Source: Physcia stellaris (taxonomy: Eukaryota; Ascomycota; Lecanoromycetes; Caliciales; Physciaceae). From it: a stretch of DNA of 64,000 nucleotides. The notes under the pieces are model-generated. The model had not been told where the DNA came from. It was given only the letters and a program-made list of their open reading frames with translations, and did not search any database. The stretch lies in the NCBI GenBank assembly GCA_018902385.1, contig JABSSW010000073.1, positions 62,001 through 126,000 on the forward strand, read 5' to 3'. The translations under genes and the position numbers were made by a program. Positions 1-64,000 of this stretch are shown here, piece after piece; the stretch's first letter is position 1; each line of letters starts with the position of its first letter.

Positions 1-244
1 AAGAAACCACTGATTAGCTGTAAAACGAAGGGATCAAAAGGGCTTTTGGAAGAAGAATAGTAGCTAAAAAGCGATGGAATATCTTTGCTGTCCGTGATTG
101 TATGTAGTGACGCTTTCGTTGGAGTCACGGGTGGATTATCGTACCTGTGCTGCGCTTCAATGAGGTAGGTTTATGCGAGATACGATTCTTGGGATCTAGA
201 TCTCAGAATAGAAAAAGCTCAGCGAGTACTTTATAGACCAACCC

Positions 245-690
245 CTGATCTGATGTGGTGCTAATTGAAATCCCGCCTCTCGTGCATCGCTACTAATACA
301 TCCAATATGACAAGACGGGTACCCGTCTTTGGCACAAAGCATATGAAAAATATTTGAGCATGAATTGCTGAAAACCTCAGGTCCCAAGTCTGGTATATCG
401 GAGGTCTGTTGGGGTGTATATGCAAAAAACAACAACAACAACAAAAGAATCGAATCACTTAGCACCAGGCCATGGGATGATCAGAAATCCCTTGGATAGC
501 CGAAGAAGAATAGATCCACGCTCTGAAGAGTTGCATGTACAGTATCCTATGATCTGGTACTCAGTGGTGCTGAATTCTTTTTAGCTCTGATGGACCTGCA
601 ATTACCTACGATTACCCGACTTGGGACGCACCCGGAGAAGTAAAATAGCACCGCAGCAGACCATAGGATAGTTTCTATGGATTGAATTCC
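245..690. repeat. Degenerate dispersed repeat, copy 1
   Basis: This stretch shares several blocks with other places in the window, near 6838-7010, 8005-8150, 28490-28850 and 43853-43985. Shared blocks are a tgatgtggtg box, a gacaagacg...ttggcacaaagcatatg block, a cgacttggga block, and a recurring (accag/ccgga)ccatgggat box seen twice here (about 467 and 660). The match to the 28.5-kb copy runs over about 400 bp in the same order. No long open frame accompanies it and I see no clear terminal repeats, so it looks like an old non-autonomous element. A short (AAC)n run lies at about 430-444. The rest of 1-872 holds no supportable gene. Confidence 0.5.
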
Positions 691-872
691 ACCATTAGCA
701 AATTATGACATAGCAGGCCTGGTCGTAAATTCGAATTATAATCAGACAAAGAAGACTCTGTACGTGTGCATCATATGAAGTAAGGAGCGGGACAGTGTGG
801 ACAAACCACTAGAATCAACGTGTCAGGAACATTTCTGTGATGCGAATTTGGTCAGATGATGCTGTCAGGTTT

Positions 873-2231
873 CTAAAAGGCTGGACTGGTAGTTGACAGC
901 CGGTGCCGTTCCGGAGGATAGACTCTGGTAGTTGTCATCCCGCCCGTCGCTACGCTCGGATTTTTATCAGCTGGAGCTTCCACCTCTCCTGCTTCGAGAT
1001 CAGCTTCTTCTTCCAGGCTTCCAAAGATTCCATTCATGCCCTTGATCTTAGTCTTCGAGAAGTCCGGAAATGAATAGCTCTGCGTCTCGGGATTGAAATG
1101 CATGTATTCCATCCCATCTCCGAAGCACACTTCTCGTTGAAGTACCGGATCCCAATACCAGTTCATCGCCTCCGCAAGCGCAGGTCCCTTGTTACTTGGT
1201 TTACTCCGACGATGACCTCCTCTCCGATCAGGAACGAAGTGAAAATTCTCGCCAAACTGTTCGAGAACGATTTTGTCTCTCTGCGATTCGTCCATGGCTA
1301 TGATAGACGCAATAGGAGTACGATTGCGGCCTTCAGGAAGCACCCCATACTCCCCAGAAGAGCCGAAAACTACTGTATGAGGTGCTCGATGCGTGAATTC
1401 GCCGGTGGCGGTTTCGTACCCGTCTGTAGGCCATGCGGGAGCAAGTACCAGCCAGGGCTGACGCTTGCGGTACTTTCTATCGTCCATATCCATCACCAAA
1501 ACATGACCAGTTTTTCTCCATTGCTTCTGGGAGTTCTCCTGCAAGATGTAGCCTAGAGCTGCGAAGCGACGCAGTTTATCGTCGTTAGAAGGATGGATTT
1601 CGGCGAGGTCTTTTCCTGCATCTGATGACGGAAAGAGCTGCTCACTTGTATAAACCTGGTCATCAGAAGGATGAGCATCTACAAAAGATATGAGGTCAGC
1701 ATCTCGGATCTCTTTCAATTGGGTACTCTCAGACAAATTTTAAGCCAAGATTTAGGAAAGTGTTCGAGGATGACAGACCTGGATAGAATATTGCCGTCGA
1801 ATCTGTGGCTGCATATTCGAGGTCACAGTCGAAGCTGGGGTCGAACACCCTGAGGGCACCGATGGCTGGTGCCAACTTCAAAATGTATTTGCCATACAGC
1901 TTTTCAAGGGTTAGAGGCTTCATACGCCCACACCGAATCATCCTAAGCAAATCCACCTGTCCATTCTTTGGATCATGATCATAAGCAGCTTTCCAGAATT
2001 GCTGATCACTGGGTACGCCTGTGTTTTAGTACCTTGAATCATCGCCGGAGACGTAGGTGACATAGTCACTGATTGTCTTATCCACCATGAACGGAAACTT
2101 AGCTGCTGCACTCTGCAACTGCTCTTTCACCCAGGGGAAAAGTACGTCCGGGCCATCATAGAGACGCCTGACTTTACAGCTTCAGCCCTAGTGACTTTGA
2201 AAACATGTTCAGGAGCTGTAGGTTGAGACAT
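873..2231 (-). pseudogene. Hypothetical fungal protein, probably broken 5' half
   Basis: I do not recognise the family. The 3' part (873-1736) is one clean frame of about 287 codons with a charged, Trp/Tyr-containing body and an acidic Glu/Ala-rich C-terminal region. Upstream, 1760-2231 also reads as protein, from an ATG at 2229-2231 (MSQPTAPEHVF...) through RLYDGPDVLFPWVKEQL to FDCDLEYAATDSTAIFYP. Reading through this upstream part needs one frame change near 2165 and crosses one in-frame TAA near 2025. That TAA cannot be removed by an intron of normal length. An intron at about 1720-1785 could join the two halves, but I could not find splice sites that agree in phase. The 3' frame could be translated alone from its own ATG at 1736. 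No function is assigned. Confidence 0.5.
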
Positions 2232-4027
2232 AATGAGAAGAGGTGATGATGGACACTTTACCACCTTGTAAGTATTTGCAGCTTGCTAGGCTTTATAAAG
2301 TGAGAAAATGTGCGCCGATCAAATGACCACAAGTCATTTACAATCTGTCGTGATGCTATTATACTTTGAAGAACGCGATAGAAACGATTAGTCACGCAGC
2401 AAGGATTATTGAGCTTCAACAGCCCGCTCAACAAATAATATACGGTCTTAATCAACGAAGGATTATGAATTTTCGCTCAATCGCAAAACACCGTATGACT
2501 CATGAGCTCAACAGGAAAGCTCAAAGGACGTGAAATAAGAGATATAATCGGCGGTGTGCAAAAATTATGAGAGGCTAGTCCTTGATTCGTGGCTTCGTTA
2601 CGCTCTTCACCTGCTGTATTGCGAGGGGGCAATTTCTCATGATGACTAAGCGATGTTGGGAGCTCGTTGAGTCGTTATGCCCACGTTGTCTCGGGCCGTG
2701 TAGCCGAAGCGTCGTAGGGCTCGGGCTTCTCTTCTACACTTGGCCGAACTAGCCAGGGGTCTGATAACTGAGACAAATGCCCACGCTGGTTAGTATAATA
2801 ATTAGTAAGCTTGGCAGGAGCTAACTCTGTTTGCTCCTGCTCTTCCAGCCATGCACGAATGCACCTACACCTCAGTGAATCCGTCTATCAAGCAGCCTTC
2901 TACGCTCTCTATCGCGCTGTCACCGACAAGCATAACTTTATGATTTCTCCAATAGCCGTGGATGCTGTCGTCGCTCCGATAGCTATGATAAGCCTTACGG
3001 ATCTATTGATTCAAAAAGTATTGAAAGCAATATGAAAAGAAGAAAAACAGCTAATGCTGCGTACTTCCTTCATTGCTATGTACAAAATCCTTGGTGTTTT
3101 GGGCATGGCCGGCCTGCAAGCAATGGCCCTGCAGAGCAAAGTGGCCCTGCAGAGCCGGCCCCGCTGAGCAAAGTGGCCCAGCAGAGCAGCTTTCAGAGCC
3201 TAGCTACTCCCCCTGCCTCTGCGACTGGGTTCTGGAGCGAAGAAAAGGCCTCCAAAGGAGGTGAAAACGCCGAAGGAGGCCAAAAACAAGGAGTGGGTGG
3301 GCGGGCAAAAGAAGAGACGAAAGATGGGGAATGGAATGAAGGGGGCAATGACCTCCTATTTAACTAGGAGGCCGGCCCCTCCAAGCCCCTTTCATTTCGT
3401 CATCCCTGCATTAGCACCCATGTCTAGCCTGGACGAACAATCTCAACATCCTCTATAATGTATTTACTTCTGGATAAGACCACAGATCGCAGATCATATC
3501 GAGTCCTCACTTCTGATGAAATGTGGCGCACACTGTTCGTCGGACATCCAGCTGTGGTTCACAAGCCTTAGGCAAAGGTGTCGTTGATGACCACCAACCC
3601 AAATCGCGCTAGGATACCATGGCAATCATGCTTGATATCGGGACAAATATCGACTTCCCGGTTGATACCAAATGGTCATGGCAAAGGATGCAGTGCTCCA
3701 ACTTGTGCATGTAGACAAAGAATTATGTCAGCCAACGCTTTTCGGCAGTGGATGAACAACACACTCCAACCTCTTTGTTGTCAATTGCATCAACAGACCC
3801 GCAAACATCGATGACAATAGCATGAAGTTTTCGTCCTATCCTGCTTTAGGTCTGGTCTCAACTGTGGTCTCACACTTTGAAGTTTTACACCACAATGACG
3901 AAGACTTTGCGAGCAAAAAAAATCTCAGCTGGCTATTTCAATCTTCCTCTCAGCAAAAGTACCTCATTATATACGAGACTCAGTTACTAGGATCTGCGAC
4001 TGCTCTCTTAATTACAAGTTCCGCAGA
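2232..4027. other. Gene-poor spacer with a GC-rich short repeat
   Basis: I see no convincing gene in this 1.8-kb stretch. The short frames at 2811-3458 and 3578-3814 lack recognisable domains and mostly follow base composition. At 3125-3190 a GC-rich unit built on ggccctgcagagcaaagt recurs about three times imperfectly, and 3240-3300 has a purine-rich stretch with repeated ccaaaggagg-like words. A TATA-like ttatata at about 3966-3973 lies some 60 bp before the start of the next gene. Confidence 0.4.
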
Positions 4028-6135
4028 ATGGCTCCTCAAAAGAAGGCTAAAGCAGTGAAGAAGAAGGCTGCAAAGAGAAAAACAACACAATACAGCTCTG
4101 CGCTATCCGACTGGGAGACTGAAACGTTATCAGAAGGTTCTTTCGTGAGTAGAGTCCTAGAAGTTGATTTTCTGCCCTCATGGAGTACAATCAATTGAAC
4201 TGGACTCACAGGTTCATCTTCTCGTAGCTACACCTACAGTGCCGTCTCCGTTAGCCCAGTTGACCGCAGAAGAGAAAAGACCCGATCCACATTCTCCGCT
4301 AACTCCACTCGCTCGAGCCTTTCAATCGACATGTCATCCAGATGCAAGGGTTCGGTCGGAGCTACGCCAAGCTCGGCAGTGGATCACTGAAGTCGACTCA
4401 AGGATTATGTACAGCAATCGCCACGGCGAATTGAAGCAATTACCAGCCACGTATGAAGACTCTAGCAAGGATGGCGAATCTATGATTGTTAACATCAATA
4501 AAACCTCGCATTTCACCGTAGTGAACGTGCCGTGTGACCTTCCAATGTGGGTCAAGGGAAGTACTGCATGATATAAGCCCGTACTGAAATATCGCATAGT
4601 GGTGCACGTACTCGTACAGCTGATCTTCGCAACTTAGAAAGCGGGCGTTCTGTCGATAAAGGCCGCGTCACTGTCCGGTGCATCAAGCTTCGGCACCACC
4701 CAACAGGACGATTCGATATTTTCCTTTTCACAGGCAGACATCGCGACCTTGTCCTGAACGGTCATAGCATAGGGCCTAATACATATGCGGGTCCTCTCTC
4801 AAAATTTGCGACGATTCAGGTTGGGGAGCAAGTCGCATTGTGCTGGTTTGACAAGGAAGGATTCGACTATAAACCAGTCAGTACACAATTTTATCCTTTA
4901 AAACCACTACAATGGAATACTCACATCCGCACCAGGGTATAGATACTCGGAAACGATCCTTCTCAAACGTAGAGGAAGCTGCAGAAGCTAGTCCTCATGG
5001 ACCACGAGCGAAAAGACTTAGGTCGGCTGACGGTACGTATATATACCAGGGACCAAGGTCCTCCACTACTTCTACGACTTACTTGTCAATGGTAGATGCC
5101 CTTGACAGAACTACTAGCCGTGCCACTGTCCAGTCCCCACCGCCGCAGAGCTGGAAGGATATCTTCTACCGGGGCCTTGAGCACGAGAGGGCGCAGCAGC
5201 CTCGAGGTGATGCATTAAGGCTAGATGCAACCAGAGGTATAACTGATGACGTGGTTGTAAGAGCTATTGCATCGTTTTGGGCTGCCAAAGGAAGGCCTAC
5301 AGCATTCGGCCAGGAGGATGTATTCAAAAACCGGACGAGAGATGCGCAGAGGAAAACGAGACAGGTCGTATGCGGTCAATCTCGTAAAACTCTGCTTATG
5401 CCGCTCTGTTTCCAGCAGGGAAGAGAAAAGCCGCCGGAGGACAACGACGAGAGTGCTGAGGAAGATCAAGATCAAGATTTAGGTGCGCAAAGCCGGGAAA
5501 TCGGTCATTTCGTTCTGGCGATTGCAACGAGAAAGGATTCTAAGGACCGGAGCCGCAAGCCAATCGAAATCAAAATTTATGACAGTCGTCCAGGTTCGGT
5601 CGAGGAAGACGACATCAAGGAGGCAGCCAGAAGAGTGGTGAAATACTCTGGATGGTTGGGAATGAGTGCAGATCAGCCCCCCCGCATCTGGCTCCAAACG
5701 CCACACTTCGATCCAGACCCAGTCATAGTAACGGGTTATCCGAACCAGGGCGGCCAAAGTCTGCACTGTGGGTTGTATGTTGTCTTGAGAGCTTGGGCGC
5801 ATCTACTCGATATTGAAGTCACGAGCTTCAGAAGTCTCCGCCTCCCTACAGGCAAAACTCTTGCCGACTTCCATAAGGAGGGCATGGAGATTGTTTCGCT
5901 CGCTTTGACAGGCCGCATGGATTCTAGAACCGTTCAGGCTTACATGAGGTACTACGGGTTCTCTATTGGGGGCAAAAAGATAACAAATGAGGTCGAAGAC
6001 CATAGAGCACAACCTATGACTGATAGTATTTTGAGACAAGAGATAGAGGATCAGATGACAGCGGACATTGTAGCCATCAATGGCGCAAATCAAGCCTATT
6101 CAGGGGACTATCTTGAGGATAAGGCCCCCTCGTGA
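4028..6135 (+). CDS. Ulp1/C48-like cysteine protease domain protein
   Basis: The model has four exons (4028-4144, 4212-4546, 4600-4876, 4936-6135). All three introns (67, 53 and 59 nt) keep phase, giving about 642 aa. The N-terminus is Lys-rich (MAPQKKAKAVKKKAAKRK), suggesting a nuclear or nucleic-acid-binding tail. The C-terminal exon carries the papain-like Ulp1/SENP layout: GHFVLA (His), IYDSRPG (Asp), then a Gln shortly before HCG (Cys) in NQGGQSLHCGLYVVLRAW. These fall near residues 199, 224, 279 and 286, counting from the internal ATG at 4912. Family members cleave SUMO or related ubiquitin-like proteins. HCG replaces the usual DCG, so the target could differ. A shorter protein starting at 4912 (407 aa) is the alternative. 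The middle exons match nothing I recognise. Confidence 0.7.
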
Positions 6136-6837
6136 GGGCCTGTCTCCAGTTTTTGGAGCCAGCAGAACAATTCGAGACAGACATTATTCGGCTTAGTATC
6201 GTTGAGACGGGATTCACTGCTTGATGCAGTTGCTTGGGTGTACCTTGGATTTACGTGGTCTTTCTTTCTTCGCTTATTAGAAAGTTAGACGTTATTGTCT
6301 ATCATATTATGAGTAATTTCTGTAGGTTTCCAAAGGCTGGTAGAGTTCTACAACTGCGGATGATACTGCGAGAATGGGTTCCGGTTTGGAGTCTGAATCC
6401 AAAAACGTTGTCAAGGAGTCTTGGTTCTCTCGGGCCACTCTCACGTCGGTGCTTATAGATAGCAAGAGCTTAGTCTCCTCTCTACCTAAAGTTTCGTCCA
6501 ACTGATAGGTCAACAGATCATCAAGAAACAATATCTCATGATGAAAGACATGTCTCCATATTGCTGAAATTCAGTATAAGTATCAATGATCCCTTGCGAG
6601 TTTTGAGAAAGCTAAGTCTCGGAATATCATATCTTATCCGTGGCTTTTTCGCAGCTTCTTGGATGGGAAGAATAGACAGGGGGAGGGATGGCCTCCTAAC
6701 GCAAGTTTCAAAGTAATGAGGGTAGCTAGAGGTTTGTGGGCTAGTCTCTTCGACTTTCCAAAATACACACCACATATATAAAGAAGCATTGAACGAATCC
6801 AGGAGCGCTAAAGCTGGACCAATGGGACTATCTCATC

Positions 6838-7010
6838 GTCTGATGTGGTGCGTTCCCTCCCCTACGCATCTCCGCCAATACATCCAACACGACAAGACGC
6901 GTACCTGTTTTTGACACAAAGCATATGAAAGCGACTTGAAAATGACATTGAAAAACCATCATCTTCTGATTTCGTTTTCAGTCGGGTGATCATAGATCTG
7001 TCGGTATAGT
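6838..7010. repeat. Degenerate dispersed repeat, copy 2
   Basis: It shares with copy 1 the tgatgtggtg box, the aatacatccaa.acgacaagacg.gtacc block and the acacaaagcatatgaaa block. It ends near gatcatagatctgtcgg, a block also seen in the 8.1-kb copy. It is diverged at many positions and non-coding. Confidence 0.5.
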
Positions 7011-8004
7011 CAAGCAGATACTTTCTCCTTCCGTCCTGCCCTCAATCATTTCACCACTGACTCCACACCCCCTTTTTGCTTTTTCAACAGCTACCACTTC
7101 TTCTGGCTCGTACAATATCAGATTTTTGGGCCTGAGACGTTATCGAGCACTCCTGGGCACTCATTTCCGTCAGTGATCCCCCGTTAAGCGAGGATTGCGT
7201 TGTACCTGAGCGACAGATTCTACTGATGAAACTTGTCTACTTCGTGCACCAGCTCCTTAACCCTTTTCTATTCATAATTTCCGCTTCATTCCCGTATACT
7301 TGTTCACGGACAAAGGTTTCTCTTGATTCTTGAACAAAATTTCCGCCATGCGCACTAAAGTATCAGGGCTGGATGAGCCATATACGCAGCCAGCTCTTCA
7401 TGCTTATTCGCTTTTCTGTTCTTTGTTAGAGGCTCCGAAATGAGAGCGGTATCGTAAGGTCAGCAGCACTTCATCGGCAAAACTTCATGTCCACCCACAA
7501 TGATTCACTCGCTTCTGATGAACAGTTGCAACAAGATAAGACCTCCGTGCACCAATTACATTATGCCTTTCTTCGAAGGCCTTCCAATGTTGCAAATAAG
7601 ATTATGAAGCCGTGTCACTGGCTTTCGGCTGATGTGTCACGTCATTTGCTTTGCTAGAGCCTCTTAGACAGCCTGATAAACCCAACGGCTTAGGTAACAA
7701 GTCCCATGGAAGCCATGGACCACTGATAACTTTACGGTACGCCGGACTTGAAGAAATGCACTACCAGGAGAGCTTGCTCTCTTTTGATCTTGGAAGTTAT
7801 TTGAGTACGGGACTACCATGCATTTATAGTGTCTCTAGAGTTCCGACCATACCAAAGTCTGCAAACTGTTATGGTAGTATTGATCCTATCCAAGCATACC
7901 CTCCGAGATCGCCGAACATCATCAATCTTGACATCCCTCGAAGACTTCAGAAATTAAAGCCGCTAAGCTCTAGAGTCTGAGGACATCCGAGAATATCCCA
8001 CGGT

Positions 8005-8150
8005 CTATTTTTTGCCTCTCATGCATCACCACCTACATGCTTAATGCAACAAGACGTGTATCCTTCCTTGGCACAAAATAATTGAACATGAATGAATTCT
8101 TCGGGTTCCGTTCCAAACCGTGTAATCGCAGATCTGTCGCCCAGGTCCGT
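8005..8150. repeat. Degenerate dispersed repeat, copy 3
   Basis: It carries the tgcctctcatgcatc, caacaagacgtgtat and ttggcacaaa blocks and ends at tcgcagatctgtcg, parallel to copies 1 and 2. It is short and strongly diverged. Confidence 0.45.
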
Positions 8151-8240
8151 CGAGAGATATCATTAGAAAGATGTATCACAGAATATTAGGACCACTTAGG
8201 GAGTACTAACCAGAACCATTATAGACGAATCTGAAACAAC

Positions 8241-10186
8241 TCAATAATCGAGGTGTTTGCGACGTGCGTAAACCCCCAGATTCACAATGCTGCGCAATAC
8301 ATCATCGGAAGCTCGATACATCTCACAGTACGTGTTGGTGCGGATATGAAACCGGATGTAGTCACGTCTCTCCGCTTCGGTGAGTCTAGGACCGAACATT
8401 CGCCTGCCATCCTTTATCCAACCTGCTCATCAATCGTCAGCTTATCACCAGGATTGCGTCTCCAGATGGCTCTCGAGCGTGATTTTGCCAGCCCCGTGTC
8501 AGGATACTCCAGCTTCTATAGCTCACTATGAGAGATACGATGTGAAAAACACTCACCCCAGCGTGTGGTCCATTGCGCACGACTGTCCCTTAACCGTTCA
8601 TACACCATCTCATCACTTATTTCTCCATAAGCACTATACTCTGCAGTAATGTGCGGAGGTCTGAACGCCCCTCGAAGTTGGATTTCTTCGAACAACGCCC
8701 CCCGTCCTTCTCCATCTTGAAGTTGAGCGAGTCGCTCCGGAAGCATGAGCTCTACAGCGAGATCTGCGTCCCTCGAAACCTCCGAAGGATGCTGGGGTCC
8801 AAACACATTCCAGTCTCGGCTTCGCTGCGCATTTGATGCTTCATCGTACTCCACTCGGGATACCCCTTCAGGTTCTCGTCTCACGCCCTCGGGTAGCTCG
8901 AACTCGATGTCGGCCTGATATAAATGGAGGTCGCGTCTACACAACGGGCATAGGGCACTGTCGAAGCCTGGTCGTTGTGCACCGCAGATATATGTTTGAA
9001 GACAGTGATTACCGAAGATGTGATTGCAAGGGAGACGAACTGGATATTCAACTGCATCTCCATGATCCATCGTCTGACTATCGAATATATAAGGCTCGTG
9101 GCAGATATAGCAAGCCTGATCTTGCAATTCTGGCACGTCCACTTGATCTAGTCGAGGAAGTTGCTGTATATATCTTCTGACTCTTGATGATTGATGAAGA
9201 GGAGCCTCCGCCTCGTTGATGGTCTCTGCCGCTTCGCTCACCTCGAATGTGAGCATTTGATTTTCATCACTCTCGGTCGCGGGACTGCCGTGCCTGGGTA
9301 GCTGCACTTGGATGTTGACCGGCTCTCTTCCAAGCTCGTATGGTACGCTCATGATGAACTGAAATGTGGGCATATTGCGTGGATTGGGCAAAACCAAATG
9401 GATTCGATCATTAGGAGCGGGAGGCATCCGACTTATTCTCGTCTGCTGCTGCAAAATATACTCCTCATAACGGAGTCTTCTTCCATGCGGAAGCGCAAAG
9501 AAATTTCCGATAACATCATAGTCGCTAGGAACAATATAAAAGTCCTCCGCGGGGGCCTCATCGGTGCGATTCACATCCTCGTTCTCAACATTCAAGTCAA
9601 GATCTGGTATCGCCGCGTCCCCAATCTGCGTAGTTCCGTTATTTGGAGATGTTACGGCAGGTGTGTGTGTGGGTGTTTGCGGAATGAACGCCCTAGTCTC
9701 CCAAAGAATGTGATTGACATAGTCTTGCCGAGAGGAATTCATACTAGTATCTTCAACTTCCGGAACGATAGGATTTCTAATCGGCGTGCCTGTCCTAGCA
9801 CTCATGTTGATTGCTCTGCGAGATACCCAGACTACCCTACCATCAGGGATACGCATCTGGATATCCGTTGGGTTTTCTTGCGTCAGAGTGCTACGAGTAT
9901 CCCCGATCGCTGCCTGTGAATCGAATGAATCTTGCACGAAGTATGATGCTGGATTTGGTCCCAAATACCGCTCATCGACCTCAATAACCGGACCTAAGTT
10001 TTCTAGGCGTGGAGGTTCTGGAATGATAGCCTGCTGGACGGGTAAGTCCCACACGGAAGCAGGCGCCTACGCAGTAGCTGTTCTATTGCTTACCGAAGAA
10101 TCTTGTGTTGGGGGCGTCGATGGCCGATCCACATGTGCAGATACGTTCTCGCAAGGATTTTGATCGTTATGCTGATTGTTGGACAT
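8241..10186 (-). CDS. RING-finger protein, putative E3 ubiquitin ligase
   Basis: Three exons are supported: 10186-10094, 10033-8557 and 8422-8241. The first intron (60 nt) has a GTAAGC donor. The second (134 nt) has GTGAGT, a GCTGAC branch and CAG. The phases agree, giving about 583 aa. A RING-type zinc finger lies near residues 339-396: CYIC, then LPCNHIFGNHC, then CPLCRRDL, with a long loop between the first and second Cys pairs. The N-terminal half is polar and low-complexity. The end (GPRLTEAERRDYIRFHIRT) may be helical. RING proteins recruit E2 enzymes; the substrate is unknown here. A TATA-like element lies about 140 bp upstream. The gene sits between a C48-like protease and two F-box genes. 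Confidence 0.8.
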
Positions 10187-11532
10187 AGTAGGGTCGAAGA
10201 ACTCGACCTTCGGCCGAGTGGAAGGGTTTAGTGCCGAATATCACAGATTTACAGGCTTATGAGAATGTCGATTTTAAGGGTCGAGGGAGACTATGGCTAA
10301 TTCCGAAAAGAAAAGGGCAGGCTCTTATATAGCGGAGCGTACGGGTCCAAGTCTTTCTGATGTCTCATGACTGTCCGTGACGTATCAGAGTGATGCCGTA
10401 TTACTCATCATCATGGCTCTTGCCTTTTCACAATTCAATCCTGTCATCAACGCACAATCCGAAAGGCTAGAGACATCTTTGTCTGACTCTAAGTCGAAGC
10501 TATCATAACTTGTGCTATGAGGCATATTTCGGAGGCATGATTTGAGTCAATGTTCAGAGTATACGATTCGCAACCGAAAGATTTCCGCATCTTTTCCAAT
10601 GCGGCTTGTAGAGACTAGTCATCAGGTTCGTGATATTCCCCCTTTGCGACTCTTGATTAAGTCTTTCTACTCGATTTACTCCTATTGGATCGGTGCATTC
10701 ATTATTTGGTCTTCATGTATATAGACCACCATGTGCAAACCCGTCAAACCAATGATATTTCTCAATTACCTTAGAGGCAAACTTCAAGGCTAGCGCAATC
10801 GCCTGCCTCCCTGTGCATGGATAGCAAACTGCGTATCACTTAGACTAACAGCATTTGATGACCTTATATAAGTATCGGAGTCCTAGCAATAAAAGTTTTC
10901 AATATTCACTCGACGAGGGATACACTTACTAAGCCCCGATTAGCTTATGTGTTTATATCGCTTCATGAAATTCTCTCTACCATTCACCATGCTGTAGGTA
11001 GCGGTCTCTCTTGGTCTCTTGTAGAAGCGTTGATCTTGCTTCAAATTAGTTATATTCTATTTAAATTTCATATCATTTGATAATGCAATCATATAATGTC
11101 ACAATTCACACTCATCCTACTCATATGACTTGTCACTCAAATTTCTCATTGATTGATGATTGTATACAGTCATCACATATAGACATAAAATATATCTTAG
11201 TGATCAACTTCCTAAATTATATGAAGAATTCGGTGTGTTATATACATTAAGTCAAGCTCTTTGAATTATTCAAACACTTCACACTTGTCTTCTATGTCAT
11301 GATTTGCAAAGATTGTGGTTCGATTTCATATAAATTTCCCCTACTGCTAGAATTGAAGTATTCAAAACACATACCAAACTTACTTTACAATAAAGCGATC
11401 TCAAGGTCCGTAAGAAAAAGATATCCCTATAATCAGCTTTTTGCGGGCCAACAAACCAAATTCATCGGCTGAGCTAAGCTTTGTCATCTCTTGCTCTTCC
11501 TGCTAAGGTATTACCAAGCAGTCACTCCAGCC
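10187..11532. other. Gene-free spacer, AT-rich in its right half
   Basis: No supportable gene. From about 10860 to 11460 the sequence is AT-rich. Unlike the retroelement blocks it keeps many CT and CC dinucleotides, so it does not show their mutation signature. It probably includes the promoter of the F-box gene that follows. Confidence 0.4.
10322..10335 (-). promoter_or_regulatory. TATA-like box upstream of the RING gene
   Basis: On the minus strand the bases read CCGCTATATAAGAG, a good TATA consensus about 140 bp before the RING gene ATG at 10186. Its function is inferred from sequence and position only. Confidence 0.35.
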
Positions 11533-12917
11533 ATGAAGTCAATTACCATCAATGACTTGCCCAACGAGATACTTCTCACTGTTCTATTGTTGGCCAGAGT
11601 AGGTAAAGCGGATCCTCAGATAGAGTTTATCAACGACCCGTATGGACCAAACAAGGACTTCCTGCATGATCCTAATGATGTCAATCCAAACGAGGAGTAC
11701 CCGCTTTACAAGTCGGCGAGGCTAGTGTGCAAGCGTTGGAAGCTGATTGCAACACCCCTCCTTTTCGAGACTCTGATACTTCTGTCTCATTCAAAGGTAC
11801 TTTATCCTGTGGTCTGCACGTCTCACTAAGCTAGCTAGACTAATGGAGTGCACAGAGTTGGGAAGACCTAGACAATATCGCTGGTTCTCCCCACCTTGCG
11901 CGTCATGTCCGGACAATCCACTTGGCAACGATCAATCACTTGCCAGCCTATGACAGCAGGAAGCGTTGGGAGCGAGCGAACGAAGAAATGCTTGAACCGG
12001 GCCATCAATATAAGCTATCTTGGCCCAATGGTGGACCACTAGCCAATATCTCCCATAGCCCAGGCCAATACTTCCTGAGATACCAGCGCTGGCATCGGGG
12101 AGAGAAGATAATGGCCAGGCACTTCGCGAGTGGCACTGCACCCAAGTTGCGACTGAATCTTTTCACGAACTTGGAGAAGGTCCAAACGGTTGGTCATTAT
12201 GAGCTGGCCGTCGTCAAGCGGGAATATAACCGAAAGTCACACAGCCGTGGCAAAGGCCTTGGTCCTTGGCGAGATTATCGGAAGGGAACGCGGCGAGAAG
12301 TCGAGACACTGGTACAGGATTCAATCTACTACGGTGACGACGTGGATGCCTCCCATCTAGAGACGTTCCTCTGTGCACTGAACGCTTCGGCTGGGCAATT
12401 CCAGTCACTGGTTTTGCGAGATGGTAAAGAACTGCTACGGTTGGGCTCGAGGTTTGACACTGCGCGGCAAAACTTGAGTGGGCTACGCCGACTGGAGATC
12501 AAAATCAGTAGCTACGAGTGGCGCGTTCCGTATATCCACCGGGAGCTGTATCCTATATCTCCGTGGTTAAACACTCTGAAGAGCCTCGAAGAGTTGACTC
12601 TTACCCAATCACGCTGTTACCAGGAAGTCGATATCTTCAAGCTTATTGGGGGAATCAAAATGCCCAAGTTGACGAAAGTACGTTTCAAAGGCATACAAAC
12701 CACCTATGACAACCTCATGGTCTTCCTGAACCTGCATCGAGCAACTATATGTTCGCTTAGTATCATCAAGCCACATATCGAACCTCAAGATTGGGTTAGG
12801 TTTTGCGCGGAGGAGAAGGGTAGCATATGGAGAGCACAGAACAAGACCCTGAAGTTGACGGATATTGATCTGTACGGCCTTGACAAGCCCAGTGGTGCTG
12901 TGTTCGAGGAGACTTAG
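11533..12917 (+). CDS. F-box protein, tandem paralogue 1
   Basis: Two exons (11533-11796 and 11856-12917) with a 59-nt phase-0 intron encode about 441 aa. The start at 11533 is chosen because the F-box begins directly after it: ITINDLPNEILLTVLLLAR, then SARLVCKRWKLIATPLLFE. An in-frame ATG at 11491 is possible but adds only a non-conserved leader. F-box proteins link substrates to SCF ubiquitin ligases through Skp1. The remainder has scattered Leu-rich stretches (e.g. LKSLEELTLTQS) compatible with degenerate leucine-rich repeats. It shares blocks with the next gene (RPNGGP/WPNGGP, TAP..LNL..NL, G..ELAV.K), so the two are tandem duplicates. The paralogue lacks this intron. Confidence 0.8.
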
Positions 12918-13682
12918 AATGCCAGAAGCAGTGCAAGTTGCTGGGAAAAGGGTTTGTTGTGATTTGTCCAGCAACAGAGCTAGGATAATCTAGAGCACAA
13001 GACATGCGTTTTAGTTCAAGTACGAGAAATGGTTATCATTAGTTCCGTATGTCCACTTCTTTTCTGTTCCACCCGCCTACTGACGAAACCCTCATACTTT
13101 GCTGGGAATGGGCCTTATTGGAAAGATGTTCCCTTCTGCATTGGTGATCCGAAATTTGTTGTAGTCCATGCGCTCTCTAATCTTGCCAAATTCTATTCGA
13201 CAATTGGAAGCATACAACACAGAAATCAGATATCAGTGAAGACATTCGATCTGTCATTGTGTCAATGAAGCAACGGTTTAGACACAGACATATATCAGTC
13301 ATCAACTCTGTGACAGTTTTTTATCAGGACGGCGATTGATGCATGTTGTCATGGACTGAAATTCAATTTTAGTTAGCATTGATGTCATCAGTATTACAGC
13401 TATGACATGTGACATATGACTCATTCAAAAAGATTCCAATAGTTTAAGCCCCTTCTTTAAGTATAAAAAGACCTTCGCTAGGTTATGGTGACTTTAAATG
13501 TACTTGTCTCTATCTTCTACAATTATCCATTAAGTTTCGTGGCGTTCATTATCCTCAACAGCTCCCTCAACAAATACGAGTTTGACTACGCATATTTAGA
13601 CCGACATCCCAGTCTATCTACAACAGCAACAACAAGAAATAGACAGAGGAGAATAGAGATTTTGATCGTCCCATTCAAATTC
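12918..13682. promoter_or_regulatory. Intergenic region with promoter of F-box paralogue 2
   Basis: This 0.77-kb spacer separates the two F-box paralogues. A TATA-like agtataaaaaga lies at about 13460-13471, some 215 bp before the preferred ATG at 13683. No other gene is visible. Confidence 0.35.
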
Positions 13683-15059
13683 ATGGATCAATTAGTAAAG
13701 AGGTTAAGAATGAGCTCTTCGAGCCTCCAATCAGTCAAAGAAGCCCAGTCCAACAATTCCAAATCTAGGAAGCGAACAACCATAACCGACCTCCCACCGG
13801 AGTTATTACAACAGATCTTTATCATAGTGAAATACGAAAGCACTAAAGATGTCAAGCGAGAAAGAGGACTATATATACGTCACGATGGTACTCCACATCT
13901 ACAAGCAGGCCTCCAAGTGGACCCAAATCAGATCGCTCGAAATGAGGAACACCCGTCGTACAAATCATTCCGTCAAGTCAACAGCCTGTGGGGTTGTATC
14001 GCTACACCTTTACTATTTCAAACTGTTATTCTGGACAGGAACATCGCCAGCTGGGGTCGGCTTGAGGCTATCTGTACCACACCGCACTTAGCCCAACATG
14101 TAAAAACTGTCCAAGTAGTGACCAGGCGTGGACTGCCATACATTCCAGAGCACCAAATGCAGTATTGCGACGACGTACAAAAGATCAACAAAAGTCGTCC
14201 GAATGGCGGACCTTGCGCCCAGCTTTCGTTCAGCTGCGAAAGCGTTCGAGATAGATATCGACGGTGGCGGGATGATGAAAAAGCCATAGCCGATTATCGG
14301 AATACGGAAACAGCGCCACAAATCCCCCTGAACTTACTCTCTAATCTCAAAGGAGTAGAAACTATAGGCCACAGAGAGTTGGCTGTGATCAAGCAAAAAT
14401 TCGACATTACCTTTCCTCGAGATAAAGAACTCTTCTGGCGATATTACAGCTTAGCAACAAGGCGTGAAGTTGAGACTTTAATCCATGATGATAATCGGTC
14501 CGATGTGGACTATTTCCCTCTAACCCTATTCTTCCGCGCACTGCGCGACTCGGGCAAAAGTGTTCAATCATTGGCTATACGAGCCATTGAGGAGATGGCG
14601 GCAGACACTCTAGGAAGTGGACGACCATGGGATTCAATTCGCTGTTTGGAGATGAACTTGGGGCTTTCTGGATATCAAGGTCTGTTCGGGCCATCGGGCT
14701 GGTCCAGCAAGCAAAGAGTATGGATCTCGGGCCTAGTCAATCTTGAAGAGCTCATGATTTTCATGGAACCTGACTTGCCAACAGCAATGGATGTATTCGA
14801 CCTGCTATCAAAAATGAGATTCTCCTGTCTGCGCAGCCTACACTTAGAACATGTCAGTATGACTTACGATACATTTAACCGCTTCCTACAAGCGCACAAG
14901 GAGGGAATACAAAGCCTTCACATAGAAAAGCCCCATATCTCAGCCGAGGAATGGCGCACATTTCGGGCTCAAGAGAAGGTAGAGGCGTGGGAAGCGGAGA
15001 ACAAGGTCTTGTATCTGACCGATATCTACTTGGATCCGATGAGACGCGCAGATAGGTAA
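13683..15059 (+). CDS. F-box protein, tandem paralogue 2
   Basis: One uninterrupted frame. I prefer the ATG at 13683 (MDQLVKRLRMSSSS, 458 aa) over the far upstream ATG at 13485, because the extra 66 residues are not conserved and would put translation just downstream of the TATA-like box. The F-box is TTITDLPPELLQQIFIIVK, followed by PSYKSFRQVNSLW and IATPLLFQTVIL. Blocks shared with the preceding gene run the whole length, ending with similar IEKPHI / IIKPHI and E.W...C/RAQEK segments. It is intronless where paralogue 1 has a 59-nt intron. A role as an SCF substrate adaptor is inferred from the domain. Confidence 0.8.
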   Translation: MDQLVKRLRMSSSSLQSVKEAQSNNSKSRKRTTITDLPPELLQQIFIIVKYESTKDVKRERGLYIRHDGTPHLQAGLQVDPNQIARNEEHPSYKSFRQVNSLWGCIATPLLFQTVILDRNIASWGRLEAICTTPHLAQHVKTVQVVTRRGLPYIPEHQMQYCDDVQKINKSRPNGGPCAQLSFSCESVRDRYRRWRDDEKAIADYRNTETAPQIPLNLLSNLKGVETIGHRELAVIKQKFDITFPRDKELFWRYYSLATRREVETLIHDDNRSDVDYFPLTLFFRALRDSGKSVQSLAIRAIEEMAADTLGSGRPWDSIRCLEMNLGLSGYQGLFGPSGWSSKQRVWISGLVNLEELMIFMEPDLPTAMDVFDLLSKMRFSCLRSLHLEHVSMTYDTFNRFLQAHKEGIQSLHIEKPHISAEEWRTFRAQEKVEAWEAENKVLYLTDIYLDPMRRADR

Positions 15060-16470
15060 GCGAAGCGGCCAAGATCGATGGCCTCAAGGTGGCGATTCCA
15101 CTACACAGTTGACGCACCGAGAACTCGATGAGCAAGGTCCGTGCCATCAAAGAGATAGGGAAGGAAGAACTGCTTGAAAAGCACCCTGATTTTCATATCG
15201 ATCAGAAGAGTGTAACTTTATGAGAAAGAAAGCTGGAATGTATCTTACCTTAGCTTGCATCCACTGATTTGAGAGTTGTAGAAACAAGATAGCGAAAGAG
15301 GAAGGCAAGTTCAAGTCATCGATAAAAGGCGCTTTATGAATGAGAAAGACATGTCGAATTGCTGTGAACCGAGATAGCTAATCGACCAATAGACTCATAT
15401 ATGCCATACTCTATCAATAAGTCGGATTTCTTTCTGCGGCTCTCTCTCAAATATTCGCTGAATGCGGTGGGTCTCGTGCATACTTTACTGTCTGCCTGCA
15501 TTAACATTGAATTATGTCCCCATTGACAGATGTTTCCCTGAAATACGTGCGGATTGATACTACGAAAGCACAACATACAATACACACGATCTTGTACAGG
15601 TTTTGTTTTGAGGAGCTGCGCATGCCAGGACGAGACCGAGACATACCCTAAGCGCAGGGGTACGAGAACGTACGGGAGCAATAAGGATTGCACTTGCATC
15701 CGTCAGGACACCAAAAAAGGTCCAATGGCAGAGGAGAGAGTGAGTCAGCATAAATCAAGCACCAAGAAATGGTGGTGTCTGCCTGTGAGGGGAATCTAGA
15801 CAGACTTCGTAGAGTAAGTGGAACACTGAGCAAAATTGACGAACATGAAGCAACATCGTTCGCGTGGTGGGATTAGCCTACTCGTGTCAAGTTTTGTATC
15901 GGTTGTATAGGCTTGACTGCATCAACTGTACGGAGGTAAGTCGTGATGTCGTGATGTTGTGCAGAGCCTAGAGGTGGGCTCCAGAGTTGTTTTTGGCCAA
16001 CACACCCGATTACTGAGTGCATCTAAAAACGCTCGACACTACTATTAGCGTGATAAAAGTGTTGATTGTTCACGCGTTCACCATACCCTTGTACGTCCTC
16101 TCTCACATCACGAACTGAAAGCCATGCTCATTTTGAAAGCCTCTATTGTGGCGCCGTAAGTCTTTCCTACTAGCCTACGTCATCTGGACAAGGATGGCAT
16201 CGGCGCTGAAGTCCCCCACGTTGTTACACAGGGCTCACGCATCTCTAGACCAGTTTTCAGTATCCAGTCGTGGAGTACCCAATACGAGCAAAAGTCTTAT
16301 GGGAGGCGCAAAGTCGGCGGATAGGTCACTCCTATATACCTTGCGCGACGACCCTCCCTCTTACTTTGCGATATACCTAGAACCACTTGCCTGAATTCGA
16401 GAGGAGAAGAGATGGACGGGCCAATTAGTTGCGAAACTTCATATATAAGGAGGAAGAGGTCCCAAATATA
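15060..16470. other. Gene-free spacer
   Basis: No convincing gene, RNA or repeat is visible in this 1.4-kb stretch. The short frames here have no domains and overlap one another on both strands. Confidence 0.4.
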
Positions 16471-17453
16471 ATGAGCGAAAAGACCAATGCTGCAATGACG
16501 GCTCCGCCGTTCCGGCGAGAACACCAATTGAACAACGAGCTAGATGGGACCGCACAAGGCCAGACAATCGGTTGCCTACCATCGCAACCCAACATACCAT
16601 TGAGCACGTCGAAGCAGCTCTCGGATTTCCTACTCGGTGACATTTGCCCAACTAAGCTCAATGGATTGGCCCCCCATCTCTGGCTGTGTTCAACGCCCTC
16701 TCACACCAACATCCCTCCTCTACACCATCACGCCATACACGGACGCACCATCATAGCTTCAGAGGACCCCGCCTTGCATCTAATCTGGTTCACCGGTCGC
16801 ATCTTCATCAAGCCACTACCTGCATATCTACTCTCGCATGCTTTCTGGCAGCAGTACATATACGGAGGAGAGCCATGTGAGAACAAGAAGCTGATTGCGG
16901 AATCTGGATTAGGCCTACTGCGATCATACATTTACTCCATCTGCTACGAACGTGATCTCCGCATCGCGCAAGAACCACATCTTGCCCTCGTCCCCCGGAA
17001 GTCACTTGGAAGCAGTGGTGCGATTTCTCTGCATCGTTTGACGCAATTGGAAACAGTGAAGTGGCACCGCGCTATCATTTTGGGAAAATACAACTTTCAA
17101 GGCTACATTGGCTGGTTCGAATATACAGGCGGGAGCTAAATTACTACTACATCGATGGCGGTTACGGTGAATCGTTCGCAAAGTATTATGGCCCTCTGCT
17201 GTTCGTCTTTGGTGTATTCTCGGTACTCCTCAGTGCGATGCAGGTCGGCATGGCCGTAGAGCAACAGCAGTCCCATGACTGGAAGGCGTTCTGGTCTGTC
17301 TGTCGTTGGTTCAGTGTCCTAAGTCTGATTTTGCTTGCGATTGTTGCTTTCTTCTTGCTTATCTTGTTTGTGATCAAGTCAATGGATGAGTTGCTGTGGG
17401 CGGCGAGGGCGCAGTTCAGGGCGAGGCCGAGGTCAAAGATTGACGTGCCTTGA
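16471..17453 (+). pseudogene. DUF6601-like fungal membrane protein with a frame break
   Basis: Two overlapping frames together match one protein of about 325 aa. The first part (ATG at 16471) contains HLWLCSTPSHTNIPPLHHH, GRTIIASEDPALHLIWF and IFIKPLPAYLLSHAFW. The second contains VTWKQWCDFSASF, PRYHFGKIQLSRLHWLVRI and two C-terminal membrane spans (YYGPLLFVFGVFSVLLSAM and LSLILLAIVAFFLLILFVI). This layout matches the fungal DUF6601 family as I recall it; its function is unknown. The frame changes within a run of five C at 16992-16996. No intron of normal size fits there. One base is either missing in this strain or lost in sequencing, so the gene is a recent pseudogene or an assembly error. 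Confidence 0.65.
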
Positions 17454-18828
17454 GCCTTGAATCGTGCTCAGCCGCAAAAATATTGATGGAACACCGCCGA
17501 GACAGCTTATCTCCCAGACTCTTGAAGCTAGCTTAATCCTTGATATTGGAGGATTGGTTGATAAAGGGGTCAGAAAAGCCCCGAAGCTATTTCGCGGGAA
17601 CAGCTAAGCAAAGGATAGTTACTTTGGTGGCTATCAGCCTACGCATCAGTTCGATATCGCGAAGCAAACGTCCCGATTAATGGTCTAAGTCCAGTGACAA
17701 CTTACGTCCAGGATTATCGATGCTTAACACCTGCTATAGATTCCAAGATAACGCAACGTCGCGCGATAGCCTCACAGCCATATAGAGAATACAACGAATC
17801 ACGGGCATCGTTGTGCAAGGAGACGAAGCGATTTGAAGCCGGCCCGCTGCTCACGGCCCGCTGCTCACGCGAGGCAATATGTAGATGAACTTGCTCGATG
17901 AGGATAACAGAGCATTATGCGACGTGCTGGCAGAGAAGGTGTCAATGCCCAGCCGAGGAGGCATACTGGAGGAGAATGATAGGTCCTGGGTCACTAAGCT
18001 GGCGCCTGAGGGGTCGTAGAATGTATGGTGGTCTGTCAATTCATCAATCCGCTTGGAGACATTGCGAAGCCGCTACCTAGGGGCAAGAACTAGCTTCGAC
18101 AATCATTTAGTAGTCACCCTGGCTATCCCTTCAGCTTCATGTCGGCATGTTGCAAGTCTACAAGGTCAAACGGGCTACAGGGTGATGATTAGTCAATTCA
18201 GGAGTGTCAGACTGGAAATCATTCTTCATGACTCTAGAGTCCAGGCTACGCCTGACACCCACTGTCTAGTATCTTCAGATTCAAATATTATATCCATGAA
18301 GCTCCGAGACATAGACAACAGATTAAGCTCAGAGACATAGACAACAGCATAGATCATTGTCTAGATTGTGTGATACTGTAGTTCTTCCTCTTAACTTCAA
18401 GGCCGTGAAAATTGAACTCTTCTGAACACTTCCCTTGAGTGTTTACGACCGTCTGCTCCATTGGGCATGTGCATTAAACCCCCCTCGAGAACACCTCAGG
18501 TTGATATATATACCAGGTTAGTGAGACGGATGATAGCAGTCTTCACGGACAGGATGTGCTGTGTTGACGCGAATAATCACTCATGGCTTGGCGTTCTTGG
18601 CATGGTGCGCGTTTCGCGTTATCAGATTTCATCAAATGACATGTACGTACTTGTTAATCCACTGGCAGTCATGTCACGTCCCATTGGGAGAGGAAATCCA
18701 TGGACAAGTCATCATCAACTCTAATAGGCTCGGTCTATTGATGAGTAGAAAGGGTGAATCTGCTTTCTTTCCTGTATTTGCGTTATGTTTTCACCCAGCA
18801 AATTCTCACTCTTTCTAACCCTCTTGAT
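17454..18828. other. Gene-free spacer
   Basis: No gene is supported. A small direct repeat (cggcccgctgctcac twice) lies at about 17840-17869, and a second (agctc.gagacatagacaaca twice) at about 18301-18345. The right end should contain the promoter of the mannosyltransferase gene. Confidence 0.4.
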
Positions 18829-20203
18829 ATGTCGATTGGATTGAGTGCAGCTTGGGCACTTCGTTCCTCTTCTTCTACTCCCTCCAACGAACAAGCGGAG
18901 GTTGATCAATGGATCGCCGCACCTACCAAAGTCACCCACCGTGACCTTCACACCGCAGCATCAAAGACACCACCCGATACCACAAATATCAAAGCGCGAG
19001 TCCTCATCTTGACGCCACTGAAAGACGCTGCATCACATCTCCAACACCATTTTAGCTTACTCTCTAATCTGACCTACCCCCATCACCTCATCGACTTAGG
19101 TTTCATCATCGGAGATTCAACGGACGACACCCGCAACGTCCTCAACGCTGAGCTTGATAAATTATCCAAGTACAACAAATCTCCAAACTTCAACAGCTGC
19201 ACCATTGTGCAGAAAGATCTAGGCGATGTCCGATCGCAGGATGTAGCTTCCAGGCATGGCTTCCAAGCACAGGTCAAGCGGAGGAAGAAGTTGGCGATTG
19301 TGCGGAATGCGTTGCTGAAGGAAACGTTGAAGAAGGAGCATGAATGGGTTTATTGGCGGGATGTCGATGTCGCGGAAAGTCCAGCGGGGATCTTGGAGGA
19401 TCTCATTGCCCACGACAAGGACGTGGTGACTCCGAGTACGCCGATTAAGTGAACAAAATGATGAGTAGTTTGGCTAATGTGGGCAGATGTGTGGTTCAAG
19501 AGGCAGCAGAAGGGAGGAATGCTTGAGGGTGGCTGTGCGTCGTGATGCCCCATGATTTTGCCGCTTCCGTCTTGTTGCTAACGGGGAAAAGATGACTACA
19601 ACGCCTGGCAAGAGACCTCTAGAAGTGAGAGATTCAAAGAGAGGCTCGACACGGAAGTCATCGTCGTTGAAGGTGCCTTGGGGCTGATTCGTAATTTCTT
19701 TGCACAAGCTGATTCCATAGGTTATTCGCAATTCAAGACTGGCCGGCGACACATGGCTAAGATCGGAGACTGGCGCAACCATCCCGCCATGGAGATTCCA
19801 CTCGATGGCGTTGGCGGTGTAAGTCTTCTTGTCCGAGCTGAGCTTCACCGCAAAGGTACCCTACCCCCATTTTCAGCCTGTGTTTCGGTTTCCTAACATC
19901 GCAGGTATCGATTTCCCTCACAAGCCAGTAGATCATCAAATTGAAACCGAGGGTCTAGCCAAGCTTGCTAAATTTGCTGGCTACAGCGTCATTGGCCTTC
20001 CGAACTACATCGTCTGGCACTTCGACACCGCAGAGAAAGAGGGCAATCTGCACGAAACTCCAGCCTGGCTTGTACCTCTACTAATCGTTATTGGTATTCT
20101 CGCGTTCCTTTTGCTGCTCAGGTACAGGAGGTGGATCATGTACAAGGTGCCTTTACTCAGGCGACTAGACATGACGAGATCGAGTAAAGTCAGGCAGTAT
20201 TGA
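18829..20203 (+). CDS. Mnn9/Van1-like mannosyltransferase (GT62)
   Basis: Five exons (18829-19435, 19487-19528, 19592-19672, 19721-19855, 19905-20203) keep phase and give 387 aa. Hallmarks of the Anp1/Mnn9/Van1 family are VLILTPLKDA, the metal-binding WRDVDV (DxD-type) motif, VTPNVWFKR, DYNAWQETS, TGRRHMAKIGDWR, IPLDGVGGV and GLPNYIVWHFDT. Family members extend alpha-1,6-mannan on N-glycans in the cis-Golgi, usually within mannan polymerase complexes. Typical members are type II proteins with an N-terminal anchor. Here the N-terminus after this ATG has no clear anchor, but a strong membrane segment (LVPLLIVIGILAFLLLL) lies near the C-terminus. An upstream in-frame ATG at 18754 would add a mildly hydrophobic leader. 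The gene is convergent with the GH30 gene, 92 bp away. Confidence 0.85.
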
Positions 20204-20295
20204 CAGGACAAACATATCTGTTAGTGTCTACATGTCATCATGTAGGTTCTTTCGGCATAATATATCCATAGAAATGCAACCCAAACTACGTCTCG

Positions 20296-22507
20296 CTAAT
20301 GCTCAAAGAAAACATCACGCCTCTCTCCATCGTCCAGAAAATCACCTTCATGCTGGTACTCGTATCCACCAGTCGTCCTTCGTCTTCTACTCGATCTGGC
20401 GCCTGCCTCCTGCACCGTAAATTGAATAGACAGCACCCCCCTCGCAGGCAAGGTCATCGTAAACGTCCCATCCGCGGTAACGACTGGCAACGGAATATTC
20501 TCCCAGTCCGCCTTATCCGTCGTCTGCACCCCCGCCGTAACCTTCCCTCCATCACCAGGCAACTTCATCCTAACGTCCTGACTCGTCGCATTCCTATTAA
20601 CAAAAATAACCGAATAAACCCCATCCGGATTCCTCCCCGCAACAGCCACAGTCCCATACGGCAGCACCTCATTCGGGACATCATACCGCACCGCGCCCGG
20701 CCTCAGAAACCTGGTAAAATGCCTAAACACCCAAAAGCGCTTGGTCAAATAAAACCCATAATCCTTCGTAGTCTTATACTGCGGATCGATATACACCAAC
20801 CCATCATTCCACCCCGCCTGGCCATTCTGCCTCTCCCCACCATTAAACAGCGCCGCGCACCCCGGCGCCACGGACGGGGAGCACGGCATCATATTGCTGA
20901 CCGCAGTCCACCAGTCCCAGCTCTCGGCGTTCACGAGCGCGAGCCACTGCCACACATACCGGGCCATATCGAGCGCACTGTCCATCCCGGGATCGAACTC
21001 CGCGCCCATGATCTTGGGCCCCGTCCAGCCCCACGGCTTGTACGCCCCCTTCGCAGACTGAAACGAGCTGATCTCCGTCATTTTGATGGGGGGCGGAGGG
21101 GAGGGGTGGGAAGTGTTGACGAGCAACTGCCGGTAGTTCAGCAGCGTGGCGTCGTCGGGCCAGTCGTACATGTGCGCTGCGATGGCGTCGATGTTCTTCT
21201 GCTGCAGAGTCGTGGGCAGCCAGGTGCTGTACTCCTTCAAGGCCTGGGTGGTTATTTGGCTCGTTTCGTCGCCTAGGATCTTCACGCCGCGGACGCCGGG
21301 TGTGCGGGAGGCTTGCAGGGCGGTGCGGAGGGCTTGGAAGAGGGGGCCACGGAGGGAGGCGGGGACGCGCATGCCTTCCTGCGTGCAGCTGTCGAAGGAG
21401 TTGTCCGGCTCGTTGATGGGAGATATGTACTCCACTTTAATGCCCCATTCGAGCATGTGCCTGAGGACATTGACGAGGTACTGCACGTAGCGCGGAATCT
21501 GCGCTTCGCGGAGAGTGGTGCCGCAAGGGGTGGTCTTTGTGGCTGTTGCGTTGTCGCTGGTGAGGTTCGAGGGAATGGCGTTCGCGAAGAAGGTAATCGA
21601 GGGCACGCCCGCGTCTTGCGCTGCTTTGAGGTAGTAGACTCCTGGTCCGTCGCGCAGCCAATTGTAGGCGCCGGCGGTGGCGAGGAAGGATTCTGCGCCG
21701 CGGCCGGGCGTGCTGACGGTTACGTTGTCGTGGTCGCCGGATGCGCCGATGTTGTAGCGGTATCCGCTCAGTTGCAGCCCGTCTTTCGAGAAGAGCAGAT
21801 TGGAGAGGTTCTTTTGCTGCGCGGGCGGGAAGTCTTTGAGAAAGTTCGGCCACCAGGCGCCGGATGCGCCGAAGGAGGTGATTGTCTGTTGGGGGGTAGG
21901 GGAGAGTTGGACTATGCTCTGAGGTCAGTGTCTCGATCTACGTCTTTCCTTCTCTCCCTCTCTCTCTTCACAAAAGAAAACGTGAAAAAAGAAGAAAAAC
22001 ATCCGAGAGAGATGACAAAAGATTGTCCCAAAACTCACCCACCACCTCCTCCCCACCCCCAGCCTGCGCCCTCCCAAACTCCGCCGGATACGCATGCAGA
22101 CCTTGCAACCCCCTCCCAATCCAACTCGCGCTCGACAGCGCATTCCCGAACCCCGCCGTATGCGAGCTATTCTCCATCCCCTGATAGCACGCGATCTGCT
22201 GATACAGCATCTGATTCACCTTCCCCGGCCCTGCCGCATCCAAGGACAGCGCTTCCTGCCATACTGCTTCGTTTTTCACGGGGGCGGAGGTGCAGGGGAT
22301 GCTGCTCAGGATGCCGAGCGTGTTGCCGCTTTCGGAGACGAGGGCGGGGACTGCGCTTGCGGCGCTGGAGGCGGCGCTGTGGATTGCGTTGCCGATGTTG
22401 GTCACTGCGTCGTGGATTGCGGAGCCGAGATCTCGTGGGTTGTGGTGAACGGGCGTGGCGCAGGAGAGGGGGATTGTGGCTAGGAGGGGGACGAGTAGGG
22501 TGTGCAT
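20296..22507 (-). CDS. Secreted GH30 glycanase (endo-beta-1,6-galactanase-like)
   Basis: Two exons (22507-22039 and 21911-20296) are joined by a 127-nt intron with GTGAGT, a CACTGACC branch and CATAG, giving about 694 aa. A signal peptide (MHTLLVPLLATIPLSCATP) is clear. About 135 residues of Ala/Ser-rich sequence of unknown role follow. The GH30 barrel then begins (ITSFGASGAWWPNF), with the acid/base in YISPINEPDNSF and the nucleophile in IKMTEISSF. A beta-domain (YSVIFVNRNATSQDVRMKL) follows. The tail is Arg-rich then acidic. Relatives hydrolyse beta-1,6-galactan or related plant polysaccharides outside the cell. Long plus-strand frames opposite it (e.g. 21313-22764) are GC-driven shadows. 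Confidence 0.85.
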
Positions 22508-23114
22508 TCTGGCTTTGGGGTGGAAGGCGAAGTGTGGTTTATGAGAACGAGTGGAAGAGTATGGGAAAGGGGATGGGAATGGGGATTAGAGAGCGACTGG
22601 GGATCTCATGCGGGATGATGCTTCCAGGCAGCAATAGTAAGGGCAGGACCACATCAAGGAAAGGCAGCAAGAGATGTCGAAATGGAATGAAAGAGAGCTT
22701 GAGGATACAAACCCCAGATACTCCGGGCGGAGCTGTGGACGGGCCATCGCACTCGAAGCCTTGACCGAGTATGTTACACGCATCTGGAAGGTGAGAGGAG
22801 TGGATAGATCCGACGCCGTAAATAGCTCATGACGCGGGATGACATGATTTTTGTTAGATTTCAAGCCAGATGTCAGAACGGGCTGCTGAGGCTCTGCGGC
22901 AGGTTGGTGAAACTATTTGATCCAAATAACTTCCAAGGCCCACTGGCCGGTATCATACATAGTCTGCAGGAACGGGACCCTTGCGTTGCAAATGAGATCC
23001 CGCAGGACGGAAAATTTGACGCGGGATGGTTTACTGGGTTATTAGGCCTCATCGTAGTTTCATGAATGCTCCCGTTGTACTAGTATATAATTGGAGGAAT
23101 TGTACGGAGGTATA
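22508..23114. other. Spacer upstream of the GH30 gene
   Basis: It holds the promoter region of the minus-strand GH30 gene. No other gene is supported; the 78-codon frame at 22829-23065 has no recognisable feature. Confidence 0.35.
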
Positions 23115-23623
23115 TTAGCGTATGCAGAACTCATCGAAAAGCTCGCTTAAATGCAGATTCGCAAATCTTCTTTTCGCAATACTACGAATAAAAAACGACT
23201 TTCGCAATTTCGAATTTTTGAAATATCTGAAAACGCATAGTTGTTTGAAATGTTTTAATTGATATACACAACAATTGTTGTTCGATTTAATAATCGTTAC
23301 ATGCATTAACATGTTTTTTTTTGTATTGAAAGCACGAGAGAAATTGAAGTTCAAATATTTGCTAAAATAAGCTTAAATTTAGTATATCTTGGCAATTTTG
23401 TTTTACAACATTGAAATTTCAATGTTGTAAATACATTGTTTTGAATTTGTAAATGAATTAAGTCATATATGTTCAAACAATAAAACAAATTTTCAATCAA
23501 TTTGTACTTGTTGTTGTTATGAAAATCTCAATTATTGACGAAAGTTCGTTATAATTTCTTGCGGGGAGGGGATTTGCGGATCCGCATTTAAGCGAGCTTT
23601 CCGATGAGATATGCATACGCTAA
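23115..23623. mobile_element. MITE, TA-target non-autonomous DNA transposon
   Basis: The two ends are inverted repeats of about 56 bp, differing at only 7 positions by eye. Each reads inward from TTAGCGTATGCA and contains AAGCTCGCTTAAATGC. The element is 509 bp and flanked by TA on both sides (23113-23114 and 23624-23625), as expected for a Tc1/mariner/pogo-type target. The interior is AT-rich and has no transposase. Five of the seven end differences are transitions in which the left end is the AT-richer copy. Most fit the same C-before-pyrimidine pattern seen in the copia element. Confidence 0.85.
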
Positions 23624-24091
23624 TAAGCGATTGCCGCAGTTGCAGCGGCACGCTCGGCAGCAGATGAATTGATTCGGTCTCGGGCCCACCTATCACGGGC
23701 CCACGAGAACGGAGTACGGTACAGTCCCCTGACACAGCAGATGGTCAGCGTGGATTAGATATAAGGCTTGAAGAAACCTGCGAAGTAATCACGTCTCTTA
23801 TTCGACCTTCGGCCATGCTATCAAGTTATTGCCATTAATGCAGCAGAGAATGCGGAAAGCTCCTAGCTATCCTGCAACTAAGACATCTTCCTAGTCTGGG
23901 GAGAGTTTTCCGAAACCACCTGCTCACACACATTGGGACTCCTACTAGTCTGCTGGATGACTGAGTATAAGTCTGCCTGGACAATTCAGAAAGCAGTCCG
24001 TAGCAAATCCCCGGCGATTTGACCTTCTGCTGCACCACTCACGGCAACTAACGCGTCTACCTTCTAACGCTGCTCTTGCTCTTACTCCGAC
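23624..24091. other. Spacer between the MITE and a secreted-protein gene
   Basis: No gene is supported in this 0.47-kb stretch. A short direct repeat (cgggcccac) occurs twice at about 23680-23705. Confidence 0.35.
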
Positions 24092-24715
24092 CTATCCTAA
24101 CACCGGCGGAGTATATCCCGGAACCTGATCACTCACATCCGGCACACTCACATTCCCAAACCACGCCGGCGGCCCAACCATAAACCCCGCCGCACCACCC
24201 TCGTTATCAGCGCGCCACTTCGGGTTCCCATAACTGCTATCCTCGCCCGAGGCAAGGTACTGCACGCCCAGGACGCCCGCCTGCGAGCCCTCATACGCGT
24301 GCTGCCCCGTGCCGACCAGCATGCACTCGACGGTGATTTTCTGGAACGTGGCGACGCAGTTCTCGTAGCTCCAGTTCACGGGGGGCTGAGGGTTGAGGGC
24401 TCCGAAGAGGAGATGCGCTTCGCAGGCCCCGGCCTCGGTGCCGGGGTTTGTGGCGGTCGCTTTGAGGCCGCGGGAGGGATAGCGCGCGGAGGCGTCAGTG
24501 GTGAGGGAGCAGAGGGTGGAGATCACGTTGTCGCATAGCGGCTGCACGGTCACGGGCTGGAGGGCCGCGGGGTTGATATTGGTGGAGCGCAGGCGGCCTG
24601 TAGGGTCTTCGGCGCAGGTTTCTTCGAGGGATGTGAAGAATACTCGGTCTCGCTGTCTGGGGAGGAGAGGCGAGCTGAGGGTTAAGGGCAGGAGGAGGAG
24701 GAGTAGGGAGAGCAT
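24092..24715 (-). CDS. Small secreted protein of unknown function
   Basis: A single-exon frame of 207 aa begins with a strong signal peptide (MLSLLLLLLPLTLSSPLL) and a possible dibasic-type processing site (PRQR). The mature part has six Cys (ETCAED, PLCDN, TLCSL, GACEA, ENCVA, VECML) and a conserved-looking stretch (NCVATFQKITVECMLVGTG, then HAYEG). This resembles a broadly distributed family of fungal secreted hypothetical proteins that I cannot name. Codon use is GC-rich like the GH30 gene, and both encode extracellular products. It could act in host or substrate interaction, but nothing in the sequence shows this. Confidence 0.7.
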   Translation of the reverse strand: MLSLLLLLLPLTLSSPLLPRQRDRVFFTSLEETCAEDPTGRLRSTNINPAALQPVTVQPLCDNVISTLCSLTTDASARYPSRGLKATATNPGTEAGACEAHLLFGALNPQPPVNWSYENCVATFQKITVECMLVGTGQHAYEGSQAGVLGVQYLASGEDSSYGNPKWRADNEGGAAGFMVGPPAWFGNVSVPDVSDQVPGYTPPVLG

Positions 24716-26208
24716 TTGGGCGTTGAGTCGAAGAGATGTAATTGTAGATAGATCTCGCGGGATAGGATAAGAGGGGTTGGTTGTCTGATTCGTTCAAATG
24801 TGGGTTTGAGGGCTCGTTGAAGGGAGGAAGGAAGTGCTGGTCTTCTATACCTAGTCCACTGTTGTAACATCATCTCGCATATATAGATATCTCTCCTGGC
24901 GGGTAGCGCATAAAGAACCCTACTAACACGGATAATAAATACTTTAGCGAGGGGTTTCACAGCAAAATTGGCTCGTTTATCCCATGCACGGGCAAAATCT
25001 GGCCCTCGCGGCTTGGCATTACTATATATGAGCCGGTCCTGCCAAGCCACGAGGGCCACGGCTGAAGAGTTTCACCATTTCACAGATCTCTAGCACCGGC
25101 GCAGTCAATACTTGGTACCTAGACTTCGAATCCTGCTCTTGCTTGAGCAGCGATATAGCTGAACCGAGAGCCTTTATGACAACTTTGTTCAGTTGCTGTA
25201 AACAGACCTCTCGTCGTACTAGGAGTTTGATAGTACTTAGTTAGATGCGTGTAAGTGATTTAGCCTATCGATTGCTAGGAAGTGGACTCCGAAGTGCATA
25301 ATTGAGCAACTGAAAGATTAACCGGGACCAAGCTTGTCCCGGGCACGCTTCCGGGCCCCTGCCGTTTTAAACATTAACCTGATTTATAGACTACTGATTC
25401 CGGTGTCAAGACGCGAGAGGGCTCACGCGAAGAATCCATCATCGGTACCGACTGCGTCCATGCATCGCCCTCTCCAATATGATTTCCTTAGTGTGTCAAT
25501 AGCCCTAAAACACAGAATGATTGGGATAAGCGGAAAATTATCAGGCCAAAATGATGTCTTCGAAACCAATTCCTGACCACATTTAGCTTGCTTCCCCACA
25601 TATCACACACCGGCTGTCCTACAGGGAATGTCAGCAGACGAGGGCCGAACGCTCCTCCAAAACCTCAAAAGAATCGAAATTTGGGAAAAGCAACAGGATG
25701 AACACTTTAGGAAGCGACAACGATATCTATCATCACGCATCCCGTGAAATTTTAAACCAACACCGTGATGTCTCTCGATTACCTTTTGTAAGCTAGCGTG
25801 TTCGAAAGCGAGAGCTTTTCATAAATTTTGAGGAACGATAGAGAAAGGAGATTGTAATCGTACTCGTACGAGGAGGGCGCGGCAGTTCATTAGTGTCAAC
25901 AAGCCTCAAAGTAATCAAAAGCAAGTGTGGATGGTTCGAGTGTTGCACAGCGAACATCGATCGTGCATTATATCGACCCAAAATGGGGAGTGGACTTGTT
26001 AACCTGCTTGTATTCTTCCAGGGAGATATAACGATTTGGATGATATAGCGATTTAGATGCAAATGTCAATAATAGGATCCTGGCGGTAGACATGGTAATC
26101 AGGGTGCGTGTAACTGCTGTATGTTCCTCATTTCAGAAATTCAGAGTAGGTATAATCAGGCCCCATGTGTGCATAAGAGAAAAAAACATACATCACCTTC
26201 AAAGAGAA
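24716..26208. other. Gene-free spacer
   Basis: No gene, tRNA or repeat is supported across 1.5 kb. The short frames at 25334-25576 and 25793-26062 have no features that set them apart. Confidence 0.4.
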
Positions 26209-27786
26209 TCAATAGAGCCTGTCGTTATAATCCAGCCTGTCAGTCGTACTCACTTCGATCTCAGTCTTGATGTTGATCCCATGCCGGGGAAGCTCCACAT
26301 TCTCGCCATCCGGCTGATTACTTCCACCGTAGACCGACACGCCATGTCCGAATGGCCGCATATCGTCTGCTTCCTCGAGGTGGCTAAACGTGCCCTCGCT
26401 CAGCTTACTCCTCGAAGCTGCCCAGATGCGCTTCGAAGAAGATCCGCTTGTCGTCGTTTTCAGGGTGCTTTTGAGCAGAGGATGCTGGAACACGCCCTGG
26501 GTCACGATGGTGGCTAGAGGGCGCAGACTTGGAATGCAGGCGCAGACTACGGCCATGTTGGGTTCCAATGCGGACCATATACCGGCGTTGATAAAGTTCC
26601 CTAGAACAGTATCGATATCTCGACTCAATGAGCGTAGGGAGTGGTGGACTTACAAGTAACATCGGACCGTGACAGACTAGAAAGCACAACAATCCATATC
26701 ACGCTTACCAGAACAACACTACCTCCCAGTCAGCTTCTGCCTGAAAAAGCGCGGTCTTCCCACTTACAAGCCCGCAAGCATGAAAATAGCTGTCAATACC
26801 ATCTGTTGCCTGAAAGTAGTTCGAAGTCGAAATAGAAGCGGGATTGGCTAATCATTGTCAGCACCAGCTGTCCCCACGATACCGAGATGTTCTCATACAA
26901 GCGCAAAGATTAAGAAGTTGAGAAAGACATTGACTGATCCACTGCCCTTGAAAAACTTGTCTTCATCGAAGCAGTGCCCTTGAGCGGTTGGGTCGGCCTT
27001 ATCCCAAACAAAATGAAGGGGTCGACTATGTAGTTCAGTCTCCGGAGATCTCCTTCTAGGGTTAAGTACTATACCATTGGAACAAGATCGTGAGGTCAAT
27101 TCCAACCATGTAAACCACACAGACGATAGCAACCCAGACCAGGGTGCGCCTGAATCGTGGGACCGCGAAGATTCGGTGGTAGAATGCCAAGCTGGACACG
27201 TTTTGAGCGGCGAACTCTTTTCCATTGTTAATAGGCTTTCTCAGACTTACATGGAGAATTTCGAGAGTGTGGTCGCTGTGTGGAAGAATAGCTCAAAGAT
27301 GAACAGGCCCTTGAGCCAAAGCCTTTTCTTGTGGATCAAGAGTTCCTGGGGTTGCCAAATATAGATATGCCTTCCATAACCATTGGGTAATTCTGTAGAA
27401 GAATAAGATTGATGATCTTTGCCAATTGCAGAGATCAAAGGACCTACCACATAACAAGATGATAGGGCATATGATCGAAAAAACCTGAATCAAATCAGTC
27501 CTAGAGGTTGGTAAAAGAGTTTTGAGATTGATTACTAATGCAATCACTGCCCAGTAATCATCCCACTGTGCAGTCAGCGATACGTATGAGGCGGTAGCCA
27601 TCCGAAAGCGAAGCCTACCCAAAAGCCAGCCCTTGAAAGCTTTCGAGACAGTAGTCGCAAGCAGACGAACACGGTGGTAATGACAATTATGGATACGTTG
27701 GCCCCGATGATCCGTCCACGCTGATCGCCATTGACGTCGAAACCAGGTTCGCCGAAGGGAGCATTGAAAGGATCAGTTTCTGCCAT
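26209..27786 (-). CDS. SAT4/rhodopsin-domain integral membrane protein
   Basis: Nine exons can be placed with consistent phase: 27786-27619, 27565-27536, 27484-27448, 27392-27251, 27191-27075, 27025-26899, 26847-26768, 26718-26654 and 26600-26209. They give 385 aa. Several introns have perfect GCTGAC branches. Family hallmarks are DDYWAVIAL after the first span, GYGRHI, KFSILAFYHRIF, FQCRPLHFVWDK, GHCFDE, NVFLNFLIFAL and ALEPNMAVVCACIPSLRPL. These seven-span proteins form a large fungal family often called integral membrane or rhodopsin-domain proteins; their ligand is unknown. The C-terminal tail is cytoplasmic-like and polar. Two exons are only 30 and 37 nt, so automatic models may miss them. 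Confidence 0.85.
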
Positions 27787-29080
27787 GGTCGACTAGGCAT
27801 GAGATACTTGCACGGCTCAGATAGAGCTCGCGCGATTAGGTTTACGACATTTGTATTGTCCCTCCGAGAAGATCGTGGAGGTCAAAGAGGAAGACAGACG
27901 TCGGAGCTGAATTATTCTGTTTGCGAGGAGCTGAAAATCAAGGTCCCGGAGGTGGTGTACTGGTGTCTACTAGGCACTCTACGCCGTCTGATTCAGCAGC
28001 GCCACAGTCATTGGGCTGCATCAAAAATACCCGGAGTGGTTCCATGGCCATGGAAGATCGTGATCACGCTGGTTTGGTATGCTTCAAGGCAATTGGGTGG
28101 GCGTTTTCCCTTAAACCTGAAGTAGTGAAGTGGTGAGGGTTGCCATAGACCTGCAGGCGACCACCCGCAGTGTTAGTGCCGAAGATCTTGTTTCAGAGTG
28201 AGACCTCTACAAAATACTGTACTACCACGTCACTGGGGGCGGAGCTGGGCTTGCCAGTCGATGCTGCCTCTGTCGGCGCACGAGTAGAGTGCATGCGCAG
28301 TTATTACCATAAGTATGCAACAACAAAGACTGATGGCTGTGATCGTCAACATGTCATCTGCAAGCACAAGAATTGAGAAGAGCCAAGCGAACGCAATCGC
28401 CCCAACATTATTCTGTTGGTCTTGTAGCCCAAATCGGGCATGCCGACGAAGTGTTGTTCGTCCTCTGTTGACTTTCCAGTAAATTGATTCTACCAGGTTA
28501 ATCGTCATCAAGACATTCGTTACGGCACAACGCGTATTCGTCTTTGGCACAAAGCGTATGTGGACGATATGAAGATGACCTCTCCTATTGATTTTCATCG
28601 AAGTCGGATCATCGCAGGACTGTTGCTGTATCATAAGAATTAGCAACACCTACTACCAGACCATGGGTTAGTTTTCGAGATCACTAGCAAGTATCCGACT
28701 TGGGAAGAAATCAGAAAATGATGGTTCTTTCCTGATATGTTCATCTCCTCTGTTTCAAGAATGGGTAGACGTTTAATGTTGATGGGTATGTCACTGGCGA
28801 TGCAGGAGAGGCAAGATAGCACTACACCGGACCATGGGATAGGTACTTTGTAGGACTAAGTTTGATCTGTCGCCGCCATTAATCTTTCTGGAATTGGATG
28901 ATTGGTCATATCGGGTTTGGAGACAACTCTGACCTATCAATGTATATGTACTATTTGCCTCTAAACAGCCACCTCAGATATGAATAGCTTGGATGAATGG
29001 CGAAGATGTCAAGAGGAAGGATACAAGACTCGATAGTTACTGAAACTGTACTCGTTGAGTACATATGATCATGCTCACCT
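27787..29080. other. Gene-free spacer with repeat copy 4
   Basis: No gene is supported; the 108-codon plus-strand frame at 27799-28125 lacks any domain. The middle holds the best-preserved partner of repeat copy 1. Confidence 0.4.
28490..28850. repeat. Degenerate dispersed repeat, copy 4
   Basis: It matches copy 1 in order: cacaa.gcg.ta..cgtctttggcacaaagc, then accagaccatggg, then tatccgacttggga, then tagcac followed by ggaccatgggatag. Its left part also matches the copy at 43.85 kb (catatg...gacctct...gg.tcatcgcag). It has no coding capacity. Confidence 0.55.
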
Positions 29081-30596
29081 CTAAGCTTCAACTGCAGCCT
29101 CGCTAGACTTCTTTAGCGCCTGTAGACCTCTAGTGAAAACAGGCGACGCCTTCAGCTTCTCCCAATCATGCACCATCAACGAGTTCTCTCCAGAGTCAAT
29201 GACTGCCGCTCTGCCTCGCTCCTGCATCTCTCCCTCATACCGTGCCAAAGCCTCCACGATTGGCTTACCATCTCGACAATGCTCGCTCAGTGCCTGGCAA
29301 AGATAGGCAGCGTCGATTACGCCATTGTTGAGGCCTTGGCCTCGATCTACATGTTGTGAGTTACCGGTACTGATCTCCTTGGGAGAACGAAGGTTTGGGA
29401 TACATACGATAAGTCATAGGATGAGCCGAGTCGCCAGCCAAGGTCACGCGACCTTGCCGATTATCCCATGGCACCGTCCGCCATTCGGCAAGTCGATCAC
29501 ACCAGATGGTTGCATCGGAAGCAAGAGCTAGATAGGCCGACCGAAAGGGCTCCGCAACCTTCTTTGCCCGGTTCGTCCACTCCTGCCTGATCACTTCGGG
29601 GTCCTTAGGGACTGCGGATCCCTGATCTGGCCAAGTCAAGCTGAACATCCACTTCCAAGTCTCAGGTTTTGAGGGGTCTGAGATATCGTGTACTAATGTA
29701 GTAATCAGTGATGGGACTGTGGAAAGCCCAACGTTACATGCTACCTACGAGCCATGAATATACACTCTCCTTCTGGATGATAGCCCACAAACCACAGATC
29801 ATTGAGGTCTCCGATATTGCGAGATACATCTGCGGGTAGGCTCACAAGAGCTCCACAGCCCAGCAAGGGAAGAGGCTGTAAGGCCGCTTTTTCTTGCCCA
29901 AGAAGGTACTCGCGTACCTTAGAATTGGCTCCATCAGCTCCGATGAGAAGATTTCCTGTGGCAGCAGTATCATCATCAAACTTCGCAGTTACTGAAGAGC
30001 CATCATCGCTGCAGACCACGCCGTTCAGCCGTTTGTTGTACTAACAATAGGCAATTAGTCGGTCTGATCGGGGCTCATCTTGGGGAATTAAATCAATTAC
30101 TTGAATATCAAGTCCCTCTGCAATCAGGGCCCTGAACTTGGATCGGCTTAATCTGACGACATTGGGCGTAGGAAATTGCGCCAACAGCTCTCCAGATTCA
30201 GCATTAAACATAGGGAAGACATCCTGCGCGCTAAGCCCCCGAATTGGGTTGACCAGAGCATCCGTCAGTCTCTCACTGATATTGTCCGGCAGACATTCGT
30301 CGAATTGTGTTTTAGCGTGGTGAATCGCGAAATTCCAGTCCCGGCGGCGCTCGTTGAGGTAATTCTCTCGCTCGAAAAGCGTGCATCGAATATCCAGCTA
30401 TCGAGTGAAGGATCTGTCAGAGGGCCCAACGACGCAGTAGGAGATATTTACCAGCTTACATCTCTGCGCAATGAGGCAGCCGACCGAGCCTAGTTGCTAT
30501 AATTTTAACACAGTCGTTGATTAGAAGGTATGAGTATCACTCACCCGCCCCAATAATAAGGACGTGAAAGTCGCCTGGACTTTGTTGATGATCCAT
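29081..30596 (-). CDS. Class A FAD-dependent monooxygenase
   Basis: Six exons (30596-30545, 30489-30452, 30397-30101, 30040-29749, 29692-29408, 29346-29081) keep phase and give 409 aa. The N-terminus has the Rossmann dinucleotide fold in HVLIIGAGGSVGCLIAQ, followed by CTLFERENYLNERRRDWNF. The second FAD motif is LLIGADGANSKVR, and the GD motif is RVTLAGDSAHPM, continuing into RGQGLNNGVIDAAYL. Relatives (salicylate- and phenol-hydroxylase-like) use NADPH and oxygen to hydroxylate or epoxidise small aromatic or isoprenoid substrates; the substrate here is unknown. The protein looks complete and soluble. It lies about 5 kb from the OSC gene, with an F-box gene between. Confidence 0.85.
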
Positions 30597-32758
30597 CTTC
30601 TTACGAGGTTGTTCCACTAGTGCTGGAGTCTTCAAGATCAGATCAAGCAATGCTATCATCGGCAGGATCTTGATCTTAAATAGATGTAGGAGAGCGAAGA
30701 TCTTTTACTAGAATTTCTTCAAAGTCCCTGCGACGAGCTCCAGTACCAATCAGAAGCATGCCCGCTTGTAGTAGGTGCATGCCTAGCTGAAGGATTGCAA
30801 TCCCGTCGACCTAGACCTTCAATGGAGTGGTACCAAATATTATTAATCCTCCAAACAGTCCCAAGACGAAGAACCTGAGTGAGCGTGGAATTTTCGAAAA
30901 TATTACCACTTTCTCCTAGTCCATCTTAACTCCAATTACAAGACAATATTTCAACTATGTCCAGTGCTTTCAGTCGTTAAATCCAAAATCTCGCCTAGCA
31001 AGTCTGCCCTGTTGTCGCGCTGTTTAAAGCCCTCCCTGAATTGTCAAGCGTGACCACCCAAAATTTGAGATACGGGTTGTCGCCTGAGGCAGGAATGGGC
31101 GCCGCTGTTGACAGGAGGCCAATGAACAAACCATAGAGATTCGTAGTGAGGCTGTAAAATCGAGTTCGATTAAAGTGTGATCTTGAGAACAAGAATACCT
31201 CCCAAGGCGGCTTACCACATGTACCTATCAAGTCAAAATAATGCTAGCAGTGCTAGCTATTATTTGCAGCCAGCGCCTGAAAGTAGCGAACTGTGCCGTC
31301 TCTTTCAAAGTGCACACACTCTCTTCAAGCATTTGTCGAGAGGAAGTCATTGACGCGACCTTGAGATCGGGATATGTGTACATGGAAATGTTCATTCAAG
31401 AAGTTCGGTGGCGCTGAATGGAAATGCCCCACAGAGCACCGTGATCTGGTACTTTAGCTAAACGCTGGGTGCGTCTTCCGATATTCCGGGCCTCGGGCGC
31501 AACACTTTTCATCCTGCTCCCAGCTCACAATACAGCTACCTTCCTACAGACTCATCCGCTGATCTCAGCATGTCTTGTAATCTAATCTCGTGTCCTTGCT
31601 ACAACGAGGCAGCAGTTCTAAGGTCAAGGTCGTAGATATGGCGGTAATTCCAACAACAGGAATAATGGAGATTCCTCAACCCTGCCGACGTACGCGTTGT
31701 CTTGGAAAATCGTGCGGGTCTCATCGGCCATCTGTTCCTTGTTGAGGGAAGGAAATCGTCGTATGAGGCCGTTGAAGGCTTGGAGTGTAGACATCCTGCA
31801 GTATTGTACGGATTCCCAGAGTGCCTTCCTCCAGTCTACAAGCCAGCCAATTCTTACTTGTGTAGTCGACGATAATCATTGTCCTGAATGCCCATTCAAC
31901 TTCCCATACCATTGCCGAAACTTGTAGACGCCACTGAAGCAGGATACCGGGGTAAGTGCCGATATCGTGGACTGATCTATGTAATTCATCACCCTGGGGA
32001 AGTATTCTTCGATCTCCTAGACTCAGGCCATTAGATCTGCAAGGGCACCTGCTGGCGAGAAACCAGATCTAGTTGTCGTACTGTTTATGGGAAGGGATTG
32101 CCCGTACTGCCGTCCTCCTTCGGTTTGGCTTTTGAAGTTCCACCACTTGTGTGCGTCAATCCTGTTCGTGCTATTGCCTTGCATGCAATCCTGGCCCGAC
32201 AATGTGAAGAGGACGAAACAAAAAAATTCTGATATCGCACTTCTATTCCAAAATTGGTTGATTAGTGAGGTACAATTTCAGACGCTCCTACGCCAGACCA
32301 TCTGATGGCGGTGTATTTCTGTAATCGTCGTACAGTTCTTGATAAAGCATGAGACTTCACATCCTTTGCCATGCGCCTCGCTCGATAAGCAAACGAGGTG
32401 CCATGACATTATCCGTGTATCACATGTACTTTTGACGATGATATAGCAACACAGCGGGTACGATCATCCCTATCGACACCCGACCGTCCCGGATTGCACG
32501 CTCTAGAGTTATTTGAATCTCGATCTGAGGTAGTCTTTGCATTTATTGTTGTTTTCAAAAGTTGACCAAGAGCCAAGAACGTGGTTTCCTGTGGCGTGAG
32601 ATGTTGCCGAGAATTATGTAGGATAGTAGCATGACACAACTGCTCGGTTCCTAGGCCGACACTGTATTCTAAGAAACGGAGCAAGACCAAGGGTCTAAAA
32701 GAAATATCGGTCTGTAGAGCATGCTCAGAAGTCGAATCAGTGCCCGATGTCGAGTCTA
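30597..32758. other. Gene-free spacer
   Basis: About 2.2 kb without a supportable gene. The frames at 30995-31231, 31697-31927 and 32409-32792 have no domains or splice support. A block at about 32288-32301 (gccagaccatctgatgg) resembles the box of the dispersed repeat but is too short to call. Confidence 0.4.
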
Positions 32759-34309
32759 CTAGGTAAACCACTCCGGAATGATGGATTCCCATGTGGAGTC
32801 ATGGGGGCCAACGGGCAAGCCAGGATGTTGTCCACCATATGTAATGTAACTGAGGTATTCGTCGAGCTTTTCCATTTCCTCTCCCTCGTCGTCAGGATGA
32901 CAAGGCCACCACTGTCCACCACGATGACGGAATATGCCTTGTAAGCCCAAAACCTCCCATCGAGGTTTTAGACGTAGCATCGATAAGAAACCCTCCCACC
33001 TCCATTGTAAAAGATCAATATGACTGAGCCAAAGCCTTCCAAGATTAGGCATTTGGTGAAAGGCAAGCCTATAGAGATCGGGACCGCTGATGGCGAGACC
33101 AGCAATATAGAATTGAAACAAGCGCGGCCATGCTACGTTTCGAGGAAAGACGTCCTTGTAGGAGTAGCAAGGCTCGTCATAATCGCGAAGCAGGTGCCGT
33201 TGTCTCAAATCCATATTTTCAGTCGAGGTAAAAATCAAAGCTAGACGCTTGAGGCCAGACAACTTACTCAAAAGATTAGGAAGAAACCCAAGTGAGGTAG
33301 ACTGGGGTTGCAAATGGTCGTGTAGTTTTCGGGGTGTGATCTGTAGCTCGAGAGTCTCCAAGTACCACAGAGAATATATCATTTGGTGTGGAAAGCGGTC
33401 TTCCATGCCGTAACGGCTAAAAAAGTGGGGCGACAGACCCTCGACTGCATGCGTGCCAGTATCAAAGAAACTAATCCTTCGTCTCGTTTTCGAAAGTGCG
33501 CGTATTATTAATTGAAGATGGCGATCTCTGTCCAAACCATCCAGAAAATTGGGCTTGACTGGACGCGGATGAAACGTTCCCCATTTGCGGGACAGGGGTG
33601 AGCCTGTAAAGTTGAGCTCTGAGGGTAAAATAGGCTGAGCATCTTCGATAAGGAGCCCGACCTGTCGATTTCCACGATCCCAGACGTCGTCGTCCATTTT
33701 GACTGATCTCAAATTTGACAACTGGAACATACCTAAACATAAAGTGGGGTAAAACATAGTGATGCAGGCATGCTCATCTTCCTCAAGTTCTTCCCATCTC
33801 GCAAAGCCTTTCCTGACCATTGCGTCGTTGCCATACTTATCAAACAAAGACTGTGAAGATGAAGATTCTGTAGCACGAACCAGCTGAGCCAGTCGTCGGG
33901 GGTGAGTAAAATGGGTCGAGCGTCTTCTGAATGGATAGAAGATCGACCTGATCTCTTTAAACATAAGCTCAAAGTACTCTCGGTGAGATAATTCGTAAAA
34001 TGTTGAGACATCATAGATGATCTTCTTGACCGACGCTGCAAGCTGCGGACGACTGGTAATCGCTGTGAAGACTTCGAGATCCTTGGTGCGTGGCGAGACA
34101 TAGACCTGGTCAAACAGCAGCGGCGTGACAAGAGCGTTGCAAACACTGTTAACAAGGCGGGTCTGTTTGAGATCTGACTTCTCCAGGTGCGTAGCTACAA
34201 GGCCCATGATCTCAGGTGGCAAATAAGGTACCAGTCCTTCTGGTACGTGTGGAACATCGGGAGGAGATTGATGCCGACGCGTCAATCTTTGGCTTCGCCG
34301 TAGAGGCAT
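32759..34309 (-). CDS. F-box protein
   Basis: A single frame of 516 aa. After a basic leader (MPLRRSQRLTRRHQSPP) the F-box reads VPYLPPEIMGLVATHLEKSD followed by LKQTRLVNSVCNALVTPLLF. The same TPLLF box occurs in the two F-box genes at 11.5-15.1 kb, so these are distant relatives. The body carries Leu-rich stretches (LVNSVCN, LLSKLSGLKRLALIF). An SCF substrate-adaptor role is inferred from the domain. It is divergent from the OSC gene with a 1.5-kb gap. Confidence 0.75.
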   Translation of the reverse strand: MPLRRSQRLTRRHQSPPDVPHVPEGLVPYLPPEIMGLVATHLEKSDLKQTRLVNSVCNALVTPLLFDQVYVSPRTKDLEVFTAITSRPQLAASVKKIIYDVSTFYELSHREYFELMFKEIRSIFYPFRRRSTHFTHPRRLAQLVRATESSSSQSLFDKYGNDAMVRKGFARWEELEEDEHACITMFYPTLCLGMFQLSNLRSVKMDDDVWDRGNRQVGLLIEDAQPILPSELNFTGSPLSRKWGTFHPRPVKPNFLDGLDRDRHLQLIIRALSKTRRRISFFDTGTHAVEGLSPHFFSRYGMEDRFPHQMIYSLWYLETLELQITPRKLHDHLQPQSTSLGFLPNLLSKLSGLKRLALIFTSTENMDLRQRHLLRDYDEPCYSYKDVFPRNVAWPRLFQFYIAGLAISGPDLYRLAFHQMPNLGRLWLSHIDLLQWRWEGFLSMLRLKPRWEVLGLQGIFRHRGGQWWPCHPDDEGEEMEKLDEYLSYITYGGQHPGLPVGPHDSTWESIIPEWFT

Positions 34310-35789
34310 TGATAATCTTTCGAGTGCAATTGGTGACCTTGGTCGCTGCCACGTTGTTACCGAGCTCTCGCGTGCAGGTACCGAGACGTACGAGTACTCC
34401 GTAAGAGATCGTTGAATGTCACCAATTCAACTCTGGATATCACACAATTTTCTTCCAGGACGCGTTGAAACAAGGACCTTCGGGCCGAAACCAATTGAGA
34501 TCCGAAAATGCCAAGCCGTATCCTAGTTGCGGACCAATGACAGACTGCTTATGTAATTAACCCTCAGTGCTATCAGAGTCTGGACTGCAGGCTACCCAGT
34601 GACAGAGACAATGGAGGCCTGCGATGGCAGATATAAGGTGACATCAAGATCTCTAAGACACGCCACCGAAACGACAACAGCTCCACAGTAAATAGCAATC
34701 TGCCACAGGTCACCGAAGCTCTCCGCCTTCGGGTCAATGACCTTCATCGGATCATTCATTTCCAGCCCCCAATAAAAGTCCTCACAAGCGCATACCCCAT
34801 AAACTTCACCGGTAACTCCACCACCCTTTCCCTCTCACACGCAAAATACTGATTCTCTTCCTGCCTCAAGTAGCCCCCAGTCATTCTCGACTATCTGGTG
34901 TAGAGTCGATGCGTTAAAGTGGTTTGGGAGACGTGTAGGATACCCCGGAGGGTCTCAGCAATAAGAGTTCCGCTGTCATATCCTTGAACGGCAAATGGAA
35001 CTTTAGCAGAATTTGATGATGTTGCAATATGTTCCACCCAGGATCAGAAAGATGTCGTTGGTCCCAAACACGTAGTCCGAAGTACCATCAGTAGACGATC
35101 AGATGCTGTCCCCATACCAACAATAGCGGTACTAAGCGATCATGCACCGAGGTAGAATTGACACGCGCAGGGCTCATGTCATACTAAACCCAGATGCGTG
35201 GATTTAATTAGATTTTTCTACTTGTTTTAATGAGAATGACGTTGACATTCCAGCGGTGGTGGCTTTTCTTACGTTCTTTAAGTTACTTCATTGAGCATTC
35301 GTTATTATATATGCAACTGCTGACCCACGCAATACTAGCGGTGGGATGCTCGAGCACGTGAGCATAATAGACGGTGCAGGATTAACGTTGTTCTAGGGGA
35401 AATTTTAAACCCCACTAATCTGAGCATCTTAGAGAGATGATCCTTGATGAAGCTGTGACGGCCGGACATGACGCCCTATGGCGAGGCGCTATAAAGAGCA
35501 TCTAGGTGGTGTTTGAGGCTTTGAGCTTAAATAATGCCTTATATATTCACGACCGAAATGCATTGAATAAGAAAGGTAAAGTAGACGACAATCACACTGA
35601 GTGACAACTAATCAAAAAAGAAATAAAAGAATAAGAGACTACTTCCCCCAGAGGTTTCCATAGGGCTGACCAACGTGTCATCGCAGGCACATCACACATT
35701 TCTCAAACATAATTGGTGAACTTAACCGACTACGAAAACCCCTCCAAGATTTGAATGTCTTACCTTTTCAATGATCACCACGTTCCACC
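34310..35789. other. Spacer with possible decayed coding sequence
   Basis: No intact gene is present. On the minus strand 34640-35100 reads in short protein-like pieces, for example ELPVKFMGYALVRTFIGG (about 34800-34850) and VPFAVQGYDSGTLIAETLRG (about 34940-35000), in different frames and interrupted by stops. This may be the remains of a gene that I cannot identify. The rest includes the promoters of the divergent F-box and OSC genes. Confidence 0.3.
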
Positions 35790-38325
35790 ATGGGATCCGA
35801 GGACTCGCACGAAGAAGGCAGCCGCCGCACAAATCTGGCCCAATGGCGACTAACCACCACCAATGGCGCTCACCGCTGGACCTACCTCAGTATCGATGAA
35901 GCGAAAACGCATCCCCAGTCCTTCGCGGAGCAGTACTTCCTCGGTCTCCTCAAGGTTCGCTCCTCATCCCCATCAGAAACCTCAACACCGCTTGAACTAA
36001 CACTCCAAAGAACACCCCGATACTACCGGCCCCAACGACAAGCCAAGATTCCGCAGCCAACGGCCTTCTATTTTATAAGCGTCTCCAGCTCGAAGATGGC
36101 CACTGGGGCTGCGCCTGCGTAGGACCTAGCTTTGTGCTACCTGGGCTAGTATTTGCGCTATATGTCACGAATACACCCATCCTACCGGAGTGGAGGATCG
36201 AAATGATAGCTTACAGCGCGCACCACGTGAACGATGATGGCGGCTGGGGACTCTTCCCTGGCGGAAGCACGATGGTCTGGACAACGGCTCTGTACTATGT
36301 GCTCTTGAGGCTTTTAGGAGTTCAAGCCTCCGATCCTTTGGCCGCTCGAGCTAGAGACCGCTTGCTGCTGATGGGTATGTTTTGGTCGGAGCGAGTGGGA
36401 ATGGTGCTTGTCCGGTGCTGACAGCCTGGGATAGGTGGCGCTGTTGGTGTTCCTCAATGGGGTAAACTCTGGCTCTGCGTTCTGAATCTCTACAGATGGG
36501 AAGGTGTGAATCCGGTTCCTCCGGAGTTATGGTGGGTTGAAGCCTCCCCTGCCTGGAACGAATTTATCGCTGAATCGTCAATTGCAGGCTTCTCACCGGA
36601 ATGGCTCGCTTTTCACCCATCGCGATGGTGGGTTCAGACACGTTCAGTCTACTGCCCGACTTCGTATATGTACATCAACAAGTGTCAAATGCCGTTAAAC
36701 CCCTTACTTGAGCAGATACGGGAGGAGATCTATGTTCAGCCTTTCTCGTCGATTTCTTTCAGTGATCATGCAGACACAGTGGCTGCCACTGATATGAAGC
36801 TGCCACCTTCAATGGTTCTGAGATTGGCGAACAGCGTCTTTCGGGTGTGGGACACTTATATGAGACCGAGATGGCTCCATCGGAAAGTTAATGATGCCAT
36901 CCGAGATCTCATACGGCGACAGGACGCAAACTCGTTTTTCAATGACCTTTCGTCAGTCGACCAAGCCTTGATCATGGAGGTGTTGTATTTTGATGAGGGA
37001 GAAGAAAGCGTCAGCCTTTCTAAGCATCGTGAGGTATTCCAACATTATGTTTGGCAAGGCGCAGAAGGCATGACAATTACGGCTACCGACGGTATACAAG
37101 TCTGGGACACTGCGTTCTCTGTGTTAGCCATCGTCGATGCAGGACTAGCACAGGATGTCCGCTTCCGAGATACCGTACTAAAGGCGCTCGACTTCTTTGA
37201 AAAAGCACAGCTCCGAGATAATCTATTAGATCCTTACCGCGAACCGTGCAAGGGTGGATGGTCTTTCAGCACAAGGGAGAACGGTTTCATGGTCTCGGAT
37301 TGTTCTGCGGAGTCGATGAAAGCAGTCATCTTACTTCAGGAACAATGGGAAGCCTCTTCTGTATTCTTCTGCCGTGGCTCATTGCTGACTTCGCTTAGTG
37401 GCCTGCCCAAGATCATATCAGATTCTCGACTTCGTGACTGCGTGGACACACTTCTTCTTATGCAAAGCTCAGACGGTGGCTTTGCGAGTTACGAGCGTCC
37501 TCGTACAGGCGCATGGCTTGAGATGCTGAACCCAACGGAGATCTTCGACCAGGTCATGGTAGAGCACAGCTACACCGAGTGTACGAGTTCAGTGCTGACC
37601 TCGCTTGCGCTCTTCCGAAGACATTTTCCTGATTACAGAGCTGCTGAGATTGACAGTACCATCTCACGCGCAGCTGGCTTTGTTAAATCTAGCCAGCGGC
37701 CTGACGGTAGCTGGGAAGGGTCTTGGGGCATCTGCTTCACTTATGCCATGTTCTTTGCATTGGATGCTTTGGAGAGGGTGCATGAAACCTATCATACAAG
37801 CGCAAGCGTACGTAGAGCATGCGAATGGCTCGTCTCGAAACAGAGAAATGACGGAGGATGGGGTGAGCATTATTCTTCGTGCGAGATGCGAAAGTATATC
37901 CAGCATGAGAGTCAAGTAGTCAATACGGCGTGGGCGGTGTTGGCGTTGATGTCTGCACGATACCCCAACAGGATCGATGTTGAAAGAGGGCTTCAGGTTC
38001 GTATTTTTCTTCAATGTCATTCGGGGAACCAACTAAGACTCGATGTACTTTCGTAGTTGATCCAGAATCGACAACAGCCGAATGGAGAATGGTTGCAGGA
38101 AGACGCGGAGGGAGTTACCAACCGGACCTGGTAAGTCGAGAGCCTTCCTTGGTATGAGCCAGTCCAGGATACGTTGTGACAGTCACTGATCTCCTTTTTT
38201 GTAATAGTACCCTCGCATACCCGAATTACAAGTTCTACTTCCCAATTCGAGCTTTAGGAAAATATGAAAACGTCTACTTACCACAATTAAAGGAGTATAT
38301 CCATTTAGACGGAGAAGTGTTCTGA
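35790..38325 (+). CDS. Oxidosqualene cyclase (lanosterol-synthase-like)
   Basis: Five exons (35790-35954, 36011-36374, 36435-37996, 38057-38130, 38208-38325) keep phase and give 760 aa, slightly longer than typical fungal lanosterol synthases. The enzyme class folds 2,3-oxidosqualene into a tetracyclic triterpene at the ER. The protonating Asp lies in VSDCSAES near residue 465, a DCSAE form of the usual DCTAE. QW-type repeats are visible (GGWGLFPGG, SDGGFASYE, RPDGSWEGSWG, RNDGGWGEHY). EGMTITATDGIQVWDTAF and NYKFYFPIRALGKY match conserved blocks. Around 37345-37395 a stretch (SSVFFCRGSLLTSLSG) fits the family poorly and may be an unresolved intron. It could be ERG7 itself or a second OSC used for a specialised triterpenoid; the window cannot tell. 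Confidence 0.85.
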
Positions 38326-38687
38326 AGTAAGTACCCACGTCTCAGTCTCAGGCAGTTGAAGTCCCCTTCCGGCGAAACGCGCCAAAGTGGGCTTTCCTGT
38401 ACGATTCATGAAGACCTTCATCTTGATATAGCGGTTCAGCGAGCGGTAGCGGAGGCAGAATGTTGCCGATGGAGGCAGCGAATGTCTCTATGATTCCAGC
38501 GATAGCCGAGGAATGGGTTTTCCTCTTCATCTGCAACATATTGTGTACCGATCTGGCATGTTGTGTTTGCAGGAGATTAGATTGCTCCCTCAATACAGCG
38601 GTATGCTGGCTTAAAGATAATACCGCGTATCCCGTGGTCTGTTGTGGTGCTATCCTCCCTCTCATACATTGTCACCGATAGCTATAA

Positions 38688-38831
38688 TGTAAGACTTCTG
38701 GATAAATAAGTCATTGATTGCATACTGTTCTATGAAATGCTCATTTACATGATTTTTAGCATCTAATGTCATTGAAATGCGCACTAATTATTAAGTTCTT
38801 GACGATTTCTGATTGATCATTTAGTTTTACA
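38688..38831 (-). repeat. LTR, left copy of the copia element
   Basis: 144 bp, TG...CA, preceded by TATAA. It aligns without gaps to the right LTR. Most of its RIP-like transitions lie in its right half, toward the element interior. Confidence 0.9.
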
Positions 38832-41800
38832 CATTTTTTAAAAAAAAAATATTTGATATTTCGTTTTATTTTTGATGTTTTATTCATTTTTTGATGTGAT
38901 TCATGATGCGATTTATTCGATTTTTGATTGATCGAATTCGTTGTTTTTTTGAATTTGATATCGAAATAAATTTTAAATCAATTAATTTCACGAATGTTTT
39001 TTGTTTTTGAAATGATAAAATTTTGATGAAATCGTCGATCAAAATATTCGTTGTAAAAATTCATTGAATGTTAATCGTGTTCTTTTGAATTTTTTGACGT
39101 AATTAATGACGATATATATCGACATAACGTAATTTAATGATTAATTTGATCGTTAACATAATAAACGTTCGTATAATTTGACGATTATCGCATTGAATGT
39201 GAATGAATTTTTTCATGTTCATTTGTATTGATTCAAAAAAACGATTTTATTACATTTTGATGTTGATCGTTATTGACATAATCAACAATTCGATTTCGAT
39301 GAAATTAATTGTAATTGTTTTTTGTTTTGTGATTTTTCAATCGATAAAATCGTCGAAAAACATAAAACAATATTCATTTAAATTTTGATAAATATTTAAA
39401 TCGTTTGCGAATGACGCATTTGACGAAATTAAAAAAATGATAATTGTATAATTTGTTTGATTTTTGTAAACGATGACGTAATATTTAATGTGTGTCAAAT
39501 ATTTTAACGTTCGAATCGTTTGTTTCGCATAATGTTTAAATGAATTCGTAAAATATTCAAATAATAACGATGCAACAACGATTACATTTGATCGAATGAT
39601 TGTTGCAACGAAATTAATTGATTCGATTTTTTGTTGATACATATGAATTTTTTGAAAAATAACATTATTTTTATTTTTTATTATCGAAATATGAATGAAT
39701 ATAAATGATTTTGATTTTTTTTAATCATGTCAATATTGAATTTGTTGATAAATTTGTCGATATAATTGTTTTGACAAAACGACGTTGTTTGTTGTTTTTT
39801 ATCGCGTGTAATGCGAATATTGAAAAATCATTCGATTTCATCGATGTTTTTCATTTCGTATGTTTCGAAAAAAAATTTTTCGAAAACGTCGATTTGTTTG
39901 AAATACTGAAAATAATACATGATTGTTATATCGTTCACGAAAAAAAATAAAATCATGTAATCATTGATAAATAAACATTCGATGTCGAACATTTGTTTCA
40001 AATTTAAATTGTTAAAAATGATCGATAAATGACGATATCATAACGTTGAAAATTGTTTCAATTCATAAAATGCTTTTAATAAAAAAAATAACACATTGTT
40101 TGTTTTTTTTCAATCGTCAAACGATTTACAATAAATGAATTCGTCGATATCGTTATTTGCGAATGCGTTGATTGCGTTATATTGACGAATGTTCAAATCG
40201 AAAATTGTAATTATAATCATTAATGTTCGAAAAATTTTAATAATTAATGTAATTGCGTAAACATTTTGTTCGATTTGTTGAAAATTTTTTCGAACACACA
40301 ATCGAATTTTGTGTTTTATCAAATATTTTTCGTTGTCGAATTTGTATTTGAATATTCATGTGATAAATATAAAAATTTTTTTTGTTTGTTTGACATGATT
40401 TCATGAAATTTTTTTTCAAATTTGTTTTGATTGTAATGTTTTGATTTTCACGTCAATGATTCGTAAAAAATCGATAATTTCAAAATGTTTGAACATTTGA
40501 TGATAAAAACGTGATTCGACGAAAAAATCGTCACGATACGATTTTTTTTTTCGTTATTGAAATCATAAATGTTTCATAAAATGAACGCATTTTTTTTTTC
40601 GAACGCGTTTTTCAAAATCGTGTAATGATTGAAATTTCGAAACGAATTTGATTTGCGAATACGAATGATTTTTTCAAATTGAATGTTAATTTCGTCAATC
40701 GTTATTTTCGTTCAATGTTTCGATTTTTTTTTTTCAACGACGATGCAAACGAAAATAATTTTTTTATTGTTTTTGCAACGACAAATGTCGAAAAATTTTC
40801 TGTAACAACAAATGACGAAAAATACGAAAAATCAAACGTATTTGACGTGTTTTCATTTTTTGACGAAAATAAAACAAATGAAAATAAATATTTTGATTCA
40901 AAATCGTTTTCAATCGTTTGTTTGTAAAATTTTTTTGCATCGCGATCGATAATAAATTTTGTAAATATTAATTTTCATACATTTTCGTCGTTGTTTGATT
41001 CGATGTTCATTATTTTCGTGAAATCGTTTTGCGATATGTCAAACGTATCGTTAATCAAAAAAAATTCGTTGACGAATTGAATTAAATTTATTTCATTAAA
41101 ACAATAACGTGAATTTTCGTTGAATGTGACATTACGTGTACGTATAATTTTTCGTTGATTAAAAATTCAAATAAAAAAAATGTTGATGTTGTCATAATTT
41201 ACAAAAAAATCGATGTGTGTTTTGATTTTCATTTTTTTCTTTTTCGAAATATTTTTATTCAAAAAATATGCTTTTGTTTCATATTGAACGATGTGAGCAA
41301 AATTCGATTTTTTGTCGATAATCATTTCGAACGATGTTTTTCATTCATGTTTTTTGAAAAATGTACGATTCATTATGTAATTAACGATTTCATTGATTCA
41401 CGATCATAAATAAACAAATAAATTTGTTTCGAATTTTATTGTTCGTGATTTGATCAACAATATATTATTTAATCGTTCGTTGTGATCGTTTTGTGTTGAA
41501 ATATCAACGATCGAAAATTCAAATGTAATGTTTTTGAATGCGCAATATTTATTTCATTCGATGTCGAGTGCACGTTCGTCGTCAAAACGTACAAATACGA
41601 TTTTGTCGTTGTATTTGATTTCGATGATGTGAATAATTCGAATAAATATTTTCGTGATTTGTTTTTTATTTTCGTGCGTGTATATCATGTGAAAATCTGT
41701 TTCGAAACATGTTACGTGTAATATTCATTCGTGTTTGTTCAAAATCGTTGTCATATCGATGAAATCGTATGTAATACGATAAAACGACTTGTTCGAAATT

Positions 41801-43682
41801 TTTGACTTTACAAAAAATTTGAATACAATTCGATGTATTTTGAAAAAAAAAACATTTTTCGCATTTGTTAATTAATGACATTTTATTTTTGTTGATAAAT
41901 TTCATTTTTTCAATTGTTTTTTGTAAATGTTGTATGACGTCATTATTCGCATGAACGAAAAATTGATATCATTTTAAAATAAATTTTTGTCGCACGATGA
42001 TTGCGAAAATGTTCATTTTTTCAAATTTATTATTTTCGAAAACGTAATGTGTTTTTATTCGTGACACAAAAACGATCGATGTATTGTTTTTATGCAAATG
42101 TTCATGAATTGTATCAAAATGCAATTTTTTGTTTGCGAAAATGCTTTTCGCGACGATATTGATCATGAAATTTGATACGTAATTGACGTTTAAAAATTTT
42201 ATTGATTTTTTTTTGTGAACGTATCGACGTTGATACGCATTCGATCATATGTCAAAATAAAAAATGATTTCATGTCGAACATAATTTTCGATTCGTTTGT
42301 GCAATTTCGTTTTTTTTTAAAACGTTATTTTATCGTGTTGTTAATCACGTGAATGTCGAAATCGTAATTCATAATTCACGACGAACGAAAAAAATAACTT
42401 GACGAAAACGAATCGTTTGTAAACGATTTTATGACATTAACGTGAATGACGACGAAAAATTTTATTTCGATTTTTTTATTCTTGTTATTATCGTTTTTTT
42501 TTGACGTTTTTCGTCAATTCGCTTGATGTTTTATTTTATTTTTATTTTTTTTGAATTTTTTTTCGTTTTTTTTATTTTAGTCACGATTTTTAATTTCAGT
42601 TTGAAATCATCTGAACGTATGTTTTCGTTGAAATAAAAACAATCGTCGTAAAAATGTTTTTTTTCGCAAATGCAAAAATCTCGAAATTGATTTTGATTTC
42701 GAAATGACGAAATGTCAAAAAAATTTCGATGTTTTGTATGTTCGCATTCGTCAATTGCGAATGTCGAATTGAATATCGTTTTTTTTTTCGAATTTTTTTC
42801 ATGCGTATGTGATGACGAAAAATTTCGATAAAAATGAAAAATTGTGTTTCGTGATTCGTTACGATGTTTAATTGAAATAATTGTATTTCAACGAAAATAA
42901 ATGCGATTTTGTCGATTGCGTGTAAAAAATCACGATACGTTCGTTTGTTATCGATAATTTCAACAATTTTCATTTGTTTAACGAATGTCAACATTTTCAA
43001 ATAATCGTTTATTCAAACATCGATATTTTAACGATTGAATGATTTTTTGATTAAACGATTGTATTTTTGTTTCAATTTCAAATTTTTAATCGAATCGATG
43101 AATGCAAAACGTGTTTTGAAAACGCGAAAAACGATTCATGAATGAATTTCAACGATTTGAATAAAATTGAAATTTGTAATCGTTGTTGTATCGTAAATGT
43201 GATCGATTATTTTTGTCATGAAATTTTTTTGTTTTTTCAATTTTGAAATTTTTTTTTGTATTTCGATGTCGCTATTTTGTATCGAACATGTTTTTCGTTG
43301 AAATTCGCATTTTGTTGTGTGTCAAAATTGAATTTTACGAATTCAAATTTGTTCGTTGATCGAATATTTTTGAATAAATCGATGAAATTTCAAATCGAAT
43401 ATTTTGTGATTTTGATTCGTACGATCGAAAATCACGCGTTTCAATTTTTGAAAAAATTCAATTTGAATTTTCGTTTCGTATTCGTCATCGTGCTGAACGA
43501 GCGAATAAATAAAAAAAAATTTTTGATTGTTGTTGATTGTAAAAAAATATAAACAAAAAAATGTTTTCGCGATGTTTTGATTTTTCGTGTTAATTTGTCG
43601 AAACAATCGAATGTTGAAAATATTGATAATCAAATAAATCACGTATTGAATGCAACAATTAAACGTGATTCGAATTTATAAT

Positions 43683-43826
43683 TGTAAAATTTTTGAATAA
43701 ATAAATCATTGATTGCATACTGTTTTATGAAGTGCTCATTTACATGATTTCTAGCATTTAATGTCATTGGAGTGCGCACTAATTACTAAGCTCTTGGCGG
43801 CCCCTGATTGGTCACCTAGTTCTACA
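43683..43826 (-). repeat. LTR, right copy of the copia element
   Basis: 144 bp, TG...CA, followed by TATAA. Its RIP-like transitions lie mainly in its first half, again toward the interior; the outer half is nearly untouched. Confidence 0.9.
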
Positions 43827-43831
43827 TATAA

Positions 43832-44743
43832 CAAAATTCGTACTCCTTCTCTGACAACAGGCATATGGATGTAATACGGAAGAGACCTCTTTTATGATTC
43901 CGTATCAAGTCAGGTAATCACAGCTAAAACGAACAAGAAAATCCCTTTAAATACCTTGTACCAGGCCATTGGATACATAAGAACCTAACAGCTGCATTTT
44001 TCTTCTCATTCATATTCTTGGTGCTCTTAATCGTCCTGGGTCCTGGATAATTCGCGCTGCATTGCACAGCCACAAAGTGTCTAGAGTAGATCTGTCGTCT
44101 AGAATTTCCAAGGATCCTTCCGCCGGCAGCTAAGCGGCAGGAACAGTTAACAATGGAGGCTCAAATGCTCACACCATGATCTCATGGCATCAAAAGGTCC
44201 AAGAGTATCCATAGTCCCCTTTTGACAGATAATTGTCTGATTGTGAGAGGGTGGAATGGAAAGGCGGAACAACGATCTCGGCCAAGCCATGGCCCAACCC
44301 TTGCATCCCTGAGGCGTCTTGGCCCATCTCTCATTCGTCCCTTCCATTCATCGGACTACTCCATTAACCTCCTCGCCAACCCAAACCAGCCAAGGTCACC
44401 CAAATATGGCGCCATGCCAATAATTTCCATCCATGGTAGTCAATTGGCAAGGCTAACCACACGGGCCCAGGTCGCGACTGTCTGTCGTACGAGAATGAGG
44501 CTGAGGAGAGAGAGGAAAGCATAAACGAACCTCGAATCTCCTTCTCTTTCTTCACACTCTTTCATTCTGCCCCTCTCCACACTGTGCGCGCTGCTATTCT
44601 TCACAGGATATTGATATTCCACTCCAAGAGTACACATTCTCTTCCTTCTGACTACAAAGTACGCAACGCGCGTTTACAACATCCACACTCCCCTACCCAA
44701 CAACCTCCACAGCCTTACCAAATCGCCTTCTAAATCTCTCACC
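43832..44743. other. Spacer upstream of the LITAF gene
   Basis: Contains repeat copy 5 and, from about 44540, a CT-rich promoter-like stretch leading into the LITAF gene ATG at 44744. No further gene is supported. Confidence 0.4.
43853..43985. repeat. Degenerate dispersed repeat, copy 5
   Basis: Just outside the copia element. It aligns with copy 4 over caggcatatg, agacctct, atcaagtcaggtaatcacag and accaggccattggata. It shows no RIP-like decay, so decay stops at the copia boundary. Confidence 0.45.
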
Positions 44744-45580
44744 ATGACCGAGAAATCCACAACCGGTACATGCATCTCCCTCCTCCCCATCCCCTTTCCA
44801 CACCCAAAACTAACCCCCTCCCAGGCGGCAGCGCCCCCCCCTACGACTCAAACCCACCCTACAGCCACACCCCCGCCCAGCCAACAATGGGTCTCCAACA
44901 CGCGCAAGAGCCCTACACCGTCCCCACCTCTCCCCCACCCCAAGTCTTCTCCCCCCAACCCCAGCAGCACCAAGGCCAATACAGCCAAGCCGGCGAAATC
45001 CAATACCAGCCGCAGCCCAACGACTTCCGCCCGCCCCAGCCTCAACACACGAGCAGCATGGATGGCCAGCCTTACACCGGGCAACAGCCGCTGCCGGCGT
45101 ACGGAGGGATGGAGCAGAAAGGGTCCTACTATGGCCAAGGACAGGGACAGGGACAGGGGCAGGCGATCCCGATGCAAGGTATGGGCATGGGCCAGCAACA
45201 GCAACCGCAGAGCCAATACCACACCGCGATGCCGCTCCAGAACCTAACCGAGGGCGCGGCGCCGGTGGATTGTCCGGCTTGCAGGCAGAGGGCGCTGACG
45301 CGGACGGAGTATGTTAGTGGGAACAGTACTATGTATGTTTCTTTTTCCTCCTCTCTCTCTCTCTCTTTTTTTTTCTTGGGAAACAGGAGGGGTGGGGTGG
45401 GTGTGATTGGCTAACGTTGATAGCGCATGGGCCGCCCTGCTCTGCTTCTGCTGCTTCCTTGGCTGCATCCCCTTCATGATGCGCTCGCTCAAGGACGTGG
45501 AGCACCACTGCGGGAAATGCGGGGTACTCCTGGCGACGTGGCATAACTCGGGTCGGGTGGTTGTGCATCAGCATGCTTAG
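44744..45580 (+). CDS. LITAF-domain protein with Pro/Gln-rich N-terminus
   Basis: Three exons (44744-44765, 44825-45332, 45424-45580) keep phase and give about 228 aa. The N-terminal two thirds is Pro/Gln/Gly/Tyr-rich, including a GQGQGQGQGQ run. The C-terminus is a LITAF domain: CPAC, then a hydrophobic insert (LLCFCCFLGCIPFMM), then HCGKCG. Family members are zinc-binding monotopic membrane proteins on endosomes and lysosomes, linked to sorting and ESCRT recruitment in animals; fungal roles are less clear. The second intron contains a CT microsatellite next to a T run (about 45352-45375). Minus-strand frames opposite the Pro-rich exon are shadows. Confidence 0.85.
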
Positions 45581-47026
45581 GTTTGGGTTTGTGAGATAAG
45601 GGATGAGGAGGATGAGGGGATGGATGTGTGTTTTTGGCTGTTGTTTGCCTGTTGTTACTAGGCTTGAGGTGGGGAATGGGAGGATAGCTTAGTGGGATTC
45701 TTGTTCTGGGGGGTGGAGTTGGGGATTACTCTTGGTTTGGGGGAGGGGGTGTACTCGTATGGAGTAGGAAGGACCGTATTCTTAAGGTACTACTTATAGG
45801 GTGTAGGAGATATCTTAATGAACGGGAAAAATTTCATCCTTACTGGGTACACTCAACGGGGTTTGAAGGTATAGATCGCCATGTGATCCGGTTGATGTTA
45901 TTTCACCAACCACCCGATGAACGCGATTTTGATAGTTTTCAATTTGCCCCCTCTTCTCTCTTTTGATACATACTAATACCCCACCTCTCAATTCATCTCA
46001 ACTTCTCTTTCACCTCTCCTCCTCTCCCCAACCCACTCGCTCCAAATCCCAACACCCCCAGTCTGGAATCATCATCCCTACCCTATCCCATCCCATCCTT
46101 TCCCACGGTATAAATCTATCCCTCTCCATCCTTCTCGAGGATCATACCCCTTTGCAGGACCTCCCATCAGCGCATGCATAACCCTTTCTCTCCAACGCTA
46201 TCGATAAATAGCATGAATAGAGATTCGGATAGTGGGGTTAGAAGTAGAAGGGGAGTGAACGGGGTCATTGATGGGGAGCTCTTGGTAGCTTTTTTTTGGA
46301 AGGGGGTTTGGGGTGGGTTGGGTTGGGTTGGGTTGAGTTGGGGTTAGGTGGGTGATTGGAAGAATGGGAAATGAGGTTGCTCAGAGTACTGAAAAGCGAA
46401 GAAGAGGTGGTTGCATCGGATCACTGAATTGCCACTATTGTAGCGGCTGTAGGGATCCAAGACTCAAGGCTCATGAATGGCAAAGGTGCTGCCGTGCGCA
46501 GAATCATTTCTATTCTTACTTTATGCTTGTATGACCATCCTGACCCTCCCCAAAGTCTTCGAGTCGATTGTTTTCTCTCTTTGGAAGGACGGTGACGCTC
46601 TTGGTATGCATGGACTTCGAGCGGAGGGGTTTGGGTTTTGAATAATCGTAGTAGGAGGAGCAGATGGCGAAGGGGAGCGAGGATACTGGATGGAGGACGA
46701 GATATGAGAGAGGGAACATGTTGGATGATGGGGAATCACTCCTACATTTCATGGGGGTCTCTTCCTTTTTGGAGGTTTGTGGAGAAGCAGCATTCTTCAT
46801 CACCGAGATTGAATATCTCAATTCCTTTCACAAGAGCCGGATTCGATGCTCTGCATAACAATATTAATGATTTGCGCTCGACCCTCTATCTTCAAGGCCT
46901 CGGTTCAATATCCGCAGTTACTGAGAACGTCTCGCTGGGATAATCCGACACTCATAATAAATTCAAGCCACTTGCAGCGTCGAAAGCCGCGAAGATTAGT
47001 AGATTCGAAACGAGTATATGCTCACT
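45581..47026. other. Spacer with G-rich telomere-like tract
   Basis: No gene is supported. At 46301-46352 the plus strand is G-rich and built on gggtt units (gggttgggttgggtt, then ggggttagg), able in principle to form a G-quadruplex. It resembles but does not equal the fungal TTAGGG telomere repeat. The sequence at 45950-46180 is strongly C/T-rich. Confidence 0.45.
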
Positions 47027-49362
47027 TCACTCAAACCCATCCCCCGCACCCTCCATCCCCACACCCAGCGGATCACCCCTCGACCCCATCGCCCGTGGAC
47101 TCAGCGGCGGGGCAGATATTTGATTCAGAGTCTCGCTCTCCATGTGCGTGGTGCTGGTGTTGCGGCTCGTGGAGTAGGACTGGTCGACTACAGTTAGACT
47201 GTCCCTATCCATTGTCGTGTCGTGGGTTTCAGGGGGGCGGTGAGCGCCGTGTTCGGTGGAGGAGAGTGCTCGTTCTAGAGAGCGGAAGAGGGGGTACATG
47301 CTTTCGAAGGGGAGCGTCGTCGGTTTTCTTCTTTGCCCTGGTTGCGGTCGCTGCCGGTGCTGCCGTCCGTGCTAGATAGAGAGTACAAGCGCCGCGCCTC
47401 TGCGATTTGGCGACGGCCTTGATTCGGCTTATCGATCCTGATCCAGCTCTGCGCTGCCAGGAGGCTCCAGAAAGCCGTTTGCCGGCGTCGGGCCCCGAAG
47501 GCTAGAAGACCCATACCTGCAGCATAGCATTCTCCCATCCTCTCGGCCATAAACGCCTGAGACGTTGGGCTTAACACGCCGAGCTCGAGCAACTTCCCGC
47601 CCCACCGCGCCGCCTCCTCGGCCGCTGTCGGACCTCGACTTTTTAGTAATTCGATTGCCAGAGTCAGGGTACGGATGGCGCCAAAGGGGAGGGAGCAGCG
47701 CGTGAGGTAGCTATATGTCGCGGTCTCGAGCATCTGGTCTACGGTCTCGGTTCTACTTCTCGAGGACGCGGTTTGTGGGATCAGCAGGTAGGAGATCGCT
47801 GCCATTTCGTTCGCAGCCGCGTGATACGCCCATGCTTTGTCGGTCGAGAAATCTGAGCGGAGGAAGTCGTAGGTTGAGTACGCGAGCCGGAAATCTCGGA
47901 GCATGAAGGCGTAGTCTGCGAGCGTGCGCATGGTTGCTTCTGGGGTGGTCGGGGGGTAGATGCCTAGATTGGGGTCGTAATTACTGTTCGATGAGGGGGA
48001 AGAAGAGTTCTGAGAATTGCGCGAGGAGCCAAATGCGGTCCAGCGTTTTGAGAGGGACATGAAGCGCCCTGAGAGTCCGCGTCGGCGGGAGGCGACTTGG
48101 TCGTTCCAGGTCATTATTCGGTTTTCCATGAAGGGGACCAAGGACTGCGTAACCATTTCGCGAAGGAAGGAACGGATTGCGGTGGCGTCGGAGTCGAAGA
48201 TGTAATGTATAGAGGGGCTGTCGGTGTCGTAATCAATTATAGAGATCTGGGAGAGGTCTTCTTCTGCGGGAAGCCAGGATGATGGCGGGACTTCAATGCT
48301 GTCGTCGTCGGATTGAACGCAGTTAGAGCTGCGGAGGCGGAGTAGGTGGCAGTGGAGGCCGAAATGACGTTTCATCAAATCGAAAAGGGCGGTGGATTTG
48401 GTGATGTCGTCTTGCTCTTCGTCATGGATTAGAACATAATAACGAAGGTATTCGGGGCCCACGAAAGTAGGAATTCGTCTTCCAGACTGGTTGTAGAGCT
48501 GTCGGAGTGTTTCGATTGGAGATTGGTTGTGTGAGCTGACAGCTATGATACATGCGACAGGATGGCAGAAGGTCTCGTACGGTACCATGAGCATGCTTGA
48601 GAGGAGCTTCCGTAGGTACAATGAGTAGACCTTCGACGATGATTGCGGCGGCTTCTGTACCCTGTTATCTGAGTCGATGTAGCCGCTACTTCGAGGTTCT
48701 CCGGTTTCTTCATTCCGTAGATGGTGATCTATGAGCTTTTCAAATGAGGAACCCGAATTGCCGCCAGAAGATGTGGAGTCTCGCGGCCCAGAAGTCCTTC
48801 CGTTGACACTTCTTCCCATCTCTGAAGATAATGGCCTGAATGGCTGACCATCCTCGGGACCAACAACCATTATGCCAAAGTCTTCCCATGCTTTACTTGC
48901 TCCAACGCTATCTCTTACTACCACTTTTCCTGGTATGCGCTCTCCGTACGGTCTCAGCAAGTCCCGGAATCCTCCAGTGAAGCCCTTGCCCTGAATAAAC
49001 TCCTCGGTATCCACCGAAGCGTATATCGAGACGCGCGGGGCGAAGGAACCAGTAACGATCTGACGAGGCTCGTCGTAATTACCTGGCAGAGGAGCAGGCG
49101 ACGAGGACCTTGTCCCAACACTGGATGAACGTTCATAGCTTCCTTTTCGAGGCCCTTCCGAGGACTTCAGCCTTTGCGGTAATGGTCGGAGAGGCGATTG
49201 TGTGACATCAGGTGAGCTCGCGGAGAGAAAGCCGTCGATCCTTGGGGACTTGGGGCTGAGGGTTGTATCTACATTTGGCAGGCTACCGGAAGAATGCTGC
49301 CGTGATAACGTCGGCCGAGGCTCTCGCGGGGAAGTTTGCTCTGGATTGAAGGGAGATGTCAT
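47027..49362 (-). CDS. TRS85: TRS85/TRAPPC8-like TRAPP subunit
   Basis: The main frame (49362-47275, 695 aa) has a Ser/Pro-rich leader, then the diagnostic TRS85 block SFAPRVSIYASVDTEEF, GGFRDLLRPYGERIPGKVV and VRDSVGASKAWEDFGIMV. A TRAPPC8-type helical body follows (LADYAFMLRDFRLAYSTYDF, AYHAAANEMAAISYLL). TRS85 directs TRAPP to Rab/Ypt1 activation in ER-Golgi traffic and autophagy. The frame ends in an uncharacteristic tail (RRSPSKACTPSSAL). A second frame (47299-47027), joined near 47310, continues with LPFESMYPLFRSLERAL, the expected family ending. No good intron joins them, so a one-base frame difference (natural or sequencing, in an A/C-rich stretch) is likely. It is divergent from the next gene by 480 bp. 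Confidence 0.8.
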
Positions 49363-49842
49363 GGATATGGCGCCTGCGCATCAGGTATCGGGACAGTAGG
49401 AATAGAATGCCTTGACCGTCGAGGTCTTTTTCGATGTTGCGCAATACTGAAACTGGTGTGGTCTGTCAAGGTGGGTATCCAGAGGTTCAACATCATGTAT
49501 TGATCGTCCTTACAGTGTTGCGATCCCCCAGCTATGCAGGCCAGAGGAACAGAGTCTTCATTGGTGCTTGTGTTGGATTCGATGTTTGCTGACTTTGACG
49601 GCTGTCAACTTGCGGCATGACGATCCGACTCACTTATCCACCGCCAAGACGGAAGCTTGCCCCGGATCAAGGTCCGTACTCCGTTTTCCGTACAGTACTA
49701 AGGAGCTAAGGTACATGTACCTCAGCATGACCTCCCAGCACGAGCCATGGCTTTACCAGAACAACAAACTTGCGCTCGCGTACCGCTGGTAGCTTCACAT
49801 AACAGTCTACGAATCTCACCTCGAGCTTAGTCGCCATACGCG
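49363..49842. promoter_or_regulatory. Shared divergent promoter region
   Basis: 480 bp between the divergent TRS85-like and sterol-reductase-like genes. No separate gene is supported. A paired agtacta/aggtacatgtacct motif lies at about 49694-49724. Confidence 0.3.
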
Positions 49843-51513
49843 ATGCTTCGACACAAAAAAGACGTCGAAGCTATCGCTGCCCAAGTCAAAGAGCTGTATC
49901 ACCGGCGGGAACCCTTTCGCATAAATCATGGTTCGACGAATAGCACGCGCCAGTCCGTCTTCGAGCGCAGAAGGACGATAGACATCAGTCACCTGAAGTA
50001 TGTTCTCAATGTGGATGTGGAATCTCGAACGGCTCTAGTAGAGCCCAATGTACCTATGGACCGTCTTGCGGAAACGACTTTGAAATACGGACTAGTCCCG
50101 CCAGTCGTCATGGAGTTCCCCGGCATCACAGTAGGAGGCGGATACGCAGGAACGTCTGGCGAAAGCAGCTCCTTCAAATACGGCTTTTTTGACCAAACAA
50201 TCAATTACGTTGAAATGATACTTGCGGATGGAGAGCTGGTCACAGCGTCAAAGACGGAGAGAGCAGATCTTTTCCATGGTGCAGCCGGGGCATGCGGTTC
50301 GCTGGGAATTACAACGCTCGTAGAGCTACAGCTCATAGAAGCAAAAAAGTACGTGGAGACAACCTATCATCCGGTCAGTAGCATGTCAGCAGCTGTGGAG
50401 AAGATACAGTCTTTCACCAGGGACAAAGAGAATTACGATTACGTGGATGGAATTCTATACTCGGGAGACCGGGGTGCCATAATTACAGGCCGCCTTACAA
50501 ATAAGAGAGCGAATGATAACGCGGTTCGAACGTTCAGCCATGCGAATGATCCCTGGTTTTACTTGCATGTGAGGGAGACGATCACCAAAAATCATGATCC
50601 TGTCACAGAATACATCCCACTAGACGAATATCTTTTCCGTTATGATAGAGGAGGATTCTGGGTCGGACGTTCTGCGTTTCAGTACTTCTTCACCCCATTC
50701 AACCGCTTCACGCGATGGTATCTGGACAAATATCTTCGCACTCGAATGTTGTACACGGCACTTCATGCCAGTCGTCACACTAAGCCATACGTCGTGCAGG
50801 ATCTCGCGTTGCCAATGTCTGCTGCTACGGAGTTTGTGGAGTTCACTGAGAAAACGTTTGGAATCTACCCACTTTGGCTTTGTCCATTGCGTCAAAGCGC
50901 ATCTCCTACCTTTCACCCACATACCCCAGACAATAGGGTAGATACAGGACCGCAAAAGCTTATGCTCAATATCGGCCTCTGGGGCTACGGGCCTAGTAAT
51001 CATAACACCTTCATGCGGGTTAGTCGTGCGTTGGAGAGTAAGTTGCGCGAGCTTGGTGGCATGAAGTGGCTATATGCCCAAGTATATTACTCTGAGAAGG
51101 ATTTTTGGGACATCTATGGTCGAGGGTGGTACGATGATTTGCGCCAGAAATACAATGCAACGTCCTTACCCAGTGTATATGAAAAGGTGAAGATCGATAT
51201 CGAAGCCGAAACAAAAGCAGTCAAGTCGTCCTGGTGGCTATGGTTTCTGTCTTTCTGGCCTATCAGTGGTTTCTGGAGTCTATGGAAGGCAAAGGCAAGC
51301 CGGCAATATCTCCTAGCTGACAAGGCGAGCTGGAAGTCAATTGAGGAAAAACATCGCAATGGCAGGGCTAGATTGGGCTCGCTGGTTTGCAAGGCTATGC
51401 ACATACATATGATCGCATGGTCGTTCCCGGATTTCAGTGCAGAAGCCCTTCAAATAATCTGCTGCCAGAGGGGATCGCCCAAGCTCTGGCTGGCGGTCTC
51501 GGAAATGGACTAG
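49843..51513 (+). CDS. Delta(24)-sterol reductase-like FAD protein
   Basis: One frame of 556 aa, starting at the ATG at 49843. The FAD-binding (PCMH-type) domain is typical of the DHCR24/DIMINUTO family: HGSTNSTR, VLNVDVESRTALVEPNV, then EFPGITVGGGYAGTSGESSS and GFFDQTINYVEMILADGE. The C-terminal half includes LYAQVYYSEKDFW and an aromatic-rich segment (WWLWFLSFWPISGFW) that could contact membrane. Animal and plant relatives reduce the C24 double bond of sterols with NADPH. Ergosterol synthesis does not need this enzyme, so a fungal copy hints at modified sterols or triterpenoids. Unlike human DHCR24 there is no N-terminal membrane anchor. It lies about 11.5 kb from the OSC gene. Confidence 0.8.
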   Translation: MLRHKKDVEAIAAQVKELYHRREPFRINHGSTNSTRQSVFERRRTIDISHLKYVLNVDVESRTALVEPNVPMDRLAETTLKYGLVPPVVMEFPGITVGGGYAGTSGESSSFKYGFFDQTINYVEMILADGELVTASKTERADLFHGAAGACGSLGITTLVELQLIEAKKYVETTYHPVSSMSAAVEKIQSFTRDKENYDYVDGILYSGDRGAIITGRLTNKRANDNAVRTFSHANDPWFYLHVRETITKNHDPVTEYIPLDEYLFRYDRGGFWVGRSAFQYFFTPFNRFTRWYLDKYLRTRMLYTALHASRHTKPYVVQDLALPMSAATEFVEFTEKTFGIYPLWLCPLRQSASPTFHPHTPDNRVDTGPQKLMLNIGLWGYGPSNHNTFMRVSRALESKLRELGGMKWLYAQVYYSEKDFWDIYGRGWYDDLRQKYNATSLPSVYEKVKIDIEAETKAVKSSWWLWFLSFWPISGFWSLWKAKASRQYLLADKASWKSIEEKHRNGRARLGSLVCKAMHIHMIAWSFPDFSAEALQIICCQRGSPKLWLAVSEMD

Positions 51514-52366
51514 CCTTGAACCGAATTATCTCATTCACTCTTTAGTAGTCATGCACGGGAACTTGTACACGACCTGTACCTATCTTGTCATAAATGAAAA
51601 CGCGGTCAGAGACGAATTGTCCTGCAGTCTAAATATGCATCCAAGGATACTGACGGCCGACGAGGAAGCAGACCATTCATCAGATTTCGTCGTCTTTCTA
51701 CCCCTTCGTTCGTCTTCAAGGGCAGCGCTGAAAGTGTGGCTCAGAGTATCGCATACAAGTTTGGTGGGTAATTGCCTAATCGAAAAGATACTCAGGATTT
51801 GGGGGACCAAGAGAAACCTGAGTTTACCGAGAGAATGGTGGTGGTTTACAGCTTGGTTAGAATGTGGAAGCCCCTGCATAAATGCGTTGCGAAAAGTGGT
51901 GTGGGTGTGTGGTGGCTAGCAAATCAGAGATCGTAGTAACCGCCCTGTCCTCCCCCAAATCATCGATATACCACTCAAAGGACTTCCGGGGCGAGAGGCA
52001 TTCCAAAACGTTGGGGGCTTTGATTCCGAACGGCACACCTTCCCATTCGAATGTCGACTTGTTGCGGTCCCTTTGAATAGGAAGCATGAGCCGCACGACT
52101 ATGTACAGAAATAGCAGCAACAATGGGGACTTTCTCTAGGGTAGGTCGATTCAGTTCCAACGACCTCTTTCTTATTCCTTCAATTTATGTTTTGGTCTCG
52201 TCTATCGCTACACTATATATAAACTTTGTTCTGTCACCGTTGGCATTCAGTCAAAATTGGTGGTTAGTTCATCGTTCTTCGTCGAGCTAGCCTTGGATGT
52301 CCCCGTTCCCCATGTCACCGTGTTTCAAGAGGTGTACACATCGAAGATAAAACTCGATCATCGTCT
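51514..52366. promoter_or_regulatory. Spacer with TATA box for the next gene
   Basis: No gene is supported; the 122-codon frame at 51551-51919 has no domain. A strong TATA-like element (tatatataaac, about 52213-52223) lies about 150 bp before the ATG at 52367. Confidence 0.4.
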
Positions 52367-53692
52367 ATGGCTCCCCAAAATACGTTTACTAGACTTGCTG
52401 CGATTAAGGAAACAAACGCCACGGCACATGTGCGTTTGGCAGATGGATGGATAGATCAGCCGAACGGACGTGGAACGCTCGACATCATTCAAAGTTGCTT
52501 ACTCACAGTGTTTCTATGTAGTTGGTCTGTACTATGTCTGAATGTTCCTGCGCCATCCAACAAGCGCTGGAGCTTCTTATCACTCAAAATCAACTGGATG
52601 GTCTTTACCATTTTCTTCCCCGAGGTTGTCGTGGCCTTTGCAGCAGAACAATGGGAATCAGCTTGTCAAAGTGTTGATGATTTTGCGAAGTTGGGCTATC
52701 CACAATGGAGCATGCGCCACGCTTTCTTTGCGGATATGGGTGGCTTCCTACTTCGGTCACCCGATTTTCCAGCCTTTCCCGTTGATGGCCAGCAGCTCAT
52801 CTATCTAGTCGGTCGGAAGTATCTTCCATATCCAGAGATTGACCAAGAAGCAATTCGTGACAAGAACAAGGCCGATGGATTCGCGAGAATCATTACTCTA
52901 ATACAAATAGCCTGGTTCACCATCCAGTGCATTGCTCGCACGATCCAGCACCTACCTATATCTACATTCGAGCTTTCCACCTTGGCCTTCATTTTCTGCT
53001 CTCTCAATATCATGTTCTTCTGGTTTCACAAGCCGCTCGATGTAGAAGCACCCATTGTTCTACATACCGACACTAGGATAGCAGACATACTTTTAGAAGC
53101 TGGAGATCGTGCTCGGAACCCATATAAATCCACCCCATTGGACTTTCTTGATCCCCCAGAGCGGAGAACTAGCATCATCGCATTATGTAAATTCGGCCTG
53201 GGAGTCCTCTTTGGGTTTGACATGGAGACCAGCGAACGACCAGTGAAAACATTCGTCAACTCCAGGACAACGCCATATAGGGGCATTACCGTTCGGGAAA
53301 TGTTGTACGGAGTATTGGTCGAGTTGATCTATTTCGGCATCCACCTAGCGGGGTGGAATTTCACCTTTCCTACGAGCACTGAACGTATCCTATGGCGGGT
53401 TGCCAGTCTTCAGCTTCTCGGGGTATTGCTATTTTATCTCGCCGTCATCACTATCGGCACCTATTTCTATAAAGATATCGCCAGAATACTATTTGGGAAA
53501 GAGTCAAACAGTATGCTCGGTGTAGCCGCCTTATCACCTAGGTGGCTACTCTTGGTGGCCTACTATCCCGTTATCATCGCCTACGGTTCGGCGCGGACAT
53601 ATATACTTCTCGAAGCCTTCGTCAGCCTACGGGCTTTACCTTTGAGTGTTTACAGCAGCGTCGATTGGGCAGACTTCATTCCTCATGTATAG
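52367..53692 (+). CDS. Fungal multispanning membrane protein, unknown function
   Basis: A single exon of 441 aa. It belongs to a widespread fungal family recognisable by WIDQPNGRGTLDIIQSC..T.FLCSWSVLCLNVP near the N-terminus, an EVVVAFAAEQW segment, a HAFFADMGGF motif and FWFHKPLDVEAP in the middle. Several hydrophobic spans are visible, at least at the N-terminus, at ELSTLAFIFCSLNIMFFWF, at MLYGVLVELIYFGIHLAG, at LLGVLLFYLAVITIGTYF and at the C-terminus (WLLLVAYYPVIIAYGSA). No enzymatic motif is seen. Function and localisation are unknown. Confidence 0.8.
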   Translation: MAPQNTFTRLAAIKETNATAHVRLADGWIDQPNGRGTLDIIQSCLLTVFLCSWSVLCLNVPAPSNKRWSFLSLKINWMVFTIFFPEVVVAFAAEQWESACQSVDDFAKLGYPQWSMRHAFFADMGGFLLRSPDFPAFPVDGQQLIYLVGRKYLPYPEIDQEAIRDKNKADGFARIITLIQIAWFTIQCIARTIQHLPISTFELSTLAFIFCSLNIMFFWFHKPLDVEAPIVLHTDTRIADILLEAGDRARNPYKSTPLDFLDPPERRTSIIALCKFGLGVLFGFDMETSERPVKTFVNSRTTPYRGITVREMLYGVLVELIYFGIHLAGWNFTFPTSTERILWRVASLQLLGVLLFYLAVITIGTYFYKDIARILFGKESNSMLGVAALSPRWLLLVAYYPVIIAYGSARTYILLEAFVSLRALPLSVYSSVDWADFIPHV

Positions 53693-54897
53693 AAACTTTA
53701 TATATACTTTCGCTCACAGACATTCTCTCACAATTCCGAGAACAGTCATCGCTTGGGTTAAATTATGTAAAGGAGAATTATTGAAGGTTCATAGAAATTG
53801 CTCCGGCTAGCGGGCTTAAGACAACAGAAATTGAGCAGCCAGTCTTTCGAAAGCACAATATTGCTCGCAGCTAGCACCGACACCGACAAAACACCGAAGC
53901 ATGAGAGAAAATGTGAACTCCGAGGCCAATCTGTGAACACTTCAACCCTTCTTACACATGATATCAAACAGAAGGATGTAATGCTCAAAACCATAGCCGT
54001 TTGAAATGGCTACAAGACGTCAAGGGAACTCCTAATATCCCTTGACGTTTCTTGTATGTAGGATTACGGAGTACTCACTCTCACACTGCGGTTCTGACAA
54101 TTCAAAATGATATCGCAATCTAACCGCAGTCGATCTCTGACAACCAATATCAATAGCTCAATACTACCATCCCCCAAAACAGTCCGTGTCTACAAACACA
54201 TGGCGCAAGCTCTGGAGGTACCTTCATCGAATCCATCCTAACGATAGCTATAGTTGTGCTTGTGCAGTTTGGAATATGATCTTGATATACATGCCCACTG
54301 GGTGCGATTGCGCTAGTAACCGTGGGTCACGATCGCGCTATAGATATTCCGACGAGGCGCCCTGTATATATGACTCTTTGTGATACTCCGACCAATCGTG
54401 AGACTGTTCCTAAGGTCTGTCTTTCTACGCATGCAAAGCGTTAAGGGAAGATGGTGACAGAGCTCTAATAACAACGTGGGTTGTGACAAGCGAAAACGGT
54501 GGGGTTTCGAGATAGCTTTTGGGCATTGATGACCTACCAAGTCCAGGATGTCAAATGCTCAGGGTCGAGCCAGTGATTTTGAGGTCTCCGGAGAGTGAGG
54601 ATTGGTCATCGTCTCATCCGATTAAGGGTAGGTACAGCTCTTCAGTGATAGTGCTGCAGCGAACTCTGAACATTGGGTAAGCACTACTGTTTGATCAATC
54701 GGCAGCTTGCATGTACCCGCGCGCCATCAAACATATCATGCTTCTACCCTTGAAAGCATGGTGTTTTTGATGGCGCCTTCGGCCCACGATTACCTGCATT
54801 TTTGCTCATTTCCTGAATATGTCCATGCACTCCTCAATGACATATCCATAACCACGGGCCTTGTCGTCCAGCAGTGGGGTCAACTTATTGTCGCACA
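53693..54897. other. Gene-free spacer
   Basis: No gene is supported in 1.2 kb. An imperfect inverted repeat (aagggaactccta / atatcccttgac) lies at about 54018-54050 and could act as a terminator for the membrane protein gene, though it is about 330 bp past the stop. Confidence 0.35.
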
Positions 54898-56229
54898 ATG
54901 CGCCTAGAACCATGGCTTCTTCGAAGCAGAAAATGGGCTCTGCAGAGTATCAGCTCTCGTCCGTCTAGGTTTAGCGGTTTCCCTTCGGATCAATGGCTTC
55001 GGAGTCTGTACTTCAAGTGGGCAGATTCGAAAAAGCCGAGTGAGAGCCTGCGTCAAATGCAAACGGACTACACATTTGCGCGCTCCAGCCCTCTACATAC
55101 TTTCAATACACAGTCGGAAAACTGGAAAGTGTCGCACCGCGCCGGCATTCGATGTCTTGCACGCGGGTCCATTCTCAAAGTTGTGTCATGGAATCTCGAG
55201 TGGAGGTTCTGGGCAGCGGAGCGCGGGACTGCAGCTGTGGAACACTTATGCCACACTGTGGGATACGACGCGAAGTCGACGGTGATTATGCTCCAGGAGG
55301 TCTGCGCCGAGTCTCTTCGTGTCATTTTGGACCATCCATGGATTCAAGAGAACTTTGCCACAACCACAGCGGAGGCCCCACAGAGCATTGTTTTCAGCAT
55401 CCCAGACCAGTCTTTCGTGTTGACGCATGTAGAATGGCAGGCAACATCTTACTTTACGATGATGCTGATTCCGAAAGATCTCCGCACTATCAAATGTTTC
55501 CGGGTGCCTTTCCCGACCTGTATGGGTCGAGATGCTCTGGTAGTGGACATTCCGGTATCGAGCAAGAATGGTTCATCGTTTCAAAAAGAATCCCTTCGTC
55601 TCTGTACTACACACCTAGAATCTTTGGGAACGGCGGCTCCCCGTATCCCTCAACTGGCTTTGGTTTCCTCTATTCTGAAGGGAAAACCCTCGTCCAGGTA
55701 CAAGATCATAGCAGGCCTTGTCGGTGGCGATATGAACTCAATCGACAAGTCCGACAATCAGATCCATAAGAGAGATGACATTGATTTGAGAGACATCTGG
55801 GAGGACATCCCAGCCCCACTGGTACCAAAGCTAAAACCGTTCGTCAAAGATTGGACATATGGCAGAGCAAGAGGAAACACCTGGGGTTATCAGTCCAACG
55901 GGGCCCGAACCAGGAAACGTTTAGACAAGTTCTTGTACACGGGCGCGCTGGAGACAAGTCGCATTGCAAACTTCGAGGATACCATGGGCAAATTGGGCCG
56001 GCTTGGGGTTGGTCTCAAAACCAAAGTAGACGCTTGGGAAGGCGACACACCTAAGTTGGTTACCAAGAAAGGAGTCATGGTGGAGAAGTCCACCAAGAAA
56101 TACGTGCCTGTCGATTGTTCTCGAGAGGGGAATCTACACTTGCGTTTGTTGAAGAACGTCCAGCGAGTCAAATATGATTGCTGGGTCAGTGACCATTTTG
56201 GCATCGCGACGGGCATCTCGATCAAGTAG
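54898..56229 (+). CDS. Endonuclease/exonuclease/phosphatase-family protein
   Basis: One frame; the first real ATG is at 54898 (443 aa). The metal-dependent EEP fold is shown by LKVVSWNLEWRFWA, VIMLQEVCAESL, LCTTHLESL, VGGDMNSID and the C-terminal CWVSDHFGIATG. These supply the Asn, Glu, His, Asp/Asn and Asp-His catalytic set. The order and the WN/LQE/GD.N/SDH motifs resemble TDP2-type phosphodiesterases, which remove topoisomerase II adducts from DNA 5' ends, but the family is broad and the substrate is not certain. An alternative ATG at 54911 in another frame would need an extra intron. Confidence 0.75.
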   Translation: MRLEPWLLRSRKWALQSISSRPSRFSGFPSDQWLRSLYFKWADSKKPSESLRQMQTDYTFARSSPLHTFNTQSENWKVSHRAGIRCLARGSILKVVSWNLEWRFWAAERGTAAVEHLCHTVGYDAKSTVIMLQEVCAESLRVILDHPWIQENFATTTAEAPQSIVFSIPDQSFVLTHVEWQATSYFTMMLIPKDLRTIKCFRVPFPTCMGRDALVVDIPVSSKNGSSFQKESLRLCTTHLESLGTAAPRIPQLALVSSILKGKPSSRYKIIAGLVGGDMNSIDKSDNQIHKRDDIDLRDIWEDIPAPLVPKLKPFVKDWTYGRARGNTWGYQSNGARTRKRLDKFLYTGALETSRIANFEDTMGKLGRLGVGLKTKVDAWEGDTPKLVTKKGVMVEKSTKKYVPVDCSREGNLHLRLLKNVQRVKYDCWVSDHFGIATGISIK

Positions 56230-58731
56230 CGGGGGTTGCTTGACGCAGTAGCTCGATACTCAGATTTGTCAGTGAGGTACTCGTACAATGTCATAGCCTA
56301 TCAGCCGATATTTCCCAGAAATTAATTATTTAGGCAAGCAGGGCCCTCCATCTTGGTAAATGGACGCCCCGAGACTCGGAGCTGCGGCCGAAGGCCATCC
56401 GACCCAAATCTTCTGTCAAAGCTCGAATTTGGCATACAAAAGTGATCGTTGTGTTGAAGATATCCCAGAGCAATCTATCTATTACCTACTTGTCTATCTA
56501 CCTGTCTATCTAACTGTCTATCCACTTGTCTACCTAAGTATGTCGATATATCGCTAACTACCAACCTCACTACTTACCTACCTCGCTATCTCCCTATCTT
56601 CCCGTCTATTGCGCCCATCTATTCATTTGTTTCGAATCTGACCCACAACTCAAATTAACCAAAATTGAAGAATTTCACAGCATAGTATGACTGCGGTATT
56701 GGTTTCGCAGTCATATTCTAATGATAAGTCCCGATTTCAGGCCTTCGAGTTCCCGTTAACGACGTTGAGCCTATCTGCTCTTCAAACCTCTTTTGATGCT
56801 TAATTAAAACGAGTTGCTCATAAATGACAATACAAACCATTATCGAGTCCGAAAGTATCGCTGCAAATGCGACGAATGAAGAAAACGCGAAAGCAGATAA
56901 GGTATTTGATGTTTTCTTCGATTTTCTTGATACATGATAGTTGGAGGACGCGATGGCTTGAGTGAGATCATCTTCATGTCGGAGTCAGGAAGGTGGGAGG
57001 CGATTTCGAGGGCCTTTCCGGGCTGGGGGGTCCATTTACCAAGTAGGGGGTCCGTCTGCTAATGTAGCCATAATCCAAGGATGATGAGTTATAGGCTCTC
57101 ACGGTCAATGCTGTGAATAGTATTCGAAGTCGCCGCGTCCGCAAAAGTCTTTTCTGACAATCATCACTATATTGGGGCTGTCCGATGCGGTTGTTATCAC
57201 GATTGTGCTACTTATTTTTCCGGAGCGCTTTTGCAACCAACGTCACGATGTGGTCACAATCACAAACCATCCCATTCCCGCACAGCTATGTTTTCCGCAT
57301 CCATTCCCATCCAACCTTAGCTTGGCTTATCTCTCCGATGAAATCAAAGCGCACGCAACTTGGGAACCTAACTACGACCATTCCCGCAGCACAACCGCCA
57401 ATTCGTACCAAGGCCGTTTTGTAGCGAGGAGGAATCTGTGGGGGACACGCAGGACGATGGGGGTTCTGGGCTTGGTATTGCTGGGCTCAGGGCAATGACA
57501 CAAGAGAAGTCCTGCGGGGATAAAGGAAGGAGGAAGGAGGGGAGGCGAAGGGGGAAAGGGGGCTTGAGGGGATGTTTAGCTTGATGAGATCGGGTAAGGT
57601 AGAGTGAGAGGGGGGATGTAAGGGAGGAGTTCACGTACGCCATCTTCCAAGAACCGCTTGATTTTTTCTCCTTTCTAAACAGATACACCAAAGCTAAAGC
57701 CCCCATAATATCAGCCAAATGCCCAGCATTACAGCTGCAATTTCTATATCATCCTCGCCCTCCCTCTCCCCTCCAAAACTCACCCATCCCCTTCCTGGCA
57801 TTCCTAGTACCTCTTCATCCCCTAAAGATCCCATTTTCGAGCCCAGATGCCAAAATTCCCTCTCCTCTAACCGCCACCCGTAAAACTCGCGTCTCTGTTC
57901 TTAATCTTGAGCCATTCTGCCGCGTCAATTGATGGCGTTTTTTTACAATCCAGGCGGAAAAGCAGGTGATTATGACAAGCCGCGAAACACGACTGCATAT
58001 AATGCAGCGGGCGTAAACGGCGTCGAAGAGATAGCTGTTTGTGCGGGTTTGGGTCGAGATTTGCGGTAGTCATATTATATAGTATTGTTTGAGTATGTGT
58101 TGCGGAGACACTGGTAGGTAGTGCTAGGTTGTTGTTATTTGTTATGAGGTAGGATACAGGAGCTGTTGATCCAGTGGCGACTTATCCTCTTCGAGCTTGT
58201 AGTGAGCTTGGTATTTGCGGCTGTATAGATGTCGATTTACTGAAATAGTATGGTGCGTTTTGTGGAGAGGAATGACTGAATGGGAGTTTTCGATTTGATT
58301 GATTAATTTCTGATCGCTGTGCATATTGGAGACTTCCTTCGCGCTCGTTTGTTCTTGACCCATCAAAAGGAGACCCCGTGAATGTTTACTGAAAGAAGAA
58401 AATCTCATCGAGCGAAGGCTTGATCTGCTATTGAGATCGGAATTGATGCTTCAATTCGGATGCTTAAGAAAGTATGGACGTTCTCGGTCATGCTGCGATA
58501 GGTAGCGAGACTCGTCCTAGGTTGTTGAGTACTCTCGACATGCTATCGATGTAAATTGAGTTCGCGTCTCGAACAAGAGTCCGGATGATGAATGAAAGTG
58601 TCGGTGCTCTATAGGTCTATAATCAATATACCAAGTTAATCAAAATGCCAAACAAGATAACTCCAATCCCCAAATGAGTATTGACTAATTAGGGAAAACA
58701 GCGGGTCTTGATCACACATCGACACTGATTT
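56230..58731. other. Gene-free spacer with tetranucleotide repeat
   Basis: 2.5 kb without a supportable gene. At about 56472-56620 there is a degenerate CTAT/CTAC/CTGT microsatellite. The frames at 57172-57498 and 57368-57718 lie opposite each other and have no domains. A G-rich to purine-rich stretch lies at 57520-57630. Confidence 0.4.
56472..56620. repeat. Degenerate CTAT-type microsatellite
   Basis: Repeats of ctat, ctac and ctgt units (e.g. ctatctattacctacttg) alternate over about 150 bp with increasing decay toward the right. Confidence 0.7.
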
Positions 58732-60508
58732 CTATCCGGCGAGTCGCAAACCTTCATCTTCAGCGAGCTGGTCCTGCGTAAAGTCGCCGTTAAGCCGATC
58801 GAGATATTTGTCAAACCGCCCAGAGATCTCAATCACTTCGCTCAAGTACTTATAAGTCAGGACAGTCCCCTTCCATTCGGCATACTGCCTCGCAGTGGTA
58901 ATCGCGTTCCTAATCTGCCTACCGTTCATCTTTTCTTCCTTCAAATCCTCCAGATGATCGCGCAGATCAGCGATGTCGACCTTATCATCCTCCGCGAAGG
59001 ACTCTAATCGGTTGATGAAGTTTTCCCAGATGCGCAGGCGCTGGTAAGGGCCCAAGACCGGATAGTGCAAGGCGAGTTGAATGCGGGATTTGAAAGCTTC
59101 GTCGAAGGTGCCCACACGATTACTTGTGAGTACGAGAATGCCTTCGTAGTATTCCAGCACGCGCAAGAAGACGGAGACGAGTGCATTTCGCTCCATGTCT
59201 TCGAGGCTGCGCTGTTCGAGGAAAACATCGGCTTCGTCGAGGAGTACCACACAACCCCAGATCTTGCCCAGATGCAGGACGGATTCGAGGTATTTCTCGA
59301 CGTCTTCGGCTTTGGTGCCGACATCTCCGCACGTCACGCGGTAGAGAGGCTTCTCTGCAATTTCGGCCACGCTTTCTGCTGTTAGTGTCTTGCCTGTGCC
59401 CGGGCCTCCATGCAGTAGCAGGATGAGGCCGTTTCCTTTGCCCATTATCAGGTCTGTTCCTTTTTCGGCGGCCAATTGTTTGCTGACAAGGGCTTCAATA
59501 AGATCGCGGGCTTTGCGCTCGATGACCAGGCTTTTAAACGCTTCCTTGTTCCATTTCACGTCTGAGATGCGGTCGGCAGCAAGGTCAAACCATTTCTTGA
59601 TTCGAAGGTTGTAACCTTTGATCTCTAGCGGGAGAAGGAGCTCGAATTGCTCGTTAGGTGGCACATCTCGAGCCAGAACTTCCGGTCCAAGCTCGTCCTC
59701 CGAACTAGATCTGCTTGACCCGCTGTCTGGATGCAAAGTATAGTAGGTCTTTAGGTCAACCATATATCGCTCATCGGCCTGCAGTATTCATTGAATTAGC
59801 TCTGCCCAAAATCCAATGACAGAAGGACTAACTAAGTTTTGAATACTCTCCTTTTCGGTGGCTTGGTATGATACAAAACAGCGGCTGCGACATTTCCAGA
59901 AGGTCTTACCACGTCTCCGACAGTTATCAACAATCTCAGCTGATGCATACTGTATGGGGAACACATTCAATTTCGATATCTTCTGTTTTCCAATAGCATC
60001 TTTGGTCTTGTCGACTTGCGCTGTAATCTTTCCTTTAACCTTGGTGTCTATATCATTCTCGACAGCTGGAATTTTAAGATAGAGCGTTGAATGTCGACGA
60101 TAGAAATTTCCGTTAAAAGCCCAATGCCAGACGGCGACCTCGCAGACGTGAACCGTAATTTTATTTTTTGCTATCCTCGCGCCAGCGTCCTGAGAGTCGT
60201 ACAAAGACATTATCTTCTTTGACTGGGACGTAGCGGCTTGCCTACCTGAGACCGTCTCATTGTGATCGATCTTTGACCACGATTTGGAAACGTAACCCTG
60301 GTATTGGCCGTCGACACACGAGACAAGGAGGTCTCCTGGCTTGAATAGATAGCGAAGGAACTTCGGCAAAATCCTATCCTGGGCTAGTAAGGAGTCTGCA
60401 GTGGCGTACTCGTCTGCATATTGCTCCGTAATGTAAGCCAGAAGTAGAGATAGTTGAGCTTTAGCGTGCCCAGGGAGATTATCCTGGAACTTCTCCAAGA
60501 ATTTGCGG
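58732..60508 (-). CDS. AAA+ ATPase with DUF7025-type N-terminal region, 5' partial
   Basis: Two exons are clear (60508-59833 and 59778-58732) with a 54-nt phase-0 intron. The upstream exon belongs to the DUF7025-type region (LPKFLRYLFKPGDLLVSC, VHVCEVAVWHWAFNG, FPIQYASAEIVDNCRRRGK). The downstream exon carries the ATPase: Walker A GGPGTGKTLTAESVAE, Walker B VVLLDEADVFLE, sensor ILVLTSNRVG, and a lid with NGRQIRNAITTAR. The family is abundant in filamentous fungi with poorly known substrates. An acceptor site (CTATAG) just before 60508 shows that more 5' exons should exist. Within about 100 bp the sequence turns into the AT-rich retroelement, so the 5' end is lost or displaced. Confidence 0.8.
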
Positions 60509-60989
60509 CTATAGAAAAGAGGATAATTAGCACAGTGGCAGGGGGTCAGGATCGAGGCCCAATAGGGTCATATAATCGAGTGCAATGCTCTTGGTGTAAG
60601 GTGTGTGAATTATGACTATCTAGAAAAATGTTACAGGCGATTTTGTAGAAGATCGAATGTCAAACATATAAAATTAATCACGTGCAATTCGCTTAATGAA
60701 TCAATAATCAATTTTTTGTTATTTTTTTTCAACAACTTTTTCTCATAGCAAAATGCTGTCTTCAGCATCATTTCATTAAATCATCTTCAATCAGACAGCA
60801 TACATTTTTTAATGCATAGCAATATTGACATCGAAAATCAGATCAAATAAATCACGTTGTACGTCGCAAAAAAGAAAATTCGTAAAACAAATATCGAAAA
60901 ATGTCGAAAATTCATAGAAATAGAACTTTATTTTCGTCACAATTGCATGATATCAAATATGATTGTTTGCAAATTCGAAATGCCGAAAT

Positions 60990-61230
60990 CGTATGTTGAT
61001 TCGAAAATCTTGAATTTGCACGTTTTGAGATCTTGCGCATTGTCGAAGAACGAAACCACTTTGTATGCGAAAACAACAGATATTTCAAGTTTATTGACGA
61101 TTGTTGACGTGTTCGAAAAAATGATCGTTTTGTATGCACATTTTGCAATTATCTCAAGATTCTAGTCGTTGTTAAATGTCAGAGAACAGAACAATTTTGT
61201 ATGCAAATTTGACAGATATCTCAACAACAG
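60990..61230. repeat. Imperfect tandem repeat of about 80 bp
   Basis: Three diverged units each contain a core like ttttgtatgca followed by acagatatctcaa, at about 61060, 61130 and 61195. No coding meaning is evident. Confidence 0.55.
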
Positions 61231-63063
61231 TTATACTTTTTGATTCGATATGCTTCGACTTTTATATGATTTTTATTTTCATTTTCGACAGTTTCTTATG
61301 TTTCGATTTCGAAATCAAATTCACAACAGAATTTAAAAATGACATTCAGACGAGATTTTTCGTAATATTAATCATGTCAGCGATCACGATGAACGCATCG
61401 ATATTCATAACAACATTAACAATACATACAATATCAACGATATCATCAACAGAAAAACACAAAGATTGCTTTTCTTCATAGAAGTTCGTATTCGAAACAG
61501 AAGAATTCATTGTGATAATCGATACAAAAAAATACATCGTCGAGCAAAACAATTGCTTCTCATCATAGAAATCGATATTCGTGATTTCAAAAATGACATT
61601 CGAAGTGATGACAGTGACAGTCGAAGCAGAAATACAAATAGAAATCGAAAATATGCTAAAGTCGATAAATATAATGAAACAACGATTTCAATCAAATGAG
61701 AATGTTTGAATATCGATTGTATAAATTTGAAAATCGATATCGATGTTGAAATCGAAAGCAAAAAATGCAAAAAACTCGTAAAAAATATGAGTCAAATCAA
61801 AAATCTTTTTTGTCGTTTTCGAATTCTTGATTTGCTGTATCGACGAATTTTTCGAAATTGCATTCATTGCAATATCAAAATCAAAAGTTTCAATAGCAAA
61901 ATCATTCATGTTCATGAGATGCTTGAAAAACGACATATTCATTGCGATCGAAATTTTCAAATTTTCGAAAAATAATGCGAACGAGTTTTTCGAAAATGCG
62001 TCATACGTGACAATCAAAGCAAAAATTTTCTGATTCAGAATTTTCATATCAACAGTGTTGCAACGACTTCAATCAAATGAAATATTCGAAGCTGATTCGA
62101 TATCGAATGCGAACGAATTTTTCGAAATTTCGTCAAATGTAATAATATAATCAAAAATCTTCTTTTTTGCAGTGACGACAATTCATTTGTCAGATTCAAA
62201 AACAAAAATTTCATCGATTGTTTCGATATCATCAGAATTCATGACAATTGTATTGTTTTTCGACAAATCGCATGACATTTTCTTCAAAATGAACGAAAAT
62301 TTGTCATCAAGACAGATTTCGAGTGATGATTTTTGCAAACACGAAGAAACAAATCAATTGATCAATTTCGAAACAATAGACTTTGCGAGAATCTCGATAT
62401 TCGTAATATTCACAACTGTACAGATCTTCGATATTTCAGATCGTATTTGCTTCAGAACAAGCGAAAACTCGTTGACGACAAAGATTTCAAATAACGTTGT
62501 AACAAACGCAAATCATTTGCAAAATTCAAAAACAAACATTTTGTCAATTGATTCAGCATCATAGTCATTCACGATATTTGCATTGATTTTTTTCAAAATA
62601 AATTGTTGCTGTTTTTGAATAAACGAAAATTCGTAGAATTTTTGAGTTCGAACAACATCACGATCAACGAAATTTTGAAATTGTTGTTGCAAAATCTTTC
62701 GAATTTTCTTTTGACGTTTTCGTTTTTTTTTTGTCGAAACTTTCGTTTTGCAATGATACAAATATCGTACAGATTAGACATGAATTTGCTGAACAGATAG
62801 ATAACAAAATTTTTGTTGTTGAGTTTTCGAATTCAGCATTCGATAACAATAGACAGTCAAATTGTTTCGTCGTCAATCAACATAATATCTTTCGTATTGT
62901 TTTCGTAATCAAGTTCAACAAAAAAGAAATTCTTGATGCGTTCGTAATATTTCTTAACAATTTCATTTTCTTGTTGCATGATGCGAAGATTGTGCAGTAA
63001 TTCGTATTTGAATATAACAAATTTTTCGAAAACAGATTTTTTGACAACATATTGTTCGCAAAA

Positions 63064-63165
63064 TACAATTGATTTTTTGATAACAGATTTTTTGACAGCA
63101 GATTTCTTGACAGCAAATTTTTTGACAGCAAATTTTTTGACAGCAAATTTCTTGACAACAAAATA
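63064..63165. repeat. 15-bp tandem repeat inside the Gag fossil
   Basis: About six units of the type ttgacagcaaatttt follow each other with small changes. On the minus strand they read as a repeated five-residue VKKFA-like motif. Confidence 0.75.
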
Positions 63166-64000
63166 TTGTTCGCAAATCAATTGAACGAATCTCGTCTTGT
63201 CGATCTCGTTAAATGATTTTTTGTCAAGCATGATCATTATTTTTTTCTCGTTGTTGATTCATTCAGATGTCTGATCGATGAATTGAATTCATACAATCTC
63301 AATTCAGTCTTGAGTAAATAAATTCGGACGTAATTTAGACTGCAAATTGACGAGAAATTGACGATCGTTTTCAGCGATTTCATCGAAGAAACGAAACATG
63401 TTGTTGATATCGATTAATGCAAAACGAAACGACTTCAGCCAAATGAATAAGCAGACTATCGAGATCGAGTTTTGAAACAAAATGTCGAAATCATTGCGAT
63501 GAATGCTGAAATACAAATCGATTGTTTTTGACAAAAGATACACGCTCTGTTCGTTAATTCTGTATCATGAACGAAGTATTCACGATCAGCATCGAGTAAT
63601 TGACGTTTCAGAAAATGATAAAAGCGTTCGCACGAATATCGAGATCGTTAATAGATGTGTGTTTTGATTGAGTTGTTTTAGAAGTTTAATCAAATCAATA
63701 ATAGCAGTTTTTCGTAATCGCTTTTTCTCAATATTCGTATTGAGAATTCAAGCAATCGATATAAAAATATGTCTGGAATTTTGCTTGCAAACAGTGCAAA
63801 ATATCAAATCAAAAAAACAACTCGAAAATATACAAATCTAAATTCGAAAAATTCAGCGACGAAAAGTACAACGCGTTGATCAGAATTTCGTCGTCATTTC
63901 AAATCGTATGCAATTGAAATTTCAAGAGTCGATAATAGTAATATAGAAAACTTCGTCGTTCGAAAAAATAGACAATCGATAAAATTGTTGCCGTATAGTA

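Follow-up and report, generated by a model that had tools for sequence, protein, structure and literature searches.

A probably copia-like LTR retrotransposon of Physcia stellaris has been driven close to saturation by C:G-to-T:A changes that strike cytosines followed by a pyrimidine (CpY, or RpG as read on the other strand) on both strands, and within the 64,000 nucleotides analysed here (hereafter the window) this damage is confined to three blocks. The changes arose after integration and fade out over about the last 100 bp before the element's outer edges. We think it probable that the blocks were struck by repeat-directed, RIP-like C:G-to-T:A hypermutation in which CpC is targeted at least as strongly as CpT, and both far more strongly than CpA or CpG; ordinary CpA-type RIP is already contradicted inside the window. 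Relative to the first-pass annotation of this DNA, the TATAA target-site duplication, the tapering of mutation towards the element edges and two further marked blocks are new.

The LTR element and its dinucleotide content

The LTR-retrotransposon-like element occupies 38688–43826 on the minus strand, with LTRs of 144 bp and the following features.

38683–38687, unstranded: target-site duplication TATAA, left copy; flank letters that match 43827–43831
38688–38831, minus strand: left LTR, with the T/A state at 15 of the 22 differing sites, grouped toward the interior
38832–43682, minus strand: interior, probably Ty1/copia-like, close to saturation (22 CpY/RpG against about 1180 per flank window)
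40113–40355, minus strand: putative reverse-transcriptase (RVT_2) piece, 81 amino acids without a stop; a weak match (15.7 bits, E = 0.012, Pfam cut-off 31.6)
43683–43826, minus strand: right LTR, with the T/A state at 7 of the 22 differing sites, grouped toward the interior
43827–43831, unstranded: target-site duplication TATAA, right copy, in flank letters

The LTRs begin and end TGTAA...TTACA (left) and TGTAA...CTACA (right), the TG...CA termini which, with the TATAA duplication, are those of Ty1/copia elements. The sub-threshold RVT_2 match, from which the strand was also assigned, came from one of ten pieces put to Pfam and suggests that the element is probably copia-like; a longer stretch, with X at each stop, had no match. 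Searches of collections in which fungal sequence is not expected confirmed none of 12 pattern stretches for the reverse-transcriptase piece (viral contigs), and the LTR pattern occurred in neither the viral nor the genome contigs (viruses and prokaryotes).

For reference, we used 81 overlapping 4851-bp flank windows drawn from 1–23000, 24001–38687 and 43827–60500, which contain genes, although sampling was not restricted to them. The interior, also 4851 bp, has no CC and no GG, only 17 CT and 5 AG, and keeps 197 CA, 394 TG and 297 CG. Its 22 CpY/RpG compare with 1183 ± 67 (minimum 1080) in the flank windows and with 597 ± 17 (minimum 528) in 1000 letter shuffles of the interior itself, while CpA/TpG (591 versus 659 ± 26) and CpG (297 versus 253 ± 30) stay near flank levels. 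Expressed as a percentage of flank density, CpC stands at 0, CpT at 3.5%, CpA at 90% and CpG at 115%. The observed/expected ratio is 4.05 for CpG and 0.45 for TpA, the latter being 0.76 and 0.67 in flanks, and the joint fall in CpG and rise in TpG and CpA that marks methyl-CpG deamination or a MIP-like bias was not found.

A gap-free alignment of the two LTRs shows 22 differences over 144 positions, every one of them C/T or A/G. When any position with C in at least one copy was classed by its 3' neighbour, on both strands, 22 of 30 CpY sites differed and none of 27 CpR sites did (23 CpA, 4 CpG; Fisher P = 1.7e-9), leaving no difference outside CpY in 144 bp. The first-pass annotation had claimed 22 such transitions, each with C before T or C and none at CpA or CpG, and an interior short of CC, CT, AG and GG with CA, TG and CG kept; both claims stand, and the effect is stronger than it described. 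Sites on the plus and minus strands are intermixed in the LTRs, both strands being mutated within the same ~100 bp, and the complete loss of both CC and GG from the interior likewise speaks of two-strand action.

Taking T/A as the derived state and pooling both LTRs, the mutated fraction of CpY sites climbs with distance from the outer edge, from 0/18 at 0–36 bp through 3/12 at 36–72 bp and 4/12 at 72–108 bp to 15/18 at 108–144 bp. LTRs are normally identical upon insertion, yet here each carries its mutations on the side that faces the interior, so the mutations followed integration, and since no LTR difference falls outside CpY they point to a burst rather than slow decay. Deamination of the cDNA was rejected as a source, opposite halves of the two LTRs carrying the mutations.

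Three affected blocks and a simulated rule

At the 150-bp scale, CpY observed/expected fell below 0.55 in three merged blocks in the whole 64 kb. Besides the LTR element, these were scanned as 23126–23550 and 60601–63975 and are delimited as follows.

23113–23625, unstranded: second block, a TIR element whose terminal inverted repeats are 67 nt long and 85% complementary
60601–64000, unstranded: third block, truncated by the window end

The 379-bp interior of the TIR element contains 18 CpY/RpG, against 94 ± 14 in flank windows, and 10 CpG, half of the flank mean of 20 ± 6; its arms mismatch at 10 positions, comprising eight transitions, one of them at CpG, and two transversions. In 60601–64000, CpC is reduced to 1.8% and CpT to 45% of flank density, with CpA at 103% and CpG at 95%, and CC and GG are absent from 61057 to 63325. 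Transposon ends are present in two of the three blocks (the LTR and TIR elements); six pieces of the third yielded no transposon domain in Pfam, only a sub-threshold HC2 match over a minisatellite (29.6 bits, cut-off 40) and one further weak match at chance level. Within the window, each of the three blocks was seen as a single copy.

Elsewhere in the window, genes match the Pfam families Trs85, Anp1, DUF6601 and DUF7025 with a fungal AAA lid, a combination that suggests a filamentous ascomycete. Relatives of the Trs85 and Anp1 genes were found in the PDB, and 32762–34426 had no match there. The Trs85 protein gave 23 stretches in the genome contig collection, none confirmed (viruses and prokaryotes, where the fungus is not expected), and the Rfam (gathering threshold) and tRNA scans of the window each returned none.

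A rule that converts 100% of CpC and 96.5% of CpT, applied to flank DNA, reproduces the 16-dinucleotide table of the LTR element's interior with a total variation of 0.033 and r of 0.996 (G+C 0.246 versus 0.249), and one that converts 100% of CpC and 55% of CpT reproduces 60601–64000 with 0.016 and 0.999 (G+C 0.301 versus 0.303), both CpT levels having been picked after the counts were seen. Rules aimed at CpA, at CpG, at CpC alone or at CpT alone, uniform C loss and a Neurospora-like rule were set aside for their poorer fit to the interior, which unmutated flank DNA shared (total variation 0.16–0.39). By deduction from the genetic code, the CpY rule on a coding strand makes a new stop only from TGG (to TGA), and its amino-acid damage falls mostly at Pro, Gly, Ser, AGR-Arg and Trp codons.

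AT-richness alone was rejected as the cause. Four overlapping 400-bp AT-rich control windows (10801–11600 and 13201–13600, the only ones listed outside blocks and edges) retain a CpY observed/expected of 0.81–1.03; CC+GG taken alone is mildly low there (0.51–0.90) and CpG is low (0.52–0.69), unlike in the blocks. CpY depletion of non-repeat AT-rich DNA, which the first-pass annotation had set against its own proposal, was thus not seen in these four windows of the 64 kb, and the proposal itself is partly upheld: within the window, C-to-T mutation targeted to CpY on both strands with CpA and CpG spared is supported and is confined to three blocks, and the variant RID/DIM-2-type methyltransferase or deaminase that it named stays a suggestion.

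All of the blocks escape the classical RIP indices, whose thresholds are given in passages of two sources as TpA/ApT of at least 0.89 and (CpA+TpG)/(ApC+GpT) of at most 1.03 (PMC2621366, PMC10998396). The interior of the LTR element scores 0.45 and 1.28, 60601–64000 scores 0.41 and 1.54, and the TIR interior 0.70 and 1.27, with 0.70–0.71 and 1.23–1.26 in the flanks. As these indices score the element negative, a species with a CpY code would be expected to be listed as lacking RIP.

Candidate mutators

In the reading that we favour, the process would act on integrated double-stranded DNA and turn C:G into T:A on either strand, with CpC targeted at least as much as CpT and CpA and CpG at close to zero. 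The trigger would be repetition, that is, homology between copies, and the writer a RID/DIM-2-type cytosine C5-methyltransferase in which the preferred 3' neighbour has shifted from A to C or T. Several observations weigh against this reading: each block is single within the window, CpC comes last in two published RIP orders, the TIR element has an arm transition at CpG, two arm transversions and a halved interior CpG count, CC+GG is mildly low in the AT-rich control windows, and the copia match is sub-threshold. The modified base is also ambiguous, because sequence alone cannot separate C before a pyrimidine from G after a purine, the context of O6-methylguanine. It is conceivable, though we would not expect it, that the repeat-directed mutator lies outside RID/DIM-2, following an inverted RIP code (CpC, then CpT, with CpA and CpG unseen) and being either an enzyme of a new class or an enzyme whose substrate is the guanine of RpG; such a mutator would set its target by element, beginning some 50–100 bp inside the element edges.

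Two further alternatives strike us as improbable. The first, also the second suggestion of the first-pass annotation, is a separate cytosine deaminase, capable of acting on double strands and recruited to repeats or heterochromatin in place of a RID/DIM-2-class methyltransferase. A processive deaminase would suit the near-complete conversion and the near-absolute discrimination of context, but the strong determinant here is the 3' base, whereas AID/APOBEC-type deaminases take their cue mainly from the 5' base and favour single-stranded substrates; a deaminase working on cDNA during reverse transcription is countered by the mutation of both strands of integrated DNA. The second is that 5-methylcytosine, placed in silenced repeats by a methyltransferase acting on CpC and CpT, was deaminated slowly and spontaneously. 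Passages of a review describe DIM-2 as methylating mainly non-CG sites with CpT preferred (PMC13297926), but measurements on the fungal repeat MAGGY, as described in part of another source, had CpA methylated over CpC and CpT (PMC7979813), and with all 22 LTR differences at CpY and no other class present, mutation must have been far faster than background change.

That the guanine was mutated, RpG becoming RpA by way of a repeat-located lesion resembling O6-alkylguanine, with an SBS11-like spectrum, we regard as very unlikely; we know of no repeat-directed guanine alkylator. The dinucleotide context itself equals that seen between the LTRs: the SBS11/temozolomide pattern is described in excerpts as C>T at CpC and CpT originating from O6-methylguanine (PMC12556801), and NDMA and other SN1 agents as causing G:C>A:T where a purine precedes G (PMC10041537, in part). 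Free alkylation, however, would strike the whole genome, whereas the damage ends inside the element and only three blocks are affected. Moreover, the NDMA table for Mgmt-/- in that source has A and G at −1 roughly equal (42.5 versus 41.6), so the far greater loss of GpG (CpC) than of ApG (CpT) in 60601–64000 speaks against alkylation.

Almost no credence attaches to ordinary CpA-type RIP on an unusual sequence, or to an oddity of base composition in an AT-rich element: CpT-dominant signatures with CpA secondary in Magnaporthe oryzae and Botrytis T4 (PMC4352252) and loss of CpC/GpG alongside CpA in S. nodorum repeats (PMC2621366), each as given in parts of the source, are precedents of a kind, but CpA/TpG and CpG are retained in the interior, 0 of 23 CpA sites differ between the LTRs, the CpA and Neurospora-like rules miss the interior table by total variations of 0.39 and 0.28 against 0.033 for the CpY rule, and AT-rich DNA outside the blocks keeps its CpY.

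Comparison with known systems

As a transposon, the element resembles Ty1/copia LTR retrotransposons in its TG...CA LTRs, 5-bp target-site duplication and weak RVT_2 piece, and differs in that its coding sequence is destroyed and the family assignment weak. As a mutation pattern, it shares with COSMIC SBS11, as partly described, C>T at CpC and CpT (G>A following a purine), but SBS11 stems from alkylating agents and is not locus-directed, whereas here there are three local blocks, in one of which CpC loss far exceeds that of CpT. The CpG-type bias of Basidiomycota and Tuber is likewise transposon-linked C-to-T change in a non-CpA context (PMC4352252, in part); CpG, however, is spared in our element.

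Among RIP systems, C:G-to-T:A transitions are common ground (22 of 22 LTR differences, 8 of 10 in the TIR arms), and the sequence preferences diverge. Passages of the sources show CpC/GpG depletion in Stagonospora nodorum (PMC2621366) and double changes of CpC to TpT in Monilinia (PMC8959702), but in both of these the main or classical change is from CpA to TpA, and here CpA is spared. According to portions of Amselem et al. (PMC4352252), CpT is a main target in Magnaporthe oryzae, Botrytis cinerea and Sclerotinia (CpA and CpT in Anisogramma), and for the first three the authors tentatively connect this signature with a RID motif; CpA is targeted there too, whereas here CpC leads, and the term CpC has no occurrences in the text of that paper. 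Trichoderma reesei RIP, demonstrated by crosses, also has a shifted dinucleotide preference, but with CpA about equal to CpG, CpT above CpC as printed, and CpC least favoured (PMC5496416, in part).

With CpC and CpT as nearly the only targets, what governs the choice of sequence in RIP becomes open to direct test, by comparing the RID and DIM-2 proteins of Physcia stellaris and of species with CpA-type RIP. The RIP of Neurospora crassa, carried out by RID with DIM-2, is alike in its C:G-to-T:A changes on both strands of a loaded transposon-like element with spared flanks, and unlike in that here CpC and CpT are nearly gone, CpA and CpG are near flank level and TpA is lowered rather than raised. 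Its order is given in part of PMC5496416 as CpA>CpT>CpG>CpC, so that CpC comes last in two published RIP orders, whereas in our element CpC and CpT are almost the sole targets, in an order nearly the inverse of that of Neurospora.

Loss of cytosine before a pyrimidine

The first-pass annotation had proposed that the LTR element is mutated at C before a pyrimidine (CpY; RpG on the other strand), sparing CpA and CpG and leaving an interior nearly free of CC, CT, AG and GG, and the counts bear this out. The two 144-bp LTRs differ at 22/30 CpY sites, 0/23 CpA and 0/4 CpG, with no differences of any other class between them, while the interior (38832-43682; 4851 bp) holds 0 CC, 0 GG, 17 CT and 5 AG, that is 22 CpY/RpG sites vs 1183 ± 67 (minimum 1080) in 81 overlapping flank windows of equal length from 1-23000, 24001-38687 and 43827-60500. 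CA, TG and CG were said to remain common, and they do lie close to flank level (CpA/TpG 591 vs 659 ± 26; CpG 297 vs 253 ± 30). Classical RIP indices score the element RIP-negative (0.45 and 1.28).

Scanned at a 150-bp scale, the whole window has CpY observed/expected below 0.55 in three merged blocks only, listed here with two neighbouring frames:

23113-23625: TIR element, 67-nt terminal inverted repeats, 85% complementary
36422-38053, plus strand: squalene-hopene-cyclase-like frame (Pfam), ending about 630 bp before the LTR element
38688-43826, minus strand: LTR element, 144-bp LTRs (38688-38831 and 43683-43826), TATAA on each side
58735-60567, minus strand: AAA ATPase with fungal lid, DUF7025 in the adjoining frame (Pfam), directly adjoining the third block
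60601-64000: third block, AT-rich and running past the window end, with the CpY mark at lower CpT intensity

Within the TIR element interior there are 18 CpY/RpG sites vs 94 ± 14 in 534 overlapping flank windows, with CpA/TpG at 52 vs 51 and CpG at 10 vs 20 ± 6. Its arms show 10 mismatches, namely two transversions and eight transitions, seven in CpC and one in CpG context as read from the alignment; the left arm carries the T/A state at the seven CpC sites, six near its inner end, and the right arm is still C-rich. In the third block, CC and GG are absent from 61057 to 63325 and CpT is down to 45% of the flank level by density, so CpC is hit first, CpT second, and CpA and CpG hardly at all. 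This block also contains internal repeats (15/45-nt units and 132-138-nt spaced units), including a 15-bp minisatellite of about nine copies at 63016-63162, over which a minus-strand frame matches a histone H1-like family (HC2) below threshold.

CpY depletion was also looked for in AT-rich DNA outside the blocks, where four overlapping 400-bp control windows (10801-11600 and 13201-13600) gave CpY observed/expected of 0.81-1.03; CC+GG alone was mildly low (0.51-0.90), and CpG was low too (0.52-0.69), the opposite of the blocks. DNA outside the blocks is mostly ordinary (G+C 0.49), and Pfam matches from 20 of its larger open frames include Trs85 (TRAPP), Anp1, DUF6601, squalene-hopene cyclase, GH30 and DUF7025, the last next to an AAA ATPase with fungal lid. 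These families indicate a fungus, probably a filamentous ascomycete. An 80-nt stretch occurs four times (284-363, 6866-6945, 8023-8102, 28499-28578; copies 2-4 are 60-80% identical to the first) in DNA otherwise lacking the mark, possibly a diverged gene family too short or too divergent for targeting.

A single conversion rule

When flank DNA was converted in silico on both strands and the dinucleotide tables compared, a single CpY rule sufficed for the mark. Conversion of CpC at 100% and CpT at 96.5% reproduced the interior (total variation 0.033, r 0.996, G+C 0.246 vs 0.249 observed), and CpC at 100% with CpT at 55% the third block (0.016, r 0.999, 0.301 vs 0.303), although these fits, with levels picked after the counts were known, are consistency tests with one or two free numbers rather than predictions. 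Rules for CpA, CpG, CpC only, CpT only, uniform or Neurospora-like conversion, and no mutation, fitted the interior less well (total variation 0.16 to 0.39).

Timing and identity of the LTR element

LTRs are usually identical at insertion. Here most mutations fall in the right-hand part of the left LTR and the left-hand part of the right LTR, with mutated CpY in 36-bp bins from the outer edge inward, LTRs pooled, at 0/18, 3/12, 4/12 and 15/18 (Mann-Whitney P = 1.7e-7, assuming independence, which may fail for neighbouring sites). At its two ends, the outermost 200 bp of the interior retain 0 and 2 CpY/RpG sites. Because each LTR was hit on its interior side and the adjoining flanks are normal, mutation struck both strands of the element after integration and died out short of its edge. 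That the LTRs differ at CpY alone speaks for a burst over gradual decay.

One of ten stop-free minus-strand pieces gave a weak, below-cut-off Pfam match to RVT_2 (E = 0.012); extending that frame across its stops, written as X, produced no match. The motif order presumably resembles copia. By eye, RT-like and RNase H-like stretches flank 39720-39831 (minus strand) in different frames, which makes one or more indels likely, probably arising before or after the burst.

Mechanism and known RIP contexts

RIP produces just such a pattern, a dense and localised mutation of a transposon that hits both strands and makes transitions only, and we consider a RIP-like process with a CpY code very probable inside the window. 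That repetition would be the trigger, and a RID/DIM-2-class methyltransferase with altered 3'-neighbour choice the writer, is a fuller statement that we favour with less assurance, since we infer both enzyme class and trigger. C before Y shares its sequence context with G after R, the O6-methylguanine context of SBS11 (PMC12556801, PMC10041537), but such chemistry is unlikely here, where damage is local and the third block favours CpC far above CpT.

For the RIP-like process, comparison is with excerpts of the context literature. Amselem et al. distinguish signatures at CpA, CpT and CpG; in M. oryzae and Botrytis T4, CpT ranks first and CpA second (PMC4352252). Elevated CpT-to-TpT change is noted for Neurospora Tad1 and for some S. 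nodorum repeats (PMC2621366); it dominates control LARD sets (PMC7882544) and accompanies CpA in Anisogramma (PMC10998396). CpC is affected in other systems too, with CpC/GpG depletion next to CpA mentioned for S. nodorum repeats (PMC2621366) and CpC-to-TpT double changes for Monilinia (PMC8959702), so that CpT loss and some CpC loss are both already known, and a CpC-leading target with near-complete CpA sparing found no match in these open-licence excerpts. The order is CpA>CpT>CpG>CpC in Neurospora and CpA~CpG, CpT>CpC in T. reesei (PMC5496416); CpC thus comes last in both, whereas in the blocks described here it comes first and CpA is almost completely spared.
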